NCBI GenBank assembly: GCA_017534595.1
Contig: JAFXVY010000131.1
Span: 1-45,416, forward strand
Length of the DNA: 45,416 bases
DNA from: Ruminococcus sp.
GTDB taxonomy: Bacteria; Bacillota; Clostridia; Oscillospirales; Ruminococcaceae
Direction of reading: 5' to 3'
The notes beneath the pieces were generated by a model. It saw only the letters and a program-made list of their open reading frames with translations, was not told the origin of the DNA and ran no database searches. Positions 1-45,416 of this stretch are shown one piece after another (positions within the stretch are counted from its first letter, which is position 1; each line of letters opens with the position of its first letter). A program made the translations under genes and the position numbers.

Positions 1-1
1 C

Positions 2-478
2 AACACCGGCGATGAAGTCGAGATCATCGGCCTCACCGAGGAGAGAGCTAAGACCGTTGTTACCGGTATCGAGATGTTCAGAAAGATCCTTGACTACGCT
101 GAGGCAGGCGACAACATCGGCGCACTGCTCAGAGGTGTTCAGAGATCCGACATCGAGAGAGGTCAGGTTCTTTGCAAGCCCGGCAGCATTCACCCCTACA
201 CCAAGTTCTCCGGTCAGGTTTACGTTCTGAAGAAGGAAGAGGGCGGCCGTCATACTCCTTTCTTCAACAACTACAGACCTCAGTTCTACTTCAGAACTAC
301 CGACGTTACCGGCGTTATCACCCTTCCTGCTGACAAGGAAATGTGCATGCCCGGCGACAACGTAGCTATGGACGTTGAGCTCATCACCCCGATCGCTATC
401 GAAGAGGGTCTCCGCTTCGCTATCCGTGAGGGCGGCAGAACCGTTGGTTCCGGCGTTGTTACCGCTGTCAGAGACTAA
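2..478 (+). CDS. tuf: Elongation factor Tu, C-terminal part (5' truncated by window edge)
   Basis: Translation elongation factor that delivers aminoacyl-tRNA to the ribosome. Only the last 158 residues are in the window; the frame is open from base 2. The sequence covers the beta-barrel domains 2 and 3. Recognisable EF-Tu signatures are [17 protein letters not shown] near the start, the domain 3 stretch with [11 protein letters not shown], and the C-terminal [12 protein letters not shown] ending in RD. The G domain with the GTP-binding motifs lies outside the window. Codon choice is strongly biased to C- or T-ending optimal codons, as expected for a very highly expressed gene. Two hairpins follow the stop codon. 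Identification is certain at family level. Confidence 0.98.
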
Positions 479-496
479 TCTTTAGCCAAATTCAGG

Positions 497-528
497 ACGG
501 CTGCGTTTATTCGCGGCCGTTCTTTTTT
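497..528 (+). terminator. Rho-independent terminator of tuf
   Basis: The 9-bp arms ACGGCTGCG and CGCGGCCGT (one G-U pair) enclose a 6-nt loop and are followed by TCTTTTTT, 19 nt after the tuf stop. Confidence 0.88.
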
Positions 529-537
529 GCGTCACAG

Positions 538-574
538 GCACTTTCGCCGGCACTCCGGCGGGAGTGCTTTTCTG
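538..574 (+). terminator. Second hairpin behind tuf
   Basis: GCACTTTCGCCGG and CCGGCGGGAGTGC form a stem-loop followed by TTTT. It may be a back-up terminator. Together with the first hairpin it isolates the surface operon that follows. The rest of the 479-794 gap holds an AT-rich stretch and the promoter listed separately. Confidence 0.55.
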
Positions 575-690
575 CGTCCTGGCGCCGGGATAATTGTATT
601 GTCGGGCAGGAAATAAATGTATGTGTTAAATTTACAAACTATTTCCTATTATGCACAGTGCTATTTGTGCAGATTTGTCAAAAATGCTAA

Positions 691-719
691 TTGAAATAAC
701 AGTGTTTTAATGTTATAAT
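691..719 (+). promoter_or_regulatory. Sigma-A promoter of the surface-protein operon
   Basis: A -35 box TTGAAA (691-696) and a -10 box TATAAT (714-719) are separated by exactly 17 nt. About 70 nt of leader precede the first gene at 795. No further promoter of this quality was noticed before 15.7 kb, so this one probably drives the four genes up to the giant protein. Confidence 0.8.
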
Positions 720-794
720 ATAACTGAGCAAGTATACCTATTAGGGGGATATTATACCCTGACGAAGGTCAAATAAAAAAGTGAGGTGAGAACG

Positions 795-2030
795 ATGAGT
801 GCTGCACAGAAAATACTTGAAGAGTCCGGCGACATCATGGCGCAGGCCGAGCAGTATGCCGAGTCCAAGGCCGAGGAGGCCAAGGAGGAGCAGCGCAGGC
901 GCAAAAAGCTCCTGATAAAGCTCGGTATAATGATGACACTCACCGTGCTCATACTCGTGCTGACCACGATCGCCTGGTTCGCGTCGAACGTTTCAACTAC
1001 GGCGGGAGGCATGGCGGTAACGGCAGGGGGTGCTACCTTCAGCCTTGCCACCAAGGAGCAGTATATCAGCTATGAGGATGTCCTCAAGTCGGCTGACAGC
1101 ACCTATGACTCCGGCACGGAAAAGACCCTGACCGATGAGAACGGCGATGACGGCACATTCTATATCTCCGGCGGGAGCCTGATACTGCACTGCGTCGATC
1201 AGTCCGATGAAGACGAGCAGGCTCACGGCAACAAGGACATCCAGCCCGGAGAGTGGGATAAGTTCAATCTCTACATCGTTCCCGCAGAGGCCGGCGACCT
1301 TACAGCGAACATTACCCTTGAGGTCATCCCCTTCGCAACGCTTGAGGTCTACAACTCAGACGGAACTCCGAAATATGTTCTGGGTGAGAACGGTGAACCT
1401 GTCACCGTAAACGGAAAGTATGTACATGAGACCGAGCTCGTAAGGATCACGACGAGAGCAGAGTTCGTCGCTAAGGCCCAGGAGCTTCACAATACGAAGG
1501 CTGAGAACGATGCCGACGAATATTTGGCTTCGGCGGAATACATAAAGGGACACATAATGTTCTTCGGCGGCGCCAACAACAACCTCGATGAAGAGGATCC
1601 CGAAAGCTTCTATTTCACTGATCCCTATACGGACGGTACGCTTACCTTCACGGGTACGGCTCTTGAGACCGATCACGCTTATGAGATCCCGCTTTACTGG
1701 ATGTGGCCGAACACCCTCGGTCAGATCGCTCTGCCCTCCGCGGACGGCAGAAAGGGTCCCGCGGTAGTATCGGACAGCGACAGCACGGAAAAGGCTGCGC
1801 TGGTAGATTATCTCAAGGACAACAAATCAAAGGTATTCGCAAACCTCGGCACGCTTTACGAGGGCAAGACGGATTCGGAGATCAACGATGCGATAGACTC
1901 CGTTGCGGCAACTCCTTCGGACTCGGCTAACTTCAAGAAGCTCAGCGAGGGCTATAACAAAGCAGATTTCCATATCGGAACATATATCAGCTATTTTGCT
2001 GTCGAGATAAACGTCGATAAGCAAGCCTAA
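795..2030 (+). CDS. SipW-dependent exported protein, 411 aa, with long charged cytoplasmic N-region
   Basis: A probable surface protein, first gene of the operon. ATG 795 is chosen because AGGTGAG lies 4-6 nt upstream; an in-frame GTG at 786 is too close to it. Residues 1-38 are highly charged and helical (rich in E, K, A, Q and R). A single hydrophobic helix at about 39-60 follows, ending T-I-A60-W61-F62-A-S-N. This A-W-F junction resembles the cleavage region of TasA/camelysin-type substrates of SipW-class signal peptidases. The mature part is acidic and rich in D, T and G, with a PLYWMWPN stretch near residue 300 of the kind seen in beta-sandwich SipW substrates. No sorting motif is visible. 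The 38-residue n-region is far longer than in an ordinary signal peptide. Family membership is inferred from the signal motif and context; molecular function is unknown. Confidence 0.75.
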   Translation: MSAAQKILEESGDIMAQAEQYAESKAEEAKEEQRRRKKLLIKLGIMMTLTVLILVLTTIAWFASNVSTTAGGMAVTAGGATFSLATKEQYISYEDVLKSADSTYDSGTEKTLTDENGDDGTFYISGGSLILHCVDQSDEDEQAHGNKDIQPGEWDKFNLYIVPAEAGDLTANITLEVIPFATLEVYNSDGTPKYVLGENGEPVTVNGKYVHETELVRITTRAEFVAKAQELHNTKAENDADEYLASAEYIKGHIMFFGGANNNLDEEDPESFYFTDPYTDGTLTFTGTALETDHAYEIPLYWMWPNTLGQIALPSADGRKGPAVVSDSDSTEKAALVDYLKDNKSKVFANLGTLYEGKTDSEINDAIDSVAATPSDSANFKKLSEGYNKADFHIGTYISYFAVEINVDKQA

Positions 2031-2051
2031 AGGAAGGGAGGGACGGCTGCT

Positions 2052-3113
2052 GTGAGTAAAATAAAACAGGTATTTGAAAGGATCGGCCGTCTGCCCAGGA
2101 AGACGAAGATCAAGACGATGCTGATCTTGGCCTTCGTTGTATGCCTCACGGTATCGGCCGGAGTATATGCGTGGTTCAACGCGCAGAAGAAGGCCGCGGA
2201 AATGTTCAAGGTAGAGTTCCCGAATGCACTGTATATCAATGCGGGGCACAGGGAGGACAGAGTCAATTTCGAGCTCGGCGCGATAGATGTCGAGCAGCTC
2301 GACGGATACGAAACGGACGAGTACGGAAACATAATCTACTTTGCGCCGAACACCTATGACACACCGCTTTATCTGTTTGACAACGGTGTGCAGCAGTTCA
2401 ATGAAGACGACTCTCCGAAGTACGATACTGAAAACGGCGTACCGCATAAGGTGAAGAGCAAGCAGTATGCTTTCTCGGTATCCGGGGCGGGTATGGACAG
2501 CTTTATTCTACAGCTCGGGCATACCACCAACAACAAGCTCAATTACAGGATTTACAACGCAGAGCAGTTTACGACCATCGGGGCTGCAATAACGGCAGCG
2601 ACGTGGGATGAGGTAAATCCCGGTACGGGAGAGGAAGAACCCGTAGTACATTATGAGAGTATCGTTAAGTACGATACCAGCGCAAACAGCCATACCGAGG
2701 GTCAGCCGGTCGTTGCTTACGATCCGTTCGATGACAGCGAAGAGGCAAATCCGACCACTCTTTACTATGTAAAGAAGGGCGCTGCGCTGACTGACCTGAG
2801 CACGGGCAAGGGTTATCTCAATCAGGACGGAAGCAGCAAGCTTGCAAAGAAACAGACCTCCGACACTTACTATAAGGAGACCTACAAGACCTATACGAAC
2901 GTTCAGGACAATGCAGTCCCGCTGTACTGTCAGGCGGTGATCCCCGATCCCGCCGATGAAGATGATCTGATCGAGATCGACGAGAACAAGGGCTTCAGCA
3001 GATATTTCATCCTCGAGGTGACATGGCAGACAAACGAACTGGGTCAGTCACTTGCCAACCAGTCCGAGGATAAGGAGACGGATATGCTTTATCTGTCGGC
3101 AAAGAGAAACTGA
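2052..3113 (+). CDS. SipW-dependent exported protein, 353 aa
   Basis: Second gene of the surface operon, 21 nt after the first. The start is GTG 2052, with GGGAGG 10 nt upstream. The n-region is basic (KIKQVFERIGRLPRKTKIK), followed by a hydrophobic helix at about 22-39 and the junction V-Y-A40-W41-F42-N, a SipW-type signal like those of two other proteins in this locus. The mature domain is acidic and rich in Asn, Asp and Tyr. It has no visible catalytic motif, dockerin or LPXTG. Its last third includes RYFILEVTWQTNE, a beta-strand-like stretch. I infer a surface or filament-associated subunit processed by one of the two SipW-type peptidases encoded about 16-21 kb downstream. The precise role is unknown. 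Confidence 0.75.
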   Translation: MSKIKQVFERIGRLPRKTKIKTMLILAFVVCLTVSAGVYAWFNAQKKAAEMFKVEFPNALYINAGHREDRVNFELGAIDVEQLDGYETDEYGNIIYFAPNTYDTPLYLFDNGVQQFNEDDSPKYDTENGVPHKVKSKQYAFSVSGAGMDSFILQLGHTTNNKLNYRIYNAEQFTTIGAAITAATWDEVNPGTGEEEPVVHYESIVKYDTSANSHTEGQPVVAYDPFDDSEEANPTTLYYVKKGAALTDLSTGKGYLNQDGSSKLAKKQTSDTYYKETYKTYTNVQDNAVPLYCQAVIPDPADEDDLIEIDENKGFSRYFILEVTWQTNELGQSLANQSEDKETDMLYLSAKRN

Positions 3114-3152
3114 CACAGCAGACCGTAAATCTAAAGGAAAGGAGCTGCTTAT

Positions 3153-4223
3153 ATGAAAAAGAAAATACTGTCCTTCATCAGAACAAAGTGGCTCCTTGCC
3201 ATGACCGTTGCGGCTCTGATCGGAACGATGACCATGATCGGTTATGCGGAATACGATTTTGAGAGCAACTATATGAAGAGAGTAGTCGTGGCCTCCTCCG
3301 ATCACGGAATGATGTTCTCCTCGAACATACTGATAGAGGGCGGCTCGAAGACCTATCAGGCCAAGTCGGATTCCGGCAGCGCACCTTATAACGTAAAGGT
3401 GTATCTCTGGAACTACAGCCTGAAAAACACCTCGCAGTGCTATCCCGGAAAGATAGATTACAGCATCGCCTTTACGCTTACCGACAACAGAGGCAATCCT
3501 ATAACCGATACCTCCGTCCTGACGGCGCCGGATCCCGAAAATCCCGGGCAGTATATCTACAAGACGATAGATGTCAAGGACGATCAGGGCGCTACGGTGC
3601 ATACCTTCAACAGCAGCAATCTGACCCAGCCGTTCACAATGGGCAGCGAGAGTATTCCCGACGGCAGCGGAGATGCCCGGCAGAAGCTCTATACTCTTGT
3701 GTTCAACAACTGGGATCTCAAAAACGATAAGGACGTCTGCGTTCAGGTCGTTGCGACACCCGCAGCGGCTCACAGGGATCTCCACACCCTCGCGGCGGTC
3801 ATCGGTCTTAAAGAGACCGTCGAAGAGGAGCCTAACGTATGGCAGGCCAAGATCTCCGAGATCGAGGACGAGATAAACGATGCCGACGGCTACAACCTCG
3901 TGCTTTCCGGTTCCGGCAAGGCCGATATCGAGATCACCTGGGACACCTCCAAGATCGATCTCAACAAGTATTTCAGGTCGGGCAACACCTATAACCTGTT
4001 CGCAGGCGAGATCGAGCCTGCACCGAACGGAACTCCGGTCATTGACGCCAACGGCTGGCAGACAGTGACGATTCACGCAGATGCGAGTGCATACAGAAAC
4101 AGATACAATATCCAGCTTTATCTCTGCGCGGGCGTAAGACCCGCGGCAGGCTTCTTTGCCGAGGCATCCTCCGCAGGCGCGGCTTCTGCATGGATAAAAT
4201 ACAGCATAACAGCTACGACTTGA
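3153..4223 (+). CDS. Exported protein, 356 aa, with SipW-like signal variant
   Basis: Third gene of the surface operon, 39 nt after the second, with AAAGGAAAGGAG upstream of ATG 3153. The N-terminus is MKKKILSFIRTKW, then a hydrophobic stretch at about 13-30 ending I-G-Y-A-E-Y-D-F. The aromatic junction after Ala recalls the YAWF motif of its neighbours but lacks W-F, so the processing enzyme is less certain. The mature part looks beta-rich, with alternating hydrophobic residues such as VKVYLWNY, IDYSIAFTLTD and ADIEITWDTS, and an Ala/Ser-rich C-terminus. It contains one Cys in CYPG, one in DVCVQVV and one in LYLCAG. No known domain is recognised. The position between SipW-type substrates and the giant protein suggests a minor subunit, adaptor or anchor. 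Confidence 0.7.
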   Translation: MKKKILSFIRTKWLLAMTVAALIGTMTMIGYAEYDFESNYMKRVVVASSDHGMMFSSNILIEGGSKTYQAKSDSGSAPYNVKVYLWNYSLKNTSQCYPGKIDYSIAFTLTDNRGNPITDTSVLTAPDPENPGQYIYKTIDVKDDQGATVHTFNSSNLTQPFTMGSESIPDGSGDARQKLYTLVFNNWDLKNDKDVCVQVVATPAAAHRDLHTLAAVIGLKETVEEEPNVWQAKISEIEDEINDADGYNLVLSGSGKADIEITWDTSKIDLNKYFRSGNTYNLFAGEIEPAPNGTPVIDANGWQTVTIHADASAYRNRYNIQLYLCAGVRPAAGFFAEASSAGAASAWIKYSITATT

Positions 4224-4279
4224 TAAGACGATAAGATATAAAAGAGAGCAGACACAGACCTATCGGGAGTATGATGACT

Positions 4280-7200
4280 ATGAATAAAAGGCTATATAAA
4301 ATATTACACAGCAATAAAGCAAAGCGCATAGTCAGTGCGGCAGCCGCATTAGCTATGTTCTTTGAAGTGCTGCCTATGCCCGAGATCGGCACAAAGATCA
4401 ACGAGTGGGGCAGTACGATATTTGCTTCGGCTGCTGTGGAACAGGACCCTGATTTCCCCAGGGGAACTATAACGGTCGAGCTTAAGAATCTGCAAAGATA
4501 TTCTCAGGCATACAGGGATTATCCGGCATATCATCAGAACGATATTATTACTATCGCTCCTGCAGCTGGAGATAGACCTGAATTGGATATCAATTCCTTT
4601 AAGTCTCTCGGCACCGAAGAATATCCATTTAACGGGCAGATAAAGCTCTCGAGCACGTTTTCTACAATGGTACTCAACATTGATGCCCCGCTTTTTGATT
4701 ATGTATATGATTCAGTGCTCCTCAATGAAAACACCTCGTCAAGACCTTTCAAGCTGTCAAGGCTCTATAAGACCAGTAATCAGAATGAGCCTTTGTTAGC
4801 GAGAAATATTGTTCATAACGAGGACAAGGAGGATGTTACTTCATATTCAAAAACGTGGTATGTTGAAGTGCTGGCACCATCTACCGGCAGCAGTCCGAAT
4901 CTCACAAGCTTTGGCGGCTTTATTGGTACGATGTATAAGGACTTTGATGGTATTGATCCTGAGATCTCGCCTTCCTGCACCGGCGGTGCTTCGCTCAGCG
5001 TAAATGCAAGCCTGTACGGCGCCAGCGGTTCGACCTCTGAACTGAAAAGCACCGGGAATCTTGGCCTCCTCTGCGGCAGAATGGAAGACGATACTGTACT
5101 TAACTTCACCTTGACATCCGACAGAAAAATAACCGGCTTTGCAACAAGCAGCGGAGATGTCGGCGGACTTGCAGGATATGTCGGGAAGGGTGCGAGCCTG
5201 ACTTATTCGGGGCCTTCGGATATCATTCAGGGATCTGCAACAATATCTACCAAGGCTTCCGGTTATGCCGGCGGCATCGTTGGACGCAACTGTGATGCAG
5301 AGATCAGTCTTCCGTCAGGAGTTTGGCCGATAACCCAGACTATCAAGGGCGCTTTAGGCGCAGGCGGTGTTTACGGCTATTTTGCAAATGAAACAAAAGC
5401 TCTTGTAAATGATACGTTGGATGATTCGTTCAGAGCTTCCAAATACACGATCAACTGCACACTCCAGGGTACCGGATATGTGGGTGGTCTTTTCGGCACA
5501 CTTAAAAGCAAACAGGATATAGAAATAAATGTCGATAATGATGTTATTTCCTCTCATTCCGTGTCCAAGGCTACAGCCTACGGCGGACTTATAGGAAAAT
5601 ATACCGTTGACAGTTTGGATCATGCGCTGACGATAAACGGCACTGCTAATAAATCTGTAAGCACCGCTAATGCCGGAACTTCGGACTATTACGGCGGCGG
5701 TATCGGCGAGATAGACAGCTCCGCAACTTCGTATGTTAGGTTTAAAGACTTCACACTCAGTTCTGCTGACAATACCGGTACCTTGACATTCGGCGGCTTG
5801 GTTGCTTCGGCTGACAATGCATTCGTTGAGTCGATAGATTCTACCATAGCTCTTAAAGCAAATGAAAAGTTCAAGGGCGGCGGACTCGTAGGTCATCTTG
5901 ATCATGGCGTTCTTAAAATGAGCGGTGTGACAGATCTGAGTCAGGCTCAGGCCGCTCAGCCCAGTGCCAAGGAAAGCGATGGCGAACTGAACAATGTGGG
6001 CCAGCTTGTCGGCTACCGTGACGATGCTCTTATATACGGTACATCCGACTGGCAATTCCACAGGAGTACCACCGCTGCTCAGGTCGATGACATCGGCGGC
6101 TGGGGCGAGGTTATACGTCTTTCCGGCAGCGGGCTTTCCGGTCTGCTGACGGAGGACGCGGATACTCATATCATAACTGTTGCTCAGCCCAAGACCACAA
6201 TTTTATCCCTGCTCGATTTTGCTGCGGCTGCGCTCTGCTTCCAGATCGATGGGAGCAAAAACCCCTATGTTTCTTTCAGCGGCGTTACTTATGCCGATCC
6301 GGATGATTCCGATTCTGTCGGCAGCGGTTTGACATGGGATACTATCAGAGAAGCGACGATAACTCTCGGATGCAATATCGACCTCACAGGTACTGGCTTT
6401 ACCGGCCTGACCAGAGACAACGATGTCGGCACGGTGGATAAAAAGCATATTTTTTCGGGTACTCTTACTTCGGATTCCACAAAGAGGACTGTGACCCTTG
6501 CTGTCGGCGAATATTACGGCTACAGGAATGGTGCGGCGTTGGCGGCTCATGCCGAAGGTGACGGAACTATCTACCGCCACTCCTACAACGGATTTGTCGG
6601 AGAACTTAAGGGTACCAAGAACGACGATACTGATGCCCCGGCAGTTATAAATAATATCATTTTCAACGGAAGTGTTTATCTCAAGGCACAGAAAGGTATG
6701 TATGCCGGTTCGGCTGCCGCTTATGCGAGCGGATCGATCACTATGACTCATATTGAGTCTTCTGCAGCTTTCCATCATGGAAGCGGAGGAAATCTTAGCA
6801 TTGGAGGCCTTCTTGGTGAGGCTTCAAACAATATTGGCAATATGACCTTCTCGGACTGCGATGTTGAATGCCATATTTCAGGAAACGGATCAAACGGCAC
6901 TTCACTGTTTCTCGGCGGAGTGGTCGGAAGGATCAATGATATTGCAAACAATACCAAGACATGGAATTTTAGCGATATAAATATCAGCGGAAGCATCGCA
7001 AGCTCGTTTGGCGTTTCCTACAACCGTATGGGCGGCCTGATAGCTGCTATCTCTCCCTGCAGCGTCGGAGAGGATGTTGAGACCAACCGCACCCTGAATC
7101 TGAACGGCATAACCGTAGACGGACTAATTCTTTCAGCTTCTAAGGGTTCTAATGAAAATGCTGTAGCTCCCATCACCCTCGGAGGTCTGCTTGGATACTC

Positions 7201-10200
7201 ATGGGATAATGTCAATGCTGATTTCAACGAGATCGATGTTAAGAATAGCACGTTAACGCTTTCAAATGCCGCTTCCGGTACCGGAGATACAGCAGGCCTC
7301 GTTTATGAGGGTACAGGCCACTGGACAGTGGATGCCTCTGAAGACATCAAGATCACCGATATAACCGTTACCAATGGCGGAAGATCCTTCGGTATGTTCG
7401 TAAACAAGGCGTTTCACGGATACAAGACGGATTCAGACAGCTCGGCTTTGTTCCTTGAGATCAAGGATACCGGCGCCTATGTGATAAACATAAATGAGAC
7501 CTCACATCCACTGCCGACCTTCACGACCTTTGATGAATTTGCTGCATACAGCGCATATTACCGCGATAAGGATGGTGTCAGATACGATTATCCCGACGGC
7601 GATACAAATAATAAGTATGTGCTCCAGAACGGCGCGGCGGTCATCTCCATAAAGACCGATGTGACACCGAAGGGTCTTTATATGGATAACGGAGAAAACC
7701 CCAGTCATTCGTATACGGCTCAGACGAGCAAAGGCAATACCGCTAATCCTTACACAAGATATTATTATAATCTTGATGATCTGACAACTGATGACGAACC
7801 CGGCGCCCTGCTTATGAGGTGGGGTGTACGTCGGTATGCCCATAACAGCATAAAGGCGTGCTTTGATAACGGCGGCGCCTTTACCGATTCAACTATACCG
7901 AACGGTACCTACGATATGCAGGGCTACAGTTGGTATCCCGTAGATATCGACTCGAGCGTTACAGTCAATGGCACGTTCAAATTCTACAATAAAGAATTTG
8001 AGGTAAGCGAGACTGAGGCTTATGAAAGAGCGACCGATACCTTGAATGATAATTACGATTCCGAGAGCAATCACAAATACAATCGTTCGTCGCTCTCTCC
8101 CATGACACAGCATCATCTGCTTCAGAACGGTCTTTTCCGCAATGTTAATCCCAATATCACCCTTACTGTAGGCACCGTAACGCTCCAGGGCAACGTGGGC
8201 AAGACCTCCTACGGCTCGGGTGCGCTCATCTGCGGCAGAGTTCAGGGTGCACAGGATAAGAAGGCCAAGGTCAATGTTACGGGAAGCATCGTGCTTGAGC
8301 AGGTTTATGTTCATGATATTTCTACTGCTTTCTCTGAATATGCTCCTTTGGCGATCAACAAGGTAGGAGATCATACAGAGCTGAATATTTCAGCGAACAC
8401 CTCAACAGAGATTTTTTATAGTGAGATCGATTCTTCAAATGAATCGGATTATCCCGGCATAGTTCTGTCTGGTGGATATCCAAAAGCCGCCACAAGCTTG
8501 ATAGGTGATGTTGGCTTGTCCCCAGCTCCGATTGGTATCACACTTAACTTTAGTAAAATGGTTCTTGACGGAAGAACAGCCGGTATCAAGAACAATAGCG
8601 GAAATGTTGATTCGTCGATGAATTCTATTTATGATTCTGTATATGGTTCTGAAAAATCTGTATTTACTAAATCGACTTTCTTAAACTCATTTAAGTATGA
8701 TTCAGGCTCATTTGGTAAGTATGATTTTACCTGGGATGAAGACTGGAAAACAAAAAAGGTAGTAATACCAGGAGTCGGAACATTCTATGTAGCTCCTCAT
8801 GCTGTAACCTATGGTAAAGAACTCGGTTATACCAAGCCATATTATGAAACGACTGTTGTAACTGAGTATCCCGACGAAGAACTGTGGTATTCCGGACAGG
8901 ATCATGCAACAGGCAAATATACCAACCCCGATAACGATAACGATACCACGGGCTGGTATTCGGAAAACTTTGTAAATGATTTTCTGCCTTATGTCGCAAC
9001 AGACTATAATGAGGAGAACAAAACACATCAGATACAGGTTAACCACACCTCTGCGGCGTTCAGCGGATGTGGAACATACAACGATCCGTATATAATAACG
9101 ACCGAAGCTCAGCTCGTTTCTATCTCTAAGATCCTGCGCGGATCTCATTCAAGCTTTAAGGTAGCTATCCCGCTGAATAACAGCAGTAAGCCGGACATTA
9201 CTGTAACATGGCATAATAACTCAAAGACCTTCAATGGCGAAAAAGGTCATGCGACTTTTGAATATAAGGAGCCTAAATCCTATTCAGGGACCAGCACGAC
9301 CCAAAAAGTTGACGAAAATAATGAACCTGTATTTGACGGGAACGGAGATCCCGTATACGAAACATACACGATCACCTATCCAAAAGGTTATTACAGAGTT
9401 GGTTATACCCTTCCGACTGCAGAAGGAACAACCATTACCGAAGGGGATAACTATAAATCTGTAACAACAATTGAGAAATACTTAGCAGGTGCTTATTACA
9501 AGATCGGTGCTGTTGACAAGATAGAGATCACCTCCGGCGATTTCAAAGGCCTCGGATATATTGGAAGCGAGGGAAACAGCTATAAACACGCAATGTTCAG
9601 AGGAGTGTTTATCGGCGATAACAAGGAGATCGTCAACAAAACAAAGTATCCGTTCATATCTGCAAGCAACGGCTGCGTTGTGAAGGACCTTACGCTTAAA
9701 GTCGCGAGCACAACTGCCGAGAGCAAATATGATATACCGATCACGGGAAAAACAGATACATATAACGCTCAGAGCCAGATCGCTTACGGCGGACTAATCG
9801 GTCAGGTGCTCGGCGGAGATACGATCATAGACAATGTGCTTGTTGACTACTCAGGGTTTACTGCAAAGATAAAAGCAAACGGCACAAAGGCTCAGCTTGC
9901 GCCTATCGGCGGATATGTGGGCGTTGTTGCCAACGGCGGTATTATTTTCCGTAATATGTCCGTGCGTGCGGCAACCTATGAAACAAAGGGCCTTAAAAAC
10001 TCAATGTTAACTGCGACCGGCTTGGAAAGCACCAGCACGGTCGGTTACACCAAGATGCTTGACGATGTAGCCAAGTACGACAGCACTGCAGGAAGCGGCG
10101 GATGGCTCTATGTCAATCCGGTAATCGGGCGCGTTATCAACGGCTATGCCGTAACCGAGTCGGATATTTACCGTCCGTTTGAGAACGGATACAGAGAGTA

Positions 10201-13200
10201 CGGCGACGGTGCGCTTGACGTTATGGATACGAACGGAGTCATAAAACATTACACCGCCGAGACTCTCGCCGAAATGACTAATGTACAGAAGACGGCACTC
10301 AGGGTCATGGCAAACGGTGTGACCGTGAAAAACGGCTGCAAGAACTATTCTATTACGGATATCAAGTCTGTATGGGGTAAGGATACAAGCGGCAATATCG
10401 TGCAGTCATACATTTACACGGAACCGGGTGCATCCGAACCTACAACTGTAACATTCCTGCCGGATTCTGAAAAGCTTGATACAAGCACTGCAAGTGATAT
10501 CAAGATCCCGAATGCGCAGTCGTTCTTCCTGATGTCTGTGATGATCAACAGCGGTATGGCAAAGGGAAAAGTTGGATATAATCAGAATTTCCAAGTTTCT
10601 CGTTCTGCTAATTATTCCGGAGTTGCAACAAATCCTACACTTGCTGTTGGCTCGGCTCCAACGGACTATTCTTCTTATGCAGTATATGATAAGCTGGAGA
10701 AAGCTTCGGGTAATAACAGATATACTGAAAGAGTAGGTTATATTGGATTAAACTATACTACTGATACAACAGCCAGGAGAGCAGACAGAAAAAATATGAT
10801 AAGCGGTACATTCACTTTAACCGGAGCCGAAACATATTATCTGCCTGACGGTTACAAGGGATTGGGAAATCTCTATCAGAATGATAGCGACTGCCGGATC
10901 AGCGTTTCAACTTTTGAAGGCAGCGGTAAGACTATATCGCAAAACACCACATATTATTATTATGATAATGACGCAACGTCATATAGTCCATATAGTGCTG
11001 TTACAAACGGCTTTGGACTGATAAACTATAGCGGCAGTGCAGGAACCTATCAGAACTTCTATCTTACTGGAAATGTTAAAACTGATCTGCTCAATTATCT
11101 GACCGGAAGCTTTTATACCACAAAAACAGCCTCGGAATTGGATCCCATTAGCAACAATACTGCAGGAAATAGTAAATATCTGAGTGCAGGAATGCTTATA
11201 GGAACAGTAAATAATGATGTAACTGTTAATAATGTTGCACTTGAAAACATTAATGTTTTTGGTCTTCGTAATACCGGAGGCATGATAGGCTATATTACCG
11301 GCGGAAAAACACTAAATTATTCTGTTGCTACAGATCAGAATAAGGATGCCTATAACTCGGATAAGATCATTGTTCACGGCAGAGCAAGCACCGGAGGCTT
11401 GGTTGGTAAGATAAATACCGGATATGTTAAGGTCAATATGAATAATCATACTTTTAATCTGACCGAAGTTGTTGGCGAATGCTCGGACCGAGGCGGTAAC
11501 TATTACGATTTTGGTGTCGGCGGTTTCATTGGAATGATTAGAGCAGGACAGTCATCAGCTGATTTAAATGCAAACTCATTTAAAAACATTATAATCGGAA
11601 CACCGGATAAAGAGCAAACAGTTAAGTGTGAAAATGCTGACATCTTTACAGCCGGCGTTGTTGGCATAATGAATAAAGCGAAAGGTATTACTATAGAAAA
11701 CTGCACTTTCTATAATCTTTCGGTTAAAGCAAAATTCGGAGCTGCAGGCTTGGTTGCTTTTCCGACTACCTGGACACCGGCGCGTGTAAAAAATACACAT
11801 TTGTACAGCCCGTTGGGTTCAACTATTGAGAGCACAGATGATTTCGCCGGCGGTTTGATCGGAAGCTCGGATCCGCGAAGCGGAGACGCTAATGGAAGCC
11901 AGGAATTCAGGTTTGAAAACTGTTCTGTTGAAGGGTATACTATATCGGGCAAAAGAGGTGCAGGCGGCGTTATTGGATTTAGAGGATCGTCAGTTGATAG
12001 TAGAAGACTGATCCTGAATAATGTTAAAGTTGCTGACTGCACTATTAAGTCGGGAAGAACTGCAGAAATAAGAAACAATAAAACTGTTTATGTCGGTTCT
12101 GCCGGCGGATTGATAGGCGAAATGAACTCGCCGGTCATCGGCTATAATATCCTCATGAAAAATGTGAGAATAGAGCCTATTGTATCCGGTCAGGAAATAC
12201 CCAACAAAGGATATATCTGCGGATATATTACTACAAAGAGTGAAGATGTGACATATTCAGTCGGTACAAATCAGAACAACAATACTAACGCAAGAACAGG
12301 AACCAACCCTACTGTCAAAATAGCCGGCTTAAGCAGACAGGCACAGAATGTTTCGCAGATGGAAGATGATCTTGTCGGCACCTGCAACAACGGCACAGAC
12401 AATATATACGGCACCGGCGGCTATGTCATCTTCGCCGACTACAATGACACCGCAAGCGCGGATGATGCTAACAAGCGGTTCTCTAACGTAACGACTTCGG
12501 GTACGAATGTCAAGACAATGCGAAGCGTTACGACCTATACCGAGAACGGAGTACAGAAGACTGTTTACGGTGACTATTACGCTCCTGACGCAACCAAGGA
12601 AGCTGCGGCGAATTCGGAGAACGGATATACCTACACCGAAAGCGGTATCTCCAAGAACGTTCACAACGAAAACTACCCCTTCGTTACCTCAAATCCGATG
12701 GAGTATATCGACGGGAAATATTATCTGACCGGTGATGCGGTAGGATTCAGTCAGCCGGATTATGCCCACTCGGTATTCAAGACCATCGTTACGGATACTA
12801 CCAACAAGAAGTACACAGGTTACAGCGTTTCGCCGGAGGTCAGGAGCTATATTGAAGAGCACTTCTCTTCGTCTCACAAAGAGTTTATTAAGCTCGAAGA
12901 CGGGATCGAGGACTTCCCGCTGCTCGTGATCGAGGATACCGAGACCGATAAGGTGTCCTCTATGATCAACGGTTATATCAACGCACTGACCAATACGTCT
13001 TACAATTTTGCGGACAATGAGTCAAATTCGGCTGTTTACAAAACTGATATCTGCAAGATGCAGTATGCAGACGGAAAATTCAGCAGAGTCGATGATTCGA
13101 ATGAACCCGACGATGCTAACCTCATTATCTCGGATAAGAAATTTCAGATGGCAGGCAACACCTTTGATACCGGCGAGACTCCTACCTTTACGCTCATCGA

Positions 13201-15520
13201 CGTTCAGTTTTTTGATCCGTCCTCGACAAGCATAGCGTATCATCTGTATGTTCCCGTATATGTAAAGAAACTGCTGGAATATAACTTCTATGCGTCCATT
13301 GCCTCAAATACCGATTACTTCAAGACAGGCGCCGGTTATCAGCTCAAGACTGATACGGGATATTTCGCAGCCAACAAGTTCTTTGAGAATCTCGGCAACC
13401 CCTTGACCCTCGGCTTTGAGTACGTCTATACAAGGACTTCGGGTGAATGGGCAGTCGCTCTGAACAGCGGTGAGAGCATTCTCGTGGATTCCAACTTCTA
13501 CAAGGTCCTTATGGTCACATTTAATAATACTAAGGAGTGGCCGTCGGATCTTCAGCTTGTTCTGGTGGATTCGTCAAATAACGGCAAGAACTATTATCTT
13601 GATCATTCAAACCTTCCGACTCCGCCTTCGGGCAGTGCGGTAACGGTTCAGTTGCAGCTCAACAAGTTCACGGCGGCAGACGGTTCAGGCACATACAAGC
13701 CGGTACCTTTCAACAGCCTTGTTGAAAGCATGACTTTCGATACTTCATCTACTGAAGGAGCACTTATCCGCACGGAAACCCAAACTGTAAGATCCACATT
13801 TGAGTATGGCGGGTATTACTATGAGCCCAAGGGTAATCAGACAGCAAATACATATTATAATGTAACAGGAGTGACGCTGAAGCCCGAACGCTATTACCTC
13901 AGCTTCTTCACCAAGAAGATGCCGGGTCCCGGCGAGACCGGCTATAACGAAACAGATTACAATAAGATCTACTACTATGCGATAGGCTCAAAGGGCAAGT
14001 TTGAGAAAAATGATAACAGTGGTGACGGAAACAGCTCTATTACTGATGAAAACTGGCATCCTAACAAGCTCGTAAACAATGCATTCCCTTATCTGATGCT
14101 CGGAAACCTCTACGATACCACACTCGATGTCGATGTTGATTCCGCCAAGAGCGACAAGCTCATGACCAACATCAACAACTACATGAAGATCACCATGACC
14201 TCTACCGTTCAGCTGACACAGTCTGCACGGAGCAACGAAGCCGTTACCAGTGCATTCAAGCTGCTGCCGGGTGAGATCGCGAACATCTCCCAGTGCTTCC
14301 TTATGGCATACAGTATGCTTGATGAGATCGGCGCAGATGAACAGGTAGGTATCGTCAAGGGCGCAGGTACCGTGGCCGGAACTACCTATTACGCAGCAGG
14401 CGGCGTGTACGATTTCAGTAATGCGGATGAACAAGTGGTTTTGGCTGAGGCTGCGAGGTTCGATGCGGCCAAGGAGGACATCTACAATGCCGACAACGTC
14501 AAGGAGACCAACAACTACCTCCAGCTCGGCAACGATGTCAACCTGCTCGACTATCTCTGGAATGAAAACAACAACTATGCAGTAACGCTGCAGACCTACT
14601 TTGAGTATCTGTACGGACCTACGGGTCTGGCGTCTCAGTTCCCGAACTGGGACAGCACAGACACAGAGCATCCTCTCGGCTCCAAGGTCATAGGCTACTC
14701 CAACATCTCGTCCACGAGCGAGAGTGCGGCGTACAGTGCCACATCTATCAAGTGGGATCCCGAGGGCAACGAACGTTACTATACCGAGGGTACCTCCAAG
14801 TCGGCTGTTCTCACATATAATATGGTAGAGAAGCTGGCTGTCGATACCGACGGCATGACGGAGGCTGAGGCCGCAGAGGCGGAGGAGGCCTTCAAGAAGG
14901 AAAAGGCCGACGGCAAATACCGTTCGCTCGGCGTGAACGCGCTGACGGACACCAAGGGTCATATAACAGCGAGAGCGGACTACGACGTTTCGGTGCTGCC
15001 TTCACAGGGAGATTACATCGAGCTGACGATGACCCTCTCGAGAAAGCAGAGCTATGTACGGCCTGCGGAGGATGACCCCGCCAACGAGGGCACGGTGCTG
15101 GAGATAGACGACTATATCTCCGGGCTCAAGATCTACGGCAAGAACAACAGCGTGCTCTTCGATCAGGATAAGATCCTTGACGGCACGGCTGTCCCGCAGG
15201 AGGGCGTGACCGCCTCGATATCCAAGGTCGTAAGCGAAAGCAAGACGATCGCTGCGGGCTATATCTACGTGCTCAGAGTGCGCAAGGATCTCGTTGAGAT
15301 GCTTACCGAGGACAGCACCGACCGCTACGTCTTCAGGATGGATTACGACATCCTGACCGGCGACGGCACAGATAAGTGGAACGAGCAGTACTCCAACTAC
15401 AAGGTATCGCTCACCGCGGTGATGTTCAGAGAAGGGGAGTCCGCTCACCTCAAGAATTCCTACGACAGCGACCACCTGATCTATACAAATGCGAAGGTGC
15501 AGTCGAAGGTAATTGACTGA
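4280..15520 (+). CDS. Giant GLUG-repeat surface protein, 3746 aa
   Basis: A very large secreted, probably adhesive protein. ATG 4280 is preferred over ATGs at 4271 and 4274 because GGGAG lies 10 nt upstream. The signal peptide (NKRLYKILHSNKAKRIV then a hydrophobic AAAALAMFF) probably ends near the ASA at about 50. More than 20 copies of a G-G-[LIVF]-[IVA]-G motif spaced 30-60 residues apart occur at roughly 210-580, 770-970, 1835-1885 and 2300-2615. Examples are GGLAGYVG, GGLFGTLK, GGLLGEAS, GGLIGQVL and GGLVGKIN. This is the GLUG-motif pattern of long right-handed beta-helix proteins. A typical leader of such blocks, F-S-G-C-G-T-Y-N-D-P-Y-I-I-T-T, lies near 1595-1610. The C-terminal 1100 residues lack the motif and look like beta-sandwich material. 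No LPXTG, dockerin, SLH or choline-binding repeats are visible, so surface retention is unexplained. Composition varies along the gene. It closes the operon begun at 795. Confidence 0.85.
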   Translation: MNKRLYKILHSNKAKRIVSAAAALAMFFEVLPMPEIGTKINEWGSTIFASAAVEQDPDFPRGTITVELKNLQRYSQAYRDYPAYHQNDIITIAPAAGDRPELDINSFKSLGTEEYPFNGQIKLSSTFSTMVLNIDAPLFDYVYDSVLLNENTSSRPFKLSRLYKTSNQNEPLLARNIVHNEDKEDVTSYSKTWYVEVLAPSTGSSPNLTSFGGFIGTMYKDFDGIDPEISPSCTGGASLSVNASLYGASGSTSELKSTGNLGLLCGRMEDDTVLNFTLTSDRKITGFATSSGDVGGLAGYVGKGASLTYSGPSDIIQGSATISTKASGYAGGIVGRNCDAEISLPSGVWPITQTIKGALGAGGVYGYFANETKALVNDTLDDSFRASKYTINCTLQGTGYVGGLFGTLKSKQDIEINVDNDVISSHSVSKATAYGGLIGKYTVDSLDHALTINGTANKSVSTANAGTSDYYGGGIGEIDSSATSYVRFKDFTLSSADNTGTLTFGGLVASADNAFVESIDSTIALKANEKFKGGGLVGHLDHGVLKMSGVTDLSQAQAAQPSAKESDGELNNVGQLVGYRDDALIYGTSDWQFHRSTTAAQVDDIGGWGEVIRLSGSGLSGLLTEDADTHIITVAQPKTTILSLLDFAAAALCFQIDGSKNPYVSFSGVTYADPDDSDSVGSGLTWDTIREATITLGCNIDLTGTGFTGLTRDNDVGTVDKKHIFSGTLTSDSTKRTVTLAVGEYYGYRNGAALAAHAEGDGTIYRHSYNGFVGELKGTKNDDTDAPAVINNIIFNGSVYLKAQKGMYAGSAAAYASGSITMTHIESSAAFHHGSGGNLSIGGLLGEASNNIGNMTFSDCDVECHISGNGSNGTSLFLGGVVGRINDIANNTKTWNFSDINISGSIASSFGVSYNRMGGLIAAISPCSVGEDVETNRTLNLNGITVDGLILSASKGSNENAVAPITLGGLLGYSWDNVNADFNEIDVKNSTLTLSNAASGTGDTAGLVYEGTGHWTVDASEDIKITDITVTNGGRSFGMFVNKAFHGYKTDSDSSALFLEIKDTGAYVININETSHPLPTFTTFDEFAAYSAYYRDKDGVRYDYPDGDTNNKYVLQNGAAVISIKTDVTPKGLYMDNGENPSHSYTAQTSKGNTANPYTRYYYNLDDLTTDDEPGALLMRWGVRRYAHNSIKACFDNGGAFTDSTIPNGTYDMQGYSWYPVDIDSSVTVNGTFKFYNKEFEVSETEAYERATDTLNDNYDSESNHKYNRSSLSPMTQHHLLQNGLFRNVNPNITLTVGTVTLQGNVGKTSYGSGALICGRVQGAQDKKAKVNVTGSIVLEQVYVHDISTAFSEYAPLAINKVGDHTELNISANTSTEIFYSEIDSSNESDYPGIVLSGGYPKAATSLIGDVGLSPAPIGITLNFSKMVLDGRTAGIKNNSGNVDSSMNSIYDSVYGSEKSVFTKSTFLNSFKYDSGSFGKYDFTWDEDWKTKKVVIPGVGTFYVAPHAVTYGKELGYTKPYYETTVVTEYPDEELWYSGQDHATGKYTNPDNDNDTTGWYSENFVNDFLPYVATDYNEENKTHQIQVNHTSAAFSGCGTYNDPYIITTEAQLVSISKILRGSHSSFKVAIPLNNSSKPDITVTWHNNSKTFNGEKGHATFEYKEPKSYSGTSTTQKVDENNEPVFDGNGDPVYETYTITYPKGYYRVGYTLPTAEGTTITEGDNYKSVTTIEKYLAGAYYKIGAVDKIEITSGDFKGLGYIGSEGNSYKHAMFRGVFIGDNKEIVNKTKYPFISASNGCVVKDLTLKVASTTAESKYDIPITGKTDTYNAQSQIAYGGLIGQVLGGDTIIDNVLVDYSGFTAKIKANGTKAQLAPIGGYVGVVANGGIIFRNMSVRAATYETKGLKNSMLTATGLESTSTVGYTKMLDDVAKYDSTAGSGGWLYVNPVIGRVINGYAVTESDIYRPFENGYREYGDGALDVMDTNGVIKHYTAETLAEMTNVQKTALRVMANGVTVKNGCKNYSITDIKSVWGKDTSGNIVQSYIYTEPGASEPTTVTFLPDSEKLDTSTASDIKIPNAQSFFLMSVMINSGMAKGKVGYNQNFQVSRSANYSGVATNPTLAVGSAPTDYSSYAVYDKLEKASGNNRYTERVGYIGLNYTTDTTARRADRKNMISGTFTLTGAETYYLPDGYKGLGNLYQNDSDCRISVSTFEGSGKTISQNTTYYYYDNDATSYSPYSAVTNGFGLINYSGSAGTYQNFYLTGNVKTDLLNYLTGSFYTTKTASELDPISNNTAGNSKYLSAGMLIGTVNNDVTVNNVALENINVFGLRNTGGMIGYITGGKTLNYSVATDQNKDAYNSDKIIVHGRASTGGLVGKINTGYVKVNMNNHTFNLTEVVGECSDRGGNYYDFGVGGFIGMIRAGQSSADLNANSFKNIIIGTPDKEQTVKCENADIFTAGVVGIMNKAKGITIENCTFYNLSVKAKFGAAGLVAFPTTWTPARVKNTHLYSPLGSTIESTDDFAGGLIGSSDPRSGDANGSQEFRFENCSVEGYTISGKRGAGGVIGFRGSSVDSRRLILNNVKVADCTIKSGRTAEIRNNKTVYVGSAGGLIGEMNSPVIGYNILMKNVRIEPIVSGQEIPNKGYICGYITTKSEDVTYSVGTNQNNNTNARTGTNPTVKIAGLSRQAQNVSQMEDDLVGTCNNGTDNIYGTGGYVIFADYNDTASADDANKRFSNVTTSGTNVKTMRSVTTYTENGVQKTVYGDYYAPDATKEAAANSENGYTYTESGISKNVHNENYPFVTSNPMEYIDGKYYLTGDAVGFSQPDYAHSVFKTIVTDTTNKKYTGYSVSPEVRSYIEEHFSSSHKEFIKLEDGIEDFPLLVIEDTETDKVSSMINGYINALTNTSYNFADNESNSAVYKTDICKMQYADGKFSRVDDSNEPDDANLIISDKKFQMAGNTFDTGETPTFTLIDVQFFDPSSTSIAYHLYVPVYVKKLLEYNFYASIASNTDYFKTGAGYQLKTDTGYFAANKFFENLGNPLTLGFEYVYTRTSGEWAVALNSGESILVDSNFYKVLMVTFNNTKEWPSDLQLVLVDSSNNGKNYYLDHSNLPTPPSGSAVTVQLQLNKFTAADGSGTYKPVPFNSLVESMTFDTSSTEGALIRTETQTVRSTFEYGGYYYEPKGNQTANTYYNVTGVTLKPERYYLSFFTKKMPGPGETGYNETDYNKIYYYAIGSKGKFEKNDNSGDGNSSITDENWHPNKLVNNAFPYLMLGNLYDTTLDVDVDSAKSDKLMTNINNYMKITMTSTVQLTQSARSNEAVTSAFKLLPGEIANISQCFLMAYSMLDEIGADEQVGIVKGAGTVAGTTYYAAGGVYDFSNADEQVVLAEAARFDAAKEDIYNADNVKETNNYLQLGNDVNLLDYLWNENNNYAVTLQTYFEYLYGPTGLASQFPNWDSTDTEHPLGSKVIGYSNISSTSESAAYSATSIKWDPEGNERYYTEGTSKSAVLTYNMVEKLAVDTDGMTEAEAAEAEEAFKKEKADGKYRSLGVNALTDTKGHITARADYDVSVLPSQGDYIELTMTLSRKQSYVRPAEDDPANEGTVLEIDDYISGLKIYGKNNSVLFDQDKILDGTAVPQEGVTASISKVVSESKTIAAGYIYVLRVRKDLVEMLTEDSTDRYVFRMDYDILTGDGTDKWNEQYSNYKVSLTAVMFREGESAHLKNSYDSDHLIYTNAKVQSKVID

Positions 15521-15551
15521 CAGGCGGCCTGATCCATACGGTCAAAGACCT

Positions 15552-15574
15552 GCCCCGGAGACCCTTTCCGGGGC
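15552..15574 (+). terminator. Hairpin after the giant gene, poor U-tract
   Basis: GCCCCGGA and TCCGGGGC form a perfect 8-bp stem with a 7-nt loop, 31 nt after the stop. The following bases are CGGGGAAAAGG, not a T-run, so classical intrinsic termination on this strand is doubtful. It may stabilise the mRNA 3' end. The rest of the 15521-15869 gap is AT-rich and contains the promoter listed next. Confidence 0.4.
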
Positions 15575-15728
15575 GGGGAAAAGGCCGAAATAATTGTTAA
15601 ATATGTACACTTTAACACAATTAAACAGCGTGGAATGGCAATGTTAGGTAAAATAGCACATAAACGTATACCCTTCTTGTGCATTTAACTGATTTTGCGG
15701 TTAAATAAATGAACAAATCGCGAAACGC

Positions 15729-15757
15729 TTGACATTCATAACAAAATCCGTTATAAT
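15729..15757 (+). promoter_or_regulatory. Perfect-consensus sigma-A promoter of the small subunit gene
   Basis: TTGACA (15729-15734), a 17-nt spacer and TATAAT (15752-15757) match the full consensus at all twelve positions. About 105 nt of leader precede ATG 15870. This implies strong expression independent of the upstream operon. Confidence 0.9.
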
Positions 15758-15869
15758 TAAATCAAGATAATTGATAGATAACTACTATCGGCAAGCAATT
15801 TAAGAATTATGAAAGGGTGCTCGGCGATCCAAAGCAGCCGAAATCTACGAAAGAGAAAGGAAAATGATT

Positions 15870-16661
15870 ATGAAAACTACAAAGAAAAGCAAGGCTTCAA
15901 GGAAGCTCCTGCCGGCTATCGCAATGCTGGCTATGTCCGCAACAATGCTTGCGACATCAACATACGCATGGTTCACAATGAACACTACGGTTACCGTAGA
16001 TGGCTTTAAGCTTACTGCAAAGGCAGACTCCACCTATCTTATCATAGGACCTGAGAGTACTGTTACAGGCTTACAGGCAGAAAATAGGAAAGAGTACACC
16101 TATGCTGCTTCGGCTGCTGAACTGGAAGTGTTCCCGTCTGCACATACTAATGCTGTAACTAACACTACTACTGCAGGTGCCACTGCAGATGACAAGGTTA
16201 CTAACTGGTATTATAAGTATGCAGATGTGCCCACTGCCTCCGCATCTACATCGGCTGCAAGAGACATAGCCGATGATGTATTTGAGACAGACTACGTTCT
16301 TCACAGGACAATTTATGTAACTCTCGCCAAGGGCTCTGAGGATGCTTCAAATCTCAGATGTACAAATGCAGAGTTTACTACCACTAATGTTAAGACTGGT
16401 GAGGCCGAAACATTTGACGCTGTTACAGTTCTTGTAACTTCTGCAACTGCTCTCGATGAGGAAGATGCCGGCAGCAATTTTACTCTTGGAAACACTGTAC
16501 TTGCTGCTACTGTTACTGACCAGGCAGTAATTCCTCTTGATGTGTGGATTTACTACAATGGTAATGATGCAAGCGTATTTACTAACAATGTTGCAAATCT
16601 CGAAGGTGCAACCCTTGCGCTCGAGTTCCAGGTTGATTACACTCCTGCAATGAATTCATAA
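15870..16661 (+). CDS. TasA/camelysin-like SipW-dependent surface subunit, 263 aa
   Basis: A probable major filament or surface-layer subunit. ATG 15870 is chosen over ATG 15864 because GAGAAAGG lies 9 nt upstream of it. The signal peptide has a basic n-region (KTTKKSKASRK), a hydrophobic core at 13-30 and the junction S-T-Y-A33-W34-F35-T, characteristic of SipW-type substrates. The mature part is small, Thr/Ala/Asp-rich and nearly Cys-free, with a strand-rich start (TVTVDGFKLTAKA) and a C-terminal block VWIYYNGNDASVF followed by LALEFQVDY. The protein encoded at 17964 shares this block (VVIWLEGNDPDC then MKLSMNFSI). It sits alone between a perfect-consensus promoter and a strong terminator, as expected for an abundant structural protein. 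Assignment to the TasA/camelysin group rests on signal, size and context, not an alignment. Confidence 0.75.
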   Translation: MKTTKKSKASRKLLPAIAMLAMSATMLATSTYAWFTMNTTVTVDGFKLTAKADSTYLIIGPESTVTGLQAENRKEYTYAASAAELEVFPSAHTNAVTNTTTAGATADDKVTNWYYKYADVPTASASTSAARDIADDVFETDYVLHRTIYVTLAKGSEDASNLRCTNAEFTTTNVKTGEAETFDAVTVLVTSATALDEEDAGSNFTLGNTVLAATVTDQAVIPLDVWIYYNGNDASVFTNNVANLEGATLALEFQVDYTPAMNS

Positions 16662-16708
16662 TCCTAAGACCGTGATTTGAACTGACTATAACCCCTAAAA
16701 CACAAAAT

Positions 16709-16740
16709 CCCCCCTCCCCACGGAGGGGGTTTTTCTTTTT
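16709..16740 (+). terminator. Strong rho-independent terminator of the small subunit gene
   Basis: CCCCCTCC and GGAGGGGG form an 8-bp GC-only stem around CCAC, followed by TTTTTCTTTTT, 48 nt after the stop codon. Confidence 0.92.
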
Positions 16741-16836
16741 GCCGGCTTTTTTGCCGTTCTGAGAACGAACTTCCAATAAATAGTTAATATATTTGTTTTG
16801 CAGAAGAAAAATATTCAAAAAATACGGCCCGTTTCA

Positions 16837-16865
16837 TCGACAAATTGTGCAGTTTGGTGTATAAT
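16837..16865 (+). promoter_or_regulatory. Promoter of the EAL-like gene and possibly the downstream block
   Basis: TCGACA (16837-16842, five of six consensus) and TATAAT (16860-16865) are 17 nt apart, about 60 nt before the TTG start at 16926. No other clear promoter was seen before 24.8 kb. Confidence 0.7.
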
Positions 16866-16925
16866 AAACTTGACTAACTATGTATCGAATTTGCGCTGTT
16901 TTGTGCTTGAAAGGGGGCGTTCGCA

Positions 16926-17690
16926 TTGGCAGACGAAATACAGACCCTGGTGGGCGGTCTGCGGGCCATTGAGCTTTATTACCGGCCGATCAGGGAGATC
17001 GCAAGCGGTAATACCGTGTTCTTTCAGTCTCAGACAAGGCTGAATACCCCCGGCCTCGGCGTGCTGACCCCCGAAAACTTCCGGGACGTCGCCGAGATCA
17101 CAAACCAGTGCATAACCCTCTTTGAGCTCGAATTCGGGCAGCTGCTCGAGGCGGCCAAGAAATTCACCGACCGCGACGTAAGCTTCAACTGGCTCTCGGT
17201 CTATATGCCCGCCGACTATCTGCGGGATATACGTGCCGAAAAGAACGTCGTTGAGTTCTGCCAGAAGGCCGAGGTGCATACCAATAGGGTGTGCTTCGCG
17301 GTCTCCGGAAAGCTCCTCGAGGAGCAGGACGGGCGCGCCGCTATGGTCATCAAGAACCTCAGAAACCGAGGCTTCCACTTCATGCTCACCGGCTTCGGCG
17401 CAGATTCCTGCCCCATGATGAAGCTCTCTGAGTTCCCCGTCGATTACGTCATGCTCTCGCCGGAGGTAGCCGATTTCCTCGGCAAGACCCCGAGATCCGA
17501 GGGCGCGGTCAAGTCGATAGTCGAGTTCGTCGGCGAGCTCGACGCCACCGCTATCGCCGACGGCGTCAGAAACGCCCCCGCCGCAGAGGCGCTGTTCAGC
17601 TTCGGCTGCAATTACGTCTGCGGCTCCCTCGCCGGTAAATACGTCGGCGAGCGATATGTCAGAAAGAAAAACGACGACGAGAAGTCCTGA
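16926..17690 (+). CDS. Degenerate EAL-domain protein, 254 aa (predicted catalytically inactive)
   Basis: A single-domain EAL-fold protein. EAL enzymes hydrolyse cyclic di-GMP with conserved acidic metal ligands. Here the fold signatures align but the catalytic residues are lost. The EALLR motif after YYRPIREIASGNTVFF reads QSQTRL, the D-D-F-G-T-G motif reads L-T-G-F-G-A-D, the A-E-G-V-E motif reads I-A-D-G-V-R, and the C-terminal L-G-C-D-x-x-Q-G reads F-G-C-N-Y-V-C-G. The start is TTG 16926, with AAGGGGG 8 nt upstream; no ATG fits the ribosome site. It has no membrane helix or partner GGDEF domain. Inactive EAL proteins can act as cyclic di-GMP receptors or protein-interaction modules, but binding residues look eroded too. 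The location upstream of peptidase and filament genes suggests regulation or scaffolding of the surface system. Confidence 0.8.
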   Translation: MADEIQTLVGGLRAIELYYRPIREIASGNTVFFQSQTRLNTPGLGVLTPENFRDVAEITNQCITLFELEFGQLLEAAKKFTDRDVSFNWLSVYMPADYLRDIRAEKNVVEFCQKAEVHTNRVCFAVSGKLLEEQDGRAAMVIKNLRNRGFHFMLTGFGADSCPMMKLSEFPVDYVMLSPEVADFLGKTPRSEGAVKSIVEFVGELDATAIADGVRNAPAAEALFSFGCNYVCGSLAGKYVGERYVRKKNDDEKS

Positions 17691-17746
17691 TATGCCGGCT
17701 CGCAGACCCCGGGCGCAGATTTGAACGCCCTCCGGCAGTAAACAGA

Positions 17747-17933
17747 AAACAGCTTCCGGCGGGAAAATGTTATCCCCGCCGCAGGTGTGGAGAGTATCTT
17801 TTACGCACCACCCCGAGCTGCCGCGGGCAGCGTATTGAAACAGCTTCCGGCGGGAAAATGTTATCCCCCCCGCCGCAGGCGGGGAGGATATCTTTTCCCG
17901 CATACCGCCGAGCTGCCGCAGGCAGCGAGGTAT
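17747..17933 (+). repeat. Two-copy tandem intergenic repeat, about 91 nt per unit
   Basis: Unit 1 is 17747-17837 and unit 2 is 17838 to about 17933. Both begin AAACAGCTTCCGGCGGGAAA and continue ATGTTATCCCC, then CGCCGCAGG, then TATCTTTT, then a CGAGCTGCCGC-GGCAGCG hairpin. Unit 2 has small insertions and substitutions. The units are GC-rich and palindromic, and lie in the 273-bp gap before the gene at 17964. They resemble a REP-like or small mobile intergenic element. No terminal duplication is evident. Confidence 0.85.
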
Positions 17934-17963
17934 AAAACTTGACAAATAAAGGAGAAATGCGCT

Positions 17964-18677
17964 TTGAACGAGAAAACAGTAAACGTTCTTGAGCTCCGGC
18001 GAAAGTCCAAGGAGGTCAAGCGCTATGCCATAGTCACAAGGGTGCTCGGGCTGCTTGTCATCATCCTTGTGGCGATAATCGCAATAGCCTATGCGATATC
18101 CTATTTCTATGACAAGTTCGGCAGCTTTACCGTTAAGGTGAACAAGTACGATATGATGCGTCAGGGTCTGACGCTGTCCGAAACGCCCGAGTTTGAGCAG
18201 ACCGTCTCGGTGCTCAACGCGGATATAGTCTACGATATGACGAATATCTCCGGCAGCGACCTGCCCGCGAACCTCGATATGGTCAACGGCTCACATAACG
18301 GCGAAAGCTATATCGCCTATACCTTCTACCTTATAAATTCCGGCTCGGATACCCTCTCCTATGAAGGGGAGATGCTTATAGACAACGTCACCAAAGGCGT
18401 GGACGAGGCCATAAGGATCGCTCTCCATGAGAACGGCGAAAAGACCGTCTACGGCAAGACCAAGTCCGACGGCTCGGGTAAGGAGTCCGACTGCGATAAG
18501 GAATTCCTCGCCTCCACAATGGTGATGAAGAACAGCCACACCGAGTTCAAGCCCAAGGAAAAGCATAAGTACACAGTAGTCATCTGGCTCGAGGGCAACG
18601 ATCCCGACTGTGTCGATGCGATAATCGGCGGCACCATGAAGCTGTCGATGAACTTCAGCATAAAGGAATCCACGTAA
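17964..18677 (+). CDS. Membrane-anchored TasA-like protein, 237 aa
   Basis: Start TTG 17964 has AAAGGAG 9-10 nt upstream; the nearby ATG at 17957 is out of frame. Residues 1-23 are charged and cytoplasmic, a transmembrane helix spans about 24-48 (VTRVLGLLVIILVAIIAIAY), and the remaining 190 residues should be extracytoplasmic. There is no clear A-W-F cleavage motif, so it may remain anchored. The C-terminal block VVIWLEGNDPDC, then IIGGTMKLSMNFSI, matches the equivalent block of the small subunit at 15870 (VWIYYNGNDASVF, then LALEFQVDY) in spacing and key residues (G-N-D, hydrophobic L-x-x-x-F end). I infer a membrane-tethered paralogue of the surface subunit, perhaps a filament base or nucleator. 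It is followed by the peptidase gene after 18 nt. Confidence 0.65.
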   Translation: MNEKTVNVLELRRKSKEVKRYAIVTRVLGLLVIILVAIIAIAYAISYFYDKFGSFTVKVNKYDMMRQGLTLSETPEFEQTVSVLNADIVYDMTNISGSDLPANLDMVNGSHNGESYIAYTFYLINSGSDTLSYEGEMLIDNVTKGVDEAIRIALHENGEKTVYGKTKSDGSGKESDCDKEFLASTMVMKNSHTEFKPKEKHKYTVVIWLEGNDPDCVDAIIGGTMKLSMNFSIKEST

Positions 18678-18695
18678 TATAAGGGAGAAGTAGAT

Positions 18696-19481
18696 ATGAA
18701 AAAAGCTTTAAAGATCGTAGGTAATGTCCTGCTGTGGGTGCTTCTGATATTTGCACTGCTCATTACCATACTCGTTTTCTCATCGAACAGCAACAACGGT
18801 GTCTCGAGCCTGTTCGGGCTCATGCCCATGACCGTCGAGTCGGACTCCATGAAGCCCACCTTCAAGGAGAACGATATGATCATGGTCAAGGAGATAGACG
18901 ATATCAACGACCTCAAGGTCGATGACGTCATCACCTTCTGGACAAGAAGCATAGTCGAGGGTCAGCGCGTTAAGAATACGCACCGTATCGTCGAGATCAA
19001 GGAGACGAGCAGCGGCAGCCGCACCTTCATAACACGAGGTGATAACAACGCCGCAGACGACGAGGTCCCCGTATATGCAGCCGATATAATCGGTAAGTGG
19101 ACGGGCTTCAAGCTCCCGGGCTTCGGCAAGGTGATGCACTTCCTCCAGACGAAGACAGGATTCTTCCTCTGCATAGTGCTCCCGATGGCTCTGTTCTTCC
19201 TCTTTGAGCTTTACAGGTTCATCACAACGCTCATAGAGGTCAAGAAGGCCGATACCATCACCGAGACCGATGAGGAGGAGATCAAGCGGAGGGCTATCGA
19301 GGAATACCTCGCCAGCCAGAAGCAGGCCGCAGAGGCAGCAGGTGCCGGGGGGGATACAAAGACAGAAGCTCCCGAGGCTCCTGCACAGGAAACTCTGGCA
19401 GAGAACGCCGAAGCAGAAACTACGGAAGATAATACATCCGCTGCGGAGCCCGCTCCGGACGGAGAGAAAACAGAAGAATAA
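18696..19481 (+). CDS. sipW: SipW-type (ER-type) signal peptidase I, 261 aa
   Basis: A membrane serine protease that cleaves signal peptides of exported proteins on the outer face of the cytoplasmic membrane. An N-terminal transmembrane helix spans about 7-29. The catalytic serine box reads T-V-E-S-D-S51-M-K-P-T, the H box reads N-T-H96-R-I-V-E, and the acidic box reads T-R-G-D116-N-N. His in place of Lys as general base and the G-D-N-N box define the ER/archaeal/SipW branch rather than the LepB branch. A second helix spans about 154-172. The C-terminal 90 residues are an Ala/Glu/Pro-rich, probably disordered cytoplasmic tail, longer than usual. It lies in a tight run with the anchored TasA-like gene upstream and the AAA+ gene 21 nt downstream. 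Its likely substrates are the YAWF-signal proteins at 795, 2052 and 15870. Confidence 0.92.
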   Translation: MKKALKIVGNVLLWVLLIFALLITILVFSSNSNNGVSSLFGLMPMTVESDSMKPTFKENDMIMVKEIDDINDLKVDDVITFWTRSIVEGQRVKNTHRIVEIKETSSGSRTFITRGDNNAADDEVPVYAADIIGKWTGFKLPGFGKVMHFLQTKTGFFLCIVLPMALFFLFELYRFITTLIEVKKADTITETDEEEIKRRAIEEYLASQKQAAEAAGAGGDTKTEAPEAPAQETLAENAEAETTEDNTSAAEPAPDGEKTEE

Positions 19482-19502
19482 CAATACTGATCGGAGAGAA
19501 GT

Positions 19503-21068
19503 ATGAACAGTTTTCTTAAATGGTTTTTTGTATTTATTTCCGAGATGCTCAAAGGATTCGGAATGATCTTCAAGGGCATCGGCACCGGAATAGTACAGAT
19601 CTTCAATATCAAGAATTATATAGAGATATTCAAACAGTATTCGACGGATTTCAGTGTGCTCAGCTGGATACTCGCCATACTCTCGATCATCATAGTGATC
19701 GCGATCTATGTGCTGATAGCCTTTATCATCCTGCTGCTGATAAGAAAGTATGTCCGTTTCAGGCATTCGCTCGTCAGCAACGAGGACCTGCTCGAGGAGA
19801 TCTCCAATCTCCAGAGACAGGTGCTCAAGATGACCAAGGAAAAGGACGAGATCATGGCTATGAAGGTCGCCCAGATGGGTCTGCCCGTGTCGGGCGGAGT
19901 CTCCTTCGGCGACGGCACCGTCCCCTACCAGGCCGGAGAGGGCGGCGAGGGTGCGCAGGCAGTCGAGGACGGTATCGTTCAGACGGCAGACAGGCGCTTC
20001 TCGCGTCTGCTTGAGGTGGACAGCTTCTACAAGAACTACACCCCGCCGGAGTACGACAACGCCATTACCCTCGAAGGCATCTGCGAGGCCTACCGCAATT
20101 TCGCCTGCTCGAAGATGCACCTTTACTATGAGATCAAGACTATACGCCTGTTTATAGCGGGTATGGCTTCAACGAAGCTCATCATCCTCCAGGGTATATC
20201 CGGTACAGGTAAAACTTCGCTGCCGTATTCGTTCGGTAAGTTCCTGCAGAACGATACCACGATAGCTTCGGTACAGCCTTCGTGGCGTGACCGAACCGAG
20301 CTTTTCGGATACTTCAACGAATTCACCAAGAACTTCAACGAGACCGAAGTGCTCAAGAGGATCTATGCATCGGGCTATAACAACGACGTCAACCTGATAC
20401 TCCTCGATGAGATGAACATCGCCCGTATCGAGTATTACTTCGCGGAGATGCTCTCCATACTCGAAATGCCCAACGCCGACGAGTGGGAGCTCGATATCGT
20501 GCCCAACGCCTGGAGCACCGACCCGCTCAAGCTCGATAAGGGCAAGCTGAGGATCCCGCAGAACGTATGGTATATCGGTACGGCGAATAACGACGACTCG
20601 ACCTATGCCATTTCCGATAAAGTATACGACCGTGCTCAGCCGATAAACCTCGATGCAAAGGGTATCGCGTTCAACGCGCCCGAGCAGGGGCCCATAAACC
20701 TCGGCTACGACCACCTCCAGCAGCTGTTTGACGAGGCCTTCGAGAAGTACCCGATCTCTCAGGAGAACCTGAGAAAGATCCAGCAGCTCGACCTGTGGGT
20801 AATCGAGAAGCTCAGAGTTGCGTTCGGTAACCGTATCTTAAAGCAGATGGGTCTGTTCGTTCCCGTTTACGTCGCCTGCGGCGGCGAGGAGCTGGACGGT
20901 ATAGACTACGTTCTCGCTACCAAGATCTTCAGAAAGTTTGAGTCTCTCAACCTTGCAATGCTCAGAGAGGAGCTCAGAGAGCTCGTTATCTATATCAACA
21001 AGTCCTTCGGTAAGAACAAGATGAATGAGTCCGTCGCTTACCTCGAAAGACTCCAGAAGCTGTTCTGA
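19503..21068 (+). CDS. Membrane-tethered McrB-like AAA+ ATPase, 521 aa
   Basis: A P-loop NTPase of the McrB/MoxR-related AAA+ group. The N-terminus is amphipathic (about 1-50), followed by a strong transmembrane helix at 52-80, a coiled segment at 91-120 and a linker. The AAA+ core spans about 205-480. It shows Walker A G231-I-S-G-T-G-K-T238, a Q-P-S-W-R-D-R-T-E-L-F-G-Y-F-N segment, Walker B L-I-L-L-D-E-M-N (298-305), sensor 1 G-T-A-N-N-D-D-S-T near 359-367 where McrB has M-N-T-A-D, and an arginine-finger candidate D-R377. McrB proteins of restriction systems are cytosolic and carry a DNA-binding N-terminus; this one has a membrane helix instead. The next gene begins 52 nt downstream and carries a DUF2357/McrC-like region, the usual partner of such ATPases. 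Nucleotide preference (GTP or ATP) cannot be read from sequence. I infer an energy-coupling unit at the membrane, not restriction. Confidence 0.82.
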   Translation: MNSFLKWFFVFISEMLKGFGMIFKGIGTGIVQIFNIKNYIEIFKQYSTDFSVLSWILAILSIIIVIAIYVLIAFIILLLIRKYVRFRHSLVSNEDLLEEISNLQRQVLKMTKEKDEIMAMKVAQMGLPVSGGVSFGDGTVPYQAGEGGEGAQAVEDGIVQTADRRFSRLLEVDSFYKNYTPPEYDNAITLEGICEAYRNFACSKMHLYYEIKTIRLFIAGMASTKLIILQGISGTGKTSLPYSFGKFLQNDTTIASVQPSWRDRTELFGYFNEFTKNFNETEVLKRIYASGYNNDVNLILLDEMNIARIEYYFAEMLSILEMPNADEWELDIVPNAWSTDPLKLDKGKLRIPQNVWYIGTANNDDSTYAISDKVYDRAQPINLDAKGIAFNAPEQGPINLGYDHLQQLFDEAFEKYPISQENLRKIQQLDLWVIEKLRVAFGNRILKQMGLFVPVYVACGGEELDGIDYVLATKIFRKFESLNLAMLREELRELVIYINKSFGKNKMNESVAYLERLQKLF

Positions 21069-21120
21069 CAGCCCGACCCAAAATAAAGAAAAATACATAA
21101 AGAGGGCAGGTGAGAAATGA

Positions 21121-24051
21121 TTGAACGGCTTATACAATGACTGGTATGAGGATTTCAAGGAATCGGTCAAGGCCTTCGGCGATGACGAGCTGTTCGATCA
21201 GCTCGACGCTCTGCTCAGGGCAAGCCAGAGCACCTTCGCCTTTAACCGCAAGCTCATGGAAAAGGCCATTGACGTCTCGTGGGTGGAGACGATCGAGAAC
21301 GGCCTGATCCATGTGGATAACGTGCTGAGAAACCCGAGCCGGACGATAGAGGATGTCGAGGAGATAGTCCCCATCGAGAGGTCGAGGAAGATCACCGTCG
21401 AATCGGTGAAGCACCTCGCTCAGCATACCGACTTTATCCAGAGCATAGATAAGCGCACGGGGAAGATAACCCCCTCGAAGATACTCAACGTCCATAAAGA
21501 GGAGAGCTTCCTCACTTATGAGAACAAGTTCGTAAATACGCTTATCGACCGACTGTATATCTTCATAAACACCAGATACGAAAAGCTCGCCCAGGTCGCC
21601 AGGGATGAGGAGGTCTATACCTTAGGCTACGATACCTCGATCGACGACGGCTCCGGCGGAAGAATGAAGATCGAGCTCAAGCTCGAGACCTCTGACAGCC
21701 TCGAATCCACCGACTCAAACGGCGTGACGATCTGGCAGAGAGTAGAAAAGCTCAAAAAGATCATCGAGGGGTATAAGGGCAGCGAGCTCTGTATGACCCT
21801 CGGAAACAACTATATCAGGCCGCCTGTAATGAGAACGAACGCGATCATGAAGAACGTCGAGCTCAAGGCGTGTCTGGCACTGTGGCAGTTCATCGAAAGC
21901 TACGATAAGGTAGGCTACGAGATCAACGTCGAGAATACCGCCGTAAAGCCGCAGAATAATTACGTCGAGGATTTCTACAAGCTCGTGGTCATGAACCTGC
22001 TGCTGTTCAGGGCGTATACCTCAAGCGGCACCGGCGAGATGACCGAGCTCAAGACTCAGAAGTCCAAGGCAATAGCCCCGAGATTTGTCAAGCACTTCGA
22101 TAAGGAGATCGCCGCAGACTACGGCATACAGACAGAGGCTGCGGTCGGATATATCTCGGCAGACGGCGACTTCAAGATGACCAAGAAGCTCCCGAAGAAT
22201 ATGAACCTCGTCTTTACGCAGATAAATGAGGCGATAAGGATCGAGAAGGCGTTTTTGGCAGAGCGTGAGCGCGAGAGACTTGCTCAGCTCGCCGCCGAGG
22301 AGGAGGCCGAGAGGCTCCGCATCGAGGAGGAACGCCGTCAGGAGGAGCTGCGGCGTATCGAGGAGGCCAAGCGCGAGGAGCGCGAGCGTATCCAGCGCGA
22401 GCAGGAAGAAGAGCAGCGAAGGATACAGGAGCTGCTCGAACAGAAACGCCGCGAGCAGGAAGAGGAAGAGCGCGAACGTGCCCGCCTCGAGGCCGAGCGG
22501 CAGGCTAAGCTCGAGGAGCAGAGACGTCTCGAGGAAGAAGCCCGCCTGAGGCGCGAGGAAGAAGAACGTGTCGCCGCGGAGCGTGAGCGTGTGCTTCTCA
22601 ATAAGATGAAGATGCGCTCCGAGCTCGGTGAGGCCGAGGGCGTTGACGCCGATAAGCTCGATGAGACCGAGAAGGAGGCCGAGCTCGAAAAGCAGGCTTA
22701 CGAGCAGGTCACCACAGAGGAGATCGAGCAGATCAAGGAGGAGCTCGAGGAGAACGAGGAGGAAAACGCCGAGTTCGAGGATCCGAGAGCTATCGCCGCC
22801 CGAAAGAAGCTCGAGCAGCAGAAGAAGGAAAAGGAGCGGCGTGAGGCAGAGAGAGCCCAGAGGCTCAAGGCTGACCGCAAACGCTTCGAGAGCAAATCCT
22901 TTGAGGAGATCAGGTGGGAGTATTCCCACAATCCGATCAGGCTGCTGCAGAAGCTCATACAGTACATCCTCGTTTACTGGTTCCATATCATACCGGCAGA
23001 TACAGACAACCCCGATCACAAGAAGCTGCGTGAGGAGCTCAACGAGCGCAAGCGCATAAGGGAGAAGGAGGCCGCCGAGCGCGACGCTATGGAGGTCTAC
23101 TACCGCAAGTACGCGCTTACCTTCAAGTACCGCTTCAGAAGATATCTGGCTGACCGGAAGTTCAAGAAAAAGAAGAGGCTCGAGGCGAAGAACAGGCCGA
23201 AGCCGACCTATACTCCGCCCAAGCGTACTCCCGAGGAACAGCGTGAGATCGACCTCGAGATGAAGCGCCTGTACAGAGAATACCATGTAAGCTGGATACA
23301 CAGAGTTATCCGGGATTATAAGGAACGCAACCGTGCAGGTGAGGAGGAAGAGGCTCAAAAAAAAACTGAATCCGAGGGAAAGACCTTAGCAAGAAGGATC
23401 GTTGACATACTGCTGACAGTGCTGCTTGCGTTGTCCATACTGTTCTGCGGCTATGTGCTGATACAGACAGCAAGAGGCAAGGCTGTGAACCTGTTCGGCA
23501 GGAGCGTGCTCAAGGTCGTTACGGGAAGCATGGAGCCCTCGATCCATGTGGGGGACTACATAGTAGTCGAGAAGACCGACCCCGATACCCTTGAAAAGGG
23601 CGATATTATCTCGTTCTATTCGGATCAGAGCGATGTCGCGGGGAAGATCGTTACCCACAGGATCGTGGACATCAATGAGGACGGCTCCTTCGTTACGAAG
23701 GGCGATACCGCCTCGGACGGCTCTCCCAATGAGATAAACGACACGGCACCCGCAGTCAGGGAAAAGCTCATCGGAAAGTATACCGGGAAATCAAGATTCT
23801 TTATCTGGCTCGGATCCTTCGGTGAGACCAAGAAGCTCCTGATGGTGCTTGTGATACTGCCGATAGCCGTTATGGCAGTGCTCGAGCTGAGAAATGTGTT
23901 CAAGCTCGGCAGGAAGGTCCGTGAGGAAAGACGGCAGCAGGCAGAGGAAAACAAGCAGAAGCTCATCAGAGCGGAGATCGAAAAGGAAAAGCAAAGGCTC
24001 GCGGAGCAGGGCTTCACGGGCGAGGAGGTGAAGGACGATGAATCAGGATAA
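21121..24051 (+). CDS. DUF2357/McrC-like - coiled coil - SipW-type signal peptidase fusion, 976 aa
   Basis: Start TTG 21121 has AGGTGAG 6 nt upstream; the ATG at 21117 is out of frame. Residues 1-375 form a globular cytoplasmic region. It includes H-K-E-E-S-F-L-T-Y-E-N-K-F-V-N-T-L-I, which resembles the E-N-R-F-V core of DUF2357 proteins that partner McrB-like ATPases. Residues 375-595 are a highly charged E/R/A/Q coiled coil. A basic region (600-755) with a hydrophobic patch QKLIQYILVYWFHII follows, then a transmembrane helix at about 759-783. A complete signal peptidase domain comes next, with G-S803-M-E-P-S, T-H846-R-I-V-D and K-G-D862-T, then a second helix at about 905-923 and a charged tail. 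No PD-(D/E)xK nuclease motif was found. The order places the DUF2357-like part inside the cell and the protease outside. This is an unusual fusion linking a McrBC-type module to SipW-type processing. Confidence 0.82.
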   Translation: MNGLYNDWYEDFKESVKAFGDDELFDQLDALLRASQSTFAFNRKLMEKAIDVSWVETIENGLIHVDNVLRNPSRTIEDVEEIVPIERSRKITVESVKHLAQHTDFIQSIDKRTGKITPSKILNVHKEESFLTYENKFVNTLIDRLYIFINTRYEKLAQVARDEEVYTLGYDTSIDDGSGGRMKIELKLETSDSLESTDSNGVTIWQRVEKLKKIIEGYKGSELCMTLGNNYIRPPVMRTNAIMKNVELKACLALWQFIESYDKVGYEINVENTAVKPQNNYVEDFYKLVVMNLLLFRAYTSSGTGEMTELKTQKSKAIAPRFVKHFDKEIAADYGIQTEAAVGYISADGDFKMTKKLPKNMNLVFTQINEAIRIEKAFLAERERERLAQLAAEEEAERLRIEEERRQEELRRIEEAKREERERIQREQEEEQRRIQELLEQKRREQEEEERERARLEAERQAKLEEQRRLEEEARLRREEEERVAAERERVLLNKMKMRSELGEAEGVDADKLDETEKEAELEKQAYEQVTTEEIEQIKEELEENEEENAEFEDPRAIAARKKLEQQKKEKERREAERAQRLKADRKRFESKSFEEIRWEYSHNPIRLLQKLIQYILVYWFHIIPADTDNPDHKKLREELNERKRIREKEAAERDAMEVYYRKYALTFKYRFRRYLADRKFKKKKRLEAKNRPKPTYTPPKRTPEEQREIDLEMKRLYREYHVSWIHRVIRDYKERNRAGEEEEAQKKTESEGKTLARRIVDILLTVLLALSILFCGYVLIQTARGKAVNLFGRSVLKVVTGSMEPSIHVGDYIVVEKTDPDTLEKGDIISFYSDQSDVAGKIVTHRIVDINEDGSFVTKGDTASDGSPNEINDTAPAVREKLIGKYTGKSRFFIWLGSFGETKKLLMVLVILPIAVMAVLELRNVFKLGRKVREERRQQAEENKQKLIRAEIEKEKQRLAEQGFTGEEVKDDESG

Positions 24052-24490
24052 GGTCATGAAGCGCAGGATGATAACCGCGATAGTGCTCATGCTGGTAAGC
24101 TTCATTGCTCTTGCCATATTCATCGGACTTTATCTCGACGAGACCACTCATGTGCAGGACACCTACAAAAAGCAGTACCGCACCGAGATCGGTCATGTGC
24201 TTACGGAAATAGATATCTATCTTGAGCCCGAGGGAGACCATGAGCTCATATACAGGCGGGTAACGAACTATATGAGCAACGCCGGCGCCTTCGCCTTCCT
24301 GATCGACGATTTTACCGAGAAGCAGATAATCGTAAACGAGGTAAGCACAGCGCTTATCAGGTACCCCGATCAGATGAAGGAAAAAATGGAAGAGCTCAAG
24401 ACCGCGCTGAGCGATATCAATTCCGAACTTGACAAGGGATATGACGAACTCAAGGAGCTTTATGAGTCTCTTGATCTTAAAGGAAACTAA
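24038..24490 (+). CDS. Small single-pass membrane protein with C-terminal coiled coil, 150 aa
   Basis: ATG 24038 lies inside the end of the fusion gene (14-nt overlap) with GAGGAGGTG 7 nt upstream, so translation is probably coupled. A basic N-terminus (NQDKVMKRR) precedes a transmembrane helix at about 12-31 (ITAIVLMLVSFIALAIFIGL). An extracytoplasmic segment of about 85 residues follows, then a helical, charged C-terminus with heptad-like spacing (KEKMEELKTALSDINSEL onward). I recognise no family. Coupling to the DUF2357-peptidase fusion suggests that the two proteins work in one complex. Confidence 0.75.
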   Translation: MNQDKVMKRRMITAIVLMLVSFIALAIFIGLYLDETTHVQDTYKKQYRTEIGHVLTEIDIYLEPEGDHELIYRRVTNYMSNAGAFAFLIDDFTEKQIIVNEVSTALIRYPDQMKEKMEELKTALSDINSELDKGYDELKELYESLDLKGN

Positions 24491-24511
24491 GTCTTAAAGA
24501 GGTGAAGCATA

Positions 24512-24736
24512 ATGGGCGAAAAAAGAAAGCTCAAAAAGGAAATAAAGATCTGCCGGCAGACCATTGAGGAGATCGAGCGTAAGCGTTCGAGATCACAGTC
24601 GGCGCTCGTTCAGGCCGTTCTGCTGCAGGAGGAGCCCGATGAAATGGACGTTGAATGGTTCAATAAATATACCGGAGAGATCACAGCCTGCAGAAACCAC
24701 ATGATCGAGCTGCAAAAGAAGCTGAATTCACTGTAA
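24512..24736 (+). CDS. Small coiled-coil protein, 74 aa
   Basis: Starts 21 nt after the preceding gene, with GAGGTGAAG before ATG 24512. It is a short cytoplasmic helical protein, basic at the N-terminus (GEKRKLKKEIKICRQ), with two helical stretches around a DEMDVEWFNKYTGE segment. No signal peptide or known domain is present. It is the last gene of the peptidase/ATPase block and probably an accessory factor. A hairpin follows directly. Confidence 0.65.
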   Translation: MGEKRKLKKEIKICRQTIEEIERKRSRSQSALVQAVLLQEEPDEMDVEWFNKYTGEITACRNHMIELQKKLNSL

Positions 24737-24745
24737 AATGCTATA

Positions 24746-24780
24746 AGACCCGCGCTTTCAATGGCCCGGGTCTTTGCTTT
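24746..24780 (+). terminator. Probable terminator closing the peptidase/ATPase block
   Basis: AGACCCG and CGGGTCT pair across a 14-nt GC-containing loop and are followed by TTGCTTT. The stem is moderate and the U-tract interrupted, so read-through into the gene at 24793 is possible; its ribosome site begins directly after the hairpin. Confidence 0.6.
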
Positions 24781-24792
24781 GGAGGAAATGCC

Positions 24793-25539
24793 ATGAAGGG
24801 AATGGATACCGCCGGGATGATGCGGTTCGTCAAAAAGCAGTACGGCACCGAGCCCGAGTACCTCTGGATGAGAGACCCCGACAGCTTTGTGCTCCGGCAT
24901 AAGAGCGGCAAGTGGTACGCCGTGGTGATGAAGGTAAAGAGAAGCAGGCTCGGCTTGAAGGGCGAGGGCTTCACCGAGATCATGAGCGTGAAGTGCGACC
25001 CGCTGCTGCGGGAGGGTCTGCTCGGAGAGCCGGGGGTGCTGCCTGCGTACCACATGAACAGGCAGGGCTGGATAAGCGTGCTGCTGGACGGGTCTGCCGA
25101 GGAGGATATCGTCTGCGGGAGCATAAAGATGAGCTATGAGCTCACCAAGCCCAAGGGCGGCAGGAACAGGACAGAGCCGAAGAAGTGGATCATCCCCTCC
25201 AACCCGAAGATCTGCGACCTTGAGGATATCTTCGACGAGAACGGCGAGATCATGTGGACGTTCTCGGCGCACTTCATAAAGGGTGACACCGTCTATATCT
25301 ATATCTGCGCCCCTGAGTCGGAGATAAGATACGAGTGCAGGGTCATAGAAACGGGTATCGACTTCGATTTCGGCACCGATCTGATCTCAACGAACAGCGC
25401 CGTGAGGCTCAAGCTCATCCGCCGCTTCCCAAGGGGAGAGTTCACGGTCGCGCTGCTGCGGGAGCTGGGCGTTACCGGTATCCGCGGTCCGAGGGGCATA
25501 CCGCCGCAGCTTGCGGCTCTGCTCGAGGCCGCAGAGTGA
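24793..25539 (+). CDS. MmcQ/YjbR-family protein fused to an EVE/PUA-like domain, 248 aa
   Basis: Residues 1-115 match the MmcQ/YjbR (DUF419) fold: F-V-K-K-Q-Y-G-T-E-P-E-Y-L-W near the start, KWYAVVM at 40-46, the VKCDP motif at 66-70, AYHMNR at 85-90 and GWISVLL at 92-98. These small CyaY-like proteins have a predicted DNA-binding role. Residues about 130-212 (KWIIPSNPK, then IMWTFSAHFIKGDTVYIYI, then IRYECRVIE) look like an EVE/PUA-type beta-barrel, a fold that often reads modified nucleobases. GGAGG lies 7 nt before ATG 24793. A nucleic-acid-related role is inferred; there is no evidence tying it to the membrane genes upstream. Confidence 0.8.
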   Translation: MKGMDTAGMMRFVKKQYGTEPEYLWMRDPDSFVLRHKSGKWYAVVMKVKRSRLGLKGEGFTEIMSVKCDPLLREGLLGEPGVLPAYHMNRQGWISVLLDGSAEEDIVCGSIKMSYELTKPKGGRNRTEPKKWIIPSNPKICDLEDIFDENGEIMWTFSAHFIKGDTVYIYICAPESEIRYECRVIETGIDFDFGTDLISTNSAVRLKLIRRFPRGEFTVALLRELGVTGIRGPRGIPPQLAALLEAAE

Positions 25540-25567
25540 CGTCACGGATTTTTTTGTGCTCCCCCTC

Positions 25568-25596
25568 TTGACAAGCCGGATAAGATGTGCTAAAAT
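25568..25596 (+). promoter_or_regulatory. Promoter of the asn operon
   Basis: TTGACA (25568-25573), a 17-nt spacer and TAAAAT (25591-25596) stand directly before the T-box leader. Confidence 0.87.
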
Positions 25597-25601
25597 ATAT
25601 T

Positions 25602-25864
25602 CCAGTTAAATGCGATGACGGAGAGAAGTACCGAAGCAGTTCTGTCAAAGAGAGCGCGGGCAGGTGAGAGCCGCGTACAAGAGGCTTCGTGAATAACACT
25701 TCCGAGCAGCAAGCCGAAAGGTCAGCCGAGTAGGGGAGACGTTTTACGCGCGTTACTGCGTATGAGAGATCGCGGGTCTTGATAAAACAATGCACCTGCG
25801 GTAATTCAGGTGGCACCACGGAAGTCATGGCTTTCGTCCTGTATTCGGGACGGAAGCCTTTTTT
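25602..25864 (+). promoter_or_regulatory. T-box riboswitch, asparagine specifier
   Basis: A leader RNA that senses uncharged tRNA and controls transcription of the operon. Stem I is closed by GAAGT near 25627 and ACTTC after position 25698. The specifier AAC (25695-25697), just before the closing strand, is an asparagine codon and fits asnS downstream. The conserved T-box sequence AGGTGGCACCACGG is at 25808-25821. The terminator GGCTTTCGTCC / GGACGGAAGCC followed by TTTTTT is at 25829-25864. All the expected parts are in the right order. The AAC assignment comes from reading the helix by eye. Confidence 0.93.
25829..25864 (+). terminator. Regulated terminator of the T-box
   Basis: An 11-bp stem with one G-U pair and an 8-nt loop is followed by six T. 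The alternative antiterminator would use the T-box sequence just upstream. Confidence 0.9.
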
Positions 25865-25896
25865 AGTTGATATTTATTTGAAAGGAAAGATACACT

Positions 25897-27267
25897 ATGA
25901 AACACACCGACATCAAGGCGATCTTTGAGGACAAAAGCTTTATCGGGCAGAGCGTTACCGTCTGCGGCTGGGTGAGAACGTCGAGAGACTCCAAAAACGT
26001 GGCGTTCATCGAGCTCAACGACGGCACCACCTTAAAGCACATCCAGGTCGTTATCGACAAGAGCTCTGATATCGCGCTCGACGAAGCCCTCAAGCTCGGC
26101 ACCTCCCTCAGAGTTACCGGCAAGGTAGTCGAGGGCAGGAACGAGACCTCCGAGATCAACGCCGAGAGCATCGAGGTGCTCGGAGTATGCCCGGCGGAGT
26201 ACCCGCTGCAGAAGAAAAGGCACACCCTTGAGTTCCTGCGCACCATGCCCCACCTCAGAGGCAGGACAAACACCTTCAACGCAGTGTTCCGCGTAAGATC
26301 CACCGCCGCTGCCGCCCTGCATGAGTATTTCCAGAGCAGGAACTATGTATATGTAAACACCCCGCTCATCACCGGCTCCGACTGCGAGGGCGCAGGCGAG
26401 ATGTTCCAGGTGACTACTGTCGGCTTCGACCCCTCGATCAAGAGCGAGGAGGAGTATTTCGCCAACGACTTCTTCGGTCAGAGAGCAGGCCTCTCGGTAT
26501 CCGGTCAGCTCGAGGGCGAGATGGCAGCTATGGCCTTCGGCAAGATCTACACCTTCGGACCCTCGTTCAGAGCCGAGAAGTCCAACACCCCGAGGCACGT
26601 TGCCGAGTTCTGGCATATCGAGCCGGAGATCGCATTTGCCGAGCTCCCCGATGTTATCGAGGAAGCTGAGGGCATGATAAAGTTCGTTGTGAAGAAGGTG
26701 CTCGACACCTGCCGCACCGAGATCGAGTTCTTCGATCAGCACTTCGAGAGGGGTCTTATCGCCAAGCTCGAGGAGCTCATCTCCCACGATTTTGCGGTCT
26801 GCACCTATACCGAGGCTATCGAGCTGCTCAAGAAGTCCGGCAGAGACTTCCAGTACCCCGTTGAGTGGGGCTGCGACCTTGCCACCGAGCACGAGCGCTA
26901 TATCTCCGAGGAGGTATTCGGCAAGGCGGTATTCGTTACCAACTATCCCAAGGAGATCAAGTCCTTCTATATGAAGCAGAACCCCGACGGCAAGACCGTT
27001 GCGGCAGTGGACCTGCTGGTTCCCGGCGTCGGCGAGATCATCGGCGGCAGCGAGAGAGAGGCTGACTACGACAAGCTCCTTGCCGCTATGCAGGAGAGAA
27101 AGATGTCCCTCGAGCCCTACGCCGACTACCTCGATCTGAGAAAGTTCGGTTCGGTGCCTCACGGCGGCTTCGGCCTCGGCTTTGAGAGACTTATCATGTA
27201 TGTGACCGGCATCGGCAACATCAGAGATGTTATCTTCTTCCCGAGAACTGTCGGAAACATCAGATAA
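25897..27267 (+). CDS. asnS: Asparaginyl-tRNA synthetase, 456 aa
   Basis: A class IIb synthetase that charges tRNA-Asn with asparagine in the cytoplasm. An N-terminal OB-fold anticodon-binding domain (VTVCGWVRTSRDSKNVAFI onward) covers about 1-105. The catalytic domain follows, with motif 2 as F-R-A-E-K-S-N-T-P-R-H-V-A-E-F-W-H-I-E-P-E and motif 3 as G-F-G-L-G-F-E-R-L-I-M-Y. The C-terminus NIRDVIFFPRT is typical of AsnRS. Length is normal for the family. GAAAGGAAAG precedes the ATG. It is the first gene behind an asparagine T-box, so expression should rise when tRNA-Asn is uncharged. Confidence 0.98.
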   Translation: MKHTDIKAIFEDKSFIGQSVTVCGWVRTSRDSKNVAFIELNDGTTLKHIQVVIDKSSDIALDEALKLGTSLRVTGKVVEGRNETSEINAESIEVLGVCPAEYPLQKKRHTLEFLRTMPHLRGRTNTFNAVFRVRSTAAAALHEYFQSRNYVYVNTPLITGSDCEGAGEMFQVTTVGFDPSIKSEEEYFANDFFGQRAGLSVSGQLEGEMAAMAFGKIYTFGPSFRAEKSNTPRHVAEFWHIEPEIAFAELPDVIEEAEGMIKFVVKKVLDTCRTEIEFFDQHFERGLIAKLEELISHDFAVCTYTEAIELLKKSGRDFQYPVEWGCDLATEHERYISEEVFGKAVFVTNYPKEIKSFYMKQNPDGKTVAAVDLLVPGVGEIIGGSEREADYDKLLAAMQERKMSLEPYADYLDLRKFGSVPHGGFGLGFERLIMYVTGIGNIRDVIFFPRTVGNIR

Positions 27268-27286
27268 AAAAACAGGAGATAACAAA

Positions 27287-28024
27287 ATGAAAGAGACAAC
27301 AGAAAAGAGATCGCTCCTGCCGCCGCTGCTGCCCTCGCGCAGCATCCTGTTCCTGCTGATATTCCTTATCGGCTCGGCAGTGACCGGCAAGGAGCTCGCA
27401 GATATAAGCAACTGGTGGTCGGTTGCCGCAACGCTCGTGAATATAGTTACGGTGGCGGCGATAGTGCTGCTGGCAAGAAAGTCGGGTCAGAGCTATAAGG
27501 AGCTCATAAACTACAAAAAAGGCGGGCGGAGCGTCAAGAAGACGATACTTCTGGTGTACGGCTTCGTCTGCGTCGGAATGGGCGGGATGTATGCCGCGGG
27601 CTTCATGTTCTACGGCAAGTTTATGCCCAAGGTCTCGGTGGATATCGTGGCTCCCATACCCGCAGCGCTGGCGGTGATAAACCTGATCCTGCTGCCCTTG
27701 ACCGTTCCTTTCGCGGAGGACGGCCTCTATCTCGGCTGCGGCGTCGGGAAGATCAGGAACAGCTATGCCGCGGTCATTATATCCGCATTCTTCTACGCGC
27801 TCCAGCATTGCTTTATCCCCACGATGTTCGACGCTAAGTATATGCTTTACAGGTTCGTTTCGTTCCTGCCGGCGGCGGTGCTCTTCTGCGTGTATTTCCG
27901 CAAGAAGAAAGACCCGTTCGCTATCATGATAAGCCACGCGATACTCGACCTTGCCACCGGCGTGATGATAATGCTCACCTCGGTAGTGCCCGGGCTTTAT
28001 GACAGCTGGCAGAGCATGGTGTAA
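27287..28024 (+). CDS. CPBP-like integral membrane protein, 245 aa
   Basis: ATG 27287 is chosen because CAGGAG lies 7-9 nt upstream; an earlier in-frame start would overlap asnS. Six or more hydrophobic segments are visible. The layout resembles the CPBP (CAAX protease/bacteriocin-processing, Abi) family: a V-P-F-A-E-D-G-L-Y-L-G segment where the family has E-E-x-x-x-R, then F-F-Y-A-L-Q-H, then an I-S-H-A-I-L-D-L segment. The Glu-Glu pair is reduced to E-D and the Arg is missing, so protease activity is doubtful. It lies between asnS and a GNAT gene with only short gaps, so it should be co-transcribed under T-box control. A link to asparagine metabolism is not obvious. Confidence 0.7.
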   Translation: MKETTEKRSLLPPLLPSRSILFLLIFLIGSAVTGKELADISNWWSVAATLVNIVTVAAIVLLARKSGQSYKELINYKKGGRSVKKTILLVYGFVCVGMGGMYAAGFMFYGKFMPKVSVDIVAPIPAALAVINLILLPLTVPFAEDGLYLGCGVGKIRNSYAAVIISAFFYALQHCFIPTMFDAKYMLYRFVSFLPAAVLFCVYFRKKKDPFAIMISHAILDLATGVMIMLTSVVPGLYDSWQSMV

Positions 28025-28036
28025 GAGGTGAACAGT

Positions 28037-28474
28037 ATGAGAGTGATCGCACCGGAGGAAGTATACAAGCTCGGGGAGTGCCTTGAAAAGCTGGCCGAGC
28101 ATCACAATGAGGTCTCGGTGAATTTCAAGGGAGCCTTCCCGAAGAAGCCCGTTTCCGAGTCGCTGGCGATATTCGAGGAAGCCGTGCGCAGTGGGAAGTC
28201 AAGGATTGCCGTCATCGAGGACGGCGGCAGAATGGTCGGCTTCTGCAAGACCGACCTTATCGGGATCGACGGCCATATAGATATCCTGATTGTGCTCAAG
28301 GAATACCGCGGCAGCGGATACGGAAAGCTCCTTATGGACTGGGCTGTCGATGATCTGAAACAGCGCGGCGCCGGGCGCATAGAGATAAGAGTCGTTGACG
28401 GCAACGACGCAGTGAGCTTCTACGAAAAATACGGCTTCAAGACCGTTTCGCAGATATTGAGGGCAGACCTCTGA
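28037..28474 (+). CDS. GNAT-family N-acetyltransferase, 145 aa
   Basis: ATG 28037 follows AAGAGGTG by 6 nt; it starts 12 nt after the preceding stop. The GNAT fold is shown by the beta4 strand HIDILIVLKEY and the acetyl-CoA-binding loop E-Y-R-G-S-G-Y-G-K-L-L (motif A, R/Q-x-x-G-x-G/A). The C-terminal GNDAVSFYEKYGF is also typical of the family. It transfers an acetyl group from acetyl-CoA to an unknown amine. The substrate cannot be inferred. Its place inside an asparagine-controlled operon is curious. Confidence 0.9.
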   Translation: MRVIAPEEVYKLGECLEKLAEHHNEVSVNFKGAFPKKPVSESLAIFEEAVRSGKSRIAVIEDGGRMVGFCKTDLIGIDGHIDILIVLKEYRGSGYGKLLMDWAVDDLKQRGAGRIEIRVVDGNDAVSFYEKYGFKTVSQILRADL

Positions 28475-28497
28475 ATACATACGAAAGGAATGATAAT

Positions 28498-29508
28498 ATG
28501 TCAAAAGGACTGGTGATCCCCGAGGGCTACAAGTCGGCTCTCACGCTGAGAGAAACTCAGCACGCTATCAAATACATCAAGGATGTTTTCCAGCAGAACC
28601 TCTCCTTCGCGCTCACACTTGACCGCGTCACCGCGCCGCTGATCGTAACCAAGGCGAGCGGCATCAACGACGACTTGAACGGCGTCGAGCGCAAGGTCGA
28701 TTTCACCATCAAGGAGTTCGACACCAGCGCCGAGGTCGTGCAGTCGCTGGCGAAGTGGAAGAGAATGGCGCTCTACCGCTACGGCTACGCTCCCAAGGAG
28801 GGTATCTATACCGATATGAACGCTATCAGGCGCGACGACAGCGTCGATAACATCCACTCGATCTTCGTCGATCAGTGGGACTGGGAAAAGGTCATCGAGC
28901 GCAGCAACAGAAACGTCGCCTTCCTCAAGGAGACCGTCCGCTCGATAGTCAAGGCCATAGCCTACGCCAAGCGCAAGGTCAGCATAAGGTATCCCGTGCT
29001 CAAGGGCAAGATCTGCGACGAGCCCTTCTTCATCACCACCGAGGAGCTGCTGAAAATGTACCCCGGCACCACCGCCAAGGAGCGTGAGCACCTGATCGCC
29101 AAGGAGCACAAGACCGTGTTCCTCATGCAGATCGGCGGAGCCCTCTCGGACGGCAAGCCCCATGACGGCCGCGCCCCCGACTATGACGACTGGCAGCTCA
29201 ACGGCGACCTGATCTTCTGGAATGACGTGCTGCAGGATTCGTTCGAGGTCTCGTCAATGGGCATCAGAGTGGACGAGAAGTCCCTCGCCTCGCAGCTCGA
29301 GATCGCCGGCGCACAGGACAGGATGCGCTTCGACTATCATAAAATGATCGCCGACGGCACCCTCCCGCTGACCATCGGCGGCGGCATCGGCCAGTCAAGG
29401 CTGTGTATGCTGCTGCTCGAGAAAGCGCATATCGGCGAGGTACAGGTCTCCGTATGGCCCGAGGATATGGCACAGGAGTGCAGGGAAAAGGGGATAGTAC
29501 TGCTGTAA
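28498..29508 (+). CDS. asnA: Aspartate-ammonia ligase (asparagine synthetase A), 336 aa
   Basis: Makes asparagine from aspartate, ammonia and ATP. Recognised by L-R-E-T-Q-x-A-I near the N-terminus, LTLDRVTAPL, the block DLNGVERKVDF, W-K-R-M-A-L, Y-T-D-M-N-A-I-R-R-D and H-S-I-F-V-D-Q-W-D-W-E-K, and the C-terminal T-I-G-G-G-I-G-Q-S-R-L. Length matches the family (about 330). It is structurally related to class II synthetases. Position in the asnS operon gives a coherent unit: when asparagine is short, tRNA-Asn becomes uncharged, the T-box antiterminates, and both the synthetase and asparagine production increase. AAAGGA precedes ATG 28498, and a terminator follows 15 nt after the stop. Confidence 0.97.
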   Translation: MSKGLVIPEGYKSALTLRETQHAIKYIKDVFQQNLSFALTLDRVTAPLIVTKASGINDDLNGVERKVDFTIKEFDTSAEVVQSLAKWKRMALYRYGYAPKEGIYTDMNAIRRDDSVDNIHSIFVDQWDWEKVIERSNRNVAFLKETVRSIVKAIAYAKRKVSIRYPVLKGKICDEPFFITTEELLKMYPGTTAKEREHLIAKEHKTVFLMQIGGALSDGKPHDGRAPDYDDWQLNGDLIFWNDVLQDSFEVSSMGIRVDEKSLASQLEIAGAQDRMRFDYHKMIADGTLPLTIGGGIGQSRLCMLLLEKAHIGEVQVSVWPEDMAQECREKGIVLL

Positions 29509-29523
29509 TACCGCATAACAAAG

Positions 29524-29550
29524 AAGGCACCCGTTCGGGTGCCTTTATTT
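29524..29550. terminator. Bidirectional terminator between asnA and the XRE gene
   Basis: AAGGCACCC and GGGTGCCTT form a stem around GTTC, with TATTTG following on the plus strand. It serves asnA and overlaps the end of the convergent XRE gene. Confidence 0.85.
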
Positions 29551-29760
29551 GTTTGTTTCTTTTTTGTCTGTCCTGCCAAGGAGATAATCGACAGAGACAT
29601 TGTGGAAATCAGCGAGTTTAATGAGTATCTCGGTGGGGATATCTATATCTCCGCGTTCATAGTTGCTGTATACCCTCTGGCTGCAATGAAGGATAGCCGC
29701 AATTTGTGTCTGTGTCATATCGGCATCCTCGCGCAGGTCGCGAATCCGTCTGTATATCAT
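29545..29760 (-). CDS. XRE-family helix-turn-helix regulator, 71 aa
   Basis: A small DNA-binding regulator. ATG at 29760 is chosen because AAAGGAG lies 6 nt upstream on the minus strand. The HTH covers about 15-55: DMTQTQIAAILHCSQRVYSNYE, with Q-T-Q-I-A-A-I-L as helix 2 and the recognition helix after it, then the usual I-P-T-E-I-L-I-K-L-A-D-F and V-S-V-D-Y-L-L-G-R-T-D ending. No effector domain is present. It is divergent from the lipoprotein gene at 29923, and two identical palindromes lie between them, so it probably represses that gene and perhaps itself. Confidence 0.93.
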   Translation of the reverse strand: MIYRRIRDLREDADMTQTQIAAILHCSQRVYSNYERGDIDIPTEILIKLADFHNVSVDYLLGRTDKKETNK

Positions 29761-29840
29761 GATGTTCTCCTTTGGCATTATAAACAAATCTATATTTGTA
29801 TTTTTGTCATAATCATTATAGATTATTTTGACAAAACCTA

Positions 29841-29869
29841 TTGACATTTAGCGACGTTTTCGCTAAAAT
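29841..29869 (+). promoter_or_regulatory. Promoter of the Cys-repeat lipoprotein gene
   Basis: TTGACA (29841-29846), 17 nt and TAAAAT (29864-29869). The first palindrome fills the spacer. Confidence 0.85.
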
Positions 29870-29901
29870 ATAATTAAGGATGTTAGCGAATTTTTCGCTA
29901 A
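29847..29901. promoter_or_regulatory. Pair of operator-like palindromes for the XRE regulator
   Basis: TTTAGCGA-N5-TCGCTAAA at 29847-29867 covers the promoter spacer and -10 box. TTAGCGA-N5-TCGCTAA at 29883-29901 lies in the leader before the ribosome site. The two sites share both half-sites exactly, and their centres are 35 nt apart. That they bind the XRE protein is inferred from location. Confidence 0.8.
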
Positions 29902-29922
29902 ATGCACAAAGGAGGGATAATT

Positions 29923-30948
29923 ATGAAGAAAATTGGAACTTTGTTACTTACTGGCTTGCTTTGTATTACGCTGGTATCTTGCGGTGATGCAGATAGTAAA
30001 AATGACATTTCATTTGCTACTGAACCTGCTACAACTACTACAATTACAAAAATAGAAACCACAACTACAACAACTACAACAACTACTACAACTGCTTGTG
30101 CCCATGAATGGAAAGCTGCAAATTGCTTGGAGCCTGAAACTTGCAGCAAATGTGGGGAGAAAAGAGGCGAAAAAGGAGACCACATTTGGGAAGAGGCAAC
30201 GTGTACTGAACCCAAAACTTGTTCTTTATGTGGAAAAACTGACGGAGAGGCTTTAGGTCATAAATGGAAAGAAGCAACTTGTACTGAACCAAAAATCTGT
30301 GCAGTATGCGGGAACAAAGAAGGTGAGCCTAGTGGACATAAGTGGATAGAGGCAACTTGTCAAGCGCCTAAAACCTGTTCTGTTTGCGGAATAACTACAG
30401 GTGTGTCATTATCACATGATTGGAAAAAAGCAACTTGTACTGAACCAATGACTTGCAAATTATGTGGAACTACCATTGGAGAACCAAATGGACATAAATG
30501 GAGCGACGCAACATATGACAAACCAAAAACCTGTTATATTTGCGGTGCTACGGAAGGAAAACCTCTTGATAGAACCATTCTAAGAGAAATAGCTATTGAA
30601 ACCGTTGATAATTCAGTTAAAAGAATAGATGCTTCATTAAGATCTGGTATAGGTTTAGCGAGGGTTGATAAATACGGAATAAATGAAGCAGATGGTAAGA
30701 ATTATGATATTTACATCTCTTTTGATAGAGCTAGAGAAATGTATCAAAGCTATAGATCTAGTTTCTTAGATTTTATAAATGAATTGAAAGGTTGTTGTAG
30801 TCAATACAAAAAAGTTTTTGAAGAAGTTGGGGACTATGAAACAAATGTCTATATTAGAGTCGGCGCAATGTATCTAGGACAAAGTGTGCTTATATATACA
30901 ATAAAAAATGGAGAAATAACATATGATGCAATAGATACAATAATTTGA
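29923..30948 (+). CDS. Lipoprotein with six Cys-rich tandem repeats, 341 aa
   Basis: ATG 29923 has AAAGGAGGG upstream. The signal peptide ends in the lipobox L-V-S-C20-G, giving a lipid-anchored surface protein. A Thr-rich linker (about 38-60) follows. Six repeats of about 26 residues then span roughly 61-220, with consensus H-x-W-x-x-A-T-C-T-E-P-K-T-C-x-x-C-G-x-x-x-G-E. Each carries three Cys (A-T-C, T-C, C-G), suggesting zinc binding or disulphides; repeat 6 has Y for the first Cys. The C-terminal 120 residues form a separate domain without Cys motifs except a C-C pair, and resemble nothing I can name. The gene is far more AT-rich than its neighbours, a sign of recent acquisition. Probably controlled by the divergent XRE protein. 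Confidence 0.85.
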   Translation: MKKIGTLLLTGLLCITLVSCGDADSKNDISFATEPATTTTITKIETTTTTTTTTTTTACAHEWKAANCLEPETCSKCGEKRGEKGDHIWEEATCTEPKTCSLCGKTDGEALGHKWKEATCTEPKICAVCGNKEGEPSGHKWIEATCQAPKTCSVCGITTGVSLSHDWKKATCTEPMTCKLCGTTIGEPNGHKWSDATYDKPKTCYICGATEGKPLDRTILREIAIETVDNSVKRIDASLRSGIGLARVDKYGINEADGKNYDIYISFDRAREMYQSYRSSFLDFINELKGCCSQYKKVFEEVGDYETNVYIRVGAMYLGQSVLIYTIKNGEITYDAIDTII

Positions 30949-30999
30949 ATGTATATGTGCTTATAATAGAAAAACAGAATTATTAGGAGTGTGATTGTA

Positions 31000-31398
31000 A
31001 TGGCGTTAATCAAATGTCCTGAATGCGGAACATCGGTATCGAGCGAAGCTCCCACCTGTGTACGGTGTGGGTATCCACTAAAACAAAATACAGTTGTTTC
31101 AATCAATACAACTGTTCAGAATCCTCCACCAGGTGGAGTTCCAAGAACTAAAGTAACGGTAAAGCGTTCTAATGATGGAGAATTGATATGGCAAGGAAAA
31201 GTTGGAGATATTATAACCATAAATTGTAAATCCGGAGCAATGGTTGTAGACATAAAAATCCATGGCTTTTTCTCATCGGCTCAAAAAGGTCTTATGCAGG
31301 TTACTATTCAACCAGGTAAAAAATACCAAATTATTAATACACCGGGTGTCTTTTTTCCAACGCATTTTAGTTTAGCTGAAACAGATATCCTGTATTAG
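31000..31398 (+). CDS. Zinc-ribbon protein with C-terminal beta domain, 132 aa
   Basis: ATG 31000 has TTAGGAG 10 nt upstream. An N-terminal zinc ribbon (C6-P-E-C9 and C20-V-R-C23-G) is followed by a Pro-rich linker and a beta-rich domain of about 85 residues (KVTVKRSNDGELIWQGKVGD onward). It has no signal peptide or membrane helix. The domain is similar in look to small beta-sandwich modules joined to zinc ribbons in Clostridia, but I cannot name it. It is AT-rich like the lipoprotein gene 51 nt upstream and likely co-transcribed with it. Confidence 0.75.
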   Translation: MALIKCPECGTSVSSEAPTCVRCGYPLKQNTVVSINTTVQNPPPGGVPRTKVTVKRSNDGELIWQGKVGDIITINCKSGAMVVDIKIHGFFSSAQKGLMQVTIQPGKKYQIINTPGVFFPTHFSLAETDILY

Positions 31399-31408
31399 TT
31401 AGCAAAAA

Positions 31409-31440
31409 ACGCCGCCCCTTTCGGGACGGCGTTCGTTTTG
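31409..31440. terminator. Bidirectional terminator between the zinc-ribbon gene and gap
   Basis: AACGCCG and CGGCGTT form the outer stem, with CCC/GGG inside. CGTTTTG follows on the plus strand, and a T-run (complement of AAAAAA before the stem) follows on the minus strand. Confidence 0.82.
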
Positions 31441-31466
31441 TTTTGTGTTGCGATCAAGCGGTCTGC

Positions 31467-32510
31467 TTAGCCAAGCTCAGCGAAGTACTTGATAGTTCTT
31501 ACCATCTGGCTGGTGTAGCTGTTCTCGTTGTCATACCAGGAAACAACCTGTACCTGATAGCAGGTATCGGAGATCTTGGAAACCATGGTCTGAGTAGCAT
31601 CGAACAGCGAACCGTATCTCATGCCGATTACGTCAGAGGAAACGATAGGATCCTCGTTGTAGCCGAAGCTCTCGGAAGCAGCAGCCTTCATAGCAGCGTT
31701 GATAGCTTCCTTGGTAACTTCCTTGTCGCTCGAGATAACAGCGGTGAGGATAGTGGTGGAACCGGTCGGAACGGGAACTCTCTGAGCAGAGCCGATCAGC
31801 TTGCCGTTGAGCTCGGGGATAACGAGACCGATAGCCTTTGCAGCACCGGTGCTGTTGGGAACGATGTTGGCAGCGCCTGCACGGGCTCTTCTCATGTCGC
31901 CCTTTCTGTGGGGACCGTCAAGGATCATCTGGTCGCCGGTGTAAGCATGGATAGTGCTCATGATACCGCTCTTGATCTCAGCGAAATCGTTGAGAGCCTT
32001 AGCCATGGGAGCGAGGCAGTTGGTGGTGCAGGAAGCAGCAGAGATAATGGTGTCTTCCTTGGTAAGGGTCTTCTCGTTTACGGAATAAACGATGGTAGGC
32101 AGATCGTTGCCTGCGGGAGCAGAAATAACGACCTTCTTGGCGCCTGCGTCAATATGAGCCTGGCTCTTAGCCTTCGAGCAGTAGAAACCGGTGCACTCGA
32201 GGACTACGTCAACGCCCAGCTCACCCCAGGGAAGCTCAGCAGCGTTAGCCATTGCATAGATCTTAAGAGTCTTGCCGTCAACAGTGATAGTGCCGGCCTC
32301 GTCGTCGGACTCTACAGTGTGAAGATTCTCGCCGATGATACCGCAGTAACCCTTCTGAGCGGTGTCGTACTTGAGCAGGTTAGCGAGCATAGAGGGCTTG
32401 GTCAGGTCGTTGATAGCAACAACATCATAACCCTCAGCACCGAACATCTGTCTGAAAGCCAGACGGCCGATACGACCGAAACCGTTGATTGCAACTTTTA
32501 CATTAGCCAT
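31467..32510 (-). CDS. gap: Glyceraldehyde-3-phosphate dehydrogenase, 347 aa
   Basis: A glycolytic enzyme that oxidises glyceraldehyde 3-phosphate to 1,3-bisphosphoglycerate with NAD and phosphate. The Rossmann motif is I-N-G-F-G-R-I-G-R at 8-16. D35 after VVAIN favours NAD. The catalytic C161 lies in S-A-A-S-C-T-T-N-C, and H188 in S-T-I-H-A-Y. The S-loop carries [12 protein letters not shown]. Length is slightly above the usual 330-340. TAGGAGGT precedes the ATG. Codon bias indicates strong expression. It is monocistronic, with its own promoter and terminator. Confidence 0.98.
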
Positions 32511-32543
32511 GGGATTGTACCTCCTAATAATTATTATACATTT

Positions 32544-32572
32544 ATTATACTACATTCCGAGTGATTTTGCAA
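32544..32572 (-). promoter_or_regulatory. Promoter of gap
   Basis: On the minus strand TTGCAA (32567-32572), 17 nt and TATAAT (32544-32549), about 30 nt before the start codon. Confidence 0.8.
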
Positions 32573-32682
32573 GTCCTTTTCATAGAATATTACTCAAAAT
32601 TTTCACGTTTTTTAATACATTACGACAGCTGTCAAGACTCCGGACTTTATGAAATTCTCTGCCCGCAGACCCATAACATCCC

Positions 32683-32711
32683 TTGACTTTTCTTCATACA
32701 TGAGTTATAAT
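32683..32711 (+). promoter_or_regulatory. Promoter of the histidine-kinase-like gene
   Basis: TTGACT (32683-32688), 17 nt and TATAAT (32706-32711). Confidence 0.85.
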
Positions 32712-32749
32712 TTATTCATAAAGGAACACCACATCGGGAGGTGATGAAC

Positions 32750-33829
32750 TTGGATATTCTTGAAAGCGTAAAGGCCGTATTTGCGCGGTCTGCGGAGAAG
32801 ATAGCAGTCTGCGACGAGAAGCTGAGACCTCTCTGGAGGAATACCGACGAGATCCCGGAGATCCTCCGGCTTGACGATTTCGATACCAAGCCGCTGAACG
32901 AGCCCGTCCTGCCAATTCTGACGGAGACGGTGCTCAGGCACCGCAGCGGCTGCGCGGCGGTCATCTCGCCTCTATACGACGGCGAGGAGCTTGCCGGCTA
33001 TATGCTGCGCTTCGTCGATCCGGAAACGCTCGAGGTCATGGTCTGCCGGTCGGACAAGCGCAAGGAGCTCCCGGGTCTTGCGGGACGCATCCGCGAGACG
33101 ATGTCGGAGCTGCTTCTGAGTTTCGGCTCGAACAACGGTGAGCCCGGGGGGGCTGACAAAGAGCAGACCGTTGACATCGCAACGGTCAAGCGGGTCATGA
33201 TGGGGGTCTACTCGGCGCTCGTGAACTACGAGGAGAGTGCCCGGCTTTACGGCGGAACGGCGAGGGCTGAGGTCATAGACGGTTCCGACACGCTGAAGAT
33301 CATGCTCGGCAGTTATGAGCGCTTCACCGACAATCCCGGCCTTCGGATAGTCAAGCGTATCGAGGACGGCATCTGCATAAAAACGGTGAGGGATATGCTC
33401 GAGCTGATCGTGCTCAATCTGATCGTGAATGTCAGCCTGTACGCCGACGCCGAGGATAAGGAGGCTGTGATCGGTCTCCGCCGCGAGGACGGATACGCTG
33501 TCCTGTGGGTATCGGATAACGGCAGGTCGGCGGATCTTGAACGTATCGAGAGGCTCTCGCATTACAACAACCGCTATCCCGACAGCAGCGAGAGCATGGC
33601 GCTGGCGCTGGCAAGGAAGTTCGCGGAGGACTCCGGCGGAAGCATAGCATTTGAACGCTCCGAAACGGGCGGACTGTGCGTGAGCCTGCGTTTCCCTGAG
33701 GATGAAGTCCAGTTCGGGACGATGCGCTCGACAGCTGTCCCAAGGATGATAATGGAGTTTGACCGCGGGTTCAGCGTGCTTGCGAAGGCATTTGACCCGT
33801 CTTTGACGGAAGACAGGCTGGGAAAATAG
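32750..33829 (+). CDS. Histidine-kinase-like ATPase protein, 359 aa, phospho-acceptor His not seen
   Basis: The start is probably TTG 32750, 8 nt after GGGAGGTG; ATG 32744 and GTG 32741 are too close to that site. The first 120 residues look like a PAS-type sensor (K-L-R-P-L-W-R-N, then a redox- or ligand-style beta fold). A helical region follows where a DHp domain would lie (VKRVMMGVYSALVNYEE), without a clear H-E/H-D phospho-acceptor. A GHKL ATPase domain comes last: N-box V-L-N-L-I-V-N-V-S-L-Y-A-D, G1 box V-S-D-N-G-R-S-A-D, then M-A-L-A-L-A-R-K-F-A-E-D-S-G-G-S-I. It has no transmembrane helix and no adjacent response regulator. It may be a soluble orphan kinase or a degenerate sensor. Confidence 0.7.
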   Translation: MDILESVKAVFARSAEKIAVCDEKLRPLWRNTDEIPEILRLDDFDTKPLNEPVLPILTETVLRHRSGCAAVISPLYDGEELAGYMLRFVDPETLEVMVCRSDKRKELPGLAGRIRETMSELLLSFGSNNGEPGGADKEQTVDIATVKRVMMGVYSALVNYEESARLYGGTARAEVIDGSDTLKIMLGSYERFTDNPGLRIVKRIEDGICIKTVRDMLELIVLNLIVNVSLYADAEDKEAVIGLRREDGYAVLWVSDNGRSADLERIERLSHYNNRYPDSSESMALALARKFAEDSGGSIAFERSETGGLCVSLRFPEDEVQFGTMRSTAVPRMIMEFDRGFSVLAKAFDPSLTEDRLGK

Positions 33830-33834
33830 GACAA

Positions 33835-33885
33835 GCAAAAAAACAGGGAGTCGGGAGGGTTTACCCTCCTTGACTCCCTTTGTGT
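33835..33885. terminator. Bidirectional terminator, kinase-like gene / sugar transferase
   Basis: GGGAGTC-GGGAGGG and CCCTCC-TT-GACTCCC form a long stem around TTTA. On the minus strand it is followed by a T-run (complement of AAAAAAACA), making it strongest for the sugar transferase gene. Confidence 0.9.
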
Positions 33886-35325
33886 TTATTCATCGGACTG
33901 CTGCTCCTGCTGGCTGTCCTCTTTGAGGATGCTGTCCAGCTCCTCATCATCTCTCGCGGGATGCTGCTCGCGGTATGTCTCGACTGCGGTCTCGTCGGCC
34001 AGACCCTCCGTCGCCTCCGGCGCGAAGACCGTCTTGACCGTCATCATCAGGATCTTCATATCGAGCAGGAAGGACTGTTTCTCAATGTACATCAGGTCGA
34101 GCTTGAGCTTGTCGTAAGCCGTCGTGTTGTATTTGCCCATTACCTGCGCGTAGCCCGTCAGACCTGCCTTTACCTTGAGCCTGAACCTGAACTCGGGCAT
34201 GGTCTTTTCGTATTTCTCGGTGAACTCCGGCCTCTCGGGTCTCGGCCCCACGAAGGACATATCCCCCCGCAGGATGTTGAACAGCTGCGGCAGCTCGTCG
34301 AACCTTATCGCCCTGATGACCCTGCCTACCGGTGTGATGCGGTCATCGTGCTTTTCTGCCAGCTGGGCGCCGTTTGCCTCAGCATCCACTACCATCGAGC
34401 GGAACTTGTAAACGTCGAACTCCTTGCCGTCCTTGGTGAGCCTCTTCTGCCTGTAAAGCACAGGCCCCCTGTCGCAGAGCTTTATCGCAAGCGCAGTGAG
34501 CAGCATGAACGGCGAGGCTATCAGCAGCGCTATGATGACAAGGATTATATCGAACGTCCGCTTGATGAACCTCTGCTCCGGCGAAAGCCCCGCGCAGCGG
34601 TTGAGGAGCAGGGGAGTGTCGAACAGATTGAAGTCCTCCGACCCGCGGATGATGATATCCGAGAGCTTTGGGGTTATATATGTTCTGATAGACTTGTCAA
34701 GAGTAAATTTCAGCAGCTTGTTACGCAGCTGGCTCGGCACGTCAGAGATTATGACCGCCTCATACTTGAGGATCTCCTCCTTGATGAGGTCTATGTTCTC
34801 GTCGCAGCTGACCGAGGCGCAGATCAGATACTTGTCGTTTCTCACGCTCATCTTGCGGATAAGCGTCTCCGAGTTTTTGTTGCCGTAGACTATCAGCATT
34901 TTACGCGGCGGGTAGATGCACCGGAAAAGCTGAACTGAAATTATGCTCCATACAAGGGCGATACCGATCTCGATACCGGTGAGCTTGACCATAGGCATAA
35001 CGTTCAGACGGCCTCGTCCGATAAGGCTTATCTGCACGAAGGTCACGACGTTCGTCGTCAGCAGGCTCAGAAGCTGCGAGCCGAAGATCGCCGGCGTCCG
35101 CAGATATGTGACCTTGAAGCCGTTTAAGCTCCTTGCGGTGAACACATAGATGAAGACGTAGATCATCGTCATCAGTATATTACCGTTTTTCCAGAACGGA
35201 TCGCGCATCTCGCTGTTGTAGCTGTTGTACCACGTTCTTGCGTAAAGGGCGGCGAATGCGGCGACAATTATCAGCGAGACTATAAAGACCAGCAGCCTTT
35301 TGAACTGCTCTCTGTTTTTGTTCAT
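33886..35325 (-). CDS. Polyprenyl-phosphate sugar-1-phosphate transferase for exopolysaccharide, 479 aa
   Basis: Starts glycan assembly by moving a sugar-1-phosphate from a UDP-sugar to undecaprenyl phosphate in the membrane. The N-terminal half has about five transmembrane helices and a CoA-binding-like domain (L-I-V-Y-G-N-K-N-S-E). The C-terminal bacterial sugar transferase domain is complete: K-R-x-F-D-I-I-L, then G-P-V-L-Y-R-Q-K-R, F-D-V-Y-K-F-R-S-M, F-D-E-L-P-Q-L-F-N-I-L-R-G-D-M-S-F-V-G-P-R-P-E, and K-A-G-L-T-G-Y-A-Q-V-M-G-K-Y-N-T. It stands alone, without a glycan cluster nearby, with its own promoter. The sugar is unknown. Confidence 0.92.
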   Translation of the reverse strand: MNKNREQFKRLLVFIVSLIIVAAFAALYARTWYNSYNSEMRDPFWKNGNILMTMIYVFIYVFTARSLNGFKVTYLRTPAIFGSQLLSLLTTNVVTFVQISLIGRGRLNVMPMVKLTGIEIGIALVWSIISVQLFRCIYPPRKMLIVYGNKNSETLIRKMSVRNDKYLICASVSCDENIDLIKEEILKYEAVIISDVPSQLRNKLLKFTLDKSIRTYITPKLSDIIIRGSEDFNLFDTPLLLNRCAGLSPEQRFIKRTFDIILVIIALLIASPFMLLTALAIKLCDRGPVLYRQKRLTKDGKEFDVYKFRSMVVDAEANGAQLAEKHDDRITPVGRVIRAIRFDELPQLFNILRGDMSFVGPRPERPEFTEKYEKTMPEFRFRLKVKAGLTGYAQVMGKYNTTAYDKLKLDLMYIEKQSFLLDMKILMMTVKTVFAPEATEGLADETAVETYREQHPARDDEELDSILKEDSQQEQQSDE

Positions 35326-35375
35326 AGTATTCCTCTTTGTTCCGTATCGGGACGAAAGCCCGTCTCTCTACCAAT

Positions 35376-35404
35376 AATATAACACATTCCGACGCTATAA
35401 TCAA
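35376..35404 (-). promoter_or_regulatory. Promoter of the sugar transferase gene
   Basis: On the minus strand TTGATT (35399-35404), 17 nt and TATATT (35376-35381). Confidence 0.65.
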
Positions 35405-35487
35405 GCTTTTTTGCAAAAAAAGCCCTCTCCTGTAATACCCGGGGCTATGCGGGAATAAGAATATACAGGCGCGGATATCCGTCCGTG

Positions 35488-35529
35488 ACAAAAAAACGAC
35501 ACCCCCGCCGTATCCGGCGAAGGTGTCAG
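35488..35529 (-). terminator. Terminator of the AbrB-family gene
   Basis: Read on the minus strand, GACACC-TTCGCCG and CGGCGGG-GGTGTC enclose GATA and are followed by GTTTTTTT. Confidence 0.9.
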
Positions 35530-35559
35530 CGATATGCTTTAAACAGCTCAGACCGGGGC

Positions 35560-35805
35560 TCAGTCTGCCTTTTTCAGCCCCTCAAGACACTCGGCGCAAA
35601 CGCTTCTGCCCTTGAACTCGGTGATGAACTCGGGATTTCCGCAGAACACGCAGCTCCTCTGGAACTTTTTAAGTATGATAGAATCATTATCCGTATAGAT
35701 CTCAACGGAATCCTTGACATTAAGATCAAAGGTCCTTCTGAGCTCTATCGGGAGAACGATCCTGCCAAGCTCGTCGATCTTTCTGACAATACCGGTAGAT
35801 TTCAT
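35560..35805 (-). CDS. AbrB/SpoVT-family transition-state regulator with zinc-ribbon tail, 81 aa
   Basis: A small dimeric DNA-binding regulator. Residues 1-48 are a swapped-hairpin AbrB domain: G-I-V-R-K-I-D-E-L-G-R-I-V-L-P-I-E-L-R-R. Residues 50-75 add a zinc ribbon, C52-V-F-C55 and C70-A-E-C73. In Bacillus, AbrB represses the tasA/sipW operon and other stationary-phase genes (established). Whether this protein acts on the surface locus here cannot be told, and it lies about 11 kb away. It has its own promoter and terminator. Confidence 0.95.
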   Translation of the reverse strand: MKSTGIVRKIDELGRIVLPIELRRTFDLNVKDSVEIYTDNDSIILKKFQRSCVFCGNPEFITEFKGRSVCAECLEGLKKAD

Positions 35806-35846
35806 AGCAAGTCCTCTTTTCCTAAAAAATTTAAATATCTGTATAT

Positions 35847-35875
35847 ATTATACATTTTGTGAAAACTGTTGTCAA
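35847..35875 (-). promoter_or_regulatory. Promoter of the AbrB-family gene
   Basis: On the minus strand TTGACA (35870-35875), a 17-nt spacer and TATAAT (35847-35852), a full-consensus promoter about 40 nt before the ATG. Confidence 0.9.
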
Positions 35876-35958
35876 TAGTTCAAGGTCAGAAAACAGGCAA
35901 TTTTCGATAATTAACGAATTGTTAACAAAATACGTGACAAAATTCTGCGAGGAAAAAT

Positions 35959-36561
35959 ATGGGTACGCTTATAGCTGTAATGTTTGCCGCTGCGATCGCC
36001 GGCTCGCTGATACTCGGCACCGAGAATGAGATGTCTGCGGCGTTTTCGCAGTCCGCACTGGATACCGCCGAGCTTGCGGTCACGCTTGCGGCATCAATGG
36101 CGTTCTGGAGCGGGATGATGCGGCTGGCAAAGAAATGCGGGCTCGTTGACACCGTCTGCCGGGCGGTCAGGCCGCTGCTGCGGCGCCTGATGCCGGATAT
36201 CTCCCCGGGCGGGGAGGCGCAGGGGCTCGTTTCGATGAACGCTGCCGCCAATCTGCTCGGACTCGGCAACGCAGCGGCTCCCATAGGCATCGCGGCGATG
36301 AGGGCTCTCTGCCGGGAGGAAGCCTCCCGCCGGACGCTGGCGGCCTTCCTGCTGCTCAACACCGCTTCTGTCCAGCTCATTCCCATGACGCTCATAACTC
36401 TGCGCACCAAGGCGGGAAGCGCCTCTCCGGCGGATATCGTGCTGCCGGTGATCTGCTGTTCGGCACTTGCTCTCGCGGCGGGACTTATCTCGGTCTTTCT
36501 ACTTTACGGAGGTGAAGGATGCAGCTGTCACTGCTTGCAGCGCCCGCAGTCTGTGCGCTGA
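35959..36561 (+). CDS. spmA: Spore maturation protein A-like membrane protein, 200 aa
   Basis: A nucleoside-recognition (Gate) domain membrane protein needed for spore core dehydration in Bacillus. Several hydrophobic helices are visible. Family signatures are A-S-M-A-F-W-S-G-M-M-R-L-A-K-K-C-G-L-V and the block M-N-A-A-A-N-L-L-G-L-G-N-A-A-A-P-I-G, followed by L-L-N-T-A-S-V-Q-L-I-P. It overlaps the next gene by 43 nt, so the last residues after LLYGGE are encoded in the shared segment. Its presence supports a sporulating ancestry. Confidence 0.93.
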   Translation: MGTLIAVMFAAAIAGSLILGTENEMSAAFSQSALDTAELAVTLAASMAFWSGMMRLAKKCGLVDTVCRAVRPLLRRLMPDISPGGEAQGLVSMNAAANLLGLGNAAAPIGIAAMRALCREEASRRTLAAFLLLNTASVQLIPMTLITLRTKAGSASPADIVLPVICCSALALAAGLISVFLLYGGEGCSCHCLQRPQSVR

Positions 36562-37031
36562 TACTTATTGCCGCCGCCGTAAAGCGGGTGGACATCATAG
36601 GCGAGTTCACACTCGGCGCAAGAGAGGGTCTCCAAGCCGCAGTGGAGCTTATGCCCACGCTGCTGCTCACCGTTTCGGCGATAACCATGCTCTACCGCTC
36701 GGGTACTCTCGGCGCGTTCGCAGAGCTTATCTCTCCTGCGGCGGCACATCTCGGCTTCCCGGCGGAGGCGGTGCCGCTTGCCATGATAAGACCCCTCTCG
36801 GGCAGCGGAGCGCTGGCGGTCTTTGAGAACATCATCTCCGCCGACCCCGACAGCTTTGCCTCGCGTACCGCGGCGGTGCTCATGGGCTCAACCGAGACCA
36901 CCTTCTATACCATAGCCGTCTACTTCGCGGCGGTAAGGCTCCGCGCCGACGCGAGGGTTTTCATCTCATCCCTCACCGCAGACTTTGCCGGCTTTGTCTT
37001 CTCGGCGCTGATCGTAAGGCTCTTCTATTGA
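36519..37031 (+). CDS. spmB: Spore maturation protein B-like membrane protein, 170 aa
   Basis: Partner of SpmA with the same Gate fold. ATG 36519 is preceded by GGAGGTGAAGG and lies inside the end of spmA. Signatures are F-T-L-G-A-R-E-G-L-Q, the A-M-I-R-P-L-S-G-S-G-A-L-A-V segment and M-G-S-T-E-T-T-F-Y-T-I-A-V-Y-F. Length is normal (about 175). Translational coupling with spmA is likely. Confidence 0.93.
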   Translation: MQLSLLAAPAVCALILIAAAVKRVDIIGEFTLGAREGLQAAVELMPTLLLTVSAITMLYRSGTLGAFAELISPAAAHLGFPAEAVPLAMIRPLSGSGALAVFENIISADPDSFASRTAAVLMGSTETTFYTIAVYFAAVRLRADARVFISSLTADFAGFVFSALIVRLFY

Positions 37032-37062
37032 GGAGGTCTGCTTACCCGGTAAAATTCCGCTC

Positions 37063-37091
37063 TTGACTAAACCTCCGTTTTGTGATATAAT
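37063..37091 (+). promoter_or_regulatory. Promoter of the YebC-family gene
   Basis: TTGACT (37063-37068), 17 nt and TATAAT (37086-37091). Confidence 0.85.
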
Positions 37092-37139
37092 ATATCAGTT
37101 AGTACTGTTTATCATAAAAATTCAAGGAGAGTGTGTCAA

Positions 37140-37883
37140 ATGTCCGGACATTCAAAGTGGGCAAATATCAAGCGCAAGAAGGAGGCTACCGACTCCGCCA
37201 AGGCCAAGATCTTCACCAAGATCGGCAGAGAGATGGCAGTCGTAGTCAAGGAGGGCGGACCCGATCCCGCCAATAACGCCAAGCTCCGCGACCTTATCGC
37301 AAAGGCTAAGGCGAACAACGTTCCCAACGACAACATCGACAGGATCATCAAGAAGGCAGCCGGCGACGGCGAGAAGAACGATTACGTCGAGATGGTATAC
37401 GAGGGCTACGGCCCCAGCGGCGTTGCGGTCATCGTTGAGTGCCTGACCGATAACAAGAACCGTACCGCGGGGGATATCCGCCACTACTTCGACAAGTTCG
37501 GAGGCAACCTCGGAACCAGCGGCTGCGTATCCTTTATGTTCAGCGATAAGGGTACCGTTATCCTTGAGGCGGGCAGCGCCGATGAGGACAAGCTCATGGA
37601 GGACTGCATGGAGGCAGGCGCCGACGATTTCAGCATCGAGGACGGCGTCGTTGAGGTCAGCTGCGATCCCAATTCGGTTGGCTCGGTAAGAGAAGCTCTC
37701 GAGGCCATGGGCTACGCAGTGCTTTCCGCAGAGGCCGAGAAGGTGCCCTCCACCTACACCAATCTTGAGGATGAGGATGCTATCCGCAAAATGGGTCTCC
37801 TGCTTGAGCACCTTGAGGACAACGACGATGTCCAGAACGTCTTCCACAACTGGGGCAATATGCCTGAGGACGAGGAAGAGTAA
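37140..37883 (+). CDS. YebC/PmpR/TACO1-family protein, 247 aa
   Basis: A conserved cytoplasmic protein of the YebC family. Members act as DNA-binding regulators or, as shown for several homologues, help translation through proline stretches. ATG 37140 is chosen over GTG 37131 because AAGGAGA lies 9 nt upstream, and because the family begins M-S-G-H-S-K-W-x-N-I-K. The N-terminus then reads K-K-E-A-T-D-S-A-K-A-K-I-F-T-K. Further hallmarks are N-V-P-N-D-N-I-D-R-I-I-K-K, Y-E-G-Y-G-P-S-G-V-A-V, and N-R-T-A-G-D-I-R-H-Y-F-D-K-F-G-G-N-L-G. Normal length. Monocistronic with its own terminator. Confidence 0.97.
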   Translation: MSGHSKWANIKRKKEATDSAKAKIFTKIGREMAVVVKEGGPDPANNAKLRDLIAKAKANNVPNDNIDRIIKKAAGDGEKNDYVEMVYEGYGPSGVAVIVECLTDNKNRTAGDIRHYFDKFGGNLGTSGCVSFMFSDKGTVILEAGSADEDKLMEDCMEAGADDFSIEDGVVEVSCDPNSVGSVREALEAMGYAVLSAEAEKVPSTYTNLEDEDAIRKMGLLLEHLEDNDDVQNVFHNWGNMPEDEEE

Positions 37884-37907
37884 GCTAATAAAGAATAACA
37901 GGCGAAA

Positions 37908-37946
37908 AAAGGTATATCCCCGCTGTCGGGAGATATACCTTTTTTG
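37908..37946 (+). terminator. Terminator of the YebC-family gene
   Basis: AAGGTATATC and GATATACCTT (with a small internal mismatch) enclose a GC-rich loop and are followed by TTTTTT. Confidence 0.88.
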
Positions 37947-37989
37947 CATTATTCAAAGCTTTAACAGCCCCATGTGAGGGTTAGCTCAT

Positions 37990-38343
37990 TTATCGTTTTT
38001 TTACTGTTTTTAGCGATGCTATAAGGATACGCTTTATTTCAAGGCAGTCTTCAAGCATCGACTCGCCGTGAGCGGTTTCTATATATCCCGAGAGGATCAA
38101 CAGCCTGAGCCAATACTCTGTTTCGGCAGTCTCTTTTAAAGCTATTTGCATCTTAGCGATGAAATCTGCATTTGAAACACCGTAAGCAGCCTCATTTGCG
38201 TTGGCTCCTATGGAAGTTCCGCTCCTTATTATCTGCTTTGCTATTATGCTTTCCTTTTTCTCTTTTACAAGATATTGATACAGCCTGACTATCCTTGCGG
38301 CAAATTTCAAAGACTTATCGAGCAGGGGATTGTATTCTGTCAT
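37990..38343 (-). CDS. Four-helix-bundle (S23-like) protein, 117 aa
   Basis: ATG at 38343 is chosen because GGAGG lies 8 nt upstream on the minus strand; upstream in-frame starts lack this. The sequence shows four amphipathic helices and the family motif I-I-R-S-G-T-S-I-G-A-N-A-N-E-A, then A-L-K-E-T-A-E-T-E-Y-W-L-R-L-L. These proteins were first seen encoded in 23S rRNA intervening sequences and often occur singly in genomes. The molecular role is not established. No 23S rRNA is near, so this copy is free-standing. Confidence 0.93.
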   Translation of the reverse strand: MTEYNPLLDKSLKFAARIVRLYQYLVKEKKESIIAKQIIRSGTSIGANANEAAYGVSNADFIAKMQIALKETAETEYWLRLLILSGYIETAHGESMLEDCLEIKRILIASLKTVKKR

Positions 38344-38447
38344 GTCAGCGGCCTCCGATCTAATGAATAATGAATAATGAATATTGAATAATACAGAAAC
38401 GCCCCGCCGGTTTCGCCTTATCACAATGTTCAGACCCGCCGTCAAAC

Positions 38448-38483
38448 AAAAAATCCGCCTTCTGCATTACTGCAAAAGGCGGA
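38448..38483 (-). terminator. Terminator of the tRNA-Gln pair
   Basis: On the minus strand TCCGCCTT-TTGCA and TGCAGAAGGCGGA enclose GTAA and are followed by TTTTTTG, just after the second tRNA. Confidence 0.9.
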
Positions 38484-38509
38484 AATGGTGCAGGGTTTAC
38501 CCTGCCTGG

Positions 38510-38582
38510 CTGGGGTAAAAGGATTTGAACCTTTGAAATGCCGGAATCAGAATCCGGTGCCTTACCGCTTGGCTATACCCCA
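38510..38582 (-). tRNA. tRNA-Gln (anticodon CTG)
   Basis: The acceptor arms TGGGGTA and TACCCCA pair, the discriminator is G, and the anticodon loop reads TTCTGAT between CCGGA and TCCGG. The T-arm is AAAGG-TTCAAAT-CCTTT. The CCA is not encoded. It is the downstream member of a tandem pair. Confidence 0.95.
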
Positions 38583-38604
38583 ATATATTCGGGAAAGTGA
38601 TTGG

Positions 38605-38677
38605 CTGGGATAGCTGGACTCGAACCAGCGGAATGGAGGGATCAAAACCCTCTGCCTTACCACTTGGCTATATCCCA
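38605..38677 (-). tRNA. tRNA-Gln (anticodon TTG)
   Basis: The acceptor arms TGGGATA and TATCCCA pair, the anticodon loop reads TTTTGAT between GAGGG and CCCTC, and the T-arm is GCTGG-TTCGAGT-CCAGC. The CCA is not encoded. Both glutamine isoacceptors stand 22 nt apart and are probably co-transcribed. Confidence 0.96.
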
Positions 38678-38717
38678 ATGCTTTCCCGATATCACTGCTG
38701 TACCATACAGCTTTATT

Positions 38718-38746
38718 ATTATACCACCCGAACAGAAAAAATGCAA
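38718..38746 (-). promoter_or_regulatory. Promoter of the tRNA-Gln pair
   Basis: On the minus strand TTGCAT (38741-38746), 17 nt and TATAAT (38718-38723), about 40 nt before the first tRNA. The 38344-38774 gene gap holds only this promoter, the tRNAs and their terminator. Confidence 0.8.
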
Positions 38747-38774
38747 GCGCAGGAGGCGCATTTTTACAATTTGT

Positions 38775-39590
38775 TTACATATCCTCCTGCGGATGCTTTC
38801 TTATGTAATGGAAAAGATACTGCTGCGCTATGCCCTCGTACCCGCGGACATATTCCGGCATACCGTTCGGGTACCACCGCTCGAGAGCACGCTTCATCCA
38901 GACGTCCACGGGGAAGGCGTCGAGCCGGTGCATACCGAACAGCAGCGCACACATCGCCACCTTAGGCCCCACGCCTTTTATCGTCATCAGGCGCTTTTCG
39001 GCCTCCGCAAGAGGCAGCGCGGCGACCTCTGAGAGCACCAGCTCGCCGGAGTTTATCTTTGATACCGCGTCCACGAGATACTTTGCCCGGAAGCCCGAGC
39101 GCAGGAAGGCCAAGCTCTCCGCCGTCTCGGAGGAAAGCTCCGCCGCCGAGGGGTAACCGCCGTAATGCTCGGTGAGACGCCCGATTATCCCCTTTATCCG
39201 CGGGATGTTGTTGTTCTGCGAGATTATGAAGCTCGAAAGCGCCTCCCAGCTGTCCTGCCGGAGGATGCGTATGCCGCCCGCGAAGCCGCAGGCCTTTTTG
39301 AGCATCTTATCCTCCGAGAAGCGGCGCTTTAGCTCGCCGTAGTCGTTGTTAAGGTCAAAGTAGCTGTACCATATTTTCAGGAACTCCTGCTCGGAGGTGT
39401 TCTCAAAGCGGAATATCCTGTCGCGCCCGTCAACACAGCTTATCCGCAGGGGAGTGTTGAGATAAAAGCCCTCGTAGGTGTCGGCGGCGGTCTTCGTCCA
39501 GCGGAAGGCCTGACCGCAGTCAAGGGTCTCGTCAAGGTCAAAGTCGGGCTGATGCAGGAACAGATCATTTCCCCGGATACTGTAATCCAT
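38775..39590 (-). CDS. ogg: 8-oxoguanine DNA glycosylase/AP lyase (OGG1-like), 271 aa
   Basis: A base excision repair enzyme that removes 8-oxoguanine from DNA. The N-terminal domain has F-D-L-D-E-T-L-D-C-G-Q-A-F-R-W, typical of this group. The helix-hairpin-helix is I-K-G-V-G-P-K210-V-A-M-C, with K210 as the Schiff-base lysine, and the catalytic Asp is D229 in F-P-V-D-V-W-M-K-R. The S-F-I-I-S-Q-N-N-N-I-P-R-I loop contributes to base binding. No iron-sulphur cluster Cys motif is present at the C-terminus. The downstream end is next to the tRNA promoter. Confidence 0.95.
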   Translation of the reverse strand: MDYSIRGNDLFLHQPDFDLDETLDCGQAFRWTKTAADTYEGFYLNTPLRISCVDGRDRIFRFENTSEQEFLKIWYSYFDLNNDYGELKRRFSEDKMLKKACGFAGGIRILRQDSWEALSSFIISQNNNIPRIKGIIGRLTEHYGGYPSAAELSSETAESLAFLRSGFRAKYLVDAVSKINSGELVLSEVAALPLAEAEKRLMTIKGVGPKVAMCALLFGMHRLDAFPVDVWMKRALERWYPNGMPEYVRGYEGIAQQYLFHYIRKHPQEDM

Positions 39591-39601
39591 ACTGTACCTC
39601 C

Positions 39602-40570
39602 TCAGCGCGTTATGGCTTCAAGCTCGCGGAGTTTCGCGGTCTCCGCGATCAGCGCGATGCTCATTTCCCCGCGGCAGATCAGCTCCGCCACCGACAGCCC
39701 GAATGGGAACAGCAGGCTCTCCGCGCAGGAAAGGATATAGTACCGGACGTCCACGCCGCCGCTGAGGCGGTTCAGGACCCACTGGTCGGCGCCGGAAAGT
39801 ATCACCGCCCGCCAGTCCGACGGGGAGATCATAACGCCGTAGCCGAGGTTGTAGAGCATACCGTTTATTGCCCGCAGATACACAGGCTCGGTCTGTTCGG
39901 CGAGCTCCTCGAGCGACCCCGCCGTTACCGTGTGTACCTGTGCCGCCATACCCATCTGGAGCAGCATCAGCGAGGGCACCGACCCGCCGGTGCATACCGG
40001 CACCCTACCGTGAGAGGCTATGTCTATCCGCCGGTTGGTACTTGCGTCATAGCGGTCAAAGATATCACATATCAGCTTGAGATGGGTACCCTCACCGCTG
40101 CCGAAGGCCTGGCGGAAGCTTTCGGGCACAAATCCGCCGCTGCGGCGCTCTGCGGAGCGCTTGCCGAAGAACATGATACCCATCGGCACCGCGATGAATC
40201 CCGCGAACAGCCAGATGACAAGCATCGCCACCGATGCCGCCTGGTACCGATCCGAGCTGAAATGGTTTATGAAAATGAGGGCGGTCAGGAAGCTGCTCCA
40301 CGCCATCCTCGAGATCACATAGGCAGCCAGACCTAACGATGCCGTGGGCTTGCAGGCCCCGAAGAAATCCCCGGTCCTGATGTACTTGGACACGTTCTTG
40401 ACGAACGCTATGAGCATCAGCAGTAGGATCGTGCCGAAAGCAGCGTCGAGGGAGATCTTGACAGCGATATCGGTATCCGAGCCTATCGAAAAGAACAGCG
40501 CAAAGGACGTCGCCCCAACGATGAGGATTATCGCCAACCGTTCTAAAAGAAGCGAAACTGTCTTTTTCAT
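39602..40570 (-). CDS. Multi-pass membrane protein of unknown function, 322 aa
   Basis: Starts at ATG 40570, preceded on the minus strand by AGGAAGAAGG. Four transmembrane helices are visible in the first 150 residues (about 8-30, 42-62, 80-102, 112-135). A soluble domain of about 170 residues follows, with a hydrophobic segment near 280. It contains no recognisable catalytic motif. The ogg stop-to-start arrangement (11 nt to ogg at 39590) suggests that the two form one transcription unit on this strand, with this gene first. It is divergent from the DUF6062 gene. I do not recognise the family. Confidence 0.75.
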   Translation of the reverse strand: MKKTVSLLLERLAIILIVGATSFALFFSIGSDTDIAVKISLDAAFGTILLLMLIAFVKNVSKYIRTGDFFGACKPTASLGLAAYVISRMAWSSFLTALIFINHFSSDRYQAASVAMLVIWLFAGFIAVPMGIMFFGKRSAERRSGGFVPESFRQAFGSGEGTHLKLICDIFDRYDASTNRRIDIASHGRVPVCTGGSVPSLMLLQMGMAAQVHTVTAGSLEELAEQTEPVYLRAINGMLYNLGYGVMISPSDWRAVILSGADQWVLNRLSGGVDVRYYILSCAESLLFPFGLSVAELICRGEMSIALIAETAKLRELEAITR

Positions 40571-40587
40571 TTTTTTCCTTCTTCCTC

Positions 40588-40616
40588 TTGCAAAATCCGT
40601 CAGTTTTCATTATACT
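40588..40616 (+). promoter_or_regulatory. Promoter of the DUF6062 gene
   Basis: TTGCAA (40588-40593), 17 nt and TATACT (40611-40616). Confidence 0.7.
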
Positions 40617-40674
40617 ATATAAAGAGGAAAAATTCAAGTGCCCGCATACATTTCCCGAAAGGAGCCCGTAAAGC

Positions 40675-41364
40675 ATGAGAGAAAGCATACTTACCATACC
40701 CGTCAACGAGATCTTCGAGCCCCGCGAGGGCTGCCCTATCTGCCGGATGAGGGACTCCCTCGAGCAGCGTGCCATAGAATATATCATGGGGGCTGCCATG
40801 ATGGAGCCGGATGTCCGCATAGAGACCAACCGTCAGGGCTTCTGCAAGACACATTTCGAGCAGATGTGCGCCTGCAAGAACCGCCTCTCGCTGGCGCTGA
40901 TGCTCCAGACCCACCTCCAGCAGCTCCAGAAGGACGTCTTCCCCAAGGCCAAGACAGGTCTGCTCGAGAAGAAGAACGCCAAGCAGCAGAAGCTTGCCGT
41001 CATAAACAACGACTGCTTTGTATGCTCGAAGGTGGAGTGGGGCATGACAAGGCTCATGGTGACGCTGTTCGAGCTCTATCAGAAGGAGAAGGAGTTCCGG
41101 CAGATCTTCACCGAGCAGGAGCAGCTCTGCGTGCCGCATTACGATATGCTGGTGGCGCTTGCTTCCGAGAAGCTGGACAAGAAATGGCTCGGCCAGTTTG
41201 TGAACGACTGCTCCGAGCTGACAAAGAAATACCTCGATCTGCTTGAAGCTGACGTTTCGCACTTCTGCAAGATGTATGACTACCGAAACACCGTCAAAAA
41301 TGCGGACTGGGGCAACTCTAAGGATTCTATCGAGCGTGCGATAAAATTCCTCACCACGAGGTAA
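40675..41364 (+). CDS. DUF6062-family protein with duplicated CxxC...CxxH sites, 229 aa
   Basis: A soluble, helical protein of a Clostridia-typical family without assigned function. Two similar halves each carry a candidate metal site: C20-P-I-C23 with F-C57-K-T-H60, and C114-F-V-C117 with L-C152-V-P-H155. The duplication suggests two zinc ions or an oxidoreductase-like fold. AAAGGAG precedes ATG 40675. It has no neighbours in the same unit. The DUF6062 name is from memory of this Cys pattern; the metal binding is inferred. Confidence 0.8.
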   Translation: MRESILTIPVNEIFEPREGCPICRMRDSLEQRAIEYIMGAAMMEPDVRIETNRQGFCKTHFEQMCACKNRLSLALMLQTHLQQLQKDVFPKAKTGLLEKKNAKQQKLAVINNDCFVCSKVEWGMTRLMVTLFELYQKEKEFRQIFTEQEQLCVPHYDMLVALASEKLDKKWLGQFVNDCSELTKKYLDLLEADVSHFCKMYDYRNTVKNADWGNSKDSIERAIKFLTTR

Positions 41365-42110
41365 GTCTATGACCCTTACACCCCCTTGCAGACAACTGTC
41401 ATCTTGTTATCTGTCTGCTGCACGTTCACAAAATGTTAATTATATTTTCCCGATTTTTAGCCAAAATTACAAGATTTATTCACAATCATTCAAAACTGCC
41501 CGCGGAGCCCGATTTATCAACAAAAAGTTGAAAGTTGATGTTGAAAAACGGTTTTCGATGCTCAAAACTGTTGATAAGTCTGTTGAAACCGTTGAAAACT
41601 ATACTGAAAATACGCACTTTGCGGGTTGTTGAAAAAAATCGCTGTCTGAAAAATCGTACAAAAACCGAAAAACTTGCCGAAAATCGGATTACACAAATGA
41701 ACATTCTGTTAACGAAACTCCTCCGAAACTGTTTCGATATGCGCTCTCCCCCGAAACTTCGGAGGTTCACGACGCTCGGGATTTTGTTAAGCTCCCCGGG
41801 CCTGCAAGTTTCGGCAAAAGTCCAAAAATTCTCCCTCATTCCCTGCTTTCCCCGAGGTCTCGGGGCTGGGAGGATATCTGTCCGATATTTAGTACAATTA
41901 CACCGTCTGCGGTACCTGCGGACGGTGTAATTGTTTGTAACCGTTTTGTAATTTGTCTTCCGGCAGCAGTTGACGAATGACAGCTGTCCGCCGCCTGATG
42001 ACTGTGTGTGCCTGCCGGATGTAAATTCACGGTTCGGGCAGGGAAGTTGTATTCTCCGCAGCGGCGGCTGCCGCTTGCTGATATCAATTCATAAAATCGC
42101 CCGCAAACGG
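41365..42110. other. Long gene-free region with repeats of TTGAAAA, DnaA-box-like sites and hairpins
   Basis: About 750 nt without a credible gene. The left part (41400-41700) is AT-rich and contains TTATTCACA (41476-41484), TTATCAACA (41514-41522) and TGTTGATAA (41569-41577), close to the DnaA box TTATCCACA, plus many GTTGAAAA/TTGATG motifs. The centre holds CCTCCGAA (41720-41727) with the inverted TTCGGAGG (41758-41765). The right part holds a long perfect hairpin listed separately. Its function is unknown. Confidence 0.5.
41894..41934. repeat. Long near-perfect hairpin
   Basis: ACAATTACACCGTC (41894-41907) is perfectly complementary to GACGGTGTAATTGT (41921-41934). Pairing continues inwards with two G-U pairs, leaving a 3-nt loop. 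It has no clear T-run on either strand apart from TTGTTTG. Confidence 0.85.
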
Positions 42111-42139
42111 TTGATTTTTTGGAAGATGTGTGTTATAAT
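42111..42139 (+). promoter_or_regulatory. Promoter of the rlmB-like / pseudo-ATPase operon
   Basis: TTGATT (42111-42116), 17 nt and TATAAT (42134-42139). Confidence 0.78.
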
Positions 42140-42179
42140 GTAGTATATATGTGCCGATCAAAGGTAAAGGAATGTTTTG

Positions 42180-42989
42180 ATGGACAAGAAATTCAACAGG
42201 GAACGCCGCCGTCCCGACGACAGCGGCGAGGCCTCGGAGCAGCTGATAATCGGAAGGAACCCCGTTATCGAAGCGCTCAAGGCCGGCATGAAAATAGATA
42301 CCGTCTACATCGACCCCAACGCGGGCGGCTCCGCCTCGCATATCTCGGCTCTCGCAAGGGAGCGGGGGATAGTCGTCAAGGACGCGAGCGAGCAGAAGCT
42401 CTCGAAAATGTGCGGCGGCGCATCCCATCAGGGGGTTATCGCGGTGGGAGCCTGCGCCGAGTATGTCAGCATCGACGAGATATTCGCCGCAGCCGAGAGC
42501 AGGGGAGAGGATCCGTTCATCATCATCTGTGACGAGATCGAGGATCCGCATAACCTCGGCGCCATTATCAGGACTGCCGAGACCGCCGGCGCTCACGGAG
42601 TCATTATCCCGAAGCGAAGGAGCGCGTCGCTGAACTTCACGGTATTCAAGACCTCGGCGGGGGCGGCAAGCTATGTGCCGGTGGCGAGGGTACCCAACCT
42701 CGTCTCGGCTGTCGAGGAGCTCAAGGAGCGCGGCGTCTGGATCTACGGTACCGACGGCTCCGGCGAGGATTACTCGCAGGCTAAGCTCACAGGGCCGATA
42801 GCGCTGGTCATAGGGTCGGAGGGCAACGGCATGGGCAGGCTCATGAAGGAGCACTGCGACTGCCTGCTGAGGCTCCCCATGGCGGGGAGGATAACCTCGC
42901 TCAACGCATCCGTGGCCGCAGGCATATTCATGTATGAGATAGTAAGGCAGCGCAGAGCTGCATCACAGGGAGGTGACACCGTTGGCTGA
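42180..42989 (+). CDS. rlmB: SPOUT-family 23S rRNA 2'-O-ribose methyltransferase (RlmB/TrmH), 269 aa
   Basis: Transfers methyl from S-adenosylmethionine to a guanosine ribose of 23S rRNA. The N-terminal substrate-binding domain begins L-I-I-G-R-N-P-V-I-E-A-L. The SPOUT domain has motif 1 D-P-H-N-L-G-A-I-I-R-T-A, motif 2 L-V-I-G-S-E-G-N-G-M-G and motif 3 L-P-M-A-G-R-I-T-S-L-N-A-S-V-A. ATG 42180 has AAAGG 9 nt upstream. The stop overlaps the next gene's start region. The exact target, G2251 in E. coli, is assumed. Confidence 0.9.
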   Translation: MDKKFNRERRRPDDSGEASEQLIIGRNPVIEALKAGMKIDTVYIDPNAGGSASHISALARERGIVVKDASEQKLSKMCGGASHQGVIAVGACAEYVSIDEIFAAAESRGEDPFIIICDEIEDPHNLGAIIRTAETAGAHGVIIPKRRSASLNFTVFKTSAGAASYVPVARVPNLVSAVEELKERGVWIYGTDGSGEDYSQAKLTGPIALVIGSEGNGMGRLMKEHCDCLLRLPMAGRITSLNASVAAGIFMYEIVRQRRAASQGGDTVG

Positions 42990-45171
42990 TGAGAAGATAC
43001 CCTTTTCCGATATCCCGCAGGACGATACCGATATCGGCACCGATCTTCCCGCCGATGAGGTAAGACCCGCAGCTCCCGACAACGAGGCGCGTGCAAGGGA
43101 GAATGCCGAGCTGATCGAGAGCATAATGAAGCTCAGGCGCGAGCAGGGCGGGGTCAGCCGCGAAAGCGAGGAGGCTCCCGTTAAAAGACCGAACGTCAGC
43201 GATATAGATATGGAGCTGACCGATAAGATAATCCCCAAGACCGAGGAAATGGAGCGTGTACCAGATATCCCCAGCGATCTCGGCTATGAGGAGCGTTCCC
43301 AGATGCTCCGCGACCGCAGGCGCAGGAAGGTGGATAACTTCCGCTTAAAGCGCGGCGCCGACGAGGACACCGAGGATGAAGACGGGGAGGAGGACGAGAC
43401 CACGACCTCCAGCCGCACCGCAAAACGCGAGTTCGAGCAGTTCGAGGACGAGGACAAGATCCTCAGGGATATCCTCCAGGTCAAGCAGAACCTTACCGTC
43501 AGGATGGTGGTGCTGCTGTTCGCGGGAGTGTTCACGCTGCTGATAACGCTGGCCAACGACCTGTCGCTGCCGCTGGTAAAGGTCTTCGACAAGGTCATGA
43601 ACCCCTCGACCTACCTGTTCACCAACACGATACTCGGGCTTGCCGCCATAGCCGTCAGCTATACGGTGGTACTCGAGGGCTTTAAGAACATCTTCCGCCG
43701 GCGTGCCGACTGCGACAGCCTTGCGGCGGTAGGCATACTGGTCTGCGTGATCTCGGGCGTGGCGACGCTGTTCGAGCCCTCGATAGTCATGCGCGAGTTC
43801 TATCACATCTACACCTCGATAGCGATCTTCGGGCTGATATTCAACACTCTCGGCAAGCTGATGATCGTTAAGCGCACAGAGCGCAACTTCCGCTTTGTCG
43901 CCGAGGATTTTGAGAGATATGCTCTCGTCACCGTTGACGACGAGGATACCGCAGGCAAGTTCACCAGCGGCGTGCTCGACGATTTCCCCGAGCTTTCCGC
44001 CATGCGCAAGACCGAGTTCGTCAAGGACTTCATGAAGAACTCCTACTCCGCCGATGTTGCGGACACCTATGCAAGAAAGATAACTCCTCTTGTGCTGCTC
44101 GTTTCGGCAGCGATAGGTCTGCTTTCGATGATCTTCGAGAAGAACACTGCGGGCATGACCGAAAAGATATTCAACCTCTTTGCCGTAATGTCCGGCACGC
44201 TGACGATCTGCTCGTCCTTCTCGCTGATGCTGATAGTCAACATACCCATGGGGCGTGCTCAGAACAAGTATCTCCAGTATTCGGGCGTGATACTCGGCTA
44301 TTCGGCGGTGGACAGGTTCTCCGACACCAACTCTGTGCTCATTGATGCAGAGCAGCTGTTCCCCAAGGGAATGGTGGATTTCAAGAGCCTGAAGCTTCTG
44401 GGCTCCACCCGCATCGAGGACTGCATCCTCTACGCGGCGTCACTGGCCTGCGGAGCGGGGAGCATACTGAGCCCCACCTTCTACAAGATGCTCCGCGGCA
44501 AGACCGAGCTGCTCTATCCTGTTGAGAGCTACATTTACGAGGACGGCCTCGGGCTCTCGGGCTGGATCGAGAACAAGCGCGTGCTGCTGGGCTCCCGCGA
44601 GCTCATGGAGAACCACTCGATAGAGGGTCTGCCGACTCTGAACAAGGAGGCTGAGTACTCCAAGGGCAACACGGTGCTTTACCTGTCGGTATCGGGAGTT
44701 GTATCCATGCTGTTCGTGGTACAGGCCAAGGCAAGCCTTTCGGTATCCCGCTGGCTGCGTGAGCTGGGCGACAACGGCGTTGTTGCGGTAGTCAGGACGG
44801 TGGACGGCTTCATCAATCTTGATTACCTTTCCGAGCTGTTCGACGCTGACAAGTCGATGCTCAAGCTGCTGCCTTTCCGTTTCCACAAGGAATACGCCCG
44901 CGAGACCGATTACACTCCGGAGGTCTCCTCGCCGATGCTCTGCTCGGGGCATTTCCCGTCCTTTGCGATGCTGCTGATAGGCACCAAGCGCTTGAAGCAG
45001 ATCACAGCTCTCGGTGTAGCGGTACAGGCGGGAGCGTGCGTGCTCGGAGCGGGCATCTCGCTGATAATGACTCTGCTCGGCACCTTCGGTCAGCTGAGCC
45101 CGTCGTTCATACTGCTTTACAACACGGTCTTCCTGTTTGTGACCCTTGCGGCGCAGCACAGGAAGGTATGA
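42982..45171 (+). CDS. Pseudo-P-type ATPase (P1B-like, catalytic motifs lost), 729 aa
   Basis: Start TTG 42982 has GGGAGGTG 8 nt upstream; GTG 42973 is inside that site. The first 160 residues are acidic and disordered. Membrane and soluble parts follow the P1B-type plan: R-R-A-D-C-D-S-L-A-A-V-G-I where the family has N-M-D-x-L-x-A-L-G, helices at about 170-270 and 370-430, and an ATP-domain-like V-E-S-Y-I-Y-E-D-G-L-G-L-S-G-W-I with V-L-L-G-S-R-E-L-M-E-N-H. Catalytic elements are replaced. D-K-T-G-T reads D455-A-E-Q-L. The C-P-C motif is reduced to I-C-S-S. There is no T-G-E-S in the actuator region and no G-D-G-x-N-D near the end. It cannot pump by the usual phospho-enzyme cycle. The gene is intact and follows rlmB with overlapping stop and start, so it is probably functional in another role. 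Confidence 0.8.
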   Translation: MADEKIPFSDIPQDDTDIGTDLPADEVRPAAPDNEARARENAELIESIMKLRREQGGVSRESEEAPVKRPNVSDIDMELTDKIIPKTEEMERVPDIPSDLGYEERSQMLRDRRRRKVDNFRLKRGADEDTEDEDGEEDETTTSSRTAKREFEQFEDEDKILRDILQVKQNLTVRMVVLLFAGVFTLLITLANDLSLPLVKVFDKVMNPSTYLFTNTILGLAAIAVSYTVVLEGFKNIFRRRADCDSLAAVGILVCVISGVATLFEPSIVMREFYHIYTSIAIFGLIFNTLGKLMIVKRTERNFRFVAEDFERYALVTVDDEDTAGKFTSGVLDDFPELSAMRKTEFVKDFMKNSYSADVADTYARKITPLVLLVSAAIGLLSMIFEKNTAGMTEKIFNLFAVMSGTLTICSSFSLMLIVNIPMGRAQNKYLQYSGVILGYSAVDRFSDTNSVLIDAEQLFPKGMVDFKSLKLLGSTRIEDCILYAASLACGAGSILSPTFYKMLRGKTELLYPVESYIYEDGLGLSGWIENKRVLLGSRELMENHSIEGLPTLNKEAEYSKGNTVLYLSVSGVVSMLFVVQAKASLSVSRWLRELGDNGVVAVVRTVDGFINLDYLSELFDADKSMLKLLPFRFHKEYARETDYTPEVSSPMLCSGHFPSFAMLLIGTKRLKQITALGVAVQAGACVLGAGISLIMTLLGTFGQLSPSFILLYNTVFLFVTLAAQHRKV

Positions 45172-45192
45172 CCGTAAAACATCATAACACAG

Positions 45193-45226
45193 GCATCCCG
45201 TGTCTCGGCGCGGGATGCTTTTTTGC
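45193..45226 (+). terminator. Terminator of the pseudo-ATPase operon
   Basis: GCATCCCG (45194-45201) and CGGGATGC (45212-45219) pair and are followed by six T. Confidence 0.9.
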
Positions 45227-45276
45227 AGTATAAAGCAGGCTCATAAAAAGCCGGCAGATTTTTGACATAAAGATCT

Positions 45277-45416
45277 AAGGCAACACCGCACGACCCGCGG
45301 CTAACGCCTCTGCACATCATCTGCTTGCCAGCTCTCCGTCATATTACCCAAATTCTCCTTGACGTTGCGTAAAGCGAAGTGAACTTCGCTTGCAAGCCTG
45401 CGTCGAATTTAGGCAA
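45277..45416. repeat. Repeat-like intergenic sequence cut by the window end
   Basis: After the terminator no gene is seen. The segment starts AAGGCAACACCGCA, of the type seen at ends of dispersed intergenic repeats in related gut Clostridia (from memory). It contains the stem AGCGAAGT/ACTTCGCT near 45373-45390. The identity cannot be proven from one copy. Confidence 0.4.

Follow-up and report, generated by a model that had tools for sequence, protein, structure and literature searches.

McrBC type IV restriction systems place a McrB-like ATPase beside a DUF2357 protein, and the N-domain of McrC contacts the McrB motor and stimulates it, according to the available passages of Bell et al. (2024, eLife, PMC11090510). 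The same passages describe the CoCoNuTs, with NxD ATPases and long helical extensions, where a system without the McrC nuclease always adjoins another predicted nuclease. They also introduce the name CoCoPALM for NxD McrBC systems that are linked to a signal peptidase and carry an FtsB-like N-terminus and coiled coils, and defer these to a later paper (PMC11090510). A literature search yielded, going by titles, this paper and its preprint alone on the subject; it found no such later paper, nor any function for a CoCoPALM.

In the SipW/TasA biofilm fibre operon of Bacillus subtilis, a SipW peptidase is encoded beside exported proteins, and a YAWF-like motif at the end of the signal helix is the hallmark of SipW/TasA-class signals. 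We know of no NTPase in that operon, and to our knowledge no energy source has been described for SipW/TasA-type fibre assembly.

The locus analysed here, a putative processing machine and its neighbours, lies in a window of 45,416 nucleotides from a rumen bacterium; the window is an entire contig, one of the 144 that make up a 2.88-Mb genome. The named relatives nearest to its fusion gene belong to Ruminococcus. By its ATPase motif, membrane helix and peptidase, the locus fits the CoCoPALM type as judged from sequence. It shares with the CoCoPALMs an NxD McrB-like ATPase whose N-terminus has a membrane helix and a predicted helical part, a McrC homologue with a predicted helical extension, and the association with a signal peptidase family, whereas the McrC-peptidase fusion, the link to TasA and SipW, and the operon contents found here are undescribed in the available passages of PMC11090510. 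The association between McrBC systems and signal peptidases is itself already in print, as those passages show (Bell et al. 2024, PMC11090510). As far as our searches show, what is new is the direct fusion of McrC to a peptidase, its repeated fusing and splitting, the two-peptidase operon with its WLEGNDPDC protein, and a control set of nuclease-bearing relatives.

The other systems are more distant in definable ways. As in McrBC restriction, a McrB-like ATPase stands beside a DUF2357 protein; here, however, no nuclease domain was detected, the ATPase has a membrane helix, and a peptidase is present instead. The NxD ATPase and long helical extensions recall the CoCoNuTs as they appear in the same passages, but no other nuclease was detected among the operon genes scanned (PMC11090510). 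As in B. subtilis, SipW-type peptidases are encoded beside exported proteins whose signals end in a YAWF-like motif; unlike there, one operon holds two peptidases, and the exported proteins are TasA-like by their signal region.

The McrB-like ATPase and the DUF2357-peptidase fusion

Two sets of loci were used for comparison. A scan of the genome collection with the N-domain of the fusion gave 101 relatives, and the best 80 of these 101 were kept as family loci. The contrast set comprises 55 places with DUF2357 outside the family (L103-L157), those in G359, G264 and G367 having been left out; across the phylum, DUF2357 was found in 54 genomes out of 398. Motif counts refer to complete genes, that is, 73 ATPases (the window's included) and 70 of each peptidase.

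The ATPase gene (19503-21068, + strand, as for all genes of the locus) was assigned from its open reading frame, homology and hydropathy. Its 521-residue product contains a membrane helix predicted by hydropathy at residues 62-80 (19686-19742), a Walker A motif GISGTGKT at 231-238 (20193-20216), a Walker B motif LLDEMN at 300-305 (20400-20417) and an NNDD signature, taken as NxD type, at 362-365 (20586-20597). The motifs, the last of them within TANNDDST, are kept in all 73 complete family ATPases, the window copy included, and the mean column identity is 81% (52 of the 73 family copies). A preliminary description made from the sequence had named a McrB-like AAA+ ATPase with an N-terminal transmembrane helix and these motifs, and this was borne out, McrB being the top match among solved structures (E = 0.0035 by phmmer with the single sequence; E = 0.0073 with a profile). 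The stretch after the membrane helix is helical as judged from composition only.

The membrane helix separates the family from its relatives. All 73 family ATPases have a hydrophobic helix within their first 200 residues, versus 2 of 50 contrast ATPases. The two groups are nevertheless related, since the profile of the family ATPases picks out an ATPase in 50 of the 55 contrast places, with scores of 54 to 109 bits. The signature of these contrast ATPases is NxD wherever it is readable (43 of 43, from the 50), and the NNDD of the family lines up with it there; NNDD literally fits NxxD too, and when it is aligned to McrB without gaps, its last D falls on the D of NTAD. The FtsB homology given for CoCoPALMs in the available passages of PMC11090510 was not recovered in the ATPase, whose N-terminus, compared with 27 DivIC-type proteins by hhalign, gave 16% over 14 columns. 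The ATPase also matches the PADLOC phage-defence candidate PDC-M26A (E = 6.9e-37), and because PADLOC files it there, defence finders may mislabel an export-linked ATPase family.

The next gene (21121-24051, TTG start) encodes a protein of 976 residues in which family models place a DUF2357 domain, a charged helix and a SipW-type peptidase. The DUF2357 or McrC N-domain covers residues 65-262 (21313-21906). Residues 65-163 match Pfam DUF2357 over its gathering score (E = 1.6e-8), and all 58 aligned N-domains of the family match DUF2357. When profiles were compared with those of DUF2357 proteins that bear a nuclease, the match reached 90% for residues 65-164 and 76% for 64-262, whereas two unrelated controls scored 0.1% and 0.4%. 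Searches of the PDB did not reach McrC: the N-domain as a single sequence had no match, and the DUF2357 profile found plant PR-10 type proteins only, with E of 0.54 and above. The McrC match proposed in the preliminary description holds by sequence profiles and was not recovered by the PDB searches, and the McrC-like part is smaller than the N-terminal half claimed for it, amounting to about the first 260 to 380 of the 976 residues.

About 370 residues of charged helix and linker separate this part from the first membrane helix of the peptidase (763-781). Residues 380-620 (22258-22980) are 61% E/K/R/Q and 2% P/G; their coiled-coil periodicity is weak, 60 of 1000 shuffles scoring as high. For this rod, a coiled coil and a single helix of the E/R/K type are both conceivable.

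The C-terminus is a complete signal peptidase of the SipW/ER type, as the preliminary description had it. Residues 759-917 match TIGR02228 over its cut-off (E = 1.9e-24), while the match to the SipW model NF046067 (E = 7.7e-24) reaches 84 bits against a cut-off of 190. Ser803, His846 and Asp862 lie within this domain (23395-23874); His and Asp are present in 70 of 70 aligned copies, and Ser is present by construction of the set. Ser, His and Asp residues are characteristic of peptidases of this type. The hydrophobic helices in the ATPase and before the peptidase agree with the membrane location suggested earlier. The missing nuclease of the preliminary description is borne out as well: family-model scans of the fusion, read up to E = 0.1, detected no nuclease domain. 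The contrast set has the opposite make-up, with a PD-(D/E)xK nuclease (PDDEXK_7) on 10 of 10 DUF2357 proteins scanned and a SipW-type peptidase in 0 of 55 stretches, six of which are shorter than 10 kb.

Conservation, fusion and distribution

The gene order recurs across the 80 family loci. The ATPase lies upstream of the DUF2357 gene in 76, the other four having less than 400 bp of DNA there, and the first SipW-type peptidase (SipW1) lies upstream in 71, the remaining nine having less than 2600 bp. A contig end precedes the second peptidase in 7 of the 80 loci; in the 73 with an intact contig, a profile test found it every time, within the DUF2357 protein (fused) in 42 loci and in the gene that follows in 31. 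The survey of adjacency suggested in the preliminary description thus turned out in favour of a conserved pairing.

Fusion is not a one-off frameshift, because 42 of the 80 loci share the same fused frame. On a tree of 76 rows (the window and the 73 loci, plus L095 and L096, two divergent relatives), made by a quick method without bootstrap and with two very long branches, the label switches between fused and split five times, at least three of which are forced by well-supported branches; one switch, at L006, could reflect a frameshift. Since the split form occupies the deepest rows, fusion was probably the later state. In L095 the ATPase is 44% identical and the same set of machine genes stands among other proteins with SipW-type signals. 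One gene for such a protein lies there between the DUF2357 and second peptidase genes, which counts against the explanation that we favour below.

Among 148 genomes of the bacterial family, the WLEGNDPDC protein occurs in nine, including all eight that have the DUF2357 class of the machine; these eight overlap with the 80 loci and are not independent of them (contigs of G065, G028, G035 and G071 have the same lengths as those of L010, L054, L055 and L008). In the ninth, G005 (L190 and L191), one contig carries a WLEGNDPDC-type protein, YAWF-type proteins and SipW1, and breaks off directly behind SipW1; on another contig, a McrB-like ATPase adjoins a long DUF2357-type protein in which a PD...DAK motif can be read by eye.

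Signal peptidases of the TIGR02228 type are more widespread. They score above the cut-off in 46 of the same 148 genomes, and 38 of these are without the DUF2357 class, so the motor appears to be an addition to SipW processing and not a condition for it. The genome of the window itself has two TIGR02228 matches, both in the operon described here. Carriage by phages was considered and set aside, with no match in 50,697 phage records; so was carriage by plasmids, where 72,556 records gave two weak matches only (24% and 32% identity, one annotated DUF2357).

The operon and its candidate cargo

The series of + strand genes from 786 to 24490 is inferred to form one operon, because of its common direction, spacing and conserved gene order. 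It begins with three exported or membrane proteins (786-2030, 2052-3113 and 3153-4223), relatives of which follow immediately after the machine genes in some loci, for example L065, L068, L069 and L073. There follow an open reading frame for an exported protein of 3749 residues (4271-15520), a candidate surface component that has relatives beside the machine in several loci and no Pfam match at E up to 0.05, and one for an exported protein of 265 residues with an STYAWF signal (15864-16661), a candidate fibre subunit according to a signal scan and hhalign.

Next come a degenerate EAL-domain protein (16926-17690; Pfam EAL, E = 3.4e-31), a membrane protein of 237 residues with a single helix and a C-terminal WLEGNDPDC stretch (17964-18677), conserved over 67 aligned copies, and SipW1 (18696-19481), the first of the two signal peptidases. 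The glutamate of the EAL motif is catalytic. The position read by eye as this glutamate is Q in 57 of the 66 copies of the protein beside the machine, so that an active c-di-GMP phosphodiesterase is unlikely. SipW1, of 261 residues, matches TIGR02228 over its cut-off (E = 1.3e-26) and NF046067 under its cut-off (E = 2.8e-34), and all 70 of its aligned copies have the Ser, His and Asp. Beyond the ATPase and the fusion, an open reading frame for a membrane protein of 150 residues (24038-24490), with 71 complete copies in the fetched loci, overlaps the end of the fusion gene.

Three proteins of the operon end their signal helix in IAWF, VYAWF and TYAWF respectively, the former two being the first two of the series. 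The WLEGNDPDC stretch of the 237-residue protein is common to YAWF proteins (90%, hhalign), and Peptidase_M73 proteins also show the YAWF-like signal motif; when the exported proteins of the operon were compared with the latter by hhalign, the signal region alone was aligned (48% and 51%). TIGR04088 matches two of nine proteins, under its cut-off. For the fold of the exported proteins of the operon, no family model scored above its cut-off and no PDB match settled the question; their putative TasA-like nature rests on the signal region and the short C-terminal motif. Under a strict pattern, proteins with YAWF-type signals occur in 32 of the 80 family loci versus 0 of the 55 contrast loci, the former number being low in part because many stretches are short. 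The operon neighbours with SipW-type signals are candidate substrates of the machine.

One family locus has further genes of this kind. At 13368-15403 of L050, downstream of the machine, an extra SipW-like peptidase (224 residues, weak match) is followed by a protein of 454 residues with an STFAWF signal.

Proposed function and alternatives

The domains, the hydrophobic helices, the lack of a detectable nuclease, the gene order, the fusing and splitting and the signal types of the neighbours, all read from sequence, form the basis for a functional proposal. The preliminary description had suggested an NTPase-driven apparatus for export, processing or assembly. We too consider this the best reading, given that SipW-type signals occur on several proteins of the operon, though the underlying association is not new, as the available passages of PMC11090510 make clear. 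Specifically, we propose that a CoCoPALM-type NxD ATPase and a nuclease-free protein of DUF2357, rod and SipW peptidase, together with the other SipW peptidase of the operon, process and help assemble the SipW/TasA-class surface proteins of the operon, and we give this reading an even chance of being correct. Besides the intervening gene in L095, several results count against it: the PDB searches that missed McrC, the weak periodicity of the rod, the narrow basis for calling the exported proteins TasA-like, the 38 genomes with such peptidases but without the DUF2357 class, and the strict YAWF signals in no more than 32 of 80 loci.

In such an apparatus, the ATPase would form a ring beneath the membrane, tethered by its N-terminal helix, and the DUF2357 part would dock in this ring as in McrBC. 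The charged rod would run to the membrane helix before the peptidase, which would face outside. The helix could then transmit NTP hydrolysis to the peptidase or to the site of assembly, driving or gating cleavage and assembly, with the other SipW peptidase joining in the processing and assembly of the surface proteins. A bolder version, which we offer tentatively, makes the McrB-type motor an engine for extracellular fibres that turns or pulls a DUF2357 stalk, connected by the rod to the peptidase, so that NTP spent inside pays for signal cutting and polymerisation outside.

Other explanations of the same genes can be weighed against processing and assembly. The conserved single-helix protein of 237 residues, the degenerate EAL protein and the joining of a peptidase to an NTPase partner would also suit a signalling function, where the ATPase and DUF2357 part time the cutting of a membrane-anchored regulator, or of the 237-residue protein, without mechanical work on fibres; we think this unlikely, as a number of large exported proteins, encoded in the operon and also in divergent relatives, resemble cargo and not regulators. 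A membrane-bound anti-phage system derived from McrBC or CoCoNuT, with the ATPase sensing invasion and the peptidase acting as an envelope-damaging effector, is quite improbable in our judgement. The PDC-M26A match and the nuclease-bearing McrBC pairs among the relatives of the ATPase speak for it; against this, no nuclease was detected in the fusion or the scanned operon genes, the phage records gave nothing and the plasmid records two weak matches only, and the fetched loci keep a fixed gene order that includes exported proteins and a second peptidase.

Quality control, in which an ATPase-DUF2357 unfoldase clears misfolded or uncleaved membrane precursors with the peptidase as entry point, deserves a similarly low rating: the AAA+ architecture, the membrane tether and the two peptidases in one operon would accommodate it, but no cytoplasmic protease was found among the operon genes scanned, and McrB-type ATPases are not known to us as unfoldases. 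Most of the loci belong to Clostridia that are related to one another, largely Ruminococcus. Descent may therefore have preserved the adjacency, and a McrBC pair and a SipW operon might share a place without sharing a function. The fusion disfavours this: 42 loci with a single reading frame, 31 more with neighbouring genes and repeated switching between the two, as well as the same gene set in a relative with an ATPase 44% identical, make mere shared descent very improbable.

Processing and assembly of surface proteins, if correct, would mean that a restriction-type motor has been reused for protein export, and the locus suggests that a defence-type motor was reused to build surface fibres. 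The bolder version would provide both a McrBC relative without a nucleic-acid role and an NTP-powered machine for SipW/TasA-type fibres, neither of which is known to us from the literature. With McrC and peptidase linked within one protein (42 fused, 31 adjacent), what had been a loose association becomes a testable molecular partnership.

Downstream of the operon, the window also contains an open reading frame for a lipoprotein-like protein of 348 residues (29902-30948), in which CxxCG ... HxWxxATC repeats can be seen by eye.
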